Shown here: positions 1 through 64,000 of the stretch, one piece after another
Position numbering within the stretch: the stretch's first letter is position 1
Layout: each line of letters begins with the position of its first letter
Origin: Gracilariopsis chorda
Lineage: Eukaryota; Rhodophyta; Florideophyceae; Gracilariales; Gracilariaceae
Assembly: GCA_003194525.1 (NCBI GenBank)
Contig: NBIV01000097.1
Coordinates: forward strand, 1 to 64,000
Direction: 5' to 3'
Length of the DNA stretch: 64,000 nt
The notes under the pieces: generated by a model
The model's database searches: none
What the model was told of the DNA's origin: nothing
The model's input: the letters and a program-made list of their open reading frames with translations, nothing else
Made by a program: the position numbers and the translations under genes

Positions 1-316
1 GCTGAGATCCACATCCTCCTTGCGTCGTGTTGTGAGCCACTTCCACAGGAATTGGTAGGCGGTTTGCATGCCACCGGTAGATCTGAGTGGTAGTGGAGCG
101 TTGTTGGATATTGTGTTTCGTGCAATGGAACGCAAACAGCGACGCAAATGCCGGATCATCCGCTTGGCGTACTTGTTCCGTGAGGTACAGCACTTGAACC
201 GAGCACAATGTCCACAGATCACTCTTCCACGGCAATTCGTTGAGAATGTTTGTGTACACTCGTCTCACATTACCACTTGGCTCGGCCTCCATGTACACCT
301 GCGGCACCACTGGAAG
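1..316 (-). pseudogene. Helitron/PIF1-like helicase fragment (copy A)
   Basis: This partial copy runs off the left edge of the window. Its roughly 316 bases match 1980-2297 almost base for base, so it carries the same middle part of a PIF1-family helicase on the minus strand. By eye only a few substitutions and one small indel near position 130 separate the copies. That indel shifts the frame, so this copy cannot encode the helicase. After about position 316 similarity stops abruptly and unrelated sequence follows up to the minisatellite. It is a truncated or rearranged duplicate, probably of a Helitron. Confidence 0.75.
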
Positions 317-742
317 CAGTCCGGTTGTAAGGATTGGTCTGCCTTTACTCACACACCGAAGTGTGCTTTCCGGCCCAAGAGGTACGACACGGCGGCCGCC
401 CCGGACCCTGCACAGCAAGCTGGTATTAGGTCCGGTAAACCCTCAGACTTCCTGATCGCCGTCAAACGACCAGTATACCACAGAAGAGCACCTGACTTTT
501 CCCAGATCCGTGGTACTTAGTGGGTTACTCTTGTGGCGACCTGCACACGAGCTCGGCCTGCCTAGGTCCCAGGCCAGCAAACAGTGCCCAAAGTAGCAAA
601 AGGTTACGACACTGCGCTATTGGCCAAGCCTGAATGGGATGCAAAAAAGTGGTTAGGGTCAGCAAGCGAGATGCATTGGGCACTGCGCCAGTGCAGTATA
701 TACGTCTGTTGCAGGCAAGTCTGCAATGAAACTTCAGTATAC

Positions 743-860
743 GCTGCACTGGCGCAGTGCAATTTGCCACGTGTCGGAATGCGCTGCACTGGCGCAGTGC
801 AATTTGCCACGTGTCGGAATGCACTGCACTGGCGCAGTGCAATTTGCCACGTGTCGGAAT
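743..860. repeat. 40-bp minisatellite, array 1 (3 units)
   Basis: Three tandem 40-bp units. Each has a hairpin-forming core GCACTGGCGCAGTGC (746-760, 786-800, 826-840) followed by TTTGCCACGTGTCGGAATG, which contains the palindrome CACGTG. The same core lies inverted just upstream at about 676-690. Units are nearly identical, so the array is young or homogenised. A sister array lies at 2541-2661. Confidence 0.9.
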
Positions 861-861
861 G

Positions 862-1255
862 AACAGGCGGGGTTTTGCTGCTGAGTGGCTGGCACAACAA
901 TTTGATTGTATTGCAAGCCATTCAGCAGCCATTGCACAGTCAACTTGCAGCAGCAGCAGCTAATTAACTGAACGCTTTGCTGCTGCTGCTGCTGCTGAAT
1001 TTTTTAAATGGCAGGGAGGCGTTGCGCCAAATGGGCGATTTGGATGGGCAGACGGGGGCGTGGGAAGAGGATTTTATGGCGCAAACGCCTCCATTCAATC
1101 AAGAACACCCCCCTCATAGAGGAACAAATCATTATAATGGAGAGACAAGAGGAAGCGGCCTTCGGCCGCGGGCGCGCTGCGCGCCGCGGTGGAGGAGTGA
1201 TAAACAGCGGTGAGGAAAAAAGAGGGTGGAGAAAGCAAAAGCAGAAAAGCAAGTA
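862..1255. mobile_element. Dispersed repeat unit 1 with CAG/CTG hairpin and inverted GGAGGCGTTGCGCCA
   Basis: About 330 bp following the minisatellite are repeated at 2662-2990. The unit contains (GCA)n at about 946-960 facing (GCT)n at about 977-996, which can fold on each other. It then has GGAGGCGTTGCGCCA at about 1016-1030 with an inverted partner near 1078-1095. A GC-rich end carries two small palindromes, CGGCCTTCGGCCG and GGCGCGCTGCGCGCC. No coding potential is convincing. It is probably the non-coding end of the mobile element that carries the helicase fragments. Confidence 0.6.
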
Positions 1256-1291
1256 GTTTAATTCAATGAAAAAAGAATGCAAGAGATATGA

Positions 1292-2469
1292 TTACGGTTG
1301 TGGAGGGATGCAGAACTGAATGGCTTCAGGCAGCACTGGGTTGGCGATGGGAACAGGCATGGGATGAATTGTGTGCGCATTCGAGGGTGTAAGCTGCGGA
1401 TCATGCAGGAGCAGCACATGGTCGTTCCTTCGAACGCGCGACAATGCGACATACAACTGACCAGCGCAGAAGAAGTTGGATCGCACATCCACAACCAAGC
1501 CATCCAACGTCTTTCCCTGTCCTTTGTGAACGGTAGCTGCAAACGCGAGACGAATGGGAAAACTGCCTTCGAATCATGCGAATATCTGCGAAAGAAAACT
1601 CGAAGTCGATACGATGCAGGAGCTGTCGTTCGAGCACCTGTCTGTTCTCGTCGAATCGAGCCACCTGCATCGTAAATTGATCGACACGCACGACTACGAA
1701 CAGCTTTCCGTTGACCACAGCGGGATGCAGCACGTTCCGAATGACCATAACTGGCACACCAATCTTCAAGTCCAAGTTATGAGGCGGTACTACAGTAGGC
1801 GCATACTGATATGCAAACTCGGGGACGATAGAACTGGCAAAGTCAGACTCTGGGTTCTGTCCACGAACAGGTTGCACGGTTGTCGCTGACGGAAGAGTGA
1901 AGCGCTCACCAGGAAACAGATCTAGCGCTGCCGCATTATGTTCGTCGACCAACTGATTTGTGGAGGCAATGAGCATTTTGCTGAGATCCACATCCTCCTT
2001 GCGTCGTGTTGTGAGCCACTTCCACAGGAATTGGTAGGCGGTTTGCATGCCACCGGTAGATCTGAGTGGTAGTGGAGCGTTGTCGGATATTGTGTTTCGT
2101 GCAATGGAACGTAACAGCGACGCAAATGCCGGATCATCCGCTTGGCGTACTTGTTCCGTGAGGTACAGCACTTGAACCGAGCACAATGTCCACAGATCAC
2201 TCTTCCACGGCAATTCGTTGAGAATGTTTGTGTACACTCGTCTCACATTTCCACTTGGCTCGGCCTCCATGTACACCTGCGGCACCACTGGAAGCAGCTG
2301 GGAGTAGTCGCCGGATAGAACGATGGTCAAGCCCCAAACGGAGGTGGGTTTTCCATTCCACTGCAGCGAAGATCTTTGAGCAACGCATCCATGAGTTCGA
2401 AGAGCTTTCTTGAGAGCATGGACGCCTCATCCAAGACGAGCAGTTGTGTTTCGCGTAGCAGTTCTGCAC
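1292..2469 (-). pseudogene. Helitron-type PIF1-like helicase, C-terminal part, frameshifted
   Basis: PIF1-family ATP-dependent DNA helicase remnant, the kind carried by Helitrons. Motifs appear in family order on the minus strand: the Walker B motif LVLDEASML (near 2420), GDYSQLLPV (near 2310), LYLTEQVRQADDPAF (near 2160), ATVHKGQGKTL (near 1530) and GQLYVALSRVRR (near 1460), with a natural end at 1292. The Walker A part is absent; DNA beyond 2469 switches to the minisatellite. At least two frameshifts are visible, near 2330 and near 1575, so no intact product is possible. No Rep/HUH domain is seen in the window. A host PIF1 pseudogene is less likely because a second fragment and repeat units flank it. 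Confidence 0.8.
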
Positions 2470-2540
2470 GTTGAGATCGGGGACCGTACTTTGACAAAGT
2501 GGCTGTAGTGTTGCTTGTGCTGTCCCTATCAGCTACACCC

Positions 2541-2661
2541 AGTCCGTACTGACACAGTGCAATTTGCCACGTGTTGGAATGCACTGCACTGGCGCAGTGC
2601 AATTTGCCACGTGTTGGAATGTACTGCACTGGGGCAGTGCAATTTGCCACGTGTCGGAATG
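2541..2661. repeat. 40-bp minisatellite, array 2 (3 units)
   Basis: Same 40-bp unit as at 743-860, with the GCACTGGCGCAGTGC-type hairpin core and CACGTG. The first unit has a degenerate core. The array sits exactly where the helicase coding sequence is cut off, so it marks a breakpoint or the internal end of the element. Confidence 0.88.
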
Positions 2662-2990
2662 AACCGCTGGGTTTCTGCTGCTGAGTGGCTGGCACTACAA
2701 TTTGATTGTATTGCAAGCCATTCAGCAGCCATTGCACAGTCAACATGCAGCAGCAGCAGCTAATTAACTGAAGGCTTTGCTGCTGCTGCTGCTGCTGAAT
2801 TTTTTAAATGGTAGGGAGGCGTTGCGCCAAATGGGCGATTTGGATGGGCAGACGGGGGCGTGCAAGAGGATTTTGTGGCGCAACGCCTCCATTCAATCAA
2901 GAACACCCCCCTCATAGAGGAACAAATCATTATAATGGAGAGACAAGTGGAAACGGCCTTCGGCCGTGGGCGGCGCTGCGCGCCGCGTTG
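2662..2990. mobile_element. Dispersed repeat unit 2
   Basis: Near-copy of 862-1190: the same CAG/CTG inverted trinucleotide tracts (about 2745-2798), the inverted pair GGAGGCGTTGCGCCA / TGGCGCAACGCCTCC, and the GC-rich CGGCCTTCGGCCG end. The order minisatellite then repeat unit is kept, so the whole block of about 450 bp was duplicated together with helicase sequence. Confidence 0.65.
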
Positions 2991-3078
2991 GTTTTGTAGC
3001 TTTGTGTATTCCGTAGCGTTCGGAGGCTCTCCGAGCACTTTGCTCGCTTGCGCTCGCAATAGCGCTCGTAGAACCACG

Positions 3079-3097
3079 GGGCGCCGCGGCGCCTAGG
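3079..3097. other. Perfect hairpin followed by CTAG (possible Helitron-like 3' terminus)
   Basis: GGCGCCGCGGCGCC (3080-3093) is a perfect palindrome that overlaps CTAG (3093-3096). Helitron 3' ends typically have a short hairpin close to CTRR. Here the spacing is unusually tight and the next base is G rather than the usual T, so this is only a candidate. Confidence 0.25.
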
Positions 3098-3108
3098 TGC
3101 CTAAATTG

Positions 3109-3178
3109 ACTGCAGTGCCAGCCAATGATGAGAAAGCGCGACACGTTGCTTTGTGTAACTGGATGGCACTGCAGTCAT
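3109..3178. repeat. Short inverted repeat
   Basis: GACTGCAGTGCCAGCCA at 3109-3125 faces TGGATGGCACTGCAGTC at about 3161-3177, across about 35 bases. The arms could form a stem. It lies between repeat units 2 and 3 and may be a small terminal-inverted-repeat element or part of the unit. Confidence 0.5.
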
Positions 3179-3185
3179 TATGGGA

Positions 3186-3375
3186 GTGCCAGCCAGTAAG
3201 CAGGAAGCTTTGCTGCTGCTGCTGCTGCTGAATTTTTTTAAGTGGTAGGGAGGCGTTGCGCCAAATGGCAGTTTTGCATGGTCGTAGAGGGGCATACAGA
3301 GCGGTTTATTGGCGCACCGCCTCCCAACAATCAACAACACCCCCCTCATACATGTGTAAATCATTAAGAGTGGGG
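3186..3375. mobile_element. Dispersed repeat unit 3 (diverged, partial)
   Basis: Third, more diverged copy of the repeat. It has a (GCT)n tract at about 3211-3230, GGAGGCGTTGCGCCAAATGG at about 3249, a matching inverted arm near 3310-3330 and the shared stretch ACACCCCCCTCAT. The (GCA)n half and the minisatellite are missing. It shows the family is multi-copy. Confidence 0.6.
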
Positions 3376-3663
3376 TGTTGAGATTAAATAGGGATACTAG
3401 GCGACCCTTAGGATACTGTAGAACGTGGCCTAGGACGTGGAGGAGTAGGCTTAGCCCACGCCGCAAACGATGTCGGTTGTCGGTTGGCACGACCGTCTCC
3501 TCCTCGTTATGGTAAGTGCGTTATTGACAACTGTACGTCAGTCCGCACTTGGCATACGTGGGATATGGAAGGTTTTTTAACAAATCAGCTGACAGCACGA
3601 TGTCAAGCAGACAAGTCAACTATTCTACCTTGCCCGTGAAGGGTAACCGCTAACCCTTTACAA

Positions 3664-3681
3664 GCGGTACCATCGGTACCC
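3664..3681. promoter_or_regulatory. GGTACC double motif
   Basis: Two GGTACC palindromes 10 bp apart, start to start, next to GTTAGCGG and ACCCTTACCC-like stretches, about 500 bp upstream of the secreted-protein gene at 4175. Similar doubled or near-doubled sites occur at 7163-7181, 51974-51994 and 52561-52582. Function is unknown; a transcription-factor site is a guess. Confidence 0.3.
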
Positions 3682-4030
3682 AAAACGTTAGCGGTCGCTA
3701 TCGTGAACCCTTACCCTTATACCCTTGGTAACTGATTAGCTTCTCCTCTTGTTCTCAATCGAATGTCCTTGTTTCTTTGTCGCGCTTGGCGATTACAGGT
3801 GGTTTTTGCATGCCTGGAATGAAAGCAACGAATGTAACGGCAACGTATGGCCTGAGAGAGCTTTATTCAAACGATGCGCGGGGCGTGTGGCCTGGCGGGC
3901 TAGCATGATAGATACGACGGTAATTGGTAGACTTGTGACCCGTAAGCGCAGATTATAAGTGGCACTCTCTTGGTAGAGCACACAATGCAAATTTTGTGCA
4001 TCAAGGTCGCTCCGTGGGAGGCTTGGCTGT

Positions 4031-4040
4031 TATATATAAG
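4031..4040 (+). promoter_or_regulatory. TATA box of the gene at 4175
   Basis: TATATATAAG lies about 135 bases upstream of the start codon. It would place transcription start near 4065 and give a 5' leader of about 110 bases. Confidence 0.6.
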
Positions 4041-4174
4041 CTTCGACTGCGCCCGGGATAGCCTACTCTGAGCACCACGCCACCCAGTATATCACACTTG
4101 AAGGGAAATGCTCATGTAAAGGCGCTGATTGTCAGTCCAGCAGATTTCTAACCGCCGTTTCTTGCTCGCTCGGG

Positions 4175-5905
4175 ATGGCCTTCTTTCTCCGCAGCCCACT
4201 GACCGGCACAGTGATCGTCTTGGCATCACTTCTTTGCATTGCTAATGCCGTTCAACTAGCTGATCTCACTTCGACCACAGACTACAGGTGGTACCCTTCG
4301 CGTCTACGCACATTACCGGACGACACGCTTCTTATTACCGCCACCGCTACCTATCCGTTTTCACAGCTATCATTACATCCCATCGTCTCCAAAGAACCGG
4401 GTGCTCCAAGGTATCATGAAACGATCCTCCTTACAAGGATTCACGCCAGTAATTCTACCGTCTTGTGGGCTGCTGCTACGTGGTCTTTTCAGAACCACGT
4501 CGATTTCGCTGTGGACAGTGCAAACAACGTTTATCTCACAGGAGCACAGCGGTCGATAAACGATTCTCCGAGTCGCAACATCGCTTTCATTAAGTACTCG
4601 AGTTCCGGACAGTTTGAATGGCGACGCACCTCATCAATCCAACAAATCTCACGGCAAATCAACACCGAATTCATCGCGATTTCCACAGGTCGCACAGTTG
4701 GATTCGCTCCTCCAAACTCACTGCTTCTACCCGTAGTTGGGCTGTCAGGACTACGGAGACAGGTATTCATTGCGGCATTCGATTCTAGTTCCGCAGGCTT
4801 TACAACCGCAGTGGAAATGCCCAAGCTTCTCTTACCGGCCACGCCCGAGGAGAAAGTCTTCTCAGTGGATCCCATATCTGGCGTCCCATGCCTTGTACAG
4901 CGACAAGAATACCCAGGCTTGCTGGAATCCAGACATCGTTTGTTTGTGCATTGCAGCTTGCCTGGCCCCGCCGAGCCGATCAGATCGCGCGTTCTACCAA
5001 TGGACGGCGGCGAGTACACGATATTCAGCGTGGCCGGCGACGTTCAGCAAAGTATTTTCGACACTGACAAGTCCGTTTTGCATTTAGCGTATGAACGCAT
5101 TGCAAACTTCTCGTACCGAGAAGGCTCGAAAGGCAATCATGAACTCCTTGTACATCGCTTCGACACCAGTACCATGCAAACTGTGGATTGGAAAACTGAT
5201 GTACTTGATCGAGCTGCCTCTCCGCTTGTATTCCGTGTCCCTGCACCCAAGTTTCCCGACGCTGGTGTTCGATTTACGAAACTTTTGTACGCGCGCGCTT
5301 ACAACTCTCTCATAATGCTCTTGACCACCTCTGTTGATGTGGAAGACTTCTTCCAGAGCGAAGAGGGTGGAGAGGTCGAGGTGAGGGCAAAGAGTGGGGA
5401 GTACATATTCCCGCCGGCGAACTGGCTTGTGTTCATCGACCAATCCAAGAAAGTGACGACAACGCAGATACCGCGTGATCCGCGAATGAAGCCATCTCTT
5501 GACAGTTTCAACAACATGTTGAAAACCAACCTGCAGCTCAGTCCCGATGAGAGCATGTTATACTTGTACGGCTACCTTGAAGTTGCGACTGAAAGGGGCG
5601 ATAGTAGGTCCAGCGGACCGCTTTACGTGCACAAGATTCCAGTGCCATTGGAGAGAATTGGTGGAATGGGTGCTATCACCAAGCCTCCACCCTCGATTTC
5701 AGTGGGTCCTACACCGTTCTTAGGAGTAGAGTCGACAATGGTACCAACCCCGGCCTCAATAGAACCAAGTGAGTCTCCGGAAGCAGAGGCCATGATGGAA
5801 CCGACGCCGTTATCAGTAGAACCTATTGAATCGGCAGAAGCGGAACCTACAGTCCTACCTACTCCGTTTTTCATGGCACCTAGCGAATCTGCAGAAGCAG
5901 AATAA
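4175..5905 (+). CDS. Secreted beta-propeller-like (SBBP-type) protein with Pro/Glu-rich tail
   Basis: A 576-aa protein in one uninterrupted frame. Residues 1-25 are a signal peptide ending CIANA, so it is probably secreted or cell-surface. Residues about 105-150 carry the stretch VDSANNVYLTG followed by FIKYSSSGQFEWRR, the pattern of SBBP repeats that form beta-propeller blades. More strand-rich segments follow. Residues about 503-576 hold three imperfect units built on PTP...PSES.EAE, a linker-like disordered tail. The protein at 62062-63990 has the same plan (signal peptide, an ST(V/L).W segment, a blade with Y(S/N)SSG) but goes on to a Cys-containing C-terminal domain absent here. This copy may be shortened at its 3' end. 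The TATA box at 4031 and the signal peptide support the chosen ATG. Function is not established. Confidence 0.82.
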   Translation: MAFFLRSPLTGTVIVLASLLCIANAVQLADLTSTTDYRWYPSRLRTLPDDTLLITATATYPFSQLSLHPIVSKEPGAPRYHETILLTRIHASNSTVLWAAATWSFQNHVDFAVDSANNVYLTGAQRSINDSPSRNIAFIKYSSSGQFEWRRTSSIQQISRQINTEFIAISTGRTVGFAPPNSLLLPVVGLSGLRRQVFIAAFDSSSAGFTTAVEMPKLLLPATPEEKVFSVDPISGVPCLVQRQEYPGLLESRHRLFVHCSLPGPAEPIRSRVLPMDGGEYTIFSVAGDVQQSIFDTDKSVLHLAYERIANFSYREGSKGNHELLVHRFDTSTMQTVDWKTDVLDRAASPLVFRVPAPKFPDAGVRFTKLLYARAYNSLIMLLTTSVDVEDFFQSEEGGEVEVRAKSGEYIFPPANWLVFIDQSKKVTTTQIPRDPRMKPSLDSFNNMLKTNLQLSPDESMLYLYGYLEVATERGDSRSSGPLYVHKIPVPLERIGGMGAITKPPPSISVGPTPFLGVESTMVPTPASIEPSESPEAEAMMEPTPLSVEPIESAEAEPTVLPTPFFMAPSESAEAE

Positions 5906-8900
5906 AACCACATAGCGTCAACGCACCTTGTAGTTGATTAAACTCACAACTATCAGATAAGTCTTGATTCCACCAATGCTGTCGGCCGTGCCCCTCACCG
6001 GAAGCACGCTACGAAGCGGGCAATACGTACGAGGCAGACGGCCTCAGATACTTGATCCATACCATGCTGGTGAAAGGTGTGGATACCACTGTTTTCGGAA
6101 GCGATTACTGTTCGCCGGCTATGAGCTGTGAAGTGGACATAAGCCGCATGCTCCTTGTGTGACAATTCTTTGTCACTCTTGGGGTTGACTGATTGTGCGG
6201 AAGCGAAGGGAATAGCAAGGCACGACGGTGTGGTGGAATAGGGCGTCGTAATGTAGGCTAAGATGACAGAGTCATGGGATGCGCCAGTGGGACACTGCCC
6301 CGACTTCAAAGTTACTCGGCTAGCATGGTTTGCGTTTCGACTTGCTGTGAAGCGAGTTGGCGAATGACGCCTCCCTCTGCCATCGTTTGGGCGGTGGCTT
6401 GTGTTGATGGCGTGGAGCGTTGATCACGATGTTGCTGCGTGATCTGGTTCGACACTTTGCGCAGTTGGATGAAAGGCCGGGCTCACACGAGTTGCATTAT
6501 CCATGAAACGGAAATTGTGAGCGGAGCGGAGACGACTGGTCCGCAGATGGCGTTCGAATGGAGACCAGGGACTGGCAAAGCACAAAGACCGCAGGCGCTT
6601 CGGCGCTCGGAAGGACGATTTTCTGCCCAGAAGATAGTTGTAGGTTGATATCGGAAGGAGGGCGTCTCGAGCCTGAAATCTGACAATAGAATACAAGACA
6701 TTATCGGTAGTCACTTAGCAGGCGATGAGATCTCTACTGTTGCTGAAAGAGCGTTGACGAAGAAACCTTTCTTGTCCAGCGGTGCTCGCCCGTGCGAACA
6801 GCGCTCAGCCGATTCGAGCCGAGCGGCTGTTGCGTTGTACCCCTGTATCTGAAGGTGGGGGGAGTGGGAACTTAATCATCTTGTGCGGAAGAGGACGTTC
6901 AGTCTGAACGGTTCAGAGCTGTGGTACAATTATTGCTGCCACAGTGGTTTGAGAGCTCGGTCGTTGCAAGTTCCAACAGTGTACCATTGTACTCCACATG
7001 TAAATTACACCTCTGTACCAAGTTTGAAACGTGATATACATGCGATGATCGCACGTGCTTTGTCGATTTGCATAGCTTCACGCTGCCAACCAAATCTGTG
7101 ATCGAATTCTCAGGCTCAGCTCAGATGAATCCTTGTCCCCATGCTTGGAAGTACCTTTGTGCCGTTGGTACCAACGGTACCATTAGATAAGAATGCATAC
7201 AAGGGGTATCGCTGACTTGGTAGTTTTAGAAAGGGGGTTACTATGATATACTCTGAGACAAGGGTAGCCCTTCTGCGCTACGTAGCAACAAAACTAGTGT
7301 ACCCGTAAGAGAGAGAGAGAGAGGGTAGCCCTCTTACCAACGGTAGGCGAGGTGGCTCACATCGGGGTTCACTTTCTTGATCTCGCTTTTCCGTAGACCA
7401 AGTGAACGGCAGTTGTGATGGACTGTGAGCCGATAACCCTTTTCGCACGAGAAGCAATGGTTGGTATGGATAAGAATGAGCAGAAGACCTTATAGATTTG
7501 GGTATCGATGGTGACTGTGTGGCGCGGAATGTGGGTTCTGAAGCTTACTGAGGGAGGACTTTTCGTTGTGGATGAGATGCATCGTTCACTCGCATTGCGC
7601 ACTACATGGCATCCTACGAGATGGGACAGCGAGTTCGCGGAGTGACGAAAGTGGACTGGGCAGCAATGGAATGGAATGGATGGACCAATGGTTTGGGAAC
7701 AAGATCTCGCTGTTTTTAGCGGCGCTCTTGTGGCTGCTGGCGGTTGATAGATATTGGATTGGGGATCGGCGGCCGTATCGATAGGGGCTCCAAGAAGGAG
7801 ATGATCGGACACAAGAACAAAAAGAGCAATGGCATCTACAAGGAGCATTAGCAATATGCAATGCAAGGGTTTGTTGGCAGTAAAGGGATGGCGTGCACGG
7901 GGCCTGAACTGAAGGAGGGTGGCGGCGGAAATAGTGATTGCGCGCAGCTGTGGAAGGAGGGTGAACAAGAGACGCGGATGAATGATGTGGGTTGGGTTAT
8001 TTGGATGATTTGTACAGTACTGTACATGGCCGCGAGAGAGCAATCTTAGATGGGCGATTGTATGAGAACGGACTTGGTGGTGGAATGGTGTCTCGCTTCA
8101 AAACTCTGGTGACAATTCTTGGCTGGAAGTGACGGTGTGACGGTGGACCTTTTCTCAGGGGGGTGAGTTTGTTGCAGCTGGAAGGTGGCGTGGAGATGGA
8201 GTGGAGATTTTTGACGAAATGTGTGAGCCCGTCCAGTTTGAGAAGAGAAGCGTTCTCTGGGGTAGTTTGTGAAGCAAAGCTGCGGTAGAGCTTTGGCACT
8301 GGTATCCCTGACACCGCGCGATGATTCGTGACATGAAGTGGAGCGTAGCTCCATGTACAGCCACGGAAGTAAACGCAAGATCGTGAAAAACGGAAAAAGC
8401 ATGCGGGTCACGAGACACGTCAACGGCAGCACAGCAAACGTGCACAAGAGAGCACCGTAACTCAAGCAAAATCAAGCAGTGAACCGACAGCACACGAGTC
8501 AGCTTTGTCCGCGGTGATAGACAAAGCATCCCCCGCCCCTCGCCGCCGCCCGTTGGAACGGGAAAAGTCAAAAAGCTGCGCGTAGATAGCCACGGGCGGA
8601 TTTGCGTGCACGCCCTCGCGCTTGAAAACGAAGGGAGTCCGGTGTGCGTTATCTACTTTAGAATTAGAATGCGTTGAATCGCGAGAGACGCCAGTTGTCG
8701 TGATACAGACGGTCGCCGCACGGCAGAGCGATGTTCGTCGGGCGACCAATCACAGCACTGAGTAGCTGTCCGTTCGCTTTGAAGCGGGGCGGTGAGTGTC
8801 GTTTAGTGTCGGGTGAACAGCGAACGCAGGCTGCACATATCCAAAACAGCGTACTGTCGGGTGAAAAGGCGGGAGGAGCACCTGCATTTCGAAATGGCGC

Positions 8901-8961
8901 CGAAGCTTAAAACACGTGGTGGACGTTTGCTCCGGCACTTGGAAAGGGTGCGAAGGTAGCG
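5906..8961. other. No convincing gene
   Basis: About 3 kb without a recognisable coding region. Open frames here, including a 224-codon one on the minus strand at 7369-8043, show no known motif or convincing protein composition. The stretch holds a (GA)n run at about 7310-7324 and a GGTACC double motif at 7163-7181. Part of it presumably serves as 3' and 5' flanks of neighbouring genes. Confidence 0.5.
7163..7181. promoter_or_regulatory. GGTACC double motif
   Basis: CGTTGGTACCAACGGTACC, in which GTTGGTACCAAC is itself a perfect 12-bp palindrome. This is the clearest of four similar sites in the window. No gene can be assigned to it. Confidence 0.3.
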
Positions 8962-9219
8962 TTGCTAGAAACGCGTTACGGCTTTTTGAGGGGTGAGTGC
9001 GCACCCTTTTCTTGTTGCACGACGGCGACTTGCAGAGCTTCCCGAGAGAAAGGACAGGGCGGGCGGTGCTGCCCGTGCCTGAAGGACCGGTATGAGAACG
9101 ATGCCAGTTCCGTAACGCCGCCCACTTCGTCGCGTGTACTACCGGCTCAGCAGCGCGGATCAGCACGACAGTGCACGAAATGCAAACCGTCAACAGTGGT
9201 GAGAAAGGGTCCGCAGAGG

Positions 9220-9627
9220 ATGTCGTCACTTCTGGCAAGGTACAGACAGCGGTTACTACGACTTACCAATGAGCAACGCTCGAGACACGGACGCGGCCCG
9301 GTTTACTTGCACGGTTTGTTGAATGAAGCGGCGGTTCGACATAACGCTGATCTGGCGTTTAAGCAGATTCGATTGAGTCATGTCGGAAATGACGGCGCTC
9401 GGTTGGGGTCTAGAATTCGACGCGTCGGGTATACGTTTGCGTGGGCGGCGGAGAACTTGGCTCGGGGTCAGAAGAATGCTGCTCATGCTGTTCGGAGCTG
9501 GATGTTGAGTGATGGACATAGGAAGAACTTGCTCAATCCTAAGGCGACGCACATTGGACTGCACGTTGGACGCGGAAGAAATGGGCAGCTCTATTGGATT
9601 CAGGTGTTTGGACGGCCGGTAAGGTAA
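9220..9627 (+). CDS. CAP (SCP/PR-1-like) domain protein
   Basis: From the first in-frame ATG the frame encodes 135 aa that are almost entirely one CAP domain of the bacterial/plant YkwD-PR-1 type. The N-terminal helix carries LTNEQRSRHG. LLNEAAVRHNADLA and LSHVGNDG follow (with the conserved His), then AENLARG, the signature AVRSWMLSDGHRKNLL and a C-terminal strand IQVFG. CAP proteins are usually secreted and bind sterols or lipids or act in defence. No signal peptide is visible. The frame is open upstream to 8962 without an ATG, so a 5' exon may be missing from this model. The stop sits inside GGTAAGGTAAG, which resembles a splice donor, so a 3' exon is also possible. Confidence 0.78.
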   Translation: MSSLLARYRQRLLRLTNEQRSRHGRGPVYLHGLLNEAAVRHNADLAFKQIRLSHVGNDGARLGSRIRRVGYTFAWAAENLARGQKNAAHAVRSWMLSDGHRKNLLNPKATHIGLHVGRGRNGQLYWIQVFGRPVR

Positions 9628-9996
9628 GCGCTTTGTTCTGTGGGGCGTTGTTTTGGTTGTGGGATACTCTTGCATGAACGTGCTTTTGTTTTGGTCTTTC
9701 GCTATGATACGCGCCTGCTTTCGGCACCAACGATGGCCTTTCGGTTCAGTCTCGGGAAGGGGGGGGGGCTTCGTTGCGTTGGATGTCGCTGCGGTTCGTG
9801 CGAGATTCGTGTCGCGAGCGCGTGCGAAAATAGCTTGTCATGTCGCCTTGCTGTCATGCGCTCCGCTCCGCAAACCGAGAAAATAAACAGGAAACAGATT
9901 GCCAGTGCTCGTTAAGCGCACCGCTGCCGTTGGTACATTGCTGGCCGCCGATCACAAAACCAGAAAAGATAGTATTTCTATGGAAGAAGATTTATC

Positions 9997-10127
9997 GGAG
10001 CGGAGCGGTCGAAATGGATCTGAGAAACAGTTTGGAGCCAGCGTGAGCACGGAGTAAACAATATAGGCCGCTGGCGCCGTCTCCGTGCTCGCAGTCGGCT
10101 CCGACAAGCTTCGATCCGCTCCGCTCC
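9997..10127. repeat. 131-bp imperfect inverted repeat (MITE-like or element terminus)
   Basis: The left arm begins GGAGCGGAGCGG (9997-10008) and includes GGAGCC and GAGCACGGAG. The right arm is the inverted equivalent, ending CCGCTCCGCTCC at 10127. The outer 12 bp are perfect and the inner arms imperfect. It abuts the tyrosine-recombinase frame at 10138. It may be the left terminal repeat of that retroelement (DIRS elements have inverted terminal repeats) or an unrelated small hairpin transposon. Confidence 0.6.
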
Positions 10128-10137
10128 TCTGGACTCT

Positions 10138-11379
10138 TTGCGGCTGCTTTATGGAGACCATCTCTCCTCAGACATCTCTACCCGTTCATCTCATGCGCGA
10201 GCGCATCAGAGCACACAAACTGTTGTACTATCACGGCACCCCGCTCGTTCCAAACACAGGCTCCAACAGTCAAAACGTTACCGAATTCCACCACTTTTCT
10301 ACGCTCTTGATCATACCCTAGTTAAATTCTCACAAAACGCTTCCAACTTCTTTAACCCCACATGTAACTTCATTTCATTGTCCAAGCTAGCATCAGCCCC
10401 AGTTGAGTGTCCAACAGTCCAACACTCTTTATTCCTTACATCTCCAAAAGTAATCTTTGAAGAAAACCACCTTATAGCCTCTTCCATATCTTTTCCCATC
10501 AAAAAAAAGTACATCACTGCCCTACACAGCTTCATCGACTTACTCAATAACTTTGAACAACTTGGACTAACACTCGACCAGCATATTGCTCAGTACATCC
10601 AGCATAGACTTACACACAATCCTAGACCCGATGTACGCCAGGAAATGAGCAAACTTCTTTGCATGCTCTTACTAATGTTTCCATGCCTCAAAATCAAACT
10701 CGACCTATCACGGAAATGCATCAAAGGCTGATAAAGACTTGTTTCTTCTCAACGTTCAGCCCCATTTACAAACGAAATGGTTTTCGCCTTTGTATGGTCA
10801 TTTTTGCACTCTAGTGACTCAAAATCCGCTGCTGTTCTACTGCTCTCTTTTTCAGGCTTTTTAAGTTTTAAAGAAGCGCTAGATCTTCGCTGGGATTAGT
10901 TTGCGTTTCCCCGGGATGTACGAATTGCCGTATACGGCCCAAATGCAGCAGTTATCAATGTTTTAGACGCCAAGACGTTACTTAGCACCGTTAGACTACA
11001 CTTTGTTCCATCATTTGACATAGAAGTCATTCAGTTCCTATCAACCTACCGCCGTTTCTGTCGTACAGCATCATCTTTTGTTTCTAACCTCTCGTATGCA
11101 TCCTATTTTCGGAAGGTTAAAAACGTAGCTATGCTTTACAACCTTGGACACGCCAAGTTCACGCAGTATTTTGCGCGTGTCGGTAAAGCCACCAAACAAT
11201 TCGTTCTTGGGAAATCAGTCGAACAGATAGCTATACGTAGCCGCTGGAAATCTATAAACTCCTTAAGATACTACGTTGATAATGGCAGAAGTTGGCTTCT
11301 TAATATTCAAATAACACCACAACATCAACTCCAACAGGATGCTGCTTTATTCTCTTCTCTCCTCACTCCCACAGTTTAA
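10138..11379 (+). pseudogene. Tyrosine recombinase of a DIRS-like retroelement, with in-frame stops
   Basis: One reading frame is kept over 414 codons. The N-terminal SAM-like part reads KKKYITALHSFIDL, and LSRKCIKG follows where DIRS-like recombinases have an ALKGW-type segment. The catalytic part includes GFLSFKEALDLRW (box I, where the expected Arg is replaced), LYNLGHAKFTQYF (box II region, diverged) and GKSVEQIAIRSRWKS...LRYYVDNGRSWL, with the Tyr nucleophile in context. Adjacent TGA and TAA codons fall where the family has Trp-Gln near 10732, and a TAG follows DLRWD near 10910. The enzyme would integrate circular cDNA by strand exchange. The coding frame is otherwise undisturbed, so decay was by substitutions. 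The gene lies upstream of gag and RT, opposite to the usual DIRS order. Confidence 0.72.
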
Positions 11380-11671
11380 GCCCACATTAACAGCACATAT
11401 CCGTACAGCACCCCAAAAATCAGCATGTTCGTATTTTCCGCTTCACGTCCAATCTTCACCTCGCAATTTCGGTTCATGGTACCCCGGAGCCTTTCTCTTC
11501 GATGCGTTTTTCTTCTAGCCTTCTTCCACACCGCAAAAATGTCTCTCTCATTTTCTCCCAACGTTCTCCGTCCACTTAAATCCTCAAATCCGTCACTTTA
11601 CAAACGTTCACTACACCCCCCTTCCTTGGTTCTCTCCAACTGTACTCTTTACCTCTCACGTCTTTCACCTC

Positions 11672-12925
11672 ATGTCAACCACCAACTTCCAAGCCGAGCC
11701 AAGCCAAGCACCCCCTCCCACAGTTGCCTATGGATTACCACGAACTAAGGACCTACTTTTCTTCCTCACAAAGCTCCCAATCCCCCGGCTGCATGCCATC
11801 ATTGTCACCGCTCCCCAGGCAATGCGCAAAGACCTCCACAGCACTGCAACCAAAGACGATCTTGTAGTTGAAGTTCTTCGTATACACGATCTCGAACTTA
11901 CTGTAACCCTTTGGGGACACACAGACCATGCAAAACAATTGGATACGCTCCTTAACACAAGCCCCGCAGACATTCCCAAAATGTCCAAAGAAGAACCTCA
12001 TAGCCTTAAGACACTCATGCAATCCGCTCTCATGGCCGACCCTACTCTTCTTCCTGCAGCTGTCCCAGAAAACCCTTCTGAAGCCGCCGCAGTTGCCATT
12101 ACCTGGCAGTTCTCTGCCTTCCGCAAATCAATCCATCCGTCTTCTCTTCAAATGCTTGCTGGTCAACAGCAGCAATCACAGCCACCAGCCAATCAAACAC
12201 TACCCCAACTTCTGGCTTCTGCCTCCCCCGCGCCAGTGCGCCAAAATGATCAGTCTGAAAATACCTCCGACGAAGACGACGAGCCTCCTCGCAAGAAATT
12301 CAAACATCTCATAAAACCCAAAGAGTTTTACGTCGGTCTCCTCTCAGCCCAAACGCAGGGCCTGGCCAACTACCCGGAAAAAGAAGTTTCGTCCATCGGC
12401 CTCACTGTGGACGCACTCATGGGCCCATCAATCCTCCTCTCCCTAATCGCGGCGGGAACCGACGTCCCAACCTTCCTCTCCCAGTTCTTTTGTCAATGGC
12501 GCCGCATGCCATCGAGGCAACCGTCGGCAGCCGAGATCGACGCCCAAACACTGGGGCGTATGATACTCATCGAAATGCTCCTCCACCGTTCATCCAAAGA
12601 TGCATTGGAGCAGCGTCCCTCTATCTAAACTGCCCTTCGCCGTCTCTGCGCCATCCTGTACGTGGAAGAAGCCATCTCCATCGGGGAGCACACCGACCGC
12701 CGAGAAGCGTGGGCCATAGCGAGCCAAATTCTCGAGTGCTCTCCCCAAGGAACCATGCGATCTCAAGAACTTCTCGGAGAAATGACCAGAAGAATTTCAT
12801 TACAGCACAAACGCATGATATCTATCAAGTATATGCAAGAGAACCGTTCAAAACGGACACCTCGACCGTCATCGGCCCGACAGACTCGCCAACACAACCA
12901 AATCCCGGCCCCCACCAGAAAGTAA
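11672..12925 (+). pseudogene. Gag-like protein of the DIRS-like element, frameshifted
   Basis: The first segment (11672-12628, 318 codons) starts MSTTNFQAEPSQAPPP. It contains helical stretches, an acidic-to-basic switch SDEDDEPPRKKFKHL (nuclear-localisation-like), and a helical region ending in HRSSKDALEQRPSI. Just downstream a second frame (12662-12925) continues with VEEAISIGEHTDRREAWAIASQ and a basic C-terminus, so one frameshift near 12620 probably splits a single gag. Gag assignment rests on position before RT and on composition, since DIRS gags are poorly conserved. It could instead be an unrelated accessory ORF. Confidence 0.5.
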
Positions 12926-14251
12926 CATCCCAAAGCAATGAGCTTCAAACAAAGGCATTCCCTCTCCCATCGCTGCCCTCAAAACATCACCTCTCCCATC
13001 AAGCCAACAACATAATCTCTTCCATCAACCGCCTGTACTATGGTCCTCTGTTTTCTCGGCACCAAGGCCAAGAAACCAATCACATCAAGCCGCTTCATTC
13101 TTTCAGACATATCCCATTCTTACCCGAGCACAGCAGCGTAACCTCTGCCAAATCTTGCATGATACTTGTGGGCACCATCACGAGACGGTGACGCAGGGGG
13201 ACAAAATAGATGACAAATTAGCCTAAAAAGGGTATTCCTCGTAGCTCGAAGCCCCAAAAAGATGAAACGACACGAATAAAAGATCAAACGAAAAACCAAT
13301 GCAAGGACCAAACGGACTCAACCTGCAACGATAACAACAAATACAAAAGGAGAGCACAAGGCTCAATCCAAATAAAAACTTCTTGATACTTCTTGAAACG
13401 GCGCACAACCCAAGAATTATTTCAAAGGTCACTAGGAGTCAGACTCCCGGCTTCCGGTAAGACACTCCGGATATGAAGTGATTTCTGCAGCCTACCCGCT
13501 TCTGCACCAACCAGAAGCAGGGGCGTACAATCCTACAGGGCTTCCAAAGGAGAGCTACTAACGGCGGGATATGCTTTCACTCTATACCCAATCTGGCCCT
13601 TTGCAGGAGAGGTTGCACGGCACGTCGCCTGCGGACAGCTTCCCGTCAAGCACCTCCGTCGGGAAACCACCAGGTTTTTCGACTGTCACCGTTATCCGAG
13701 CAAAGCTCCGGTGGGGGCTCACAAACGACAGAAGCGCCTTTGTTACACACTACCCGTCTCCGGTCCACGCCGAGGGCGCTTCAACGGATCTCAGCGACGG
13801 TAACGCCCCACCCCAAGTATGCACAAAGCAGCAAGCGCCTCACTAAGTGTGGTTGAGAGTTGATGGTTAATAGTAATAGTTGAGATAGTTGCGAGGGTGA
13901 GGACTTTTAGATGTGGTTCTCCTTGAGATGAGTCCAGACCGAAGTTCGGGACTCAACTCGCCCTTTTATAGAGTCAAAAAGCATGCAATACAACACAGAA
14001 ACGCATTACTACTTTCTACTTACTCATGTGTGCGTCTAGGTTACTACATTGGCTTCCAGAAACCTCTGGAGCTGCACACTAACCAATAGTAATTTAGCAA
14101 CTGGCGACTGCATCACCGAAATACAGTGGTAATGCTGGGCTAGCGAAGCTTACAATGCTCCAGACACTGCTGGAGCACTCTACACGTGTGTTCCAGCAGT
14201 GCTGGAATATTCTACCAATTTCGCGACCGACAATAGTTTCCCACCTTCCCA
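12926..14251. other. No gene; non-coding part of the YR element with palindromes
   Basis: About 1.3 kb lacking a convincing frame. A minus-strand TATA-like CTTTTATA lies near 13970-13977, and a pair of strong palindromes lies at 14157-14207. The 91-codon plus-strand frame at 13571-13846 has no recognisable feature. Confidence 0.45.
14157..14207. repeat. Twin palindromes
   Basis: GCTCCAGACACTGCTGGAGC (14157-14176) and TTCCAGCAGTGCTGGAA (14191-14207) are two related hairpins sharing CCAG...CTGCTGG. They are separated by 14 bases. They lie between gag and RT of the YR element and might be protein-binding or recombination sites. Confidence 0.65.
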
Positions 14252-16254
14252 ATGCCCCCAGACCCTTTTCTTCTGACCAAAAAATCTTTTGATCTAACAT
14301 ACGCTCTTAACACTGAGATTTCAAATCCAGGACGAGCTTTCACTAGAGGCGTCTTCAAAAGCATAACTGCCTCAAAGATTTCGCTACCACCTCCAGAACG
14401 TCAAGAACATGATGACCGCAGCCATCTTTGGATACGTTTCCTCACGCCATTTCTTCAAAGTATATTCTCCATATCATCCCCAAGCTGCCTGCGCCATGAC
14501 CTGATCAAGACCCTTGGCAATCCCAACGACTATACTCGCCCCCTTAAACGCTATATTCCTCCCAGACCGAACATGTTAAACTCCTGTCTCGTGCACACGA
14601 CGCTGGAATGCTCCACTGGTCAATTATTGAATCAGAACACTCCGCCTATCATCAAGCCTCCCCAAAATTGACGATGACGCTGTTTGCAGTATCAAAATCT
14701 CCCCATGAGGACAGGCTCATCTCATGGCCTAGCGTGCAGAACGACCTACTTCCCGAGCCCCTGCACACATCACCTCCCGATCCAAGACTCTTCGACAAAA
14801 CAACATTATCAGACGGACATGTCACGGCCATTTATTTTGATGTAGCCAATATGTTCTACAACATCTCCTTGCCACCATGGCTCTCACAACTGTTCCCTTG
14901 GTCCCCAGTTTTACTTTCAGAGCTCCCTAAAACCATCAAGAGTTATCTTTGTCAGCAACTCCCGAACCTTTCCTTTGCTGACCTGCGCCCACGCCCCTGT
15001 CAGAGAACCGTACCGATGGGTTTCAAATAGAGTGCATTTATTTCCCACTGCTTCACAAGCAATCTCCTCAAGTAATCATACAACATCTTCTGCCAGTCAC
15101 GCTTATCGCCGAGCTGCGCATCCATTGTGAAACCTATTCTACGGGAATTTGCCCCTTTCAATCTCGACTATGAACACCCGTTGCTGTTTCATATTATCGA
15201 CGATGTAACTGTCTTGGCTAGCGACTGAAATGCCGAAGCCTTATTGAGCTTGTACAAGATAATGCAAGCAATCCTACAGTCCAACAACTTCCCCATCAAG
15301 GTATCTAAGTCTTGCCCTTTCTCCGCCGTTATCGAGTCCTCTGTAACATTTCTTGGCTGCGAAATCAACCTACTATCCCGCACAATCCAACCAAACTCCA
15401 ATTAAATACTGAGAGCATGCCAACAAATACAAGACCTCCTTACCTCTCCTTCCGTATCATATGAAAAATGGAGATCTACCTTGGGGAAGCTACTTTGGTT
15501 TCTGCTTTTGAAGCGCCCACTACTCTCGTGTCTGAATGCATGTTTTCAGCCTCTGCACCACAAGACGGAAGCTCATGAAGTTATTATGAACGACCATATG
15601 TCATCAGAAATCTCGCTTGCCGTATCCCTCCTCCCATTAGTTCTCGTCTCTCTGGCACTTCCCTTTTCAAACACAGTACTCTCTGGTGACGCATCCCTCC
15701 AGGCTGGAGCTGTTTCACATACGTCTCTAAGTGAGGACAAACTACAGCTCCTGTGAGAGGAAGCGTTTGGGAGCTTGTCGGCACACAATACACATCCTCC
15801 AGCATCTGTATCCAACGAAACTATTCTCTCTATATATGAAGCAGCACAATGGAATTCTGTTGTTTCATATACTTGGAAACGCAAAGAGCACATTGATGCC
15901 CTTGAAGCAGCAGCAGCGCTTTTAGCAGTACAATGGGCCATACAAAATGAAGTTTTTAACCAGAAACTGTTCCTCTTCACTGCCTACCTTGTTGTTTTGT
16001 ATGCGCTACGCAAGGGTCGTTCATCGTCAGTTCCAATTCTTTTACGCTGTCCCAAGATATCTGCGTTATGCATTGCTTACAATATTCAACTTGTTGTGCT
16101 GTACAGTACGTACAGTCAAATCGCAACGTCGCTGGCTTTTGCCACACGACATTTTACGGTAATGCACACACAGGGGCACGGTGCGCCGACCCGTGAAGAG
16201 CCTTTTGCTGCATTGCAGCAAAATACCGGATGGGCGTCAGCTACGCCTTGGTAA
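14252..16254 (+). pseudogene. Reverse transcriptase-RNase H of the DIRS-like element, fragmented
   Basis: RT palm motifs are visible in order: YFDVANMFYNISLP (first catalytic Asp, near 14840), VPMGFK (near 15015), FHIIDDVTVLAS (the xxDD box, near 15195, with Ile-Ile before DD), FPIKVSKSCPFS and VTFLGCEI. RNase H follows with KRKEHIDALEAAAALLAVQWA (near 15885) and ALRKGRSSSVPIL (near 16010), a layout typical of DIRS/Ngaro-type YR retroelements. Several frameshifts and stops split it (frames change near 14670, 15030, 15230 and 15750). It would have copied element RNA into cDNA and removed the template. The order of domains and the KGRSSS segment argue against Ty3 or LINE origin. Confidence 0.72.
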
Positions 16255-17705
16255 GGCGCACTGACCGCAGACTGCAGGTGCAGGTTGCGGAGAACGTAGT
16301 GGTATCCCTATTTCATAGCCGTTATCCCGAAATAAAAAGATCTGCATTTGCCTGCTACGCGTCACCGATAAATTCATTTCCTTTTCACTCTTTGTTCCCA
16401 GCGTCCTGTTCAGAATTGCTCGTGCTAATTGCAAATTACCATCCATTGGGATTTGCGCCATGTGAGTGTCATGTTGCATGATTTCACGACGCCGGACGAC
16501 ATCAGCCCTTTTTGTACCCTTCTTTGCCAGAGAGTAGCTTGAAAATGTATTCGTAGCTCGTGAGTACCAGCACTGGCGTGCAATACCAAAATATAGTAGA
16601 CCGAAAGGGATATATAGAAACGTGAGTACTGCGGCGGCAGGCACAAGAAATGCACTGCATCAACTAAGGCAAGGCGGAAATAGATGATGATAAAAGCGTA
16701 CAAAATACAACGGCCCACTAGCAAAAATAGAGAATAACAATGGTGACAACAGATGCGCGACCAAACGCTCAGGTCTAACGCAATATTGATACAAACATCT
16801 TCACTGAACATGCACGACCAAAACCTTAGGTATATTGCGTGGCTTGGAGCAAACTAATACTCCGGTGATCTCATAACTGACCAAGGCGGCTGATTCACTA
16901 ACAATGTGTAGGAGACCGTACTGCATTGTTATAATAAGAAAGTGGAGTAGAGTAGTGTTGGAGGCAACGCGAGGCAGACAGGTCTAGGAGAAAGTGGGAG
17001 TCGCCAAAAGACAAAGAAATGGACTGGCCCAAGCTGGCTTGGAGGCTGGCAAGCTCGGGCTTTTATAGAAAATTGTTCTATATGCATACCTCTAGTTGTG
17101 CATACTAGGTATAAGAATGACTAGGTGTAAAAATGACTCATTTTAAGCCGTCTTGGGACACATCTCTTCCATAGGAAACCAGCCTGGCAAAGATACAGTA
17201 TTGCTTAGGGGATGTTTGTGTCTATAGATCATCTGGTAAGCGTCCCAGATGATTATAACACCCTCGTGTCAACCAATTAGCCGCTTTAAAATCTGCCACC
17301 ACCGCAATGATTCGCAACATGACTGACGACTCCAGTATATCATGTCATTCCATCCCGTATTATCTTTTTATCGATATGATGGCGGAAGAATATGAAGAAA
17401 CTTATACCCTGACGCCGGCGAGGACTAAAAAAGACGCTACCAATGGATTCTTTTCCCGAATCACAGGCTTTGGTTGGTATAAGTATAAACTATTGGAATT
17501 GGAGGAGATACTGCGTCGTAGTTCGGAAAAAGAAACGACGGTGTAGGTTACGAACACCGAGAGCAATGATATAATTGCTCAGGCGCCCACTGTGAATGTG
17601 CGTGGGCTATTACACGGTATGTTATTTGTTTCAAACTGTTACACTTTAAACAATGTTGCTCCAATTCATTCCCTCCTGTCCGTTATTGATATTCGCTTAG
17701 ACAGA
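16255..17705. other. No convincing gene
   Basis: The gap between the YR element and the Ty3/gypsy LTR. It has a minus-strand TATA-like CTTTTATA near 17062-17069, and a 128-codon minus frame (16425-16811) without motifs. Confidence 0.45.
17307..17546 (+). CDS. Hypothetical 79-aa protein
   Basis: Begins MIRNMTDDSSISC, is acidic and Tyr-rich in the middle (EEYEETYTLTP) and basic near the end (KYKLLELEEILRRSS). No family recognised and no signal peptide. It lies just outside the Ty3/gypsy LTR and may be a chance frame or remnant. Confidence 0.2.
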   Translation: MIRNMTDDSSISCHSIPYYLFIDMMAEEYEETYTLTPARTKKDATNGFFSRITGFGWYKYKLLELEEILRRSSEKETTV

Positions 17706-18401
17706 TGTAGCATTTGCGATGCATTGGTATCGGATCAACGATTGATAGGTTTAGTCGAGGACGACATTCATAGCTTTCGGCTACTGTACCTGGCTGTCCA
17801 GCGAGGACTATGAGAGGAACCCCTTTATGGAGGAATTTGAACTACGAATAGTATATTCTGGTACTGCAGTGGGCCTCCACTAATTATTAGTTTTGTTTTA
17901 TTCATTTTTAAGGTAGTTAGTGGAGAGCCACCCATTTAGGCACTACAGTCCAACTACTACATGGCTTCGTAGCCTAGTAAAGGGCGACCTGCCAGGGGAC
18001 GGAGGAAAAGGCCAAGCAACAACCAACTTCTTACCCCGTTGGTAAACTGTACGAATCCTAAGTCGCTAGCGACAATGGAGCGCCTATAGCACCAGCACCA
18101 GACAGTATCTGAACTACAGCTCTCGTTCCGAGGATTTCCTAATATTCCTGCCACCGTTGGCCCTCTTTTTGCCCCTTTTTCTGGCATTGTGTGCCGCTTT
18201 CTCGAGTACTCCTGTGCTGTACTCGACGCCTCCCGGACCCTCCGATCACTCGTCCGTTCGTGCACTGACGAGAAATTACTGACTGGGACCCGAGCCTGTT
18301 TTTCTAGCTAGTCGCCAGCAAGGCGGCGCCCGCTTACGCGGTTACTCTGTGGCTATCCACCCCCGTTACCAAGACCCTACAATCAACGGTGGAATACCAC
18401 A
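17706..18401 (+). repeat. 5' LTR of the Ty3/gypsy element
   Basis: About 696 bp, TGTAGC...ACCACA. It matches 28775-29477 along its whole length, roughly nine positions in ten by eye, with small indels. A conserved stretch GGCGGCGCCCGCTTACGCGG lies near the 3' end. The primer-binding site just inside (18402 onward, TAAACTGGTCTCC) is not clearly assignable to a tRNA. Confidence 0.88.
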
Positions 18402-18748
18402 TAAACTGGTCTCCTGACCTAGAACATAGTTGACACTCGTGTCCGAGTTCACGTGACGTTTCGTGAAGTCAGGTCATTGTTCGAGATCGGAGCTCGTCTG
18501 GCACGGTTAGAGTCAGTGAGCTGAAGTTTGGAACCGTCGCTATGCAGATGGTGAAATCAGAGGAGTCGACAGCCCTGGACTTACTGTTCGCTAAGTTCTT
18601 TTTTGTTTCCTGAAGCTCGTATTTGTTGTTCTCTTATCAGAAGGTAGTATCGTTATCAGTTTTGTTGGATTGTATCGCAGTCGATAGATAAGTTTCGTTT
18701 TGAACTATCTCATTGTTGGTCTGGAACTCCAGAAGGAGTTTGGCCAAG

Positions 18749-20753
18749 ATGCAGACAAGGAGCCGCTCCATTGCCAGTACGCCGGAGGCGGCAGGACCCC
18801 GTTTAGCTACGTCCACCGAGGCGGACAATCGTTTATACCAGCAGGCAAGGAAGTCACGGTCAACCGGAGCAGCCGCAGCCTCTTTGGATGTACTGACTCC
18901 AGCTGCTAGAGAAGTGGCTACCCTACTTGGGTCTCGCGCTGGTGACGACAGCACCCTACGTGCTGAACTGCAGCAACTCCGCGCAAAATCTGCGACGCAG
19001 AAGTTCCGTCTGGAGGAAATGGATCGTCAGAACAACAGGTTGAATTCGTCAGTGGAGACGTTACTTGAGGCGCACCTCGTCATGCAGAACCTACTGGACG
19101 ATAATCAGTTACCTGAAACAGTTCGGAGTATCCGAAAAGACGTTAATCGCATAATGGAAGCAAGAATAGAGGCACCTGGGGCCTCACCAGCATTACCCAT
19201 CACTGTTGAGGAGGTCCTCTTACGTTTCAACCCTCGCCTAGAGCGTCTGGAACACGTGGTGAACACACCAGTAGAATTGGATCATAGTAAGGCGAAAAGC
19301 GCCACACAGCCCGAACTGTCTTCGAAGGACGGTGATTGCCGTTCCGAACAGAAGAAGAAGCCATCGCTGCGCTCCAAGAGGAAGCGGAGATCCGTGAAGG
19401 ACGACTCAGCCGATGAAGATGAGGATTCGGGTAATTTCGATGATGATGACTCTGACTCAGAGAGCTCTGAGGACGACGATTCATCTGAGAAGGACAGCTC
19501 TATTGAGGACGAGTACCGACGTTCAAAGAGGAGGAGCAGTAGCTCATTGTTAGGTCACAGCAAGGGACTGCCTTATCGAGGATTGAACCCTCTGCCTTGC
19601 ACTTATCCGCTTTTTCGGAAGATAATGAACTATCAGATGTACCGTTTACGCGTTCATAAGCCCAAACGCTCTGGACTTGAGACTGGAAAGGGGAGAGATC
19701 ACATTCGTCGAATGAAGATTGGGTCCCATGACCTTAGCTTCAAAAAGAAGGACCCGATACTCGTGTTTGACTTTCTAAGCCGATTCTCCGTCGAGGCCGA
19801 CAACGTGGATATGAGCGCGGCTCAAACGCTAGTGGCCCTACCACTTTTCCTAAAGGATTTCGCTCTCAAACAATATCGACCCGTGAGCGCCTCCTTAAAC
19901 GTAGATGATGGCGGTGTCGCCAGTTGGACTGAGGCCTTGCAGTACTTCTTGCGTCACTACGCGACGTCCAACGCTATCAGGAGCGTGGTCCTTGATTTCA
20001 GGAGTGTGACCCAAAAGGATGACGAAAACGAGACTGAGTTCAGTTCAAGGCTGAATAATGCAGCAACTCGATGCAGTAATGTTCACTCAATGGATGATAA
20101 GATGATGCTGTACGTCGATGGCTAACAAAAGGCTATCAAGTCCTATTTTGCTCGTCATCGGGAAAGGCACACCCGTATCAAGTTCCTTGAGCTCGTTCGT
20201 TTTGCACAGGCCGAGAAAGATGCAGTCCGAGCTCGTGGTGAATGGCCAAATCACACCCGGAAGCTGGCATCATAGCAGCGTCCTGCAAAACGGGGGCGTC
20301 TGGTGTACATCGCATCTCCTGAGAACAAAAATATCTCTGCGCAGGCTCCTGCAGCAACGAGTCATGATGCACATGAAGCCTTTCACAATTTGGGAGAGCC
20401 CATTGGATCTGTGCCAACTACATAGTTACTCTCCACCGAGGAGAGTAACCTGTTGGCCATGGAGCAGCGTCGATACCCTTCTCGAATGGAAGGAATGGTC
20501 CTGCCCCTGGGAGAATTTACGTCCTAGAAGCCAGGATGGGTTGACACCCGTGTCCCGTGTCCTTCATACCCAAGGAAGACCGACCAGGGATAACCTGATT
20601 TGCTACAATTGCTATGCAAAACATCACGTGTCCCAGGAGTGTACGCTCTCTTCCAAGGAGCTTTTTAGGATCTTCCTGAACTATGAGGCTTTACACCAAG
20701 CAGAGAGGGAACCTGTACCCGCGAACTGGTATTGGAGGCCAAGGCCTGGGTAA
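18749..20753 (+). pseudogene. Gag polyprotein of the Ty3/gypsy element
   Basis: The first ATG (18749) opens 458 codons. They include a coiled-coil-like stretch ALRAEL-type/LEEMDRQNNRLNSSVETLL, a very acidic Asp/Glu/Ser segment (DEDEDSGNFDDDDSDSESSE), basic patches, and a retrotransposon gag core (VFDFLSRFSVEADNVDMS, LPLFLKDFALKQY, DENETEFSSRLNNA). A stop at 20123 interrupts it, but the same frame continues with QKAIKSYFARHRERHTR. The nucleocapsid zinc knuckle CYNCYAKHHVSQEC (C-x2-C-x4-H-x4-C) is read in another frame near 20601-20642, so at least one frameshift separates capsid and nucleocapsid. Gag forms the particle and packages RNA. Confidence 0.78.
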
Positions 20754-21933
20754 TTGCGGTAGGAATGCGTCAGAACGCTTCTGTCACTCCAACGACGAAC
20801 GCACCCCAAGTGCAGTCGTCACCGAATGCAGCCCCTCTAGTGGGGAATCGCAAGCCTGCTCAATTGGGAACCTAGAGGAGGGAGTCCTCAGGGGGTCGGT
20901 AAAGATCGACCCCATCTTACCGACCGGGGTTTCGACATTGCCCAGCTACCGGGATTTTAAACCAAAGGTCCTTCTGAGACCAGAGAGATCTTCGAATGTT
21001 GGAAAAGGTATGCAGCTTGAATGCGCTTTAAAACGCCCTTGTAGACGATATGTGTGCCCAGAAAGACGGACGGACTACGTCCTGATCATGGCCCACAGGA
21101 ATTATAAGGTCTATGCAGACATCGGCTTGTCAAAGTCTCTCCTGTCACGCAGGCTCGCAGTTCTCGACACTGGCGCCGGGCCAAACTTTACCAGATTGTC
21201 TGAGCTAGACTCTGACGAGCCAGCTGGAATGCAGAAGGCATGCTTACCTGATATCCGGGACGCAAACAAGAGACCCATCAAGTCTCTTGGAACGATAAAA
21301 CTTGTTGTTCAACATGGAAATCATGTTTTCAGGCTGTCGTTTATCGTGTGTACCACGTTAGCTTCACCTGTTGTGCTTGGGTGTGATTATTTTGATAGGT
21401 TTGTCGAAACAATTCGTCCGAAGAATCGGGAAGTTGAGTTGGACGAAGGGTTTACTGTACCGATATAACAGAAGCCATTACGGCATTCAAACGCAGCTGC
21501 TCCGCTACCACCTTCGTAAGAGTACAAAGCCCCAGAGAGCAGGTCTTCACCACGAATTTGTTTGTCTCAGATGAAAGTGGTGCCTCCCTAACATCAAGCT
21601 TGGATAACAGTCACGACTGCGAATCATGTACTCATTGTCATTCAGCCGAATTCGGCACTTTATGAAACCTACGGAGTACTTGTCGCTAACGACATTGCCC
21701 AAGTGGAGCCCAACAGGCCACTAAAAATTCTGGTGCGCAACACCGGAGTCAATGAATGCAGATTGCACAAGAATCATGTTCTTGGAACTGTGGAGCAACG
21801 CATTTGCGTAATATCCAGGCGGATGCAACTCATAAGAGTGGGATGCAGTCGCCACAATGGCTCTACGGTATATGAGTTGGACTCACGTGGAGTGGCACCA
21901 AGTGGATGGTTTAGTGTGTGCAAGTTCACCTAG
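20683..21933 (+). pseudogene. Aspartic protease and linker of the Ty3/gypsy element
   Basis: The retropepsin active site LAVLDTGAGPNF (DTG near 21168) is followed by a flap region and PVVLGCDYFDRF, the ILG-D-type end of Ty3 proteases. The frame stops at 21466. Another frame (21703-21933) encodes EPNRPLKILVRNTG and NHVLGTVEQ, the beta-rich linker that normally joins protease to RT. So the polyprotein is broken between them. It would cut Gag-Pol. Confidence 0.72.
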
Positions 21934-22114
21934 GAAGGTAGGAATCTGGAGTGGATTGCAGAATGATGGACGCGTATGCGCGTGTGCTACAGCACTATGC
22001 TGTGATGTTATGGTTTACTTGGGGTGACCCCCCAGGGTGCCTGACACTGGTCTAGCCACGTGTGTGCACCTGAGGAGTTTTGCACTATGTCAGTTAATTA
22101 TTACTATTTATTTC

Positions 22115-22716
22115 TGTAGTGTACCTACTTAGGTGAGCGCGACCTCACTGTCTCAACCGCTAAGTAAAGTCAACCGGAGTCTTCGGTCGCACATAAGTGT
22201 TCAGTTTGGCCTGAAGAGTCCGGCTCTGGATTTTGTTGCCTTTGCAGCGTGCACTACTCCACCCGGAGGGTCACCGCAATCGGTTTGTACTATCTACCCG
22301 CTCGGTACGACTACAGGTATACTTTGTTCACTAATTGTCGTGTGAATTATATTTTCTCTGTGTTACAGATATCCACCCTGTATTGGGTATTCTTTTGTTG
22401 TTTCTTTTTGCTTTTGCACCCACCTTCGGGTCTGTTCTCGCTCTCCGCACGACCCGTCGGTTGGTTCCGTTTTGTCTTTGGATAGCCCCCTTTTCTGGCT
22501 TCGCTGTGGTCCACCGTACGCGTGTTCCGCCGCTTCCTGGTTTTACCGTTCCTCTTTACCTCCGTGGTATTTCCGAACTACCGTCGGTCTTACACCCGAA
22601 ACCTGGGTAGATGGAGGGCTCAACCACTGAGTCTACCTCGCAAGAGGGCAGGGACTCGGACATCCTGGAGTGTCACCCATTTCTGGGGTTTGAACTCCAG
22701 GAACCGCTGTGCCACA
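22115..22716 (+). repeat. Nested solo LTR of a related element (ends approximate)
   Basis: Starts TGTAGTGTACC and may end GTGCCACA; it sits between the protease linker and RT. Its internal segment translates to SGLFSLSARPVGWF, nearly the same as SGLFRLSARPTGWY on the minus strand of the 30.76-31.26 kb LTR. So both belong to one family. Target duplication is not evident, so the borders are uncertain. Confidence 0.5.
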
Positions 22717-22798
22717 CCCTTTGGCAGTCATACCTACTCATGTTATGACGTCAGAAGTCTTGAGAATTTCACCTGAGAGTGATCTGCAGCAGACACCG

Positions 22799-24306
22799 GC
22801 ACAAAAGGCGACGGACAACGTGAAGGAGGAGAATGTTTCCAAGAGGGAAACTGAAGAAGCCCTTCAGGGCGTGAAGATGTAACACGTACCTGAGGAATAT
22901 CATGAGAGATTACGCAGACTACTGCTGAAGTTTTCACATATGTGAAATGGCCACCTTTACCAAATTGCTGCAACAGAGCATCACATCAACGTGTTGCAGG
23001 GCACTAGACCCATCGCCCAACCGCCATATCGGGCAGGGCCGCGTGCCCGACAAATCAAACAGTAACATGTTGACTCCATGCTGGACACGGGAATTATTGA
23101 GCCAGCACAATCAGCACGGGCCTCAATAGTGGTGTCAGTTCTGACATCAGTTCGATCGTTATGATTTTGCGTTGACTACAGGAAGCTGAACGCAGTAACA
23201 GTGACGGAGATTTATCCATTGCCATGCACGGGTGAATGCAACGATAGCCTTGGTGAACCCAACTTCTTTACTACGCTTGACGCAAACTAGGGTTATTGGC
23301 AGGTACCCGTTGCACCGAAAGATCGCGAAAAGACGGTATATGTCTGTCACTTTGGAATATATCGCTTCAAGGGAATGCCTTTTGGCTTGACCAATTCTCC
23401 GGCGAGATTTCAGCGCGTTATCGATATCATACTCTCACAGTATAGGTAGAAGACCTGTTTAGTCTACTTGGACTACATCATTGTCTACAGTCGTAATATG
23501 GAAGACAATTTCTCTGATGTCGAGGCGATCCTCAAGCAGTTGGATAGTGCTGGCATTTCATTGAAGATTAAAAAGTGCGAATGGTTCACGAACCAAGTGA
23601 AGTAACTCGGAGACCGGATCAAACCGGGAACTTTGGGGATCAAGTAGATGCACACCGCTGCAATACGTAAAACAAAACCTCCGTGTACACAGACGCAACT
23701 ACTTGCCTTTCTAGGACCCTGTAACGTTTATAGCAGATTTGTTCTACGCTATTCGCATGTCGCTGTGCCTTTGAACGTTTTATTGAAGGAAGGTGAACCC
23801 TCACCGTTGAAGGAATTCATGGAAGCCGAAACGCACGCTTTCGAAACATTGAAGCAGATGCTGACCTCAACTTCAGTGCTACGACTTCCAAAACCGGATC
23901 TACCCTTTTCCGTAGACAAAGATTCTAATGAATACCAGCTAGGGTGTGCCCTTTTTCAAACGTGCGAAGATGGTAAGCGTTATCCTATTGGATAGCGGTC
24001 TCTTTCACTGCATCAGGCAGAGAAGAACTACTACGTTTCCGAAAAAGAATGTTTAGCTGTAGTATGGGCTCTTACGACCCTTAGGCCTTACCTACAGGGG
24101 GTACATTTCACCGTCAACACGGATCATTCTTGCTTAAGATGGCTTATGTCAATTTTTGAGCCCTTGGGACGCCTAATGCGCTGGCGGCTACGTCTTTCTG
24201 AACTCCACTTCACAGTCATGTACAAGAAAGGGACCTATAATATCCATGGTGATGCGCTTTCGTGGCTCGAAACTCTGGGAGAGACCCAATTGGAAATTGA
24301 TGATTA
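22799..24306 (+). pseudogene. Reverse transcriptase-RNase H of the Ty3/gypsy element
   Basis: A single frame is kept for about 500 codons but holds many stops. Motifs: DTGIIEPAQSA, FCVDYRKLNAVTVTEIYPLP, GYWQVPVAPKDREKTVY, FGIYRFKGMPFGLTNSPARFQR, then VYLDYIIVYS where the family has a second Asp (YxDD reads YLDY, near 23465), so the polymerase is dead. RNase H follows: PFSVDKDSNEYQLGCALFQ, EKECLAVVWAL, VNTDHSCLRWLM and DALSWL. Stops include TAA after GVKM, TGA after FSHM, TAG in DAN-GYW and TAG in YR-KTC. Most sit where one transition from Gln, Arg or Trp codons explains them. Confidence 0.85.
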
Positions 24307-24381
24307 ATACCCTTTATTACAATGGATGAGCTGGTATCTCCAGAAACGGAAGTGGAAACTTGAGATGAAGACGATTACATA

Positions 24382-25926
24382 ATGGATGTGCTGATAGCGC
24401 AAACAACGGATACTGATCCTGACCGGCAGTTTGAACGAATTACGTTCGAGGAGCTTCTCCGTGAACAGTTCACTGACGCTTTTTGTGCAGAATTCCTCTC
24501 ACGTCCTAACGGGGGGGAGGTGCAACCTTTTCGTCTCGACGATCGCGGAATATTAGTTCGATTTGTCGAGACCTATGTGCAGATTGTAATACCACACTCT
24601 CTCAAGAGCAGGTTACCGCACCTGGCGCATTATTCCCAGATATCTGATCACCCAGGTGGTACGAACCTTTATCTAAGCCTATGAAGAGACTTCTCTTGGC
24701 CAATATTGGCAATGGACTGCCCTGCGACGGCTAAATTGTGCGCAACGAGCGCTAAGAACAGAGTGGAATTGTGGAAGAAGAAGAAGCCGCTGAAGCTATT
24801 TCCGGCGAAAGCGCCTTTGGAGTATGTGAGCAGAGATATAATTGTAGAATTAATTCGCTCTAAGCAAGGGAACAGGTACCTCTTGGTAATTACCGATCGC
24901 TTCTCGAAGCTCGTGAAAACTGTTTCGCTTGAACGGATTACCGCTCCCGTGATAGCACGAGCTTTTATTCACCATTGAGATTACTATTACGGACCCCCGG
25001 ATAATCTGCTCTCAGATAACGGAAAGCAATTTGTTGCTCGCTTATTTCAGGATATATGCAGGATACTGGGTGTCAAGAATGTGCTTACCACGACATATCA
25101 TCTGCAGTGCAATGGCCAGGTGGAACGGTTCAAACGTACTATACTAGCCGCTCTTCGGCACTACATCGCTGATCACCCAAAGGATTGGGATATGTATACG
25201 GACACGCTCTGTTATGCGTACAATACGCAGGTGCATTCGACGACAAAATATGCCCCAATCGAGCTGGTACTGTCACGCAGACTACCGGCTCTACCGTTTA
25301 GGCTTAGCTCAAAGAACGAGGAACTCGAAGACATGCCGACCCCAGCTCAATTTCACCTACGCTGGAGGAACGAGCTGCACGCACGCACTGTGGAAGCCGC
25401 AAAGCAAATGGAAAATGCCCAAGAACGGTTTCAACGCAACTATGACGCTACGAATAGACCGTCTATTCCGGATTTGTGGATTGGAGGACACGTATTCGTG
25501 AGAATAGAGAGAAAGGACGGGAAAACGCCCGAAGAAAACAGAGAAAGACGACGCCGTCAGAAGTTAGCCCCAATCGCGACGGGACCGGATAACGTAGTCG
25601 AGTTCGACAAGGACACAGTTGTCATTAGGAGAGGAAAAGAAGTGGAGCACATATCACATGATCATGTGGTGAGTGCACCCAGTGCTGAGGCTGACACGCA
25701 GCAAGCGGTGGCCTCTCGTGCAGATTCGCAGGAGTTGACGCCGATCCAGCCACTCACAGGGCAGGTACCCACTGATGTGCCACCACAGGGCAGATTAATT
25801 TCGAAAGAAGCGCCACCTGGCGATATGGCCCAAAATGACAGTTTTGTGGAGCGCAACGGCGCGTTGCCACCGTGCAGTGCGTCCGTGAATGATATTGTTA
25901 ATTCGGGGGCCCTGTGGAGACAGTGA
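24382..25926 (+). pseudogene. Integrase of the Ty3/gypsy element
   Basis: The N-terminal zinc domain is present as LAHYSQISDHPGG (two His), but the Cys pair reads CATSAKN instead of C-x2-C. The catalytic core shows YVSRDIIVEL (Asp 1), LLSDNGKQF (Asp 2) and NGQVERFKR (Glu 3), so DDE is complete. The C-terminal part has WIGGHVFVRI (GPY/F-type fold) and a basic tail. Two in-frame stops are visible, near 24681 and near 24978. The integrase would join cDNA to the host chromosome. A frameshift around 25920 leads to the chromodomain. Confidence 0.83.
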
Positions 25927-26789
25927 AGGCGATTCACGCCGTACCAAGACCGCCTCCCACTACCGGGACCAAACGCGCTGAACGAGGAAGTGGGTCGAGT
26001 GACGACAGTGGTGAAGCTGAAGCTGACAAAGCCACCGGTCAAGCACTAGAATCGAGTGACGAAAAAGAAGGTGCAAATGCACATGTAGTAACCGTAAAGT
26101 ATCATTAAGATAGGGAGAGGAAAGAAAGAGATGAGGTTCAAATGGCCTGGCCACAACGGAAGCTTGTTTCGGCCGACCCTACTGTAGGGGAGGTTGGACA
26201 AGAAAGGGAACACCCCATTACACCGGCTACCGTAAGCCCAGAGTTAGAGAGGCCTTCGCAGGCTATTTTCAGGCGTACAGTGAGGAAGGAAATCACGTCT
26301 TCGCCGAATGAATCGGTTATACCGAATGTTGAGTTGGAAAAACTGGCAAACCCGCAAAGGAGAGAGGAATCCAGAAGATTGGCTATTAGACGCCCATCGG
26401 TGGGCATATCGAAACGGGATGCCGTCGATGCGGACGAAAGGTCAACAAATGAAATCCATTTTGAGCGAACTCAGCCACCCACACACGAGGGGCGTGAACC
26501 ATTGCTTACTGACAGGGGCACAACCCCAGATGAGGAACTCGACAGCGAGAGGGAGTACGTTATCGAACGTATCGTTTCCCATGGACGAGATGAGAACAAC
26601 AGTTTACTGTTTAAGGTACGATGGTACGGGTACGCACCCAGTAGCGATAATTGGGAGCCAAGTGGCAATTTACCACGATCTCGTGTACTGTCTTACTGCA
26701 AATGCGCTAACATAGCCATCCCTGACAACATTGATGACGCTCTTGTCGGTTCAATGGATGAAGATCTCGTTGATCAATCAGAAGCTTAG
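25914..26789 (+). pseudogene. Chromodomain C-terminal module of integrase
   Basis: In the frame following integrase, a disordered charged linker (PPPTTGTKRAERGSGSSDD) is broken by a stop at 26106. The same frame resumes at 26142 and ends with a chromodomain: EYVIERIVSHGRDENNSLLFK, then VRWYGYAPSSDNWEPSGNLP. The aromatic cage positions Tyr and Trp-Glu are present. Such modules target integration to modified chromatin. The module itself is intact, while the linker is not. Confidence 0.82.
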
Positions 26790-27113
26790 AAGGAAGCATG
26801 AAGGAGAAGCTCTAGTTCGAGAAGTAGAAGAAGAAGTGAAGAGTCACGTAAGGAAGAACCAACAGGATGGAAAGAGATCATGTAGATGAAGCAAGATGTC
26901 ACAAGTCTCAAGGAGGTACATTTACCACAAGCTATCTATTCAAGTGAAATCACTACTGATGTTCACCGTGAACGAGAACGTTATGCACTCGTATTGGGCG
27001 TACCGTCTATGCGAGCGCACAGGAGGTTAACCATTCGTTGGCGGCTATTCGGGATCTGTCCCGACGGAACACCCGCATCCAAGGGGAGGCAACTCAGAAA
27101 ATATAGCTCAGCC
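26790..27113. other. Spacer between chromodomain and antisense ORF
   Basis: Purine-rich, no coding frame of note on either strand. It holds the convergent 3' ends of pol and of the antisense gene. Confidence 0.5.
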
Positions 27114-28601
27114 TCAATGTACGGTTGGCATGGGAGCAGGCATTGAAGCAGACTCCTGTATCGCAGCAGGAGTGGGCTCCACCTCATTTCCGTCGTTTGG
27201 TGCGTCCAATTCCTCTTTGGGTTCTCCCATCGGAACGTCGTTAATTATGTCCTCGTATTCGTGGACGAGAGCGTCAGAGTTCACTGGCATTGGCTCGAAT
27301 AGGTAACCAGTAGGTTGTGTTGGCGGTATCGCTCGCGGATTTTTGCGCAGATGCTTGGCCTGTCTGCCATCTGTGTGCTGGCACGTCCAGGGATCATACC
27401 AGATAAAATCACCACCAGGGCCGTTTCTCCCCGGAGAATGGTCGATGCAAGGATTTCTTCTTGAAATCTGTTCTTCGGGGACGAGGTTCCAGTTCACTTG
27501 GTCAATGATGTCGAGAAGGCGACAAAATTCCTCTTGATTGGCTCGGGAGCCTAGGATGAAAGAGAGATCGATTTCTCGTGCGTAACGGCGGGCCGTCCGG
27601 GTCATGTACCACAAGCGGTAGGTGTCATACACGTCCCAGAGGACATACACTGCCATTTTGACTATGAAATCCGTGTAGACCACTACCCAATCCCCCGAAA
27701 GCGGATTGTTTGTTAGCAGAGATCCTACTTAGGTCAAAGCTGGAGGCAGCTCCACCGCACAGCTACGAGGACACTCGATGTTAATCCAATATCCTGGAAT
27801 CGGGATGTAGCGCCCAATGCGCGCGTGATACCGGACGCGGTCAATCGCAGGCATTTGGTAGGGCACGAGGTACCCAAGCCTTGACCTGGTCTGCCTTTCC
27901 CATCGTGTTTACTCCCAGTAATGGACATCACGCTTACGCAGGTAGCGGAACTCTGCTCGGAGTTTAGGACTGTAAAAGCAGAGAGCTGCAGTGGGCACAC
28001 CACCACGGGCACCACGCCACTATTGGAAGTCTAGGTTAGCAAGATTGTCGACGCAGGAGTAGGCTTCGCCGGTGGTCCGAGCGACCCAGGTGTCGAAGTT
28101 TCATTCTTCATTGAAGGGAACTGTCCCAGTGACGCGGCGCATTCGCGAGTACACCAATCGTACAACCTGTCTGCAGGCGTCCGCCATGGACTCGTTTTGG
28201 TAGCGACTGATCGCACTATCAGGAAGAGCACAGTGGCTCAGCCAATCGCTCGTGTACAGCGCAAACCACGGCACACCGTCAGGGAGTCGACCGGGGACCA
28301 CGTATGTTCCAATGAGACTTTCATTGCGGACATCCCCTGGGAAGAACCATGGTGCGCGTGAGTACGAGGCCGAATGCTGCAACGGATTGCGTCCGAGCAG
28401 TTCTGCATAAGGCGGAAAGGTGTTGACATCAGGAGTAGGAGCCAACTGGTTCGGCGTGGCAGGAAGAGGGAACGGTTGGATCACCTGAATCGATGTTGAT
28501 TGCGGCAAGGGAAGAGTCTGTGACGCAGGCGTCAGCGCGTTTTGCGAAGCAGTCGGCTGCTGAGGAGCGTCGAAGTCGTCATAAGAGGCAGGCAGACTCA
28601 A
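27114..28601 (-). pseudogene. Long antisense ORF inside the retrotransposon, unknown function
   Basis: On the strand opposite to gag-pol, one frame runs about 495 codons without a shift, interrupted only by four stops: after VPFNEE, after NLANLDFQ, after DVHYWE and after LPPALT. The N-terminal third is Pro/Gln/Ser/Thr-rich (ASQTLPLPQSTSIQV). The middle and C-terminal parts look globular and aromatic-rich (PWFFPGDVRNESLIGTYVV, RYIPIPGYWIN, FIVKMAVYVLWDVYDTYRLW). The end is acidic (EYEDIINDVPMGEPKEE). No ATG is seen near the open 5' end, so the start was lost or lies in another exon; expression could start from the 3' LTR side. No known family recognised. Antisense extra ORFs at this position are known from some plant Ty3/gypsy elements, but I cannot link them by sequence. 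Confidence 0.6.
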
Positions 28602-28760
28602 GTACGGAGGAAGACTTATGGGAGTAGGAGCATAATTGGTTGGGAAACTTCAGTGCAAGAGTTGTTTCTGCTTGTGAGCGTGAGAAGAGAAGGAAAGAGG
28701 AATGCAGAGTGCTGCTGGCCCATTCTTTTACGTTGCTCGTGTCTTGTGAGCTTCATGCTT

Positions 28761-28774
28761 AATGGGGGGGGATA
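28761..28774 (+). other. Polypurine tract
   Basis: AATGGGGGGGGATA lies directly before the 3' LTR, as expected for the primer of plus-strand DNA synthesis in LTR elements. Confidence 0.65.
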
Positions 28775-29477
28775 TGTAGCATTCGATATGCATTGGTATC
28801 GGATCACCGAATGATAGGTTTAGTCGAGGACGACATTCATAGCTTTCGGCTACTGTACCTGGCTGTCCAGCGAGGAATATGAGAGGAACCCCTTTATGGA
28901 GGAATGTGAACTACGAATAGTATGTTCTGGTACTTTAGTGGGCCTCCACTAATTATTAGTTTTGTTTTATTTACGTTTTAGGTAGTTAGTGGAGAGCCAC
29001 CCATTTAGACATGACAGTCCAACTACTGCATGGTTTCGTAGCCTAGTAAAGGGCGACCTGCTCAGGTGAGGGAGGAAAAGGCCAAGCAACAACCAACTTC
29101 TTACCTCGGTGGTAAACTGGAGGAATCCTAAATCACTAGCGACAATGGAGCGCCTGTAGCACCAGTACCGGACAGTATCTGAGCTACAGCTCTCATTCCG
29201 AGGATTTCCTCATATTGCTGCCACCCTTGGTCCTCCTTTCGCCCTTTTTTCTGGCATTGTGTGCCGCTTTCTTGGGTAATCCTGTGCTGTCATTGACGCC
29301 GAGATCCCTGGACTCTCCGACCATTCGTCTGTTCGTGCACTCACAAGACACCACTGACTGGGAACCAACCCTGTGTTTCTAGCTAGTCGCCTGCAAGGCG
29401 GCGCCCGCTTACGCGGTTACTTTGTGGCTATCCACCGCCCGTTACCAAGATCCTACAGTCAACTTTGGAATACCACA
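28775..29477 (+). repeat. 3' LTR of the Ty3/gypsy element
   Basis: About 703 bp, TGTAGC...ACCACA, colinear with 17706-18401. Differences are mostly single substitutions and short indels, so insertion is not recent. Confidence 0.88.
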
Positions 29478-30750
29478 ACAAATAAACATCCTATTCTTGC
29501 GTTATGGCAGACTAGCAGTGGCGGTTGAGAGCGATCTGGCAGCTGGCCGGGTGGGGTGGGGCTTAGAACTTCTTTGTCTTGCTATACCCTGCGAAGGGAA
29601 AGACACGCGAAGGCGTTTGGATCCTCGTCTGTAAAGGGTAGGAACAGTGGAACGTGCCACTTGCGGTGGGCGCACTAATAGGGTGTAAGTCCAGGGCTCA
29701 CCGTCACGACGGGCGTGCAGGTATACGGTATAAACAGAAAGGAAGCGCGACATAAACGAGAAAGAAATAAAGAATCACGGGCAAACGTGGGGGTCCTCCC
29801 TGTATCAGGGAAAATATAAACGAGATAATGGAACACGCAGAGTGAATGAAAACGCGACGTGGAATGCGGTTCGAGATACTACGATGTGGAGTAACTAGTC
29901 ACGCATCAGGAGTTGGCTCTCCGATGGAATTTACCTAGCACCAGGGGTTTCTGAGTAAGAGTCTAACACTTGGTGGATGTGTTTGAATCCCCGCAGTGGG
30001 GTCACGTTCGCCTACCTAAGTATAGGCGGCGCAGGCCCACTTTCAGGCAGTTATATTAAATTACCTAAATAGAATATAGCTATTCCAAGAAAATAGGTGC
30101 AAAGACCAAGACACGTGTGCTTTAGTGTGCCAAAGTGGCAAGTAAACTAATGTCCATTAACATATGCAAGTAACCTCGGCGTAGAGTAATTGACCTCCGA
30201 TTCATATATCGAACTCTTCCGCCGCGATACGGCAACTCCGTATATATGAGTCGCAATATGCGATAAACCTCCGCCAATGCGTTGCACTACATTCTTCAAA
30301 GGTCGTGGCGACGAGGCTGTCGTAGAGGCTGGGGAGCGAGTGCAGGATGGGCAAACGGACGACGAGTCGATTTGCACGGGTTGTTGATGTTGCTGTTGTA
30401 CATTGGTAGCGTAGAAAGACGGTTGAAGTCGGTGCGCAACAAGATGATCAGGCGCATGAGACTGATGATGGTGTATAGCAACATAGGTGGCCACAGCGTC
30501 ATTCATGATTTGTGGCATTATGCGGTATGACCGGCATGACGGACGGTCCGACCCTGACGAAATGATCTTTTTTTTCTGCAAAAAGAATTGAATGTCGTGT
30601 TTGTAATGTGTAGCAATATCCCTACGTGGGAAATCCTCCCATATTATTCGCAGCCTTTCTATCCTGTGAGATGAGTACAGCGTCAGGGCTTTTTGTACCA
30701 CAAGGTGTTCGGCTGTAAAAACGGGATGTGTTCAAGCTATACCGACGGAG
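29478..30750. other. No convincing gene
   Basis: Flank between two LTRs. A 184-codon minus frame (30147-30701) is rich in His, Gln and Ser and has no family motif. It is either a small unknown protein or chance. Confidence 0.4.
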
Positions 30751-31258
30751 CTGATACCAGGAATCAGGTTACCAGCTGGTGAACGTAGTGCAAAGGTCTG
30801 TGTGAGCAGTGTTCCGGTTCACAGAGAATCCAGAAAAGGTTGAAGGAAAAAGAGGAGAAACTAAGACAGAAGGTACCACCCGGTGGGTCGTGCGGAAAGC
30901 CGAAAGAGACCCGACGATAGGGAGGTGTTTCTTGATCTGCCAACTCGGCAAAACGCAATAATGAGTGAAATAGATATCTGTTTCCACAGTAGAAAGTACT
31001 CAGAACGATTAAAACGGTAAACAATGGGTGGAGGAACGAGGTAAGACGTAGCAGAGGTTGTCGGCGATACTGTAAGGGTGAGTATACCAAGTCTAAACGC
31101 AGTAAAACCCCAGCAGGAGTCGGTCACTTTACGCAGGCGATAAATGCATAGCCCAATCACAGCTTATCTTTAATTAAGGGTGAACCGGCAGGGCTGTTCT
31201 GCCTCAAGTACTACTGCGTCACAATAAACTAAAAATACTACTAATGTAGTGTGCCACA
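30751..31258 (-). repeat. LTR in minus orientation with candidate primer-binding site
   Basis: Read on the minus strand it starts TGTGGCACACTAC at 31258. The internal part encodes SGLFRLSARPTGWY as in the 22.1-22.7 kb LTR. Near its end TGGTATCAG (plus 30751-30759) matches the usual initiator-Met tRNA primer-binding sequence. So it may be the 5' end of a truncated minus-strand element rather than a solo LTR. The exact inner border is uncertain. Confidence 0.5.
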
Positions 31259-31590
31259 CTTGTGGTCTACACTCTTGTGCCACTTAGGGGGTTTCTAAAC
31301 CAAGACATCTCACGACGCATTTTGTCCAAAACCACATAATCCTGCGTAAAGTGTTTCCCAACACGACACGGAGCATCTGTATCTTTTGCCTGCCAAATCA
31401 TCAACATTTTGGGTACGCTTTTGTCGTGAAATAATACGTTTTAAAAAAAAGGGGCGGCCTGTAGTGGTAGCTAGGGGCGGCCCAAAAAGGATGATTCCTT
31501 TGCTTAAAGAGGTAGAGTTGATGATAATAATGGGTTGGGGAACAGACGAGAGGCAAAGGCCGAGCTCTGTTCCCTCCTTTTATACTCAGA

Positions 31591-31779
31591 GAGAAAGACG
31601 CTAGTCGTCTTTCTCGGTAGTTAGAGTCCTAACATGCTCGCATGAATGCGGCATTGTAAGCAGACATCACACCATCCTCGGGGATGGTGAGAAGGCAGGA
31701 CGCTTTCTCACCATCCCCGAGGATGGTGAGATGGTCCACTCCATATCCTTCTTCCTCACCGTCTCACAAGGACGGTGAG
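31591..31779. repeat. Cluster of hairpins upstream of the Harbinger transposase
   Basis: Three nested or serial stems. GAGAAAGACG/CGTCTTTCTC with a 5-base loop spans 31591-31615. A perfect 24-bp inverted repeat has arms 31670-31693 and 31705-31728, an 11-base loop, and arms that are themselves near-palindromic around CACCATCC...GGATGGTG. CTCACCGTC/GACGGTGAG spans 31755-31779. The last two share the CTCACC/GGTGAG core. They lie about 80-260 bases before the transposase ATG. Confidence 0.85.
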
Positions 31780-31854
31780 CGAAGCTTTATCCTCACAGCT
31801 TTGGAAGCGTACCCACGTTGTGGACAGTGGACTGCATCATCATGTGCGATCTTC

Positions 31855-33087
31855 ATGGCGTCTCTATCAAAGAAGCAGTTGTTATTAGGACTTTTACAAG
31901 TTTTTGAGGACTTAGACGATACTTTGCAATACATTACAGCCATCAATGGCCTCCAAAACATGGTCCTTGCAATTGCAGATACAGATAGCAACAAACGAGG
32001 TTCTAACATTCACCGCAAATGGACTCACAGCCGCAATGCCGAACATTGGTTTACATCGTACGCTCTGCAGCCTAGTTTCATTGCTTGTGGCGCGTGGAAA
32101 GCTTTGTTCCGAGTGGCTCCTACCGTGTTTGAAGAGCTGCGTCTACAGTTATCAGCCGATCTTACAAAAATCGTGACCAACTACCGCGCTCCTATTCCTC
32201 GCAACCTGCAAATTGCATCGTTTCTCATGTACGTCGGGGGTACAACATCCGACACAGTAGCAGCACAGCTTGTAATTGGTAGAAACTCGGTCAAAAGAGA
32301 CGTTAAATGCGTTAGTCGTGCCATTATCAAGCACATGAATCACAAAGTATGCCTACCACGAAGCGAATTGGAAATTGCAAACGTTATGAAAGGCTTTCAA
32401 GAGATAAGAGGACTACGGTACTGCATTGGTGCCGTTGATGGAACACATATTCCGTGGTTGATGTGCCCTGAAGAGCAGTACTACGAGTACCGTAACTATA
32501 CGGCATTCCCAAGTATTGTGCTTTTTGCCGTTGTGGGTGCCAAAAGACGCTTTTTGTTTACAGATATCGGTCGTCCAGGAGTGTATGGGGATTCCACAAT
32601 CTTTCAAAGTTGCACCATCAAAAAACAACTAGATGAAGGGACATGGTTAGGTATAGACATTCTGGATCTTGATATTTGTGGTATGCCGGTTAGACAGTAC
32701 CTTATTGGTCACTGTGCTTTTCGTTTGGATGTGAGTATGATGAAGAGCTCTAGCAAGGCAGATATTTCCGCCAACCCAGTTCTGAAGGTATGGGATTCGA
32801 TTGCCTCACAAACCCGAAAGCCAATTTAGTGAGCTTTTGGCATGTTAAAGCACAGGTGTTCAGTTTTGAAGACAGACTTTCGTCTGCATCATGAAGATGA
32901 CATAGTGTTCGTGGCATCTGCTTGTGTTATACTTCACAATATATGTATGGAGTACGAAGACGATGATGATGTATATCTACCTCAAGACGAAGATGGTGAT
33001 CCCAATGAGTTCACCGCGGGAATCACTAGAGGAAAGAAACAAAGGGACTCACTGCCGTATTTTTTTATGCAAAAGCTAGCAGAGTAG
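31855..33087 (+). pseudogene. PIF/Harbinger transposase (DDE), two in-frame stops
   Basis: DDE_Tnp_4-type nuclease. From the ATG at 31855 the protein shows a helical N-terminal part with a helix-turn-helix-like GGTTSDTVAAQLVIGRNSVKR. Then come YCIGAVDGTHIPW (Asp 1), NYTAFPSIVLFAVVGAKRRF, TDIGRPGVYGDSTIF (Asp 2) and the C-terminal AFGMLKHRCSVLK...ACVILHNICMEYEDD. At 32827-32832 two adjacent stops, TAG TGA, stand directly before AFGMLK, exactly where the family has the catalytic Glu and its neighbour. The frame is otherwise open to 33087. So the third catalytic residue is lost and the protein truncated. With its partner gene it would recognise terminal repeats and cut and paste the element. Confidence 0.88.
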
Positions 33088-33089
33088 AT

Positions 33090-33775
33090 TCAGAACTTGT
33101 CTACAAGACGTTCCATTAGAGCCCTCATATTTGTTTTCTCTTCGTTGCTTGTCTTCAATTCCTGTAGCAGACCCTGCTGACATTCTTTTGCATCTTGAGA
33201 AAAAAACTCGACAATAGATGTGTGCGTCTTTCGTTTGCGTTTACGTGACCTGGTAGGAGTAGTTTCAACTTTTCTGCTACGCACTTTGATATCTTAAACA
33301 GTCGGTGGATTCTGCCGAGCTTTGCCATGCTTCGGCTCGTAAAATTCCTCAAAAAACTCTGGTTTCTCGAACAGGTTCAGATCATCTCCGTCCCGTCCAG
33401 ATCCACTTATTTGGGCGATATATGCAGAATAGTCTTGTTTGATGCAGGTAAACTTCTCTTGCCAGGATTTACCAGACCTAGTTATATTGTGCTGTTCTTT
33501 GGCGATAATGGTGGCTAGCGTGAAGACTTCTTTTAACGACTTCTTTTGTGTCTTGCGATTGCCGTAGCTGGCTTCTTTCATCATTTGAAGCAACAAATGA
33601 CATTCTCATAACTGTAGTGCTGTCTATCGTTTGATGCGGCATTTGATTTTGGTAAATGGCTTGGATCGGTTATATTATCTGCAGCGGTTGGTGACGGTGT
33701 TGTATTGGGTAACGATACAGTGTTCTGATCGTTAACAAGGGAGGGTGAGACAACCGGCGACGGCGGACTGGTCAT
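33090..33775 (-). pseudogene. Myb/SANT-like accessory protein of the Harbinger element
   Basis: Convergent with the transposase, ending three bases from its stop. On the minus strand there is a Ser/Pro/Thr-rich N-terminal segment (MTSPPSPVVSPSL). A frameshift near 33596 leads into a helical trihelix-like region (SLKEVFTLATIIAKEQHNITRSGKSWQEKF, abbreviated in effect). After a TAA at 33294 the same frame continues with a basic SRKRKRKTH stretch and a C-terminal coiled-coil-like tail ending MERLVDKF. PIF/Harbinger elements carry such a second protein, which binds DNA and helps import the transposase. Assignment rests on position, layout and composition. Confidence 0.62.
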
Positions 33776-33799
33776 CTTGGCAAGTGGATTGCTTTCAAA

Positions 33800-35591
33800 A
33801 AAAACAGATGAGTGGTAATACTAGATGACTTCAAGGTTTCGGCAATCGATTTTTGCTATGAGAGATTGCGGTTTTGCCGTGTAAACGCTTGTCTACGGTT
33901 TGGGGCGCTTTTGTTTCTACATGGGCCACGCAGACAGCGAATTTGGTTGGGATACGTTTTGGTGTCTAGGGGCAAAGCTCCGTGTTTCACCCTTTCACTG
34001 TCCAAGCTTGGTGTAGAAACCTTAGCGGCACTGTCGGCCACGGCACAACACGACATGTGTGAATCATGTCAACCATGAACTATATCTCTACGCTTGCCAC
34101 GCGTCCATCTGTTTCAGATACCACAGAACTCACCCCCGAAGCGAAGATTCCAAAAATACCAATTAAAATTCGTATCAAATTTTACCCAAAATGACCGAGG
34201 GTTCGCTCATACTTGAGTTGGACCGATGCCACGTCAGTATTTAATCATTCATGATCCACCTCGCTTAGAGGATATGCGCGCACGAATTGCTCTACATGAA
34301 ATACTTCTCATGACCAACAGTAGCCTTTTCTTTTTCGAGCTTTTCCTAAAGCTTGTCGAGGCTTTTGATCTTGCGGTGCGGGCACCGTTGCACGCCGCAT
34401 TTTTTGCACTGTTTTTTTAGGGTTTTTATGCAAACACACAGCTCTTTTGCGGCGGTGTTAATTAGCAGATGAAAGCAGCGGGTGAGCTTCTGATAAGTGA
34501 GCGTACATCCATGTGACGAGTCCTGCTGATGCACGGGTTGGTTATGCGGCTGGCTGTGGGGATTGTGGTGATGGTTAGGTTGAGAACGGGGGCTTTGTTG
34601 AGTTGTTGAGGATGCATTGGCGGGGGGCGCCGGGGGCGGAAGCGGCGAGAGGGCGCCTGGGGTGGAAGTGGCGAGAGGGGTTGGCGCTTAAAATGAGATC
34701 GAATCTCATAGGGACTCCACCCACTCCCCGCTTTTTCTACCTAGGGCGACAGAAGGGGGGGAGTGCCTCACACCCCCCGCGCTCTGCGCTGTACACTACA
34801 CGTTCCACTCTTCTTCTCGCAGAACGTGCTCGTGTACCAAGGGTAGACCGATAACCCTTTATCACTTGTTGCAGTTGGTAAAGGATAAAGGATTAGCAGA
34901 CTGCTAACCCTTAGCTACCCAACGTTCCAATTCGATACAAGTCCGTGCATATTGCTAAGCTCCACTTTCTGACGGAGCGAGCACTGTCCATTGCTCCGTT
35001 CTTGCCTACCATCGCGAACACATCTTACGCTTGATCAATGTGTACGGAAGCAAAGAGCTTAAAAAGGGTTAACCCTGCCGTAGCAATGCTATTTTCTTCA
35101 AGTCCATCTTTTGACAACAGCTCTACTCGTGTTGCTATCGAAGTCCGGTTTCAACAACACAAAGCTTCACTATTGCTAGAAACACCGTTTCGCTCATCCA
35201 ACTCAAGGATGCAAGTACGCACAACTACTAACAGGACACCCTCTTCCACACTTCACCAGTTGGGCTCGTTTGGCCATCTACCGATTAAGCCAACTTGAGT
35301 GGCTGATGAACGCATTAACATAGCCGCACAGCATCCACAAAACTACGCGCAAACATATATAAAAACACAACAGATAAAATGCAATTCACTAACTTCTTTA
35401 CTTTCAAACTCAGTATAGCAACGTTTATGATACCTTTTGCTTTTCAAACCCAAACTGTTCTATAAAAGCTCCACCGCACAAACAAGGCAAGCCATCGACA
35501 CCATGCTAGGCCCGAAAGCCCGCCTTCAACAAATAGGTATCAAATCAAATCGCCGCCTTAAAAAAGCGGCACTCACCACTCGTCCTAGAGC
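33800..35591. other. No convincing gene
   Basis: Promoter flank of the Myb-like gene and the right part of the Harbinger element, whose terminal repeats I could not place. It also holds a GC-rich stretch with repeated GGCGAGAGGG-type segments at about 34620-34680 and ACCCTTT/AACCCTT motifs near 34850-34910. Confidence 0.4.
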
Positions 35592-35954
35592 TTAACGGCG
35601 GTCATCATCATCGCAATCATCACCCCAGCACTTCTTCTTTCCGCCATACTTCTTCTTCGCGCCATAGAACTTCCTCTTCGGGCTGTACGGCTTGTAATAA
35701 TACGGGCGGGGGTAGTACTTGCGCTTCGGCTTCCAGTACCTCGGGCGAGATCTCCAATACCAGTCATCATCCCAGTCATCATCCCAGTCGTCGTCCCAGT
35801 CGCGCACCGCGCCCTCCAACTCCAATCCCATTCCCTTTCCATTCGAGTCCTCCAAATTGGGCTTGGCGGCAGCCGTCTCAATGGGAATCGGTTTGCTGGT
35901 CGCCGTGTACAGCAGCACCGTGAATGCCAGTGCAATCAGGGCAGAGCACTTCAT
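35592..35954 (-). CDS. Small secreted Asp/Trp- and Lys/Tyr/Pro-rich protein (family member 1)
   Basis: 120 aa. Signal peptide MKCSALIALAFTVLLYTATS, then mature N-terminus KPIPIE. An acidic middle contains AVRDW followed by three DDDW units. A basic aromatic segment (RPRYWKPKRKYYPRPYYYKP) and GAKKKYGGKKK follow, with two Cys in CWGDDC and the C-terminus DDDDRR. A TATA box (36105-36112) lies about 150 bases upstream. Four related loci lie on the same strand up to 48.6 kb. They share signal peptide, P-x-P at the mature start, the RxW(D/E) acidic box, W/Y-K-P stretches and (except member 5) the DDxxRR end. The alternation of strong acid and base suggests an extracellular matrix, ion-binding or coacervating protein; this is inference. 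No known family recognised. Confidence 0.75.
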   Translation of the reverse strand: MKCSALIALAFTVLLYTATSKPIPIETAAAKPNLEDSNGKGMGLELEGAVRDWDDDWDDDWDDDWYWRSRPRYWKPKRKYYPRPYYYKPYSPKRKFYGAKKKYGGKKKCWGDDCDDDDRR

Positions 35955-36104
35955 TGTTATGATGATTGTTCTTGAAACGGGTGTGTAGTCGTTGATAGAT
36001 TGATAGCGGAGATTGGGTAGAAGCCTTGAGTCTTCTGGATGTGGAAGACCGGGTGGTTGGGGTGGTGAGGAGAACTTTTGCACCGGAGTTGTAGTTCGCA
36101 CCGC

Positions 36105-36112
36105 CTTTTATA
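36105..36112 (-). promoter_or_regulatory. TATA box of family member 1
   Basis: TATAAAAG on the minus strand, about 150 bases before the ATG at 35954. The same octamer precedes members 2 and 3. Confidence 0.6.
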
Positions 36113-38498
36113 GACGCCGGCAACCTCCGCGCTCTCCGTGCTTGTCTTCAGAGTCGAGGATGGAACAAAGATTTCGGTAAGATAAGGAAACGACTTGTTC
36201 GTTCATCAAACTTTCTCAGACACATCGCCATGGCGTCATTGTCATCCTCTGGGAGAGGTGCTGTAAACCGTACTACTTGGTATCTCTTTCTTAACAAAGA
36301 AGTTATCAACTTTAATGATGTTCTCCCAAATGGAATCTTCGTGCCTTCGGTTCGTTGTGGTATGCCACCACCACGTCATTCAACCTATTCATACCACATG
36401 CACTCCAGCAAGGGCACCGTCACGTAGGTAGCATCCAAATCCATCTCCTAAGCGAACAAGCGATTCATATCACATGTGAGATATGAGAAGGAATACAACC
36501 GTAATTGATGGATTCCTTCCAACTATCAATGTGTGCCTCACAACTCCAACACGACAACTTCTTTGCGCGTAAATCAACACTGCACGACAACTGGCACGAA
36601 AAAAGAATCAGAAGAGTGCCTAGGGAGCGCGTACTACATCCGGTGGACACTCAAAGTCTTCACACAAAGTGGCTTGAGATGACAGCGTAATCAGTCAGAG
36701 AAGGCATTTTGCGCATATCGATGATACTTTCTTGTAGAGCCACATTGCTGGACACCTCGAAAATAAAACTTCAAATCGTTCTTCATCTATACTGCCAACA
36801 ATCCACTCCGGCACGCTTCACATGTCCGTATAACGAACTAGAACGTCCATCTGCAACCAAGGCGCATATGCATTTACATCTTGAAATGCTTTGATGGTAC
36901 TTTTTAACTTTGCACCTAAATTCGGTCAGCACCCAAGCTTACTCTTCCTCCCATATGCCAAAGAAGAAAAACAGGAAGAAGAAGACGTCTGTATGGGGAT
37001 CCTGTCGCAAACCCGCCTTTTGAATCACTTTGATTGCACTATTCCACAGCCGTACGTTCTTGATGGCTTCTTCTTCAAGATTAAACCCAGAAAGTATTTC
37101 TGGAACGATCTTACAGCTTGTAGATGGTACACCTTCCCGAATAAACCCCATCAAATCTGCTCCGAACGTCGAATAGAAAAAATTGTACAGCGTGGCCAAA
37201 CTAGTAGATCGGCAAAACCCTGCTCCATGAGTTCAGGTTAATGGAGTAAGTTGGGATGTAAGAAACACGAACAGTTTACATCTTCTCTGAAACGTTTGGT
37301 TCTTATTCACCCGTGCCAAAATCTTGGCAACCGACGGAGTATTTGAAATAGTACTTGATGCTGATCTTGTAGAGAAAAGGAGGAGTATCATCTGAACATG
37401 AACATAGAGTTTTGAAGGCCTCCTTGACTCGCAAGTTGGCGTAATAATTGTCATGGCGGAAAGTCCCTTCAGGGGTTTGTTGGGAATAGGTTTGACCCCA
37501 AGTTGTCGTAGAAGTACACGAATAGTTGAGGCTCTGTAAACAGCTAACAGCAAATTAAAGTCGATTGGCTGAGGGAAGTGAGTTGGTCTGATCAAGCGAA
37601 AACAAACGGGAAAAGAGACCAGGTAGACACAACCAGCCTTTTGGATGCTTTCGTAGCATCATTGTTGCAATGAGATATCCAATTAGCTTCTAGCTAGTGT
37701 TTGGTATATGGGCAAGCCCAAAAGGGGCCCAGAGTATCTTGGTTTGATTGTTTGGACAAGTTCTCTTGCAGAACAGATTACAGAGGCACACAAGGTTTCC
37801 TAGAGCTTAGACGTCACCATGGAAGAAAGCGTCAGACCTCACTTCGACGAAAGGAGAAAATGTGCAGTCCGTCGTCATAATGCATTCTGCGGCAAGTGAA
37901 ACTTGATAAGTTTGCATACGATTTCGAGGAGAAAGTCTGACCTTTACCCCAGCAGGGAGAAAACGTGGACAAATGGAAGTGTCTCTTGTCCTCATCATTT
38001 CTGCTAATGGCCTAGACAAGGCGGATAGGATCTTCACTTACAAGTTCACATACTTGTAGTTGGGGATAAGAGTTCTTGAGCCATGACTAGGGACAGGCGA
38101 GGCATATTTTTCATCTGCTTTTTGGTTTGGGCGCTATATATTCGATTACGAGCACTGGGGTTGATCTTTGCAAAAAGAACAGTCTCGGATTTGTCTAGCT
38201 TTCCTGAAAAGATTCGTGTATCCTTAATTGCTAAAGAGTTACGTCACAGTGGGCAGAACTCAGCAAATATTCTCATAAACAGTTACATTCGGTGCTCGAC
38301 CAATAAAGGAGCTGAGAGAAAGAATAGAGAAAGCTTCAAAGAAATTGAAGCCATCCCGTTTCACTAATTGTTATATTGTTTAGACCCGCTGATCTGCAAA
38401 AACTGAGAGCACGTTTCCTTAAGATCTAGTTCGGGACTGTCATGACCTTCTTAACCATTACTACGAAAATTTCTGTTGAGTATTCACTGGTAGCGAAA
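36113..38498. other. No convincing gene
   Basis: About 2.4 kb of AT-rich DNA with many short frames and no motif. It separates family members 1 and 2. Confidence 0.5.
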
Positions 38499-39225
38499 TC
38501 ACCAAGGCTTTGTGTTTGAACAATAGGATAGTTTGAAATAGAACCAACCGTGATAGTACGGATTGTAGTACCAGAAGCCATGACGGTGATCAAGGAATTC
38601 GGATCTTTTTCTATAAATCAACTTGCAGGTTTGAGTAGCCTTGGCATTATTATTCGAGTTTCCGCCGTCCGTATCGCCGTCAGTTTCTTTCATATCGTCC
38701 TCATTATCCTCCTCGTCAATCCCATTTTGCTGATCGTCATCATTATCTCTTTCCTTCAGGTCATCATCATCTATTTCTGGTTTCATCTCATAGTCTTTGC
38801 CTCCTTTTTGCCCATGCTGCTCATTATCGTCATGGTCATCATCTTTGTCGCATCAGCTTCTTATTTACCTTCCAGAGCCTCATTTTCATTTTCTTTTTTA
38901 TCATATTGCTCTTCTTCGTCGTCATCTTTATCTTCATCTTCCCCATCATCTCTGATTTCATTTATGTACTGGATCTTGCCAAACTCAGTACTGATATCAT
39001 CACTCTCTTCCATGGCATGAGGGCGGTCGTCGGCCTCATCAGAAACATCAGCAGCTGAATCCCAGGATCGAACAACGGCATGGTGTTCTTTCAAGTGTGA
39101 ATGTGATTCACTTGCTGCATTCTGGTTCAATTCAATTTCGCCGAAACTCTGTAAGGGACAGGCGCAGCCGTACACAAGGAAGAGATTTGAAGTAAAGCCA
39201 ATAAAATTAAGCAGCCAGCCTTCAT
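38499..39225 (-). pseudogene. Family member 2, frameshifted
   Basis: The ATG at 39225 opens a good signal peptide, MKAGCLILLALLQISSLCTA, followed by APVPY, but that frame stops after 32 codons. A shifted frame continues in register with the family: HAVVRSWDSAADVSDEADD, then a long acidic Asp/Glu/Lys stretch ending at a TAA near 38861. A further shift gives another Asp-rich stretch (EIDDDDLKERDNDDDQQ) and an aromatic end, HGFWYYNPYYHGWFYFK, to 38499. Two frame breaks therefore split it. Introns could explain them only if they were about 30 bases long, which is unlikely. The TATA box at 39320-39327 is kept. Confidence 0.62.
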
Positions 39226-39319
39226 GTCGATGGTAATGGGAAGGAGTTGGAGAAATACTTCTTAGAAGGTTTGTGGTTATGCTTCTGCACTGATTGGGCA
39301 AAGATATTTTGAAGGGTCC

Positions 39320-39327
39320 CTTTTATA
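39320..39327 (-). promoter_or_regulatory. TATA box of family member 2
   Basis: TATAAAAG on the minus strand, about 95 bases before the ATG at 39225. Confidence 0.55.
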
Positions 39328-41038
39328 CATTTGAGAGTGTTCCCCGGCTTAGGAAAGACACCTTTCCCAACCTCTCCTTGTCAGCAGAGTTCTTTGACGC
39401 CAGCAATCTATGGAGTTGATGTCATCATACTTCTTTTCAGTATGTGATTTACTGCTTAACAAGATGGCATTCAAATTGTGACACAGAAGACAGCCTAAAA
39501 GCCAAGTCACGCCTGATCACCGTGATCGGCGCGTAGCTTTCATGTTCACAGACAGTAGCTAGTTTGTAGCGTAGCCATAGAAATCTCTAGACCATTACAA
39601 GATCTGTATAAAATGGGCGTCAGCCGACCTTCCCCTCCATGTGGAGAAGGTCAGACTTCATTCACCATCACTACGTTACACAAATACTAAGGGTCTCGTT
39701 GGTAGTCTACTTGATATTGAACACGAAGTTATTTGAAAACTTGAAAAAGCTTGTCTCCATTCATGGAATTACTCCTGGAAGAATACAGCAATGACGGGCT
39801 TCTGGTTCGTTACTTTTGAAGCATATGAAGGTAAGAGTTCAGCTCCATTATTGTTGGAAGTCATAGTGATCAACATTGCTCTCAGTACTAATATAATTGC
39901 CAGACGTCAGTACACGGAGTATGCCAGTCGGCACCATGACTAATGAAATGTCTTAACGTTACTTCAAGGGTAGAAATCTTCTTCAATAGTCGTCACAGCT
40001 AAGACGCTGGCCCCATTTCTTGAAGTGATATCGCACTTCTTCCGATCAAGCTGTCTTCTGTCCTCCATACCTGTTGCTTCGAAATCGTTTTACATGCAGC
40101 CCTTAGAACACAATATCATATCGATTCCTGAAGGGAATATGCAACCCTTATGGACGACTAGTATGAACTTTACATGCATGTAGCGGCTAAAGAGAGTGAG
40201 ATCAAATCTTCATGGCTTTCAATTTCTTCCTTTTCTTGAATGATACGTTCCAAGAAGACCAGAATAGAACAAAAATTCGAAAGGCTTGCGCGCTACATGA
40301 TGATCATAACTTCAGCTCCAAGCTGGATGACATGCGCGGCAGGAAGGATAGTCTCATACCTTTTTGAGGATCAGACATCCATGGGTTCTCTTCTTTGCCC
40401 AGGATTTACTCCATATAGGTGATCACGAGTGCTGTCTCGTTGAGTCGAACTCTGTGAAAGCTTCATACAGATAGTATGAAGGGGACCAGATACTCTGGAG
40501 TATGCTTCATTTTTAATTATCTCAATTCAAAACGCTCCAAGGACTAATCGTAGCACTGGACATCCCGCGACTGCAAAATTGCTTTCTCCGCTGTCACCTC
40601 ACATGGAATGTCAGTAGCCCGTACTTGTTCGCACCTAGCCGAATTCGCAAAATATGGGATGTCAGTGACTCATGAAAAGAACCTAGGAGCGAAAGCATAC
40701 CCCAGAACAAGGGTAAAGCAAGTCATAGATAATCCTTCATCTTTAAGGATAAGGGCAAAGGGCTACCACCTTCCCATTCGCCAACTGTTGTCTAAAGATG
40801 GCGAGTTGGGAAACGGCATGTACTTTTAGCCCACATCACGCTCTTCGCAGTAGCATGGATACAATTGTGCTAGATTAGTGAAGAGAGCACAACCAGCTTC
40901 GATCGAGACCGAATACGAACAAGATCGTACTTCAATTATCGTTTATTAAAAGGTTCAAGAATTCTGAAGCATCCGGTGTAGAAGATGCTAACACATTGAA
41001 TTCGCTACTCGTTGATGTTACACTCTTTTGCAGAATGA
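39328..41038. other. No convincing gene; plus-strand TATA-like site
   Basis: No coding frame of note. TATAAAATG on the plus strand at about 39607 resembles a TATA box but leads into no recognisable gene. Confidence 0.45.
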
Positions 41039-41707
41039 TCAACGACGATCATCATCGTGTTCGTACTTTCCCTTACCTACCTTTGGCCTCCAAATCTTCG
41101 GTCTTGGCCTCCAAATCTTCGGTCTTGGCCTCCAGATTGGTTTGGGCTTCCAGATCAGCTTGGGTTTCCAGATCGGCTTGGGTTTCCAGATCGGCTTGGG
41201 TTTCCAGATCGGCTTGGGCTTCCAGATTGGTTTGGGTTTCCAGATTGGTTTGGGTTTCCAGATTGGTTTGGGCTTCCAGATTGGTTTCGGCTTCCAGATT
41301 GGTTTCGGCTTCCAGATTGGTTTCGGCTTCCAGATTGGTTTCGGCTTCCAGATTGGTTTCGGCTTCCAGATTGGTTTCGGCTTCCAGATTGGTTTCGGCT
41401 TCCAGATTGGTTTCGGCTTCCAGATGGGTTTAGGCTTCCAGACTTTAGGTTTCCAGACCGGCCGCTTGGGCCTCCAAGGCTTTGGGGATACCTGCTTGCG
41501 TCTTGGGATCCTGTACTTCTCTCCATCATCATCGCCATCATCATCGTACTCCCATCCGCGAACAACTCCGGTTACAGTGACATCGTAAGTTCCCTGATGC
41601 GTATTTTGAGCGAACTCAGCCACATTCTCAGTTTCTGCGATAGGTATCGGAAGAGACACGGAGCAGCAAAGCAATGCAGCCAACAAAACAATTGATGCGC
41701 CTTTCAT
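41039..41707 (-). CDS. Secreted PIWKPK-repeat protein (family member 3)
   Basis: 222 aa. Signal peptide MKGASIVLLAALLCCSVS, mature start LPIPIAE, then VTGVVRGWEYDDDGDDDGEK (the family acidic box) and KPWRPKRPVWKPKVWKPK. About 16 tandem hexapeptides PIWKPK follow, then variants PIWRPRPKIWRPRP, and the end EHDDDRR. The repeat domain has about one Trp, two Lys and two Pro per six residues and would be an extended, polyproline-like, strongly cationic rod with aromatic side chains. TATA box at 41784-41791. Similarity to member 1 in the signal peptide, acidic box and tail fixes the start. The role is unknown: wall or matrix cross-linking, polyanion (sulfated polysaccharide) binding, or defence are possible. 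Confidence 0.82.
   Translation of the reverse strand: MKGASIVLLAALLCCSVSLPIPIAETENVAEFAQNTHQGTYDVTVTGVVRGWEYDDDGDDDGEKYRIPRRKQVSPKPWRPKRPVWKPKVWKPKPIWKPKPIWKPKPIWKPKPIWKPKPIWKPKPIWKPKPIWKPKPIWKPKPIWKPKPIWKPKPIWKPKPIWKPKPIWKPKPIWKPKPIWKPKLIWKPKPIWRPRPKIWRPRPKIWRPKVGKGKYEHDDDRR
41130..41440. repeat. 18-bp coding minisatellite
   Basis: Tandem 18-bp units encoding PIWKPK on the minus strand. Going along the plus strand, units form homogeneous blocks: three with CAGATCGGCTTGGGTTT, then about four with CAGATTGGTTTGGG, then about eight with CAGATTGGTTTCGGCTT. The silent differences between blocks show stepwise local duplication. Confidence 0.92.
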
Positions 41708-41783
41708 GTTGAGTGGCACCCTCAGCGGATTCCAGTGCTTCGAGGATGCAGCAAGTTGGAGCCTCGTTGATGAAGGAATGAAG

Positions 41784-41791
41784 CTTTTATA
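41784..41791 (-). promoter_or_regulatory. TATA box of family member 3
   Basis: TATAAAAG on the minus strand, about 77 bases before the ATG at 41707. Confidence 0.6.
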
Positions 41792-41899
41792 CGGTAGAGT
41801 TGAGTATTGAACATCATTTTGGAGCGAAGTCAATCTCAAAAAGACAAAATCACATGGAACTGGTTGTGTACATGTATCTGATGAACATGGAGCCACGTT

Positions 41900-44689
41900 C
41901 CGCGGTTAACAGATACACAAAGGTAACGCACAGCATGCGTCGTAACGGTTACCCTTGTCCAGCGATACCCTGAGTTTCGTTACAAACTATATGACACAGA
42001 GGCCTTTCATTGCAGGACGGACATGTCTCATCCTGAATTTGTAGCGGAGGAGAAAAGGTAGTATGTGGAGATTCAAACCTTTTGGGCTGAAATCGCACCA
42101 GCACCTGTTATTCAAAGGCACCCAAGATATGTGATAGAGCTGCACCGCAGGATACGAGCAGTGTCACGAATGTTGCGTTGTTCGAAGGGTAGTAAACTGT
42201 CTTACCGATGTCTGCTACAGGTTGGTCTCATGACAGATTCGCGAAACATACAGGAGTCCCGAAACAGGATGGGCAGTCTTTCTAATGTGAGCAGTATTCC
42301 GTTTCAGCTTGTGCGTCACCAGATGGCCAACAGGATTGGAACGGCCCCCAGCAACTGTGAACAGAGGTAAAGGTTACCGTTGTATGTAACAGGTACGGTT
42401 GTTCGCACTTCAAAGAGTTAGCTTTTTGCTGGGTAGCGCTGCCAGCAGTGTATTCCAACCGTATGAATTTAATCTTAATTTTAAAAAAACGTCAATCGAA
42501 AAGCGACCATCCAAAAAGAGTGGCAGATGCCTCTCGAAACGAGCACCGGCAGATACTTCATAGTTCAAGTCCGACATCAGAATTAAGCTTCAAGAAAGAA
42601 GCTTTGGTACTGATCATGAACACAAGCTCTCAAAAGCAAACGGTCTATGAGGTGTGGAAAGCTGGGATGCAGAACGTGGCGCGCTTTCTTCATTCTTCAA
42701 TTCATCAAGCTGCATGAATTAAACTAGTGAATGACCCACAAACTTGGGTTCTCAAACATGCGTCGTGTACTTCTTCTCAGTTTTGTCCTTTTCCCGAGGA
42801 GATGATATGCGGAATGAAATCGTGAGGAACACCGTCAGAGAGATTATCATCATGTTTGCAAATTAGGTGAGGCAGCTTGTGAATTTGAAACGTCCAGGAC
42901 AAGAAGCGATTTCATGGCGCCTCCTAGTGCAGATCAAAAAGATCTTGCGCATGGCATTCTTGTTGCTTGCCAGTCAGGGAATGTTGCGTGTGAATACAGT
43001 CATCTGGATTGGAGGTGGAGTAACCCCGGGTTTGTACGTGTAGATGTGAAGTGAGCTGATGCTGTTCGCCTTTGGATTCCCTCCAAATCTACACCCCTTG
43101 GTCTCGAATTGCTCTTTGCTGTTTGGTGTTGTACGATGAAGCTGTGAACCCAGACAGTGATTTTAGGCATCAGCGTCACCTTGAGCGCAACCCAAAGTCA
43201 AAACAGAAGTTGCTCGTAAGAGGAGTAGCTGTATCTTCGTGCGTAGCAATGTTGCTCATGAAAACTATGCGAGAAGGAGCGCAGGGCAACAACACGAAAC
43301 ACTAGCTAAGTTAGAGAAGTGTACCCCTAGCTAGACTACCCTTGTACGTATAGTTACGACCGGAGCACAGAGGACATCCTGCCACTCTTGCCGTGACAGC
43401 GGGACCATCCAATAATTTGCAGATCAAACACTTGTCTATCGGACCGCTGACCTCATATGAGGTCAAAACAATCAACTTAACCTTTAATTTTAGTTATTTT
43501 GATCGGATGTTTTCGCCTTTTGTAGTCCGTATAAGTTATGCAACCTGTTTTTGTATAGGAAAAATTCTAAGCCTCTGTTGTTTATGCTCGGTGAGAAGCA
43601 AAAACATAAGACAACCAGATGGTTTAATAGAGAGGTCCTTGAAAAATATGTCGAATTTACTACAGAGCTTCAGAAAACAGCCTTTTTTGATATCAAAAAC
43701 GTACTTTTGATTCAAAAACACCCGTTTCTGACGCGTGTATGAAAGGTTCAAAACCTTGAAAAAATAATCATTTGGCAACATTACGTCCGGGCGGATAGAC
43801 ACTAGCGTTTGCTAGCGAATTGGATGTCGAGAAACGCACGCATCGTTGCTCAGATATGTTATAACTGTGACTCTACCCACTACAAACTACCAGTTGCCAT
43901 AACCTTGCCACGAAAGGTTAATCAGAGAGTTTCTATCTCTTTCTTTTTGTATATTACAGATCATACTGTCGTTTTCACAGACTTGAGGTTCCTAGCCACT
44001 TGGTATTGAAACCGGACGGTTCGTGATAGCTTTGAATCTGTACTTGTAGCGAATTCTTACATGTGAGCAGCAAGAAAGTGGTTGCGCTTCAGAGAAACTC
44101 GTACTTGGTGCAATGGAATTCTGTTACTGACGTTTGTTCCAACTACAAGAGTGTGAATATTCGGAATCCCCAGTGTCATGCAAGAAGATGTGTAATGTAA
44201 TTCGTTCTCCTGTCAACCGAAATGGGACTAAGTTGACCTGGTGCCGGTGTTGCCCTTTGTTTTTTCTTCGTCACCATGCGTCATCGAAGGACAAATATGT
44301 GATGCTTTATGTACCAAAGGTTAGCAATCTACCGTTAATACTTAACGTTTGACTGCCGCTAAGAATCTGGGTCCCGTTCCCGGAACAACCGTCATCGTTG
44401 TTCTTGTGATTGATAGTTTGAGTGATATTGTGAGGAGCGACTAGGGAGGATACCCTTCTTCTCATTTATTCCCCATTCGTGGGCCACTCCTATAATAATG
44501 TCGATTGCGACCAAAGCAGATGCGCTTTTCGTTTTCACAACGTAGAGACGAAAGGAACTTCTTATCTTCGAAGAACGTTGGTAAAGCCACCGTGAACCTA
44601 GCGACTACCGTGGCGATTCTACTCCACGCATGGGCCTACCTTGTTTCGAAGCAATCGCGAAATAGGTGACCAGTGTACCGAAGGACGAT
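41900..44689. other. No convincing gene
   Basis: About 2.8 kb with only short frames. It contains two perfect palindromes, at 43448-43465 and 43684-43699, but no coding or RNA signal I can support. Confidence 0.45.
43448..43465. repeat. Perfect 18-bp palindrome
   Basis: TGACCTCATATGAGGTCA. A dimeric protein-binding site is possible. A second perfect palindrome, TTTTTGATATCAAAAA, lies at 43684-43699. Confidence 0.6.
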
Positions 44690-44890
44690 ACCACTACACC
44701 CTTAGAGAAAAGGCTACAATACACTAGCAAAAAGTTGCGCCGGAAGAGCAAGCCAAATGGATAGGCGATTGGGTCTACGAACGGAATTTTGCCGTCGAAT
44801 AGATGATTAGCCTTCTACATATGGAGAGTTAATACCGTTGCCTCGGAATTAGTGGCACGGGCCCGTAAACACACACATACACACTTAGAG
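44690..44890 (+). mobile_element. LINE-type 3' end fragment, copy 1
   Basis: About 200 bp aligning with 45120-45300. It contains GCCGTCGAATAGAT(A/G)ATTAG, ATACCGTTGCCT and TTGGAATTAG-like sequence, and ends in a CA-rich tail (ACACACACATACACAC). The GGAATTAG...CACG segment recurs at the ends of copies 3 and 4, tying it to the LINE remnant at 46-47 kb. Confidence 0.5.
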
Positions 44891-45119
44891 TTGCAGTTTG
44901 GAGCAAAACCGCTGGAAGAAAGGCGGCCGCTTCAGCAAATGCGGACTAGCGACAGGCCCTACGTGTAGGGCTACACACATATGAAGGGGTGTCAAAGTTG
45001 TCGTAGCCCATTTGGAATCACGATGCTAAATCGCTTTGCGCTGGATACCGTTGTGGTGAGGCACCACTGCAAGCTAGCGAGTCCCGCTCAGGGCACATGC
45101 AGTTCCGCCCGTCGAAATG

Positions 45120-45300
45120 TGCCGACCTTCCGAAAAGGCTATAAAACACTATAAAGTTACGCCGGATGAGGAAGCCAAATGGAGATGCGATTGGGTCTAT
45201 TAGGGGAATGTAGCCGTCGAATAGATAATTAGCATTCTACTTGTAGAAAGCGAATACCGTTGCCTTGGAATTAGGCACACGTGCCCGTAACCACACACAT
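45120..45300 (+). mobile_element. LINE-type 3' end fragment, copy 2
   Basis: Diverged repeat of copy 1, starting at GAAAAGGCTATAAAACAC and ending CTTGGAATTAGGCACACG with a short CA-rich tail. Confidence 0.5.
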
Positions 45301-45599
45301 ATGAAGATACGTGACCCATCAATTCTTTCATTCCGTCTTTGCTTGACGTGTAGGCTGATCCAAGGCTGGTCGGAAATGAAAAGGTCAGATAGGCTACTGA
45401 CGATGCTGATAAAGAGCATATACTGCTGAACATGACCAAGTATGTTTTTTCTTCTTTCTATTCAAATGCGCGTCCATGATTTGTGCTTGAATGATGTCAA
45501 TTCTGGGAGAAGCCGGAGCGATCTGAGCAATCCACTGTTGCCGAAGAAAAGCGCTACGCGTGTTGTTGATCTACCCAATGTATTGACCACCAGAGATGC

Positions 45600-45990
45600 C
45601 GCAAGAGGGAAAGCATAACAAGAGCAGTGCAACAACGTATGCGAAATGCCTACTGAAGATGAAGAAGATTTATTCTCTGACTGGTCGATGCCCTTCTTTT
45701 ACTGGGGTTTCTTCTTTTCTTGGTCCTTTTATACTGCTCATCATGCTTAATCTATCTGATGCTCGAGACCAATTAGAACCCTCTTCCCTTACAAACTCTC
45801 AATTGTTCCTTAACGCTTTTCCAATTACGACCTTTCCTAACGATACTCGTTGCAAGCAGTACGCACATGACCAGAGAAGTTGCTGGTTTATCTGGAGAGA
45901 GAGGGATTCTTCTTAGATCAGCCCCCACCGCAGTCGCAGTCTTGGAATTAGGGACACGCTCATATAAATACAAACACAACAAGAAACACA
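45600..45990 (+). mobile_element. LINE 3' end fragment, copy 3
   Basis: The last part (45862-45980) aligns with 46995-47110: CATGACCAGAGAAG...TGCTGGTTTATCTGGAGAGAGAGG, then CTTGGAATTAGGGACACG and a tail of AAATACAAACACAAC. It encodes the same C-terminal end (FIWRERDSS against YLERERGSS). Confidence 0.6.
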
Positions 45991-46119
45991 TTCAAGGAAT
46001 CAAAGCCTGGAAAACAGAACAAGGAGAAAGAAAGGCGTTTAGTGCAGAGTAAGATCGATCTGGTGCATTCTAATCAAGTACGAGAGCGAAGACAAAGAGT
46101 TCGTTCACATAGTGTTTGA

Positions 46120-47099
46120 ATGTTGTTCTCACTAGTGCGCCGCAGTGATCGTACCTTTTCGGTCAATAAATCCAGCATAAAGCGACCTTCAGGATCTTTC
46201 GCATTCGTCACAATTCTCTTGCTCTACTACCCCATATTGCACTGCAGAGCATGGCATATGCTTACGCCAGATATACTGATCCAGTATGATGATGAATTTT
46301 GCATGTGCTACAGACGGGAGAGGGATAACGCCATATCTGACGAGGACGGCCACGTACTTCAAGTGCGAATACTAGATGTTGGAACGGCAGGCGGGGGAGA
46401 TTATTCAATCTGGTGGAAAGGAAGAATCGAACCTCAGGAATAGTCCCAGCTGGGATAGGGTCTGCTCTTACATTGCAGAGCTAGCAGCGTTCCGGCGAGC
46501 TCTATCCGAAGTTGCTGTGAAAGTTTGCTGTGGCTGGAGAGGGACAATCAGATTTGCTACGGACTCGAAAAGCCTCGTACACGGCTTGCAACCACAAAAC
46601 GAAGCCGCCGACGAACTTGCAAAGAAAAGCCTTGGTCTCCCCATTGCGCACCAACTCCTAAAAGAGATCGAATTTCTGGAAGTGAAACAGAGAACTCGCG
46701 TCCGTCTTGCTACCGCAGAGCCAGTAAGCCAAGTCCCAGAGTTACTATCAAATGTTTTGACTCAAAGGAGGACGCACACTGCCCTGTCGCAAATATTTAC
46801 CGGCCACGTGCCGGCGCTACATCCAGTCTCTACGTTTCTACACAACAGGAAATGTTTCTGCCCGCTCGGATGTGGGCTCAACATACTTAATAGTGTAGAC
46901 TATTTCGTTCTTAGATGCGGCCGAAGAGCCGCATCCCGGTGTCGAGAGATCCCACCTCTCCGAGAGAGGCAGGGTTCTGACGCTGAATCAATAGTAAGGA
47001 CATGGCCAGAGAACCTGTTGGTTTATCTAGAGAGGGAGAGGGGTTCTTCTCAATGTAACCTCTACCGTAGTCTTGGACTTAGAGACACGAGCTCATATA

Positions 47100-47100
<1 letters not shown>
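46120..47100 (+). pseudogene. LINE (non-LTR retrotransposon) RNase H and C-terminal end, decayed
   Basis: Across two frames a remnant of an RNase H-bearing LINE is visible. RIRFATDSKSLVHGL-type sequence (near 46550) carries the catalytic Asp segment, and NEAADELAKKSLG (near 46600) is the typical end of RNase H. A C-terminal Cys-rich stretch, KCFCPLGCGLNILNSVDYFVLRCG, follows near 46855, resembling the zinc-binding tail of I-type and related LINEs. The RT itself is missing, as expected for 5' truncation. The copy ends in CGAGCTCATATAAG and a long (CA)n run. Confidence 0.65.

Positions 47101-47101
<1 letters not shown>

Positions 47102-47174
<73 letters not shown>
47102..47174. repeat. (CA)n microsatellite, LINE tail
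   Basis: About 36 uninterrupted CA units directly at the LINE 3' end. The other copies also end CA-rich, so the tail is probably part of the element's retrotransposition signal, expanded here. Confidence 0.9.
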
Positions 47175-47175
<1 letters not shown>

Positions 47176-47300
47176 ACATATGCTTACTGCCAGATTCATG
47201 AACATCGCCTCAACGCAGAGTCGAGAACTGCGTTACAAACAGGGCAGTACTCACCAAGTAAGTTGTTCACGCAGTTGAACTACTTTCTCGCACAGAAGAC

Positions 47301-47560
47301 TCAACGACGGTTAGCATCGTCATATCTATTTCTACTACCTCTTCCGCTACGAATCCAAGCTTTCACCACCCAAATCCTTTGACGGATCCTTTCTTTTGAA
47401 TCCCAGAACTTTGGCTTCCACACCTCTGGCTTCGGCGTCCAAGCTTGAGGCTTCGGCTGGATCGGTTTATACTTTCTTCTTCTTCTTCTTTATTGTGAGC
47501 GTGTACGTCTATTACTCGTACATCGGGAGGTTTAGTACAAACCTCCAATACCTATAACGC
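47301..47560 (-). pseudogene. Family member 4, decayed
   Basis: The C-terminal 62 codons are recognisable: KYKPIQPKPQAWTPKPEVWK, PKFWDSKERIRQR and the family end NRYDDANRR before TGA at 47301. Upstream a frame break near 47490 separates this from DVRVIDVHAHNKEEEEE, which matches the VVRxW acidic box in position. No signal peptide could be found further up, and no TATAAAAG octamer is present. Confidence 0.6.
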
Positions 47561-48159
47561 TTTCTTTGTTATCGTAGCTACAAACTAAGATTTTCAGCCG
47601 TGTTAGGATCACTGAGCTACTTTGTGATTAAGCAAAGAAAGCATTAGATCTCAAAGGTACTCTCGTCTGCGTGAGCATTTCGTTACCGATGATCATCGCC
47701 TTTCATCCCTTGTTCCCTAAATTTCTACCTCTCCTTCTCCCTCTATATAGGTCATCGGCAAAGGGGCACACCACGACAAGGCGCTCTGCACGTACTACGT
47801 TGTGCAACCAGAAGATCATGATTGCGTTCTCTTCTTCCAATCCTCATATCGTCGGCGACATTGACAAAAAGAGAATCAGCCTGCAACTGTTCAAGGTCCA
47901 TCAACCCTATCCTAAACCTTCCAGGAAAAACCCTGGAAAAACTTCGATCGCATCATGTCTCCGTTGGAGCTCATTCAGGATGGAGAAAAGTCAGGAAAAC
48001 GGTGGTCGAGTCGTCTTCTGATGAAGAATTCCAAGCCTACTGCTGTCGCGCAGATAGTCGGGGGCCTTTTTGCGACATACCTCCCAGGTCCGCAACGGTG
48101 ATCGACAACCCAAAGCGGCAGGCCGTGGATCCCTGGTCGAGTTTAGCGACGTCTTAAGT

Positions 48160-48265
48160 CCGGAGAGGCGGTCGGTTCGCCGATCGCCTATGCGAGTTTA
48201 ACGATTTCCCGAGTCTGGGTCGGTGATCGGTGCGCCGATCGCCGAGGTGAGTTTAACGGCATCCT
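48160..48265. repeat. Imperfect 52-bp tandem repeat
   Basis: Two units containing CGCCGATCGCC, GAGTTTAACG and a TCTGGGTCGGT/CCTGGGTCGAA end. A weaker third unit lies upstream near 48130-48165. They overlap the 3' end of family member 5. Confidence 0.6.
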
Positions 48266-48583
48266 GGGTCGAATCGGTTTATACTCCCGGAAGTTCCGTT
48301 GATGTTTCCGGTTCCTTAGCCTGGGGCTGTAAGCTTCTTTCAGGATTGGTCTCCTGGTTTTAGACTCTAAAGCCAGTATTGGCTTTCGAAGAGGATCCTT
48401 GTAGTCACCATCATATTCCCATCTGCGGGCAATCTTGGCGACATCGACGTGGGGGGCAGCTTCATCAGCTATTGAGGAAGACTCGGCCACGCTCCCGGGT
48501 TTTACCTTGGGACCAGGAAAGGGAGCTGCAAACGCCAAGCACAGGAAAACAGCTACGAGCCAAACAACTGGTGCTTTCTTCAT
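48188..48583 (-). CDS. Small secreted protein (family member 5)
   Basis: 131 aa. Signal peptide MKKAPVVWLVAVFLCLAFA, mature start APFPGPKVKPG, then DVAKIARRWEYDGDYKD, the family acidic box, and a basic second half (RKHQRNFREYKPIRPR). The C-terminus is SPTQTREIVKLA rather than DDxxRR. This part lies in two imperfect repeats of about 52 bp on the plus strand (GTTCGCCGATCGCC...GAGTTTAACG), so the original end was probably replaced through repeat expansion or a frame change. The upstream element TTTAAAGGG (48707-48715) takes the place of the TATA box. Expected to be secreted; function unknown. Confidence 0.68.
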   Translation of the reverse strand: MKKAPVVWLVAVFLCLAFAAPFPGPKVKPGSVAESSSIADEAAPHVDVAKIARRWEYDGDYKDPLRKPILALESKTRRPILKEAYSPRLRNRKHQRNFREYKPIRPRMPLNSPRRSAHRSPTQTREIVKLA

Positions 48584-48719
48584 TTTGACGCAGAGTTTAA
48601 GTATATTCCTTTCTTTCGAAGCTCTCGCGATGTAGATGCCGAGCGGATTGAAGAAGGAAGCCTCTGAATTGTGAGAACGCAATGATATGAAGTAATCTGG
48701 CCAGATCCCTTTAAACTCC

Positions 48720-49776
48720 TTGGGTTATCGCGGAAACGTGGGTTCTGCGATAAACTCTCACGTTCATCGTCTTGCGTGCAATACAGCAAAGAAGAAAATG
48801 GATCCCTTTAGGATGACCAGGTCTAATGAAGTGCCTCACCAGGTGCAGAGTTGCACCCATTACGTGTTTTGTTCCAGCGGAACATTAGGATTGCTTTGCT
48901 GGTGTGATTTGGTTTTGGTCGCAAGATCAAGAGGGAGATTACGAGTGGAAATACAAGGGTGAGCTCTCACTCTACACAAGACTCCACGTTCTCTTCGTAG
49001 TTCGTCTTCAAGGTCACGGTGCTTTGTCGGAGGACGATTTCTCAGTTTCGACTTTGGGACGACTATGAATGGTGCGAATCCAGGTCAAAGTTCTAATCAT
49101 ACGGTTCGTGCAGGTGTATCAAGTTCCGTTCAGACTGGTTGCAATTGTGCAGACTGATCCGTGCGTGAGATTCTCAGATAATCTAGAGCTCTTCATGTAG
49201 GATAGGCTCCTATTCTTACCTAAAAGGCCTAAGAGAGACGTTGCTGCTGGAAGCGCTGTTAACGAAGCGTTTGAGACTAATGGATTGGGAATGTAGCAAG
49301 TCCATGACGTTCGCCTCTTGATATATCCCTCGAGGGAGTTGACTTATCGGGTGTGAGGCACAGCGATGGTCCGAAGAACAGAGAGAGAGAACACGACTTT
49401 CGTACTATGAAGCACGACCAACCTAGACTGTTACGGAATGCGTAACGCTCCTAGCGCTCTCGTATGGCACAGCATATTGAGCAGCAAGGTGCTCGAAAGC
49501 GAAACAAAAATGACTCGGGAGGCTTCGAGGAACAAGGCCTTCAAAGATAAGTTAAGAAGAGCAGAAACGCACCCATTGAAGAGCGAAAAGAGGTGTATGC
49601 AGCGGTCTATTGTGTTTGACGAATTTGGAAAGAATTTACAAGCCATACTCGGTTCTCACTCCGAACCAAGCAACTCGTTCATTCGGTGCTTCGACAAGCA
49701 AGGCGTATTGCTCCACATCGAAAAAGATTCTCCGCTTGCGCATTGTGACTTGCGATGAGTCACAATCTTAGTGTCA
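48720..49776. other. No convincing gene
   Basis: About 1 kb. A plus-strand frame at 49438-49758 (106 aa, basic, starting MRNAPSALVWHS) ends 18 bases from the converging 626-aa gene. It has no recognised motif and may be chance. Confidence 0.4.
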
Positions 49777-51657
49777 TCAGCTTCGCGAGCGGCGACGAAC
49801 CCTTTCTCTCAGTGTAGAATACATAGTATCTTTCACTCGTTGGAAGACCGCCTTTTCCTCAGAAGTTTGGGCCTCCGCCATCATATTTTGAGCATCACGA
49901 AGTCCATTAAGCAGCGTGATGATGTATCGATCCTGCGCCTCTTCCGCTTCCGTCACGATTTTCTCGATCAACTTATCCTCAATTTCTCGGAACTTGCCAG
50001 AGCTAGGCGCTGATCGCAGCAAATTCCACATCAGGCCTTCACTTCCCAAACCGCCACTTTTCGCAATGGCGTCAAACATCGCTCTATCCTTCTCCTCACG
50101 CTCCTTCATGCGAATCTCCTCTGACTTAGTCAATGGAACCGTAAAGCCTGCTTGGTCGCCGGAAACGTTTCGTATTTCCTCTGGTATATCACCGCCAATA
50201 ATCTTGAGAAGCTCGTCACGCTCTCTGTCGCCCAGCATAGCAGCTTTCGCTCTCTTTGCAGTGGGACTTGGGTGCAAATCGCCCATTTCTTCATCACCCT
50301 CCAAGTCGACGCTAGCAATGCTTCGTTTCGCAGAGGCCGCCGCGGAAGTGGGCTTCGCAGCTGATTCGGCCTCTTCTCTCTGTGTCTCAGCTGCCTTCAG
50401 AGTAAGCGGTTCCAACTGCGGATAGTTCTCCAACAGACAGAATGCGTATGTGATATATTGCTTCGCCTGCGAAAAGTCAGCGAATGAACTGGTGTCGTCA
50501 TTCCCCCATTCCAGGTAGCTTCGCACCGCTGCCCGATACAACGATCGAAACTCTGCAAACTTTTGCTGCAGCGTTTCACCATCACGTTCGCACATGTAGC
50601 GTGGTGAAAGCCCTCGTATATCGCTCAGTCGCACACCATGGGCAACCGCTTTGATAGGAACAGGTCTGAATTTGCGGTTATTAAACAACGGAGCAACATG
50701 TTCAACCCATGGTTTCTCCTTCAATTGCGGGTCCAGAAGCTGGTTCAAGTAAGGTGCGAGGGATTTGTCTGCGAGAGCGTGAAGCAATCTACAATACTCC
50801 CCATCTTCAAATTCGGGGGCTTCTTCAGATTCTTCCGAATTCTCGTCGTGAGTTTCGTCGGCAATGCGGTCTGTTGGAATGGAAGGTGTTTGCTCCACTT
50901 GTTGAGGTTCGGCAACAGGCACGTTAAAAGCGTCCTGTTCTTGCTGTTGTTTGTTGGCCATTTGTGCGAGTACGTTTTCCAAAGGTGGCATCCCCGGAAC
51001 GACAAGTTCTCGTTCATCGTACATAGGAACGTCTCCGCTAATCCAATGAATTCGATCAGGGGCCCCTTTTCGTTTGTACGGACCCCTGGCGACAGTTTCC
51101 GGCAAACGACGCAAACGGTGGTGTTGTTCGTTTGCTAATGAGGGGTTCTTGATGTCAAATTCATCGGCACAATCGATGATTGTGGCGAGGCATAACTGAC
51201 GTTGCACCATTTTAGCGGCGATAATTTCGCGACCGACGGCGACGCGCACTTCAGACGGAGTCTTGACATTGAGTGTTTTGAGAGCGTGTCGCACGGAACG
51301 TTTGTTGAGAATTATGATTTGTAAAGCGTCTACAGCCTCGCGCATGGACGTTGGGAGATGGTTTTTTGCGATGTTTTCGAGGCGTTGAATGTCTTCTCTT
51401 GAGAGGAGTTCGTGCTGTTTGATTCCCTTTTCAGTGAGGTCGACGTAGGTTCTCATTAATGCGGCGTTGTTCTGAGGGGTGTCTCCTTTGTAGGTGAGGA
51501 AGAGACCATGCGGTTTGATGGGTACTGCCTTTGGTTGCGGGGGTGGGTTTGTTGCTGCTGTTGGGGATGGATTTGATTTGGGTGCGGTTGTGTTTGGCGG
51601 CGCGTCGGGTGGTTTGTTTACCGCCGGTTTGTTTGTATGTTCGGCTTTGTTTTCCAT
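49777..51657 (-). CDS. Unrecognised 626-aa protein, probably nuclear
   Basis: One uninterrupted frame. The ATG at 51657 is chosen because sequence upstream of it (to 51924) is Cys/Pro-rich and lacks similar composition; the longer reading would add 89 residues. The Pro/Asn/Lys N-terminus is disordered. A helical region with TYVDLTEKGIKQHELLSRED follows, a long acidic stretch (DETHDENSEESEEAPEFEDG), a helical middle (EYCRLLHALADKSLAPYLNQ), a second disordered part with the basic SPTAKRAKAA (nuclear-localisation-like), a charged coiled-coil-like C-terminus and the end RERVRRRSRS. No family recognised. GGTACC double sites lie upstream at 51974 and 52561. Confidence 0.75.
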   Translation of the reverse strand: MENKAEHTNKPAVNKPPDAPPNTTAPKSNPSPTAATNPPPQPKAVPIKPHGLFLTYKGDTPQNNAALMRTYVDLTEKGIKQHELLSREDIQRLENIAKNHLPTSMREAVDALQIIILNKRSVRHALKTLNVKTPSEVRVAVGREIIAAKMVQRQLCLATIIDCADEFDIKNPSLANEQHHRLRRLPETVARGPYKRKGAPDRIHWISGDVPMYDERELVVPGMPPLENVLAQMANKQQQEQDAFNVPVAEPQQVEQTPSIPTDRIADETHDENSEESEEAPEFEDGEYCRLLHALADKSLAPYLNQLLDPQLKEKPWVEHVAPLFNNRKFRPVPIKAVAHGVRLSDIRGLSPRYMCERDGETLQQKFAEFRSLYRAAVRSYLEWGNDDTSSFADFSQAKQYITYAFCLLENYPQLEPLTLKAAETQREEAESAAKPTSAAASAKRSIASVDLEGDEEMGDLHPSPTAKRAKAAMLGDRERDELLKIIGGDIPEEIRNVSGDQAGFTVPLTKSEEIRMKEREEKDRAMFDAIAKSGGLGSEGLMWNLLRSAPSSGKFREIEDKLIEKIVTEAEEAQDRYIITLLNGLRDAQNMMAEAQTSEEKAVFQRVKDTMYSTLRERVRRRSRS

Positions 51658-51973
51658 TGCTAACTTTTGGAGGAGTGGGTTCGAAGGAAGTGAAGATACA
51701 ACGCTTCGTCCCGCTCCGCAACTGGGGCGGTGCGCAACGGCCGAAATCGGGGGAGCAGCTTTGAAAAGCGGGGGGGGACAGAGAGCGCACGGAGGGGCAG
51801 AAAGGGCTGCTTTACCGTAGGGAGAGATGTGTACCGCAGCGGACAAACAAGTGTTGAAGAAGAAGGCAGTTGCGGATGTGCATTCGCATAATTGCACCGT
51901 CAAGGCATATGTCAAGCCGAGCAATGTGCTCGTTCGCAGGCGACGTGCGCGGCAGCAGCTAACGTTTCGGTGC

Positions 51974-51994
51974 CGTTGGTACCAAAGGTACCGT
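51974..51994. promoter_or_regulatory. GGTACC double motif
   Basis: CGTTGGTACCAAAGGTACCG, about 320 bases upstream of the start of the 626-aa gene, almost identical to the site at 7163-7181. Confidence 0.35.
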
Positions 51995-52297
51995 CTCTCA
52001 CGGAAAGTACCAATCGCCCGCGCCTAAGGAAGGCGTACACGCGCTACACGGTGACAGTTGTAGAGACGCGTTGTTCGGTCAGCGGTTTTGGCGCGTTCCT
52101 GTTTTGAAATGCGTTTTCGTGCTGCGCGTTTCTCCCGCCAAATTCCAAGATTCAACATTAGTCATGTGGAAAGGCATCGCTTTATCCATGCAGCTATCTA
52201 GCTAGTAGATACGCATGTGTTCTGTCGTTATCAAGCATGCTAGTTTTTCTTACACAAAGCCCGTTACATTACTTGAGTAGTTCCCAAACAATGCGAA

Positions 52298-52825
52298 CTA
52301 CTTTTTCCTTTGGCCGCAAAATCGATCCAAGCACCAAGGAAATACAAGAATCGGGCTGGACAACAACAGAACGCTCACCAAAGCATTTCCGACCCGGCCA
52401 GATTGCTGCACTTCCCGAAGTCCGCGAAACAATCTAGGCGCGGCTTCAGGTCGCACTTTCGTCCAGTTTACAAGGAAAGCCAAGTAGGTGTCCGTAGGCG
52501 ATGCCCTTTCAAACACCGATTTTCTCGTTTCCTTTTCTTTGCGAATCTTGCGACGTTGCGTACCGTTGGCACCTTCGGTACCATCACGTGCATCAGAAGG
52601 TGTGTCAGACTCGCTCCAATGGATGTCACCCCAACTTTGCACCGTGCGCACAGGGGAATACCCAATGCTGGAATCCGGACAGACGTGTGTCCGTTTTGGT
52701 TCAACTGGTTTCGGTGTCGGCCCGCTTGTGTTTGCCCTGAAGCATAAAGTAAACGCTAGACAATATTTTCGAGTCAATTTACGGATACTCTTTCGTTTAG
52801 AACGCTTATTCTGTTCATTTGTCAT
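52298..52825 (-). CDS. Hypothetical 175-aa protein with C-terminal membrane segment
   Basis: From the first ATG at 52825 the frame gives a basic N-terminus (NEQNKRSKRKSIRKLTRK), a polar middle (SWGDIHWSESDTPSDARDG), a charged segment (RRKIRKEKETRK), the stretch FLVNWTKVRPEAAPRLFRG and a hydrophobic segment ALVSVLLLSSPILVFPW before a basic end. The pattern could be a tail-anchored membrane protein. It is not recognised as any family and the frame contains one of the GGTACC motifs, so it may be chance. Confidence 0.3.
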   Translation of the reverse strand: MTNEQNKRSKRKSIRKLTRKYCLAFTLCFRANTSGPTPKPVEPKRTHVCPDSSIGYSPVRTVQSWGDIHWSESDTPSDARDGTEGANGTQRRKIRKEKETRKSVFERASPTDTYLAFLVNWTKVRPEAAPRLFRGLREVQQSGRVGNALVSVLLLSSPILVFPWCLDRFCGQRKK

Positions 52826-53687
52826 GTATCTTTTTAAAACTAAACATAGGAATCTGTCACTACAAAGTAAAAGCAATTCGAAATCGAAAAGAGACGAAGC
52901 TGTTCCCTCACCATGTTGAAAACGGCATCGTGCCTGTGCTGTTGTGTTTATAGCTTTCGCACCAAGGAAGGGGCAACCCAAATGCGGAAACGCACCACCG
53001 CCTATGATCCGCTCATTGCATTTCAATCACCGTTTCTTATATTCGTACACGCTGCCGGTTTTTGTTTCTGTTACAATGTCATTCTGCTCTAAACGAAAGA
53101 CGTCCACTATTTTGCTTTCATGCTTTTTTTTTTACAAGAGCGAGCGGTCAACCTATCTTCCGACAAGAGGCTTTTTCCGAGCCATATGTCCTTCTGCTTC
53201 TTTTTTCTGAATAAAAATTAGAACAATGCTAAACATAGAGGGAGAACATACATTTAAATCTTAATGCGTATTGCTGGCCAGTATAGCAAATTAATAGTAT
53301 ATGCTCGCGTCGCATGAAAACTGGCATGTCTGTTTTCTGTATCGCGCACTGGGCCGAGACTTGTTGTATATGAACTTTAATTAACATTGCACAAAATAAA
53401 ATCACCTAAATACCTATAAACCTCATAAACCCGTATTGAGACCGAGTTGTAACAGGAAAATATGATGGGTGAGATCAATGACGATAAATAATCGTAGAAG
53501 CTCGCCACTCATTTAAGCTTCCGCGCCAGCGCACCATGTCATTGTCTTTTGCGCAGAAACAGACCGTTCCTGCGTTGACTTTTTATATTGAGGTTATCTC
53601 CGTGAGGGAGGGCAGAGTAAGGTCTAAGCAAAAAAAATGTAATACAATTAATTCTACAAAAAGCATTCACGCGCAGATTGATGCTGA
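52826..53687. other. Intergenic, no gene seen
   Basis: AT-rich 3' flank of the cullin-like gene. It contains AATAAA-type signals (for example near 53395) but these are not in an orientation that can be assigned with confidence. Confidence 0.4.
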
Positions 53688-56192
53688 CTAATCTTCAACA
53701 TAAACGCCGTAATCTCTGACACCTGTGGCGGCGCACAGCTTCCCCTCATCATCGAGGACAATTCTTCCAGCGTCGGTTAGCTGCTGAACAACCCTGCGAA
53801 CAAAGTCCTCTGTTATAAGAGGATGCAGCCATTCCTGCATCATTTTGGAAACAAGAGCTTCACGCGGAATATGTCGATTACCTGACACGAAATTCATCAC
53901 AACCGGATCAATCATTTGTCGCACTTTCCATTCATCCGTGCGATCCAGCGAAAACAGATACGCATCCTGGTACGATTGAACAATGTCCAAGTCTTGCGTC
54001 GAATAGAAAGCGGTGTTCAGACTGAACTTGGATGAACTTCCTTCGCGACCCTCATGCTGGACAAGTAACGGCCAACTCTGGGAAGTCAATGACAACACTG
54101 CTTGTCGAATGCGCACCTTTTCGTTGTCATAATCCTCACTCGAAGCCTTGCTAGAGATAAGACGCTCTGTCATTCGGCGATACGATAAGCGTCTGTTTTC
54201 CGTCTGGAAGAGAAACAGTACCATGGCCTGATACACATTACAACGGATTTCAATGCTACCGCGCTGGGAGAAAGTTGATGTTTCAATCACTAGGGTGCTC
54301 AGATAATTGACATGCGACAGCCTGCGATGGGGATACCTGATGCGATGGAATGAACTCACGTACTGCTGCAATTCTTTGATCTCTCGTGGCAACTTCAGTA
54401 CGCGGCTGGACTCCGTTTGAATTCCGCAGTCTTTCTCCTCAACAGTCGTGATGCTGGTAAGCTCCGGCTGCGAACGGCGCTTCACGCCCCAGTGGAAGTC
54501 ACCGTTTGGCTTATGATGCTGAACGTAACGTTTGAAACCGTCGGGCACATTTTCTAACTCCGATGCACAGAATTCTGTGTTTTCGTCAAAGCTTGCGATA
54601 TGCCCACGTTCCAGGTCAAACACTTCCCTTAAGGATCTATTAACGGCCACGTCACGTTCAGTGTCGATGTTCCATACGCGACGCTCCACCAGAGTCTTGC
54701 GAGCGTATTTGAGAAAGCGGTTGCTCTTACCGTCTGACAAGCCATGTGATAGCTGCGTGATTGAACGCAGAATTACGTGAATGTTATGCTCATTGATCTC
54801 ACTTTCACCCACAAATCGGCCAAACAGAAAGAGGATAAAGACGCGAATGAGAAATGGATAAGAACGAGACACGCTTAAATCGGATCTGGCGACCGTCCAG
54901 AACGCACTGTGTAGCGCCCTGTCGAACTGTGTCCATAGTGGGAAGTGTTTGGATTGTATGCTGCGCAGGAAATGGAACATGTATATCGCACTTCCAGTTC
55001 GTTGAGTCGAGGTCGTTGCATTCGGCAAGGCATCTTCATAAGTACGGAAAAACAACTTCTGGATTCCAAAAAGAACGTACGAGGGGGCCTGCATACTGAT
55101 GACAAACCGAGACCAGTCATATATGAGTTTGAGAGCAGTGGCATTGGTTTCATTCAAGCACAAGGGGAGGATATCTGAAATCGCCTCGAGCTGTGTGGGG
55201 ACATACGCACAGCATTCATTTTGGAATGATATCAAGCTCTCTGGTGCAATTTCTCCAAACGCATGTAGAGAAATGTAACGCTCGGCAGCGGTCACATTAC
55301 AGATTTTCGGTAGGAACTGTGCGGGTTCGGTTTGTCCGAGCACGTTCTCCGCGAATCCGGGGTCATTATCATTCGTTCTTCTCTGAAAGAAGTTGTTACT
55401 TTGCATGGTGTAAAGCTCCAAAGCGAGAGAGCGATTTGCTGCGGCTTGCTTGAAGTGGCTGACAAAGTAGTACACCGATTTGGCAGCACTGGCAGATGGG
55501 AGTACGCCAGTTTGACGGGCTCTGTTTAGAACGAAAGCATGCATTTGACGAAGGAGAGGGAGGAGCTCTGAAAATGTTGGATGACGTGATAGGATGTTAT
55601 CCATTTCCAAATTGATCTGGACGTTTGGATATTGATCAAGAAGGTGAGTACTTCCATTAATAACCGGTTGTAAAGCATGGTGGAGCGAGTTTCGAACACT
55701 AAACCATATTTCGGAGCGATGATAAAACTGGTAGAGCAGATCGTCGAGCTCGATTTCGCTGAAGGATCGCATCGTCTGCCAGCTTTCTGGGAATAGGTTT
55801 AATATATGACCGGAAACCAGTTTGGAAAAGTTTTGAAAGAAAAGAGGGTCATATTGAAGTGGATACAAAGAAATTACTCTGGTTTGCGAAGAATGGAGGG
55901 CGGCTTCTATGAAGTGGTGTACGAGTGGTGGAGGAGAGGAGTACTCAACGCAAATACACTGGTCGAGATAGACTCGAAGGGCGACGTTGATGAGATTCCA
56001 GGTGTCGGAGACATGACGTGTAAGCTGTTGTGAGAGTCTTGAAGTGTTGGGGCGTAACGTACGGAAGGGTTTTGGAGAGCGTTGTTCGACTGCGGATAAC
56101 TGGTTAAGGAGGTTGTTTAAGGTTTCGCGGGGGATTCGGGAGAAAGCTGCGTTGCGTTCGGAGGCTGATGGGGAAGTGGGATTGTGTGCCAT
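53688..56192 (-). CDS. Divergent cullin-like protein
   Basis: 834 aa in one frame, about cullin length. The N-terminal half is all-helical repeats (WNLINVALRVYLDQCICVEY, YDPLFFQNFSKLVSG, ELLPLLRQMHAFVLNRARQ). The region at about 620-700 resembles the cullin homology domain: YPHRRLSHVNYLSTLVIETS, EIRCNVYQAMVLFLFQTENR and RLSYRRMTERLI. The C-terminus looks like a winged helix: REALVSKMMQEWLHPLITED, then FVRRVVQQLTDAGRIVLDDE. In cullins this end binds the RING protein and carries a Lys modified by NEDD8; here the usual IVRIMK context reads WKVRQMIDP, so modification is uncertain. Cullins scaffold ubiquitin ligases. The match is by motif pattern only; another helical scaffold (for example an APC2-like one) is possible. 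Confidence 0.6.
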   Translation of the reverse strand: MAHNPTSPSASERNAAFSRIPRETLNNLLNQLSAVEQRSPKPFRTLRPNTSRLSQQLTRHVSDTWNLINVALRVYLDQCICVEYSSPPPLVHHFIEAALHSSQTRVISLYPLQYDPLFFQNFSKLVSGHILNLFPESWQTMRSFSEIELDDLLYQFYHRSEIWFSVRNSLHHALQPVINGSTHLLDQYPNVQINLEMDNILSRHPTFSELLPLLRQMHAFVLNRARQTGVLPSASAAKSVYYFVSHFKQAAANRSLALELYTMQSNNFFQRRTNDNDPGFAENVLGQTEPAQFLPKICNVTAAERYISLHAFGEIAPESLISFQNECCAYVPTQLEAISDILPLCLNETNATALKLIYDWSRFVISMQAPSYVLFGIQKLFFRTYEDALPNATTSTQRTGSAIYMFHFLRSIQSKHFPLWTQFDRALHSAFWTVARSDLSVSRSYPFLIRVFILFLFGRFVGESEINEHNIHVILRSITQLSHGLSDGKSNRFLKYARKTLVERRVWNIDTERDVAVNRSLREVFDLERGHIASFDENTEFCASELENVPDGFKRYVQHHKPNGDFHWGVKRRSQPELTSITTVEEKDCGIQTESSRVLKLPREIKELQQYVSSFHRIRYPHRRLSHVNYLSTLVIETSTFSQRGSIEIRCNVYQAMVLFLFQTENRRLSYRRMTERLISSKASSEDYDNEKVRIRQAVLSLTSQSWPLLVQHEGREGSSSKFSLNTAFYSTQDLDIVQSYQDAYLFSLDRTDEWKVRQMIDPVVMNFVSGNRHIPREALVSKMMQEWLHPLITEDFVRRVVQQLTDAGRIVLDDEGKLCAATGVRDYGVYVED

Positions 56193-56700
56193 TCTGAAGA
56201 ACAGGATGTTTTACTTGCAGCGGAATACGATAGAGACCAAGGGAAGGGAGTGGAAAGGGAGAGAAGCAGGAGGAAGGACAAGTAGTGGCTTTTAAACACG
56301 TGAGCATGTTTGAATGCTCACGCGAGCAAAAATCCGCTCACCGCACGGTGAAGAAGAAAGCAGTCTCGTAAAACAAAGTGAAACAAAACAAAGAAAGGAC
56401 GTGCGGGAGCGGGCAGAGACAACCGACGAGATATAGCACTCTTGTCTTTTTTCTCAAATAAGGGACATAATGGATAGTGCGGAAGCTGGTGAGGACTGGA
56501 GGGGGTGGGGGTGGAGGTGGAAAGGGGGTACAGCAATTCAAACGTTTGTTATGTAGCGGTATATATACACACGAAGAGGAAAAAAGTAAAACCCACACAC
56601 AAACCCACACACAAACGAGCACAAACGCCTATGTGTTTTCAAAAACCGGGGGCTGAGGAAGACTGATGACACTTGAGAAAAAAAGGCAGAACAGGAATAT

Positions 56701-57537
56701 CTACCCATGAGCAGCCCGATGAAGATGATGGTGCATATGGTGTAACTGTTGCTGTTGTTGTTGCTGATGTTGTTGTTGCTGTTGCGCAGGCATACTGGCG
56801 TTTGCAATACTGGCAGAGGATGGCATTGACGAGCGACTTACAAAACCTCTCAAAACATCCATGAGAAAGTCGACGGAGACAAAGTCATGTCCCAAAACAT
56901 GCCGCAGATCATGCGGAACGGCGACAACAGTGGCCTCTTTTCGATTTGAAAGCTGCACGGTGAGTGCGTGTATGACCTGTTTAGCTTCGGCTAATTCCCT
57001 GGTGAGCGAGTCGAAATTGTCGCTTTTCCTTTGTCTCGACCTTGCTGCGGAGATGCGATTTTTCATGCGCCGCAGTTCTCTCTTATCAAGCATGGCGGGG
57101 GGACGCGGTGGGGCTGAGGCTGGTGGGGTGGGGGAGAACGAAGGGCCTGAAGGCGTTGGAGTGGTGACTATTTGCATGCAATGGATGGAGGGGGTTGGGG
57201 TCATGCTTGGGGAGCTTGTGGGGGTGAGGGAGTTCTGAGGGGAGGTTAGCGGGACATGGTGGGGAAGTGTGTTTTGTGGGGCGTGGATGTGGTTTTGAAA
57301 GGCGTGTGAAGTGGGGTAGGGAAGGGCGCTGTCGGCGGAGAGAGCACGGGGAGGGGGAAGTGCTGGGGGACAGGGGAGACGGTGCTGCAGGTCGGAGAGC
57401 GAGGGTAGAGGCGGAGGTGGAGGAGGTGAAGCGGAGGAGGCTATGTTGGTTGGTTGAAGGAGATAACGAACGCGCAGTCGGGTCTTGGAGGGGAGACCCT
57501 GGTTGTGCTGCGCGGCGAGGTGTGGGGAAGGCGTCAT
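56701..57537 (-). CDS. bZIP transcription factor
   Basis: 278 aa. The N-terminal 150 residues are Pro/Ser/Thr-rich and disordered. Residues about 151-172 are a bZIP basic region, DKRELRRMKNRISAARSRQR, with the invariant N-x7-R (NRISAARSR). A short leucine zipper (LTRELAEAKQVIHALTVQLS) follows. Residues about 205-240 (HDLRHVLGHDFVSVDFLMDV) look folded, and the end is poly-Gln/His (QQQQQHQQQQQQQLHHMHHH), encoded by a CAG/TTG-rich stretch at about 56735-56790. It should bind DNA as a dimer in the nucleus. The target is unknown. It has no visible intron. Confidence 0.88.
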   Translation of the reverse strand: MTPSPHLAAQHNQGLPSKTRLRVRYLLQPTNIASSASPPPPPPLPSLSDLQHRLPCPPALPPPRALSADSALPYPTSHAFQNHIHAPQNTLPHHVPLTSPQNSLTPTSSPSMTPTPSIHCMQIVTTPTPSGPSFSPTPPASAPPRPPAMLDKRELRRMKNRISAARSRQRKSDNFDSLTRELAEAKQVIHALTVQLSNRKEATVVAVPHDLRHVLGHDFVSVDFLMDVLRGFVSRSSMPSSASIANASMPAQQQQQHQQQQQQQLHHMHHHLHRAAHG

Positions 57538-57594
57538 CGGGAGAAGGAAGAAGATAGGGGTTGGGAAGGGAGGTTGGACAAGAGGGTGGGGCTT

Positions 57595-57630
57595 TTGGAA
57601 GGGGGGTGGGGGGGGGGGGGGGTGGAGGTT
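57595..57630. repeat. G-rich homopolymer tract
   Basis: A run of about 14 G, flanked by GGGG groups, between the bZIP and HIG1 genes. On the minus strand it is a pyrimidine tract in the bZIP promoter. It could form a G-quadruplex. Confidence 0.7.
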
Positions 57631-57698
57631 GCGAGGAGGATGGGCAGTGCGACGACGGTTTGGGACTCTAAAAAACGCGGCGTGATTTGTAGACGTGA

Positions 57699-58052
57699 CT
57701 AGGAGGCGTGGCGCGGGGTGGCGACAGAAGCGGCGAGAGCGGCGAGAGTGGCGCCTTGTGCAATGACTCGCAGACGCATCATTGACTGCGACAGACGCTG
57801 ATTTCCGCGATGAAAGGCGAGTAATCCAGCAAGTAGCACGCCGCCCGTGAAGAGCGCGCCGCCGGCCACGAGTGGGTTTTTACGGAACTGCGATAGATCG
57901 CGGCGTGGCGGGAGCTCCGGCGCGATGAACGGCTCGGATGAGACGCTGGATGAGGTGGACGGCGGTTGGTACGGACCGTCTTCTTCGCGGGGAACTAGGC
58001 GGATGCGCTGGCGGGGGCGCGTCGTGGTAGCTTCTGACGGTGACTCGCTCAT
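57699..58052 (-). CDS. HIG1-domain mitochondrial protein (respiratory supercomplex factor type)
   Basis: 117 aa. A polar N-terminus leads into the HIG1 domain: FRKNPLVAGGALFTGGVLLAGL (first membrane helix), FHRGNQRLSQSMMRLRVIAQG with the typical sQ.MMR.RV.aQG pattern, and a second helix GATLAALAASVA. Family members sit in the inner mitochondrial membrane and stabilise cytochrome bc1-oxidase supercomplexes. Length is normal for the family. The start codon is 64 bases from the first ATG of the divergent glycosyltransferase frame, so the two share a promoter region. Confidence 0.88.
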   Translation of the reverse strand: MSESPSEATTTRPRQRIRLVPREEDGPYQPPSTSSSVSSEPFIAPELPPRRDLSQFRKNPLVAGGALFTGGVLLAGLLAFHRGNQRLSQSMMRLRVIAQGATLAALAASVATPRHAS

Positions 58053-58254
58053 CTTGAGAGACGGCGGAGCGCGTTTGGAAGATGGGGGCGGCGGGAAGTG
58101 TTAAAAGTTACGTCAGATGACAATGATGATGATGCGTTTGCGGGCGACGAGTACGGCACACGTGGCGCGGTGCTGGCCACGACGCGTGTTGGTTCTGGTA
58201 ATGCGCACAGTCGACAGGCGGCTGTGGCTGTGGCGGAGCTGGAGCGGCACAACG

Positions 58255-59505
58255 ATGACGGCTGCGAAAGGATGGCGAGTGCGAAGGCGAGCAGTGTGCA
58301 AGATCGCTTCTTCGCGACGCTTTCTGCTTGTTGCGGCCGTTGCAGGGACGCTGCTACTTCTTACGCTCCTCGGGAACGCGCGGGGACTTGGGCACCGTCG
58401 GCGACAACGACAGCAGCTGGCTTTGTTGGCGGGTCAAGCGGCGGTGTCGCACGCGCCGTTGCGTAGATCGCTCGTCGTTGTCACAGCCGTCAACTTTGCC
58501 TTTCGCCATTATGTGCTCAATCTTATCTGCTCGTTACAGCGCGTATCATCGCTGTCCGCGCTTAACGTGCTGGTCTTCTCGCTGGATGCGCGCGTGCATC
58601 GTTTTGTGAAGCGCCATGGATTACGATCGGTGCTACTTGCACAAGGCGCTGCTTCGGATGGCGAAGAAGAAGCTGTGTTTGGAAGTGCGCGATTTAACCT
58701 CTTGTCGAAACGAAAGTTACATGCTGTGAAACAAGTGCTTGATGTTGGAGTGGATGTGTTGTTTAGTGACGCTGATGTTGTGTGGTGTCGAGGTGGATTT
58801 GACGCCGTGTTGCAACTTGTCGCAGAGCGTGTGGGATATGCTGATATGTTCGTGCAGACCGCTTGGCCTAGAAGTGTGCTCAACTCGGGTTTTTACTACG
58901 TCGCTTCGAACAGCCGAACCCGCGCCTTGTTTGACGCTTTGTTACGCTTTCCGCAAAGCTCTGAAAACGATCAGGTCATCTTCAACCGCGTCTTGTGCGC
59001 ATCAAAATACGGCGGTCAATTGGTATTCGATAACAACGCCACAGCGGAACGTCTACCGTCCGGAAGAATTAAACCATCCGCCTGCAAATGGAATGGCGTG
59101 CGTGCCGAACTGCTAGACTCGCGCTTGTATCCGACTGGCGGTCAACTTTGGAGTGGGCGCAAATTGTTTCATTGGTCTAGAGATACCATTGTTCATATGT
59201 GTGATTCGGCTGCTGTGCGTATTTTGCACAACAACTGCATCCTCAGTTTCGGGAAGTTGGCTCGTTTTGTCGTCAAGGGCTTGTGGTATGTCCGCGGAGA
59301 TTATGCGCATTCACAGCTAGTCGCCCGGGAGGAGGAGGAGGACGCTGCGGACGGAGACGATTCATCACCTTATGCTGACCTCGCTACTTCTACGGGATTG
59401 CATGCCGTGTGTGGCCCGCCTGCCCTGCCTACCGATCTCATGAGGAAGCGCTGTGGACGCGCAAAGTGCGGCGACGATGCTCTTCTTCATCCGCACTCCA
59501 CATGA
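58255..59505 (+). CDS. GT77-like nucleotide-diphospho-sugar transferase
   Basis: 416 aa from the ATG at 58255, chosen because it leaves a short basic cytosolic tail before the membrane anchor RFLLVAAVAGTLLLLTLLGN (about 22-42). The frame is open back to an ATG at 58117. The luminal part matches the nucleotide-diphospho-sugar transferase family: SLVVVTAVNFAFRHYVLNLI, SKRKLHAVKQVLDVGVDVLF, the metal-binding DxD in FSDADVVW (near 172), NSGFYYVASN, ENDQVIFNRVL and the late His-Asn in RILHNNCIL. Relatives transfer arabinose, galactose or xylose to wall glycans and glycoproteins in the Golgi. The end is acidic (EEEEDAADGDDSS) with a few Cys. It converges with the GT14 gene 81 bases downstream. Confidence 0.85.
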   Translation: MTAAKGWRVRRRAVCKIASSRRFLLVAAVAGTLLLLTLLGNARGLGHRRRQRQQLALLAGQAAVSHAPLRRSLVVVTAVNFAFRHYVLNLICSLQRVSSLSALNVLVFSLDARVHRFVKRHGLRSVLLAQGAASDGEEEAVFGSARFNLLSKRKLHAVKQVLDVGVDVLFSDADVVWCRGGFDAVLQLVAERVGYADMFVQTAWPRSVLNSGFYYVASNSRTRALFDALLRFPQSSENDQVIFNRVLCASKYGGQLVFDNNATAERLPSGRIKPSACKWNGVRAELLDSRLYPTGGQLWSGRKLFHWSRDTIVHMCDSAAVRILHNNCILSFGKLARFVVKGLWYVRGDYAHSQLVAREEEEDAADGDDSSPYADLATSTGLHAVCGPPALPTDLMRKRCGRAKCGDDALLHPHST

Positions 59506-59586
59506 TCTCCCTCTGTTTTTTTTTTTGCACTCTTTAACTCTGGTCTTAACTTCTTAACTACACATCCATAATAATATATAACGCCA

Positions 59587-60807
59587 TCAATTTCTGTTCT
59601 CATCCACGTTTGCAACCCGCGTCACTTCTGTCACTAGCGCACCAAACCGCTTTTCCATCCTGCTCTCGTATTCCCGCACTTTCACCCTATCCACATCGTG
59701 CCCGATCCCAATCATCTCCCGTTCCACCCGCTCACAAAGTCCATTCACTCCGCGAATCTTCCTTGTCCACAACCCCGGTTCATCCCACAGCCGCCTCCAA
59801 AACATCAGTTCCCCACTGGCCTCATCCAACTCATCCACCCAAAACGGGTGTTGTCGCCGTCGTTTCCCGTCCGACCCCATTGCAAAGCTTCCATTAGGCG
59901 CCACAAAGAAGATGTTTCTCAAGTTACTGTCCACAACTGTCTCCCGAAACGCACTGTTCCACAGCAAACTTGCAAAATAATGTTCGTCCGATGCGTCCGT
60001 ATACCCCAATGCCACCAACAGTCTTCTCGCCCGCGAGTCGCGTAGCACGTACCTTGTGAACCGTCGCGAAAGAACCACCCAACCTGACGACTTTGCCAGC
60101 GTGAAGTCTACGTGTTCGGCTATCGGGTTGCGAATGTGGTCGTCTTCGTTCCGCGAATCCACTTCTTGCCGTCCGAACGCCGTCAGATAACTCCCGTTTG
60201 ATGAGCGCATCGTCACTAACCCAGTGTCCACGTAGAAATGACCGAGCCTTCGTTTCGCATACGAAGGCCACGTTCGATGTGGTTTCCACTCCACAAAGTT
60301 CGCATGAGATACGCGTCCAAGCAGTTCCTTCATCAACCTTTGCGACGCCGTTGGAAAGTCTGCCCCGGACAGATTGATGAAGAAGTCCCAGTCGCCAGTA
60401 GAAAGTAATCTTTCGGCGCCTGTCAGAAAGTTGAGCGTCATCGTCATTCCGCGATACGTGATCACCTCCGGTTCCAGAACAAGCACGTTTCTATCATTTT
60501 GTTTGATGCCAGAGTTGTCAAGCATGTCTCGAGCTTTGGAGAGCACGTGCTTTGCGTCGGTAGCAGCGATCTTTGGATCAAAGTGTAGCGCATAGTAGTT
60601 ATCCTGGTCGTACAATGCGCGCAATAGCCGCGGCAGCAAGTGATAATTTGCAGGAGACAGCTGGATCATGTACGCCAGTCGAGCTCCCCTTGTGGACCTT
60701 CGCCTGTACCATGTTTGCGCAATGACGACCACAAAGGTGCAGATAACTGCTGTTACAATGCGTTGGTGGCGCCTGCTTTTTCGATAACTGCGCGAACGGA
60801 GCGCCAT
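59587..60807 (-). CDS. GT14 family (core-2/I-branching or xylosyltransferase-like) glycosyltransferase
   Basis: 406 aa, type II membrane protein: basic cytosolic tail RSRSYRKSRRHQR, anchor IVTAVICTFVVVIAQTW (about 17-34), then the GT14 catalytic domain. Family features are LAYMIQLS...LPRLLRALYDQ, YYALHFDPK, DWDFFINLSGADFP (about 137-150), SSGWVVLSRRFTRYVL and SDEHYFASLLWNS. GT14 includes beta-1,6-GlcNAc transferases, peptide O-xylosyltransferases and plant glucuronosyltransferases, so the sugar cannot be told from sequence. It acts in the Golgi lumen. No intron is seen and the length is within the family range. Confidence 0.87.
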   Translation of the reverse strand: MALRSRSYRKSRRHQRIVTAVICTFVVVIAQTWYRRRSTRGARLAYMIQLSPANYHLLPRLLRALYDQDNYYALHFDPKIAATDAKHVLSKARDMLDNSGIKQNDRNVLVLEPEVITYRGMTMTLNFLTGAERLLSTGDWDFFINLSGADFPTASQRLMKELLGRVSHANFVEWKPHRTWPSYAKRRLGHFYVDTGLVTMRSSNGSYLTAFGRQEVDSRNEDDHIRNPIAEHVDFTLAKSSGWVVLSRRFTRYVLRDSRARRLLVALGYTDASDEHYFASLLWNSAFRETVVDSNLRNIFFVAPNGSFAMGSDGKRRRQHPFWVDELDEASGELMFWRRLWDEPGLWTRKIRGVNGLCERVEREMIGIGHDVDRVKVREYESRMEKRFGALVTEVTRVANVDENRN

Positions 60808-62061
60808 TGATCACCGTGGGAATGAACAGAGCCGTAACATGGGTACACGCATCATGACAGCCTCTCTTCCCGATCCCTTTCGGCAGTTCGCATAGAGCCA
60901 TTGCTCGAAGAACCTGCACACGCTTGCGTGGTCGATTCTTAGTATTATTTTAGGGACAACGGCCATGTCGAAGGGGCCCACCGAAGAGCCGTCTTGTTCA
61001 ATTCCATGAAGTGTTTTTCATGTCAACCACTGCCTCATGGGACATCTCAGGGTGCAAGAACTGCAGCAAGGATTCACAGTAATGGTCTTAGGGAGCCCCG
61101 AATGTCCTCGAGCATTCGGGCTTAAGGCGAACCGTTGCGTATCTGTGTATAGCTCTACTTTCGGCATGCGAGAAGAAAGTCGGGCATCATGAATCTGCGG
61201 TAAATTCCGTTTTAGTTCCGCTGGCTGGCTGGTGGTAATGGATGTAAGCGGCTATCTCTGGTATGCTAACGCCAGCCATTATTAGGATTTGTTTCCATAA
61301 GTCGCTCGAATTCTCCACACGATCAACTCATATACGAACACATGTGGGAAAACCTCAGGAACCTAAGAACGCGGTTCATGAAGAACTGTGATTCACAGCG
61401 ATTGAGTAATGCCTTTCAGAATCCTGCACTACCCGATTGCTTAAACGAATGGACTTCTGCACTTCTTTGAAGTATCATGCGAGGTTAGAACCGGTGTAGG
61501 GATCTCGAAGAGTATGGGACACAGCTGGTCTCCCACACAAAATTCTTGGAAGCCCTAAGAGTGCGCAGTCAAAAAAGGATTATTAGTCTGCTCAGCTACA
61601 ATGCACTACGCCGTTTCCGGATACGCCGATCCATACATACTCAATTCAAGAACGACACGACATTTCTCAAACATAGATGGGCTGAAACCCCGTGAAACAA
61701 GCATATTCTATATACAGACTTATGATGGCTGCGCGGGCTATGCTGCCCGTATCAGCTTGTATACATCCCATACACCGGCATATCACATTTCTCGCAACTA
61801 GACTGACCGTCCCTTGGAGCTCGACCTTCTGAACAACTTGTACCTGCAAACAGAGGCTAGATCTACAACAACTCAGAAATAGGAAGACAACTCGAACTCA
61901 GGGGTCACACAGTCAGCGACGAGAGCACGGGACTGCTTCCGCATAAACATAAGCTGTCACACCATCACAGTTACGAACCGTCTCGGTACAAGACAGAGTT
62001 CTCAGGGAATACATCTTGCTGGACCACGGAAGAGCACTGGAGCGTCTGAGTGGTAACAGGT
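60808..62061. other. No convincing gene
   Basis: About 1.25 kb between divergent genes, so it holds the promoters of the GT14 gene and of the secreted protein at 62062. No coding frame or RNA gene can be supported. Confidence 0.5.
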
Positions 62062-63990
62062 ATGAAATATTGGAGACGGACTTTGCTGCGTTTGCTAATA
62101 GCTGTATCGCTCGTGCATAGCTTGTTTTGCGTGGGACTGCCAGTACCAGTCCTGAGGAACCATGATGGAGGAACGGAGGCACTGCAAACTTTAGCACTTC
62201 TTGAGCGACAAATGGAGAGGACGGCGTCAAAAAACGAAATGTCAACCGATGTAAGGGCGGAAACTCAGGCACAACCAGAACCGTTCTCAGAAAACATTCT
62301 GTCGACTCTGTTCACAGACAACAGAGTAACCGTGCGAATCGACTCGGCATCTTTATCAGGCTCAGTGTTGACCGCTGCTGGCGTCGTGAAGTATAGTGGG
62401 ATCACTGTTCATGCGAATATAAGTGATGAAGCTGACGTGGCTGGTACATCTGGTAGCTCCGCTTTTGTGATGCAGATGGAAATGGACGGGGAAACTTCAA
62501 CACTTCGCTGGTCAAAACGAACTTGTGCTTGTGCCGATAGCAGTAGATTTGCGGTGACTAGTACGAATGGTGGCGAGGACGTATGGATTGCTGGCAGTAC
62601 CACTGGTTTGCCTGATGGACAAGGCGGAGTGACTGACGCAGGTATGGCTTTGATGCGTTACAATTCAAGCGGGGATCAACTGATGTTGGAGAGGAGAGGT
62701 AATGCCGGAGAAAAGTATGAATGGATTGGAGTTGTTGACAATGGAGAGAGCGAAAAGATGGAAGTAGGACTTCTAGCTACGTCGAGCAAGCAGAGGTTTG
62801 AAGGTTTGGAAGAAGTGCTGTTTGCGCAGGTTGTCAATGAGACTGGAAGCACGGTGAGACAGACTCTGGTGACGGAGGAGGAGAACGCTGTGAACGAGGT
62901 ATTTTGGAGTGCCGACAGTTTTGGTAAGAACTTGTATGTGGTTGGAAGACGTAAGCTTCAGGTGAATTGGACAACGAACTTTGAACCGACAATCACCAAG
63001 ATTGATTTGAAGGAGATGAAAGTTGTGGGGATTAGTAAGATGGAGTATGAACTGCAGCGAACTGCTGGTGTGTGCGCAGAGTCAGGTAATGTGACGACAA
63101 GTTACGTGGCAAGGACAAACAATCAGGGTCGACTGATCGTGCAAAGTATGGACAGTGAGATGAAGAAGAAGAATGGCACGGAAGTGAGAATACAACGTGA
63201 CATAGATTATCCAAAAGCGATCAAATCGTCCGTTGCTGGTTGCGACGCAAGCAAACCTGTACCCGCTATCCTCATGAATACAGCCGAAGCTCTTAATCTA
63301 TCAGCGCCAGATTGGGACGTGAAACGACGGTTAACGAATGTTCGACCGGCTGTGGTAGCAGTGGAGAGCGGGGACTTTATCGGAATCTCACAGTCGCAAC
63401 GCTCTACTGAATGGGTTGCGGCCGGACTAATTGGCAGCAACCCGTGGATCGTGTACGGGAAGGAGGGGTATAAGCCGCTGCTGACACGCGTGGCTATGCG
63501 CACCAGAGAGAAGGAAACAAACACACCGCAACCTACAGCATCTGCAACACCGGTTGCTGAATGCATCGGAGAGGGTACTATTCTGGGCGGACAAACGGTT
63601 GTGGAACATGTTGTTCAAGACGACCGAATGAGAATGCAATTGCATCCGCTTGTTCGACGGGTGAGGAGAAAGGTGTTATGTCGCACGGCGGAGGCGGATG
63701 TGATATGCGCAACGGCCAAGCACGTGGTTCGTGCTGATGGACGCATGATGTTTATGGAAGAACTGTGTGAAATGCATGGCGATTGTTATGAGAGTTTGCA
63801 GCACGTTATGAACTTTAAAGCGGAATGTGGGGTGATGCTACCCGCAGCGGCGGACGGGGTGCAACTTTCGATGCACGCCGCCGTCGGAGATGAAGCTCTT
63901 GGAGAGGCGATTCGCGTCGTCGAGAGAGAGTGTGCGCAGCGTCACGGTGGAATTCTGATGCACGCTTGGTGGTGGCTGCGCACGCTGTGA
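62062..63990 (+). CDS. Secreted propeller-like protein with Cys-containing C-terminal domain
   Basis: 642 aa. The ATG at 62062 opens MKYWRRTLLRLLIAVSLVHS...VG, a signal peptide with a basic start; the mature protein begins near LPVPVLR. Middle blades recall SBBP repeats: VWIAGSTTGLPDG with MALMRYNSSGDQ, then NEVFWSADSFGKNLYVVGR with ITKIDLKEMKVVG. A Thr/Pro linker (TNTPQPTASATP, about 485-497) leads to a C-terminal domain with several Cys (CIGEG, KVLCRTAEADVICATA, EELCEMHGDCYES, AECGV, ERECAQR). The first half shares layout and short motifs with the protein at 4175-5905, which lacks the Cys domain. N-glycosylation sites are plentiful. It is probably extracellular; ligand unknown. The stop is 11 bases from the window end, so the gene is complete. 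Confidence 0.8.
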   Translation: MKYWRRTLLRLLIAVSLVHSLFCVGLPVPVLRNHDGGTEALQTLALLERQMERTASKNEMSTDVRAETQAQPEPFSENILSTLFTDNRVTVRIDSASLSGSVLTAAGVVKYSGITVHANISDEADVAGTSGSSAFVMQMEMDGETSTLRWSKRTCACADSSRFAVTSTNGGEDVWIAGSTTGLPDGQGGVTDAGMALMRYNSSGDQLMLERRGNAGEKYEWIGVVDNGESEKMEVGLLATSSKQRFEGLEEVLFAQVVNETGSTVRQTLVTEEENAVNEVFWSADSFGKNLYVVGRRKLQVNWTTNFEPTITKIDLKEMKVVGISKMEYELQRTAGVCAESGNVTTSYVARTNNQGRLIVQSMDSEMKKKNGTEVRIQRDIDYPKAIKSSVAGCDASKPVPAILMNTAEALNLSAPDWDVKRRLTNVRPAVVAVESGDFIGISQSQRSTEWVAAGLIGSNPWIVYGKEGYKPLLTRVAMRTREKETNTPQPTASATPVAECIGEGTILGGQTVVEHVVQDDRMRMQLHPLVRRVRRKVLCRTAEADVICATAKHVVRADGRMMFMEELCEMHGDCYESLQHVMNFKAECGVMLPAAADGVQLSMHAAVGDEALGEAIRVVERECAQRHGGILMHAWWWLRTL

Positions 63991-64000
63991 CGTGCACACT

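Follow-up and report, generated by a model that had tools for sequence, protein, structure and literature searches.

A 64-kb stretch of DNA from the red alga Gracilariopsis chorda (the window) carries a small and fast-changing cluster of four genes, A, B, C and E/D, which encode short proteins. Their frames lie on the minus strand at 35.6, 38.5-39.2, 41.0, 47.3 and 48.2 kb. The preliminary description had counted five separate loci; we rejected this count, since its "D" and "E" were found to be the two halves of a single gene, into which a dispersed repeat of about 800 bp has inserted with a 13-bp target duplication. Two loci had been called broken, and B and E/D are indeed broken, though E/D is a single gene with an interruption where two loci had been counted. 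The features are as follows.

35592..35954, minus strand: gene A, 120 aa, open frame from ATG to stop
36105..36112, minus strand: TATAAAAG of A, 158 nt upstream of the A start codon
38499..39225, minus strand: gene B, frame-broken; MKAGCLILLALLQISSLCTAAPVP start, AVVRSWD motif, long D/E-rich stretch, aromatic end
39320..39327, minus strand: TATAAAAG of B, 102 nt upstream of the B start codon
41039..41707, minus strand: gene C, 222 aa, open frame from ATG to stop
41127..41442, minus strand: repeat array of C, 18-bp tandem, 17.6 copies, coding IWKPKP; 18 units counted
41784..41791, minus strand: TATAAAAG of C, 84 nt upstream of the C start codon
47301..47473, minus strand: gene E/D, 3' half, YKPIQPKPQAW...YDDANRR stop
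47461-47473, minus strand: target duplication, copy 2, at the start of the E/D 3' half
47474..48272, minus strand: dispersed repeat in E/D, about 800 bp, GAA-rich 3' end
48273-48285, minus strand: target duplication AGTATAAACCGAT, copy 1, 13 bp, at the end of the E/D 5' half
48273..48583, minus strand: gene E/D, 5' half, start codon to YKPI, with Arg at 53 and RRWEYDGDYKD

Condition of the four genes

A and C have uninterrupted frames between ATG and stop, B as assembled has a broken frame and E/D is interrupted. The two halves of E/D agree in codon phase, and the final 27 residues of the open E frame come from the dispersed repeat. Elsewhere, a copy of E's 5' half was probably retroposed, which suggests that E was once transcribed. 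For B, possible introns were considered by eye, and we infer that its three frame pieces are one gene. Outside the cluster, two family copies in all were found in the genome, one of them broken and without P-x-P and RxW (C123) and the other a partial copy (C135); the genome-search matches C7, C165 and C284 were left out of the reading and of this copy count. As several copies are broken, part of the family is dispensable. A 715-aa neighbouring protein had no match to plasmids with tblastn.

Gene A had a GC3 of 0.71, compared to 0.47-0.58 in seven other genes of the window. This was particular to A, as the value was 0.50 in E and 0.54 in C, or 0.47 in C with the repeat set aside. Quick divergence by repeat expansion had been suggested earlier. 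A long expansion is present in C, but none other was seen among the members read, and the C units differ mostly synonymously. Among the 18 units, 25 of the 30 codon differences were synonymous, compared to 10 of the 54 possible single changes, and third positions held 26 of the 31 base differences.

Shared architecture and relatives

The proteins have a common layout. A hydrophobic N-terminus, some 20 aa long, is followed by a stretch that hardly varies in length, up to an Arg at 50-53, and then by an Asp/Trp block and a block of Pro, aromatic residues, Lys and Arg; the chain closes with a short acidic tail that includes RR. In A the hydrophobic N-terminus (about 1-20) is followed by a pro-region ending in VR at 51, the DWDDDWDDDWDDDW block, the aromatic/basic block, CWGDDC and the DDDDRR end. 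In C the pro-region ends in VR at 50 and leads to a GWEYDDDGDDD block, an array of the IWKPKP type and the DDDRR end. The Arg is at 53 in E and at about 53 in B, at 51 in the database proteins P0001 and P0002, at 50 in C123 and at 53 in the C135 copy. Hydropathy (2.87-3.41) and the prediction of a helix at the N-terminus served to judge the signal peptides, and an AlphaFold model (mean pLDDT 51.3) had structure only in that helix. The motifs reported in the preliminary description were recovered: P-x-P near the start (PIP in A and C, PVP in B, PFP in E), RxW(D/E) as RDWD in A, RSWD in B, RGWE in C and RRWE in E, Asp runs together with W/Y-K-P stretches, and a DDxxRR end in three (DDDDRR in A, DDDRR in C, DDANRR in D). 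A Cys pair is present in A and P0001 and absent from C and P0002. The net charge after the Arg was +4 in A, +45 in C, 0 in P0001 and -5 in P0002; with such differences among members, a strictly charge-balanced assembly is not supported.

Leave-one-out profiles retrieved A at 1.2e-8 (with P0001 also left out), C at 4.9e-10, the C123 piece at 4.3e-4 and E weakly at 0.059. When left out, A, C and E each ranked straight behind the training members in a set of 2056 window frames and two added proteins. The two N-terminal frame pieces of B scored 0.096 and 0.5 against a profile made without B and ranked next after A, C and E. With the first 54 residues alone, the scores were 6.1e-4 for A and 1.3e-3 for C, and E, when left out, fell outside the best six matches; these weaker scores indicate that the low-complexity acidic box gives part of the profile signal. 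TATAAAAG had been noted before the first three genes, where we also located it. It occurs 8 times in the window, compared to 1.32 on average in shuffles. When four starts were placed at random 200,000 times, with the seven minus-strand sites kept in place, only 2 placements had at least three starts with a site 60-200 nt upstream. The leave-one-out profiles and this placement argue against the shared motifs occurring at chance frequency; most of the original observation holds, beyond what chance would give.

In the protein database search, A had homologues in P0001 (126 aa; 3.7e-35) and in the hypothetical protein FGB62_139g217 of Gracilaria domingensis (P0002; 2.0e-9). Both share the whole architecture, including the hydrophobic start and the Arg at 51, and resemble A in the RDW, the Asp/Trp block, the Tyr/Pro/Lys/Arg block and DDDRR at or near the end, with four residues beyond RR in P0001. 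P0002 differs from A in having neither P-x-P nor the Cys pair and in being net acidic. No relative of C was found in the protein database at E<=1 among 737 candidates. The alignment-profile search, in which the 7994 candidates with most shared words were scored, gave 28 matches at E<=1, and P0001-P0004 were counted as family. P0005 (a glycine-zipper protein, 2.9e-4), P0007 and P0008 are unrelated proteins with an Asp/Trp run; that P0005 was drawn in by this run shows that such composition arises elsewhere. P0006 and P0009-P0028, with E-values of 0.04 or worse, were excluded on that ground and on their Pfam labels.

Against Pfam and NCBIfam, the only matches were weak and below the curated cut-offs: UPF0227 (0.025, a B frame), NF040676 (0.0084, C) and TIGR03478 (0.093, P0002). 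A search of PDB sequences at E<=0.1 returned nothing, and a literature search found no paper naming the family. These results agree with the earlier view of a lineage-specific secreted family matching no known one, with relatives found only in G. domingensis and P0001. Up to now the family has been seen only in Gracilariaceae.

Some genome-wide candidates were set aside. DDDRR before a stop had 7 matches (3 in the reversed control), and only A and C among them were family; the remaining 5 close frames that form two groups, alike within each group, and that resemble repeated elements. With C as genome query, the top non-self match was a PEPELG-repeat frame (C9:444417, 5.1e-4), dropped as unlike the family by eye, and E (0.0155) and C135 (0.0275) came behind it. 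C102, C97:178855 and C156 were dropped on the same ground. The C24 protein (L022) has an Arg at 52; its score varied with the profile between 6.9e-4 and 2.8 and was 0.385 with P0002.

Candidate functions

We infer, tentatively, that these genes form a Gracilariaceae family of secreted pre-pro-polyampholytes that may act in the sulfated-galactan matrix or the cuticle. This model is based on four sequences. After removal of the signal, and perhaps cleavage at Arg 50-53, the chains would enter the extracellular matrix or cuticle, where blocks of opposite charge could associate. Sulfated galactans would be bound by the basic aromatic block and calcium by the Asp block, Tyr and Trp would allow oxidative cross-linking, and in C the chain length would be set by the repeat number. 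In one report, the cuticle of the red alga Iridaea, a relative of Chondrus, is given as about 50% protein and 40% carbohydrate, and the structural chemistry of the Chondrus cuticle as not well characterised (PMC5155586). In a more specific form, which we regard as doubtful, the proteins would be candidate surface structural proteins (of cuticle lamellae, adhesive or plugs): block polyampholytes made from a conserved pre-pro-precursor, phase-separating with sulfated galactans, with an evolutionary origin separate from that of the matrix proteins of animals and diatoms, and with repeat number as the means of tuning. The short, intact A and C, of which A has a homologue in another genus, are concrete molecules for testing. 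The case also shows how such genes get missed, as A and C were not retrieved from the protein database and E was retrieved, in a model that runs into the transposed repeat.

Matrix and defence roles are both possible from these data, and we favour the matrix. As the main alternative, though an unlikely one, the proteins could be precursors of cationic defence peptides, in which the pro-region and Asp block would hold a Trp/Tyr/Pro/Lys/Arg-rich peptide inactive until its release at the surface, where it would disrupt microbes. Many defence families have clustered, partly broken and changing copies. The copies here are of this kind, and the order of hydrophobic N-terminus, pro-region, acidic block and basic aromatic block, as well as the strongly cationic C (+45), would also suit such precursors. 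However, the acidic block is kept in A, C, P0001 and P0002, no common cleavage-type site was seen by eye between the acidic and basic blocks, P0002 has a net charge of -5, and a curated-cut-off match in Pfam or NCBIfam is lacking.

A specialised matrix role, as a spore or holdfast adhesive or as a pit-plug protein between cells, seems improbable. The Tyr/Lys-rich composition recalls mussel-foot-like adhesives and the diatom protein AC3362, but AC3362, chosen for its adhesive-like composition, is reported to have turned out to be a wall protein (PMC4220933). Red-algal plugs are described as mainly glycoproteinaceous (PMC10536634), which would suit a plug protein, yet plugs are widespread in complex red algae, and for this family relatives were found in Gracilariaceae alone. 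The data give no hint of a particular cell type or structure. A decaying or nearly functionless low-complexity family, its resemblance being partly one of composition, is also improbable: the broken B, E/D and C123, the partial C135, the weak scores of left-out E and of the N-termini alone, and C's want of a database relative would fit it, but A is intact with clear homologues, variation in the C repeat is mostly synonymous, the Arg position is near-constant and the TATA placement also argues against it.

Comparison with known systems

Indolicidin is an example of a Trp/Pro-rich cationic antimicrobial peptide. Such peptides resemble the C repeat in their Trp-Pro-Lys/Arg composition; the gene C protein differs in its much longer chain and in retaining the Asp block.

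Cingulins are characterised by a W/Y composition. Those of the diatom Thalassiosira pseudonana, wall proteins named for Y- and W-types, are reported to have likewise a signal peptide and Lys clusters (PMC9650480). Their clusters take the form K(X)nK, spaced by Ser/Gly (PMC9650480), whereas in the present proteins Pro or Pro-aromatic residues stand between the Lys, and clusters of the cingulin type were absent from A and C by eye. Cingulins belong to a silica wall, which this alga does not have, and are likened to the family by description and not by sequence.

AC3362 and mussel-foot-type proteins are described as likewise secreted, Tyr-/Lys-rich and of low complexity (PMC4220933). The likeness to them is by composition alone, and the Asp/Trp block, the Arg boundary and the DDDRR end are features of the Gracilariaceae family.

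Four genes and a shared layout

The secreted Asp/Trp- and Pro/aromatic/Lys/Arg-rich proteins had been assigned to five separate loci. The count is corrected here to four minus-strand genes (A, B, C and E/D), as D and E were read as one repeat-interrupted gene from a AGTATAAACCGAT duplication and matching phase. Two of them have intact frames:

35592-35954, minus strand: gene A, uninterrupted ATG-to-stop frame, 120 aa
41039-41707, minus strand: gene C, uninterrupted ATG-to-stop frame, 222 aa

Gene B starts at 39225, reading MKAGCLILLALLQISSLCTAAPVP, and has two frame shifts as assembled. With a B-free profile its two N-terminal pieces ranked 4 and 5 among 2056 window frames (E 0.096 and 0.5), and it is counted as a predicted member as much for its position and strand, its TATA site and an AVVRSWD motif. 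Two broken members had been described; B and the repeat-split E/D are broken, but E and D are not two loci. The TATA site TATAAAAG, reported ahead of the first three genes, was indeed found 158 (A), 102 (B) and 84 (C) nt upstream, and 2 of 200,000 random placements did equally well. A further TATAAAAG on the cluster strand (45726-45733, minus) has no assigned gene, the following stretch having been read by eye. GC3 was 0.71 in A as compared to 0.47-0.58 in seven window genes, and ordinary for the window in C (0.54) and E (0.50).

The members share a hydrophobic N terminus (top 9-residue hydropathy 2.87-3.41), followed by an Arg at residue 51 (A), 50 (C), 53 (E) and about 53 (B); in the 126-aa protein P0001, the Gracilaria domingensis protein P0002, and the copies on contigs C123 and C135 it lies at 51, 51, 50 and 53. 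Beyond the Arg, an Asp/Trp block leads into one rich in Pro, aromatic residues, Lys and Arg, and the tail is acidic and carries RR. Net charge past the Arg was +4 (A), +45 (C), 0 (P0001) and -5 (P0002). An AlphaFold model of A, built on an alignment of four sequences, had a mean pLDDT of 51.3 with an N-terminal helix as its sole structure, which would fit disorder, but a thin alignment yields the same picture.

The inserted repeat and its copies

47474-48272, minus strand: dispersed repeat of about 800 bp between two AGTATAAACCGAT copies, GAA-rich 3' end

The AGTATAAACCGAT copies (48273-48285 and 47461-47473) are absent from the rest of the window (shuffle mean 0), and codon phase is kept, the E frame into the first duplication being the D frame out of the second. 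On this sequence evidence, E and D are a single gene. The E frame as it stands ends in 27 repeat-derived residues. A CA dinucleotide array (39 copies, 47102-47178) lies directly downstream of the D half.

A genome search with the repeat, in which 40 of 145 candidates were scored, listed 44 matches including itself; among the others listed, 10 were of at least 222 bp at 84-95% identity, 29 were at 65-70% and 4 were short pieces. A GAA-rich tail closes the copies, and flanking duplications were visible by eye at three of seven printed copies (L046, L048, L051). E itself found 20 genome places; setting aside E and the C135 copy, 17 of the remaining 18 matched from residue 90 or later.

The C135 copy carries the 5' half of E joined to the repeat (93.7% identity across 1174 bp); it begins 66 nt ahead of the ATG and runs through the GAA-rich tail, with AGTGATGGAGCA at both sides. 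It is probably a retroposed transcript, and E would therefore have been transcribed in the past. A more complex event is possible, as the 5' flank there also resembles a repeat tail. The 5' end of the copy need not be a transcription start; the repeat seems to have carried the gene fragment to this contig.

Relatives and repeat variation

Against the protein database, A found two relatives at E<=1 (503 candidates), P0001 (3.7e-35; identity 64% in the local match, 65% in full alignment) and P0002, FGB62_139g217 (2.0e-9); C found none at E<=1 (737 candidates). An alignment search, run with E (its repeat-derived end included) and the C123 row among the input, brought in no family members beyond E of G. 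chorda itself and BWQ96_07109; P0005 (2.9e-4), a glycine-zipper protein bearing an Asp/Trp run, also came up in it and was set aside.

That the shared motifs exceed chance was upheld by leave-one-out profiles for A (1.2e-8, P0001 also removed), C (4.9e-10) and C123 (4.3e-4), but E was weak (0.059), as were the B pieces, and the motifs are not universal: P-x-P is missing from P0002 and C123, RxW from C123. With residues 1-54 only, A (6.1e-4) and C (1.3e-3) were recovered, and E and C123 fell outside the best six rows. The C123 member has a single in-frame stop and ends DDWDDDRRRRR. One further protein is possibly a distant paralogue, its E-value varying with the profile from 6.9e-4 to 2.8:

L022:1495-2067 (contig C24:37204-37773): Tyr/Pro/Arg-rich secreted-type protein, family layout, Arg at 52, SDSDSD tail

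In C, 18 repeat units, chosen by peptide pattern (the first 17 contiguous without gap), differed from their consensus by 25 synonymous and 5 non-synonymous codons, and third positions accounted for 26 of the 31 base changes. Synonymous outcomes are expected in 10 of 54 single changes to the unit; as the units were pattern-picked and copies inherit changes, the excess, though strong, is not a formal test.

Setting and possible function

Contig C97, whose bases 1-64000 form the window, has 240,305 bases (genome 91.3 Mb, 1081 contigs). The left flank of the window is transposon-rich; neighbours on the right include a cullin, a bZIP protein and two glycosyltransferases. Pfam gave nothing at E<=0.1 for a 715-aa open frame (49777-51924, minus).

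1401-2330, minus strand: Pif1-type helicase piece
8962-9627, plus strand: CAP/PR-1 domain protein (PF00188, E 1.1e-16)
18713-20125, plus strand: retroelement gag piece
31684-32829, plus strand: DDE transposase piece
58117-59505, plus strand: glycosyltransferase (Nucleotid_trans, 1.1e-24)
59587-60807, minus strand: glycosyltransferase (Core-2/I-Branching, 1.8e-27)

New here, besides four genes instead of five, are the pre-pro layout with its near-constant Arg, relatives in a second genus, the repeat insertion with a probable retroposed copy, the mostly synonymous variation in the C repeat, and two intact genes (A, C) that the protein database did not return, although it returned E.

Secreted, block-charged, aromatic and apparently disordered chains in an agar-making alga point to a matrix role, in which charge would drive their assembly with sulfated galactans and Tyr/Trp might allow cross-linking. 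Narrower matrix roles are rival readings, as is a decaying family. Defence peptides are another, but a simple cationic peptide is argued against by the retained acidic block and the net negative P0002.

In composition the family may be likened to AC3362 and mussel-foot proteins (PMC4220933) and to cingulins; the Ser/Gly-spaced Lys clusters of cingulins (PMC9650480) are a difference, not being seen in this family.
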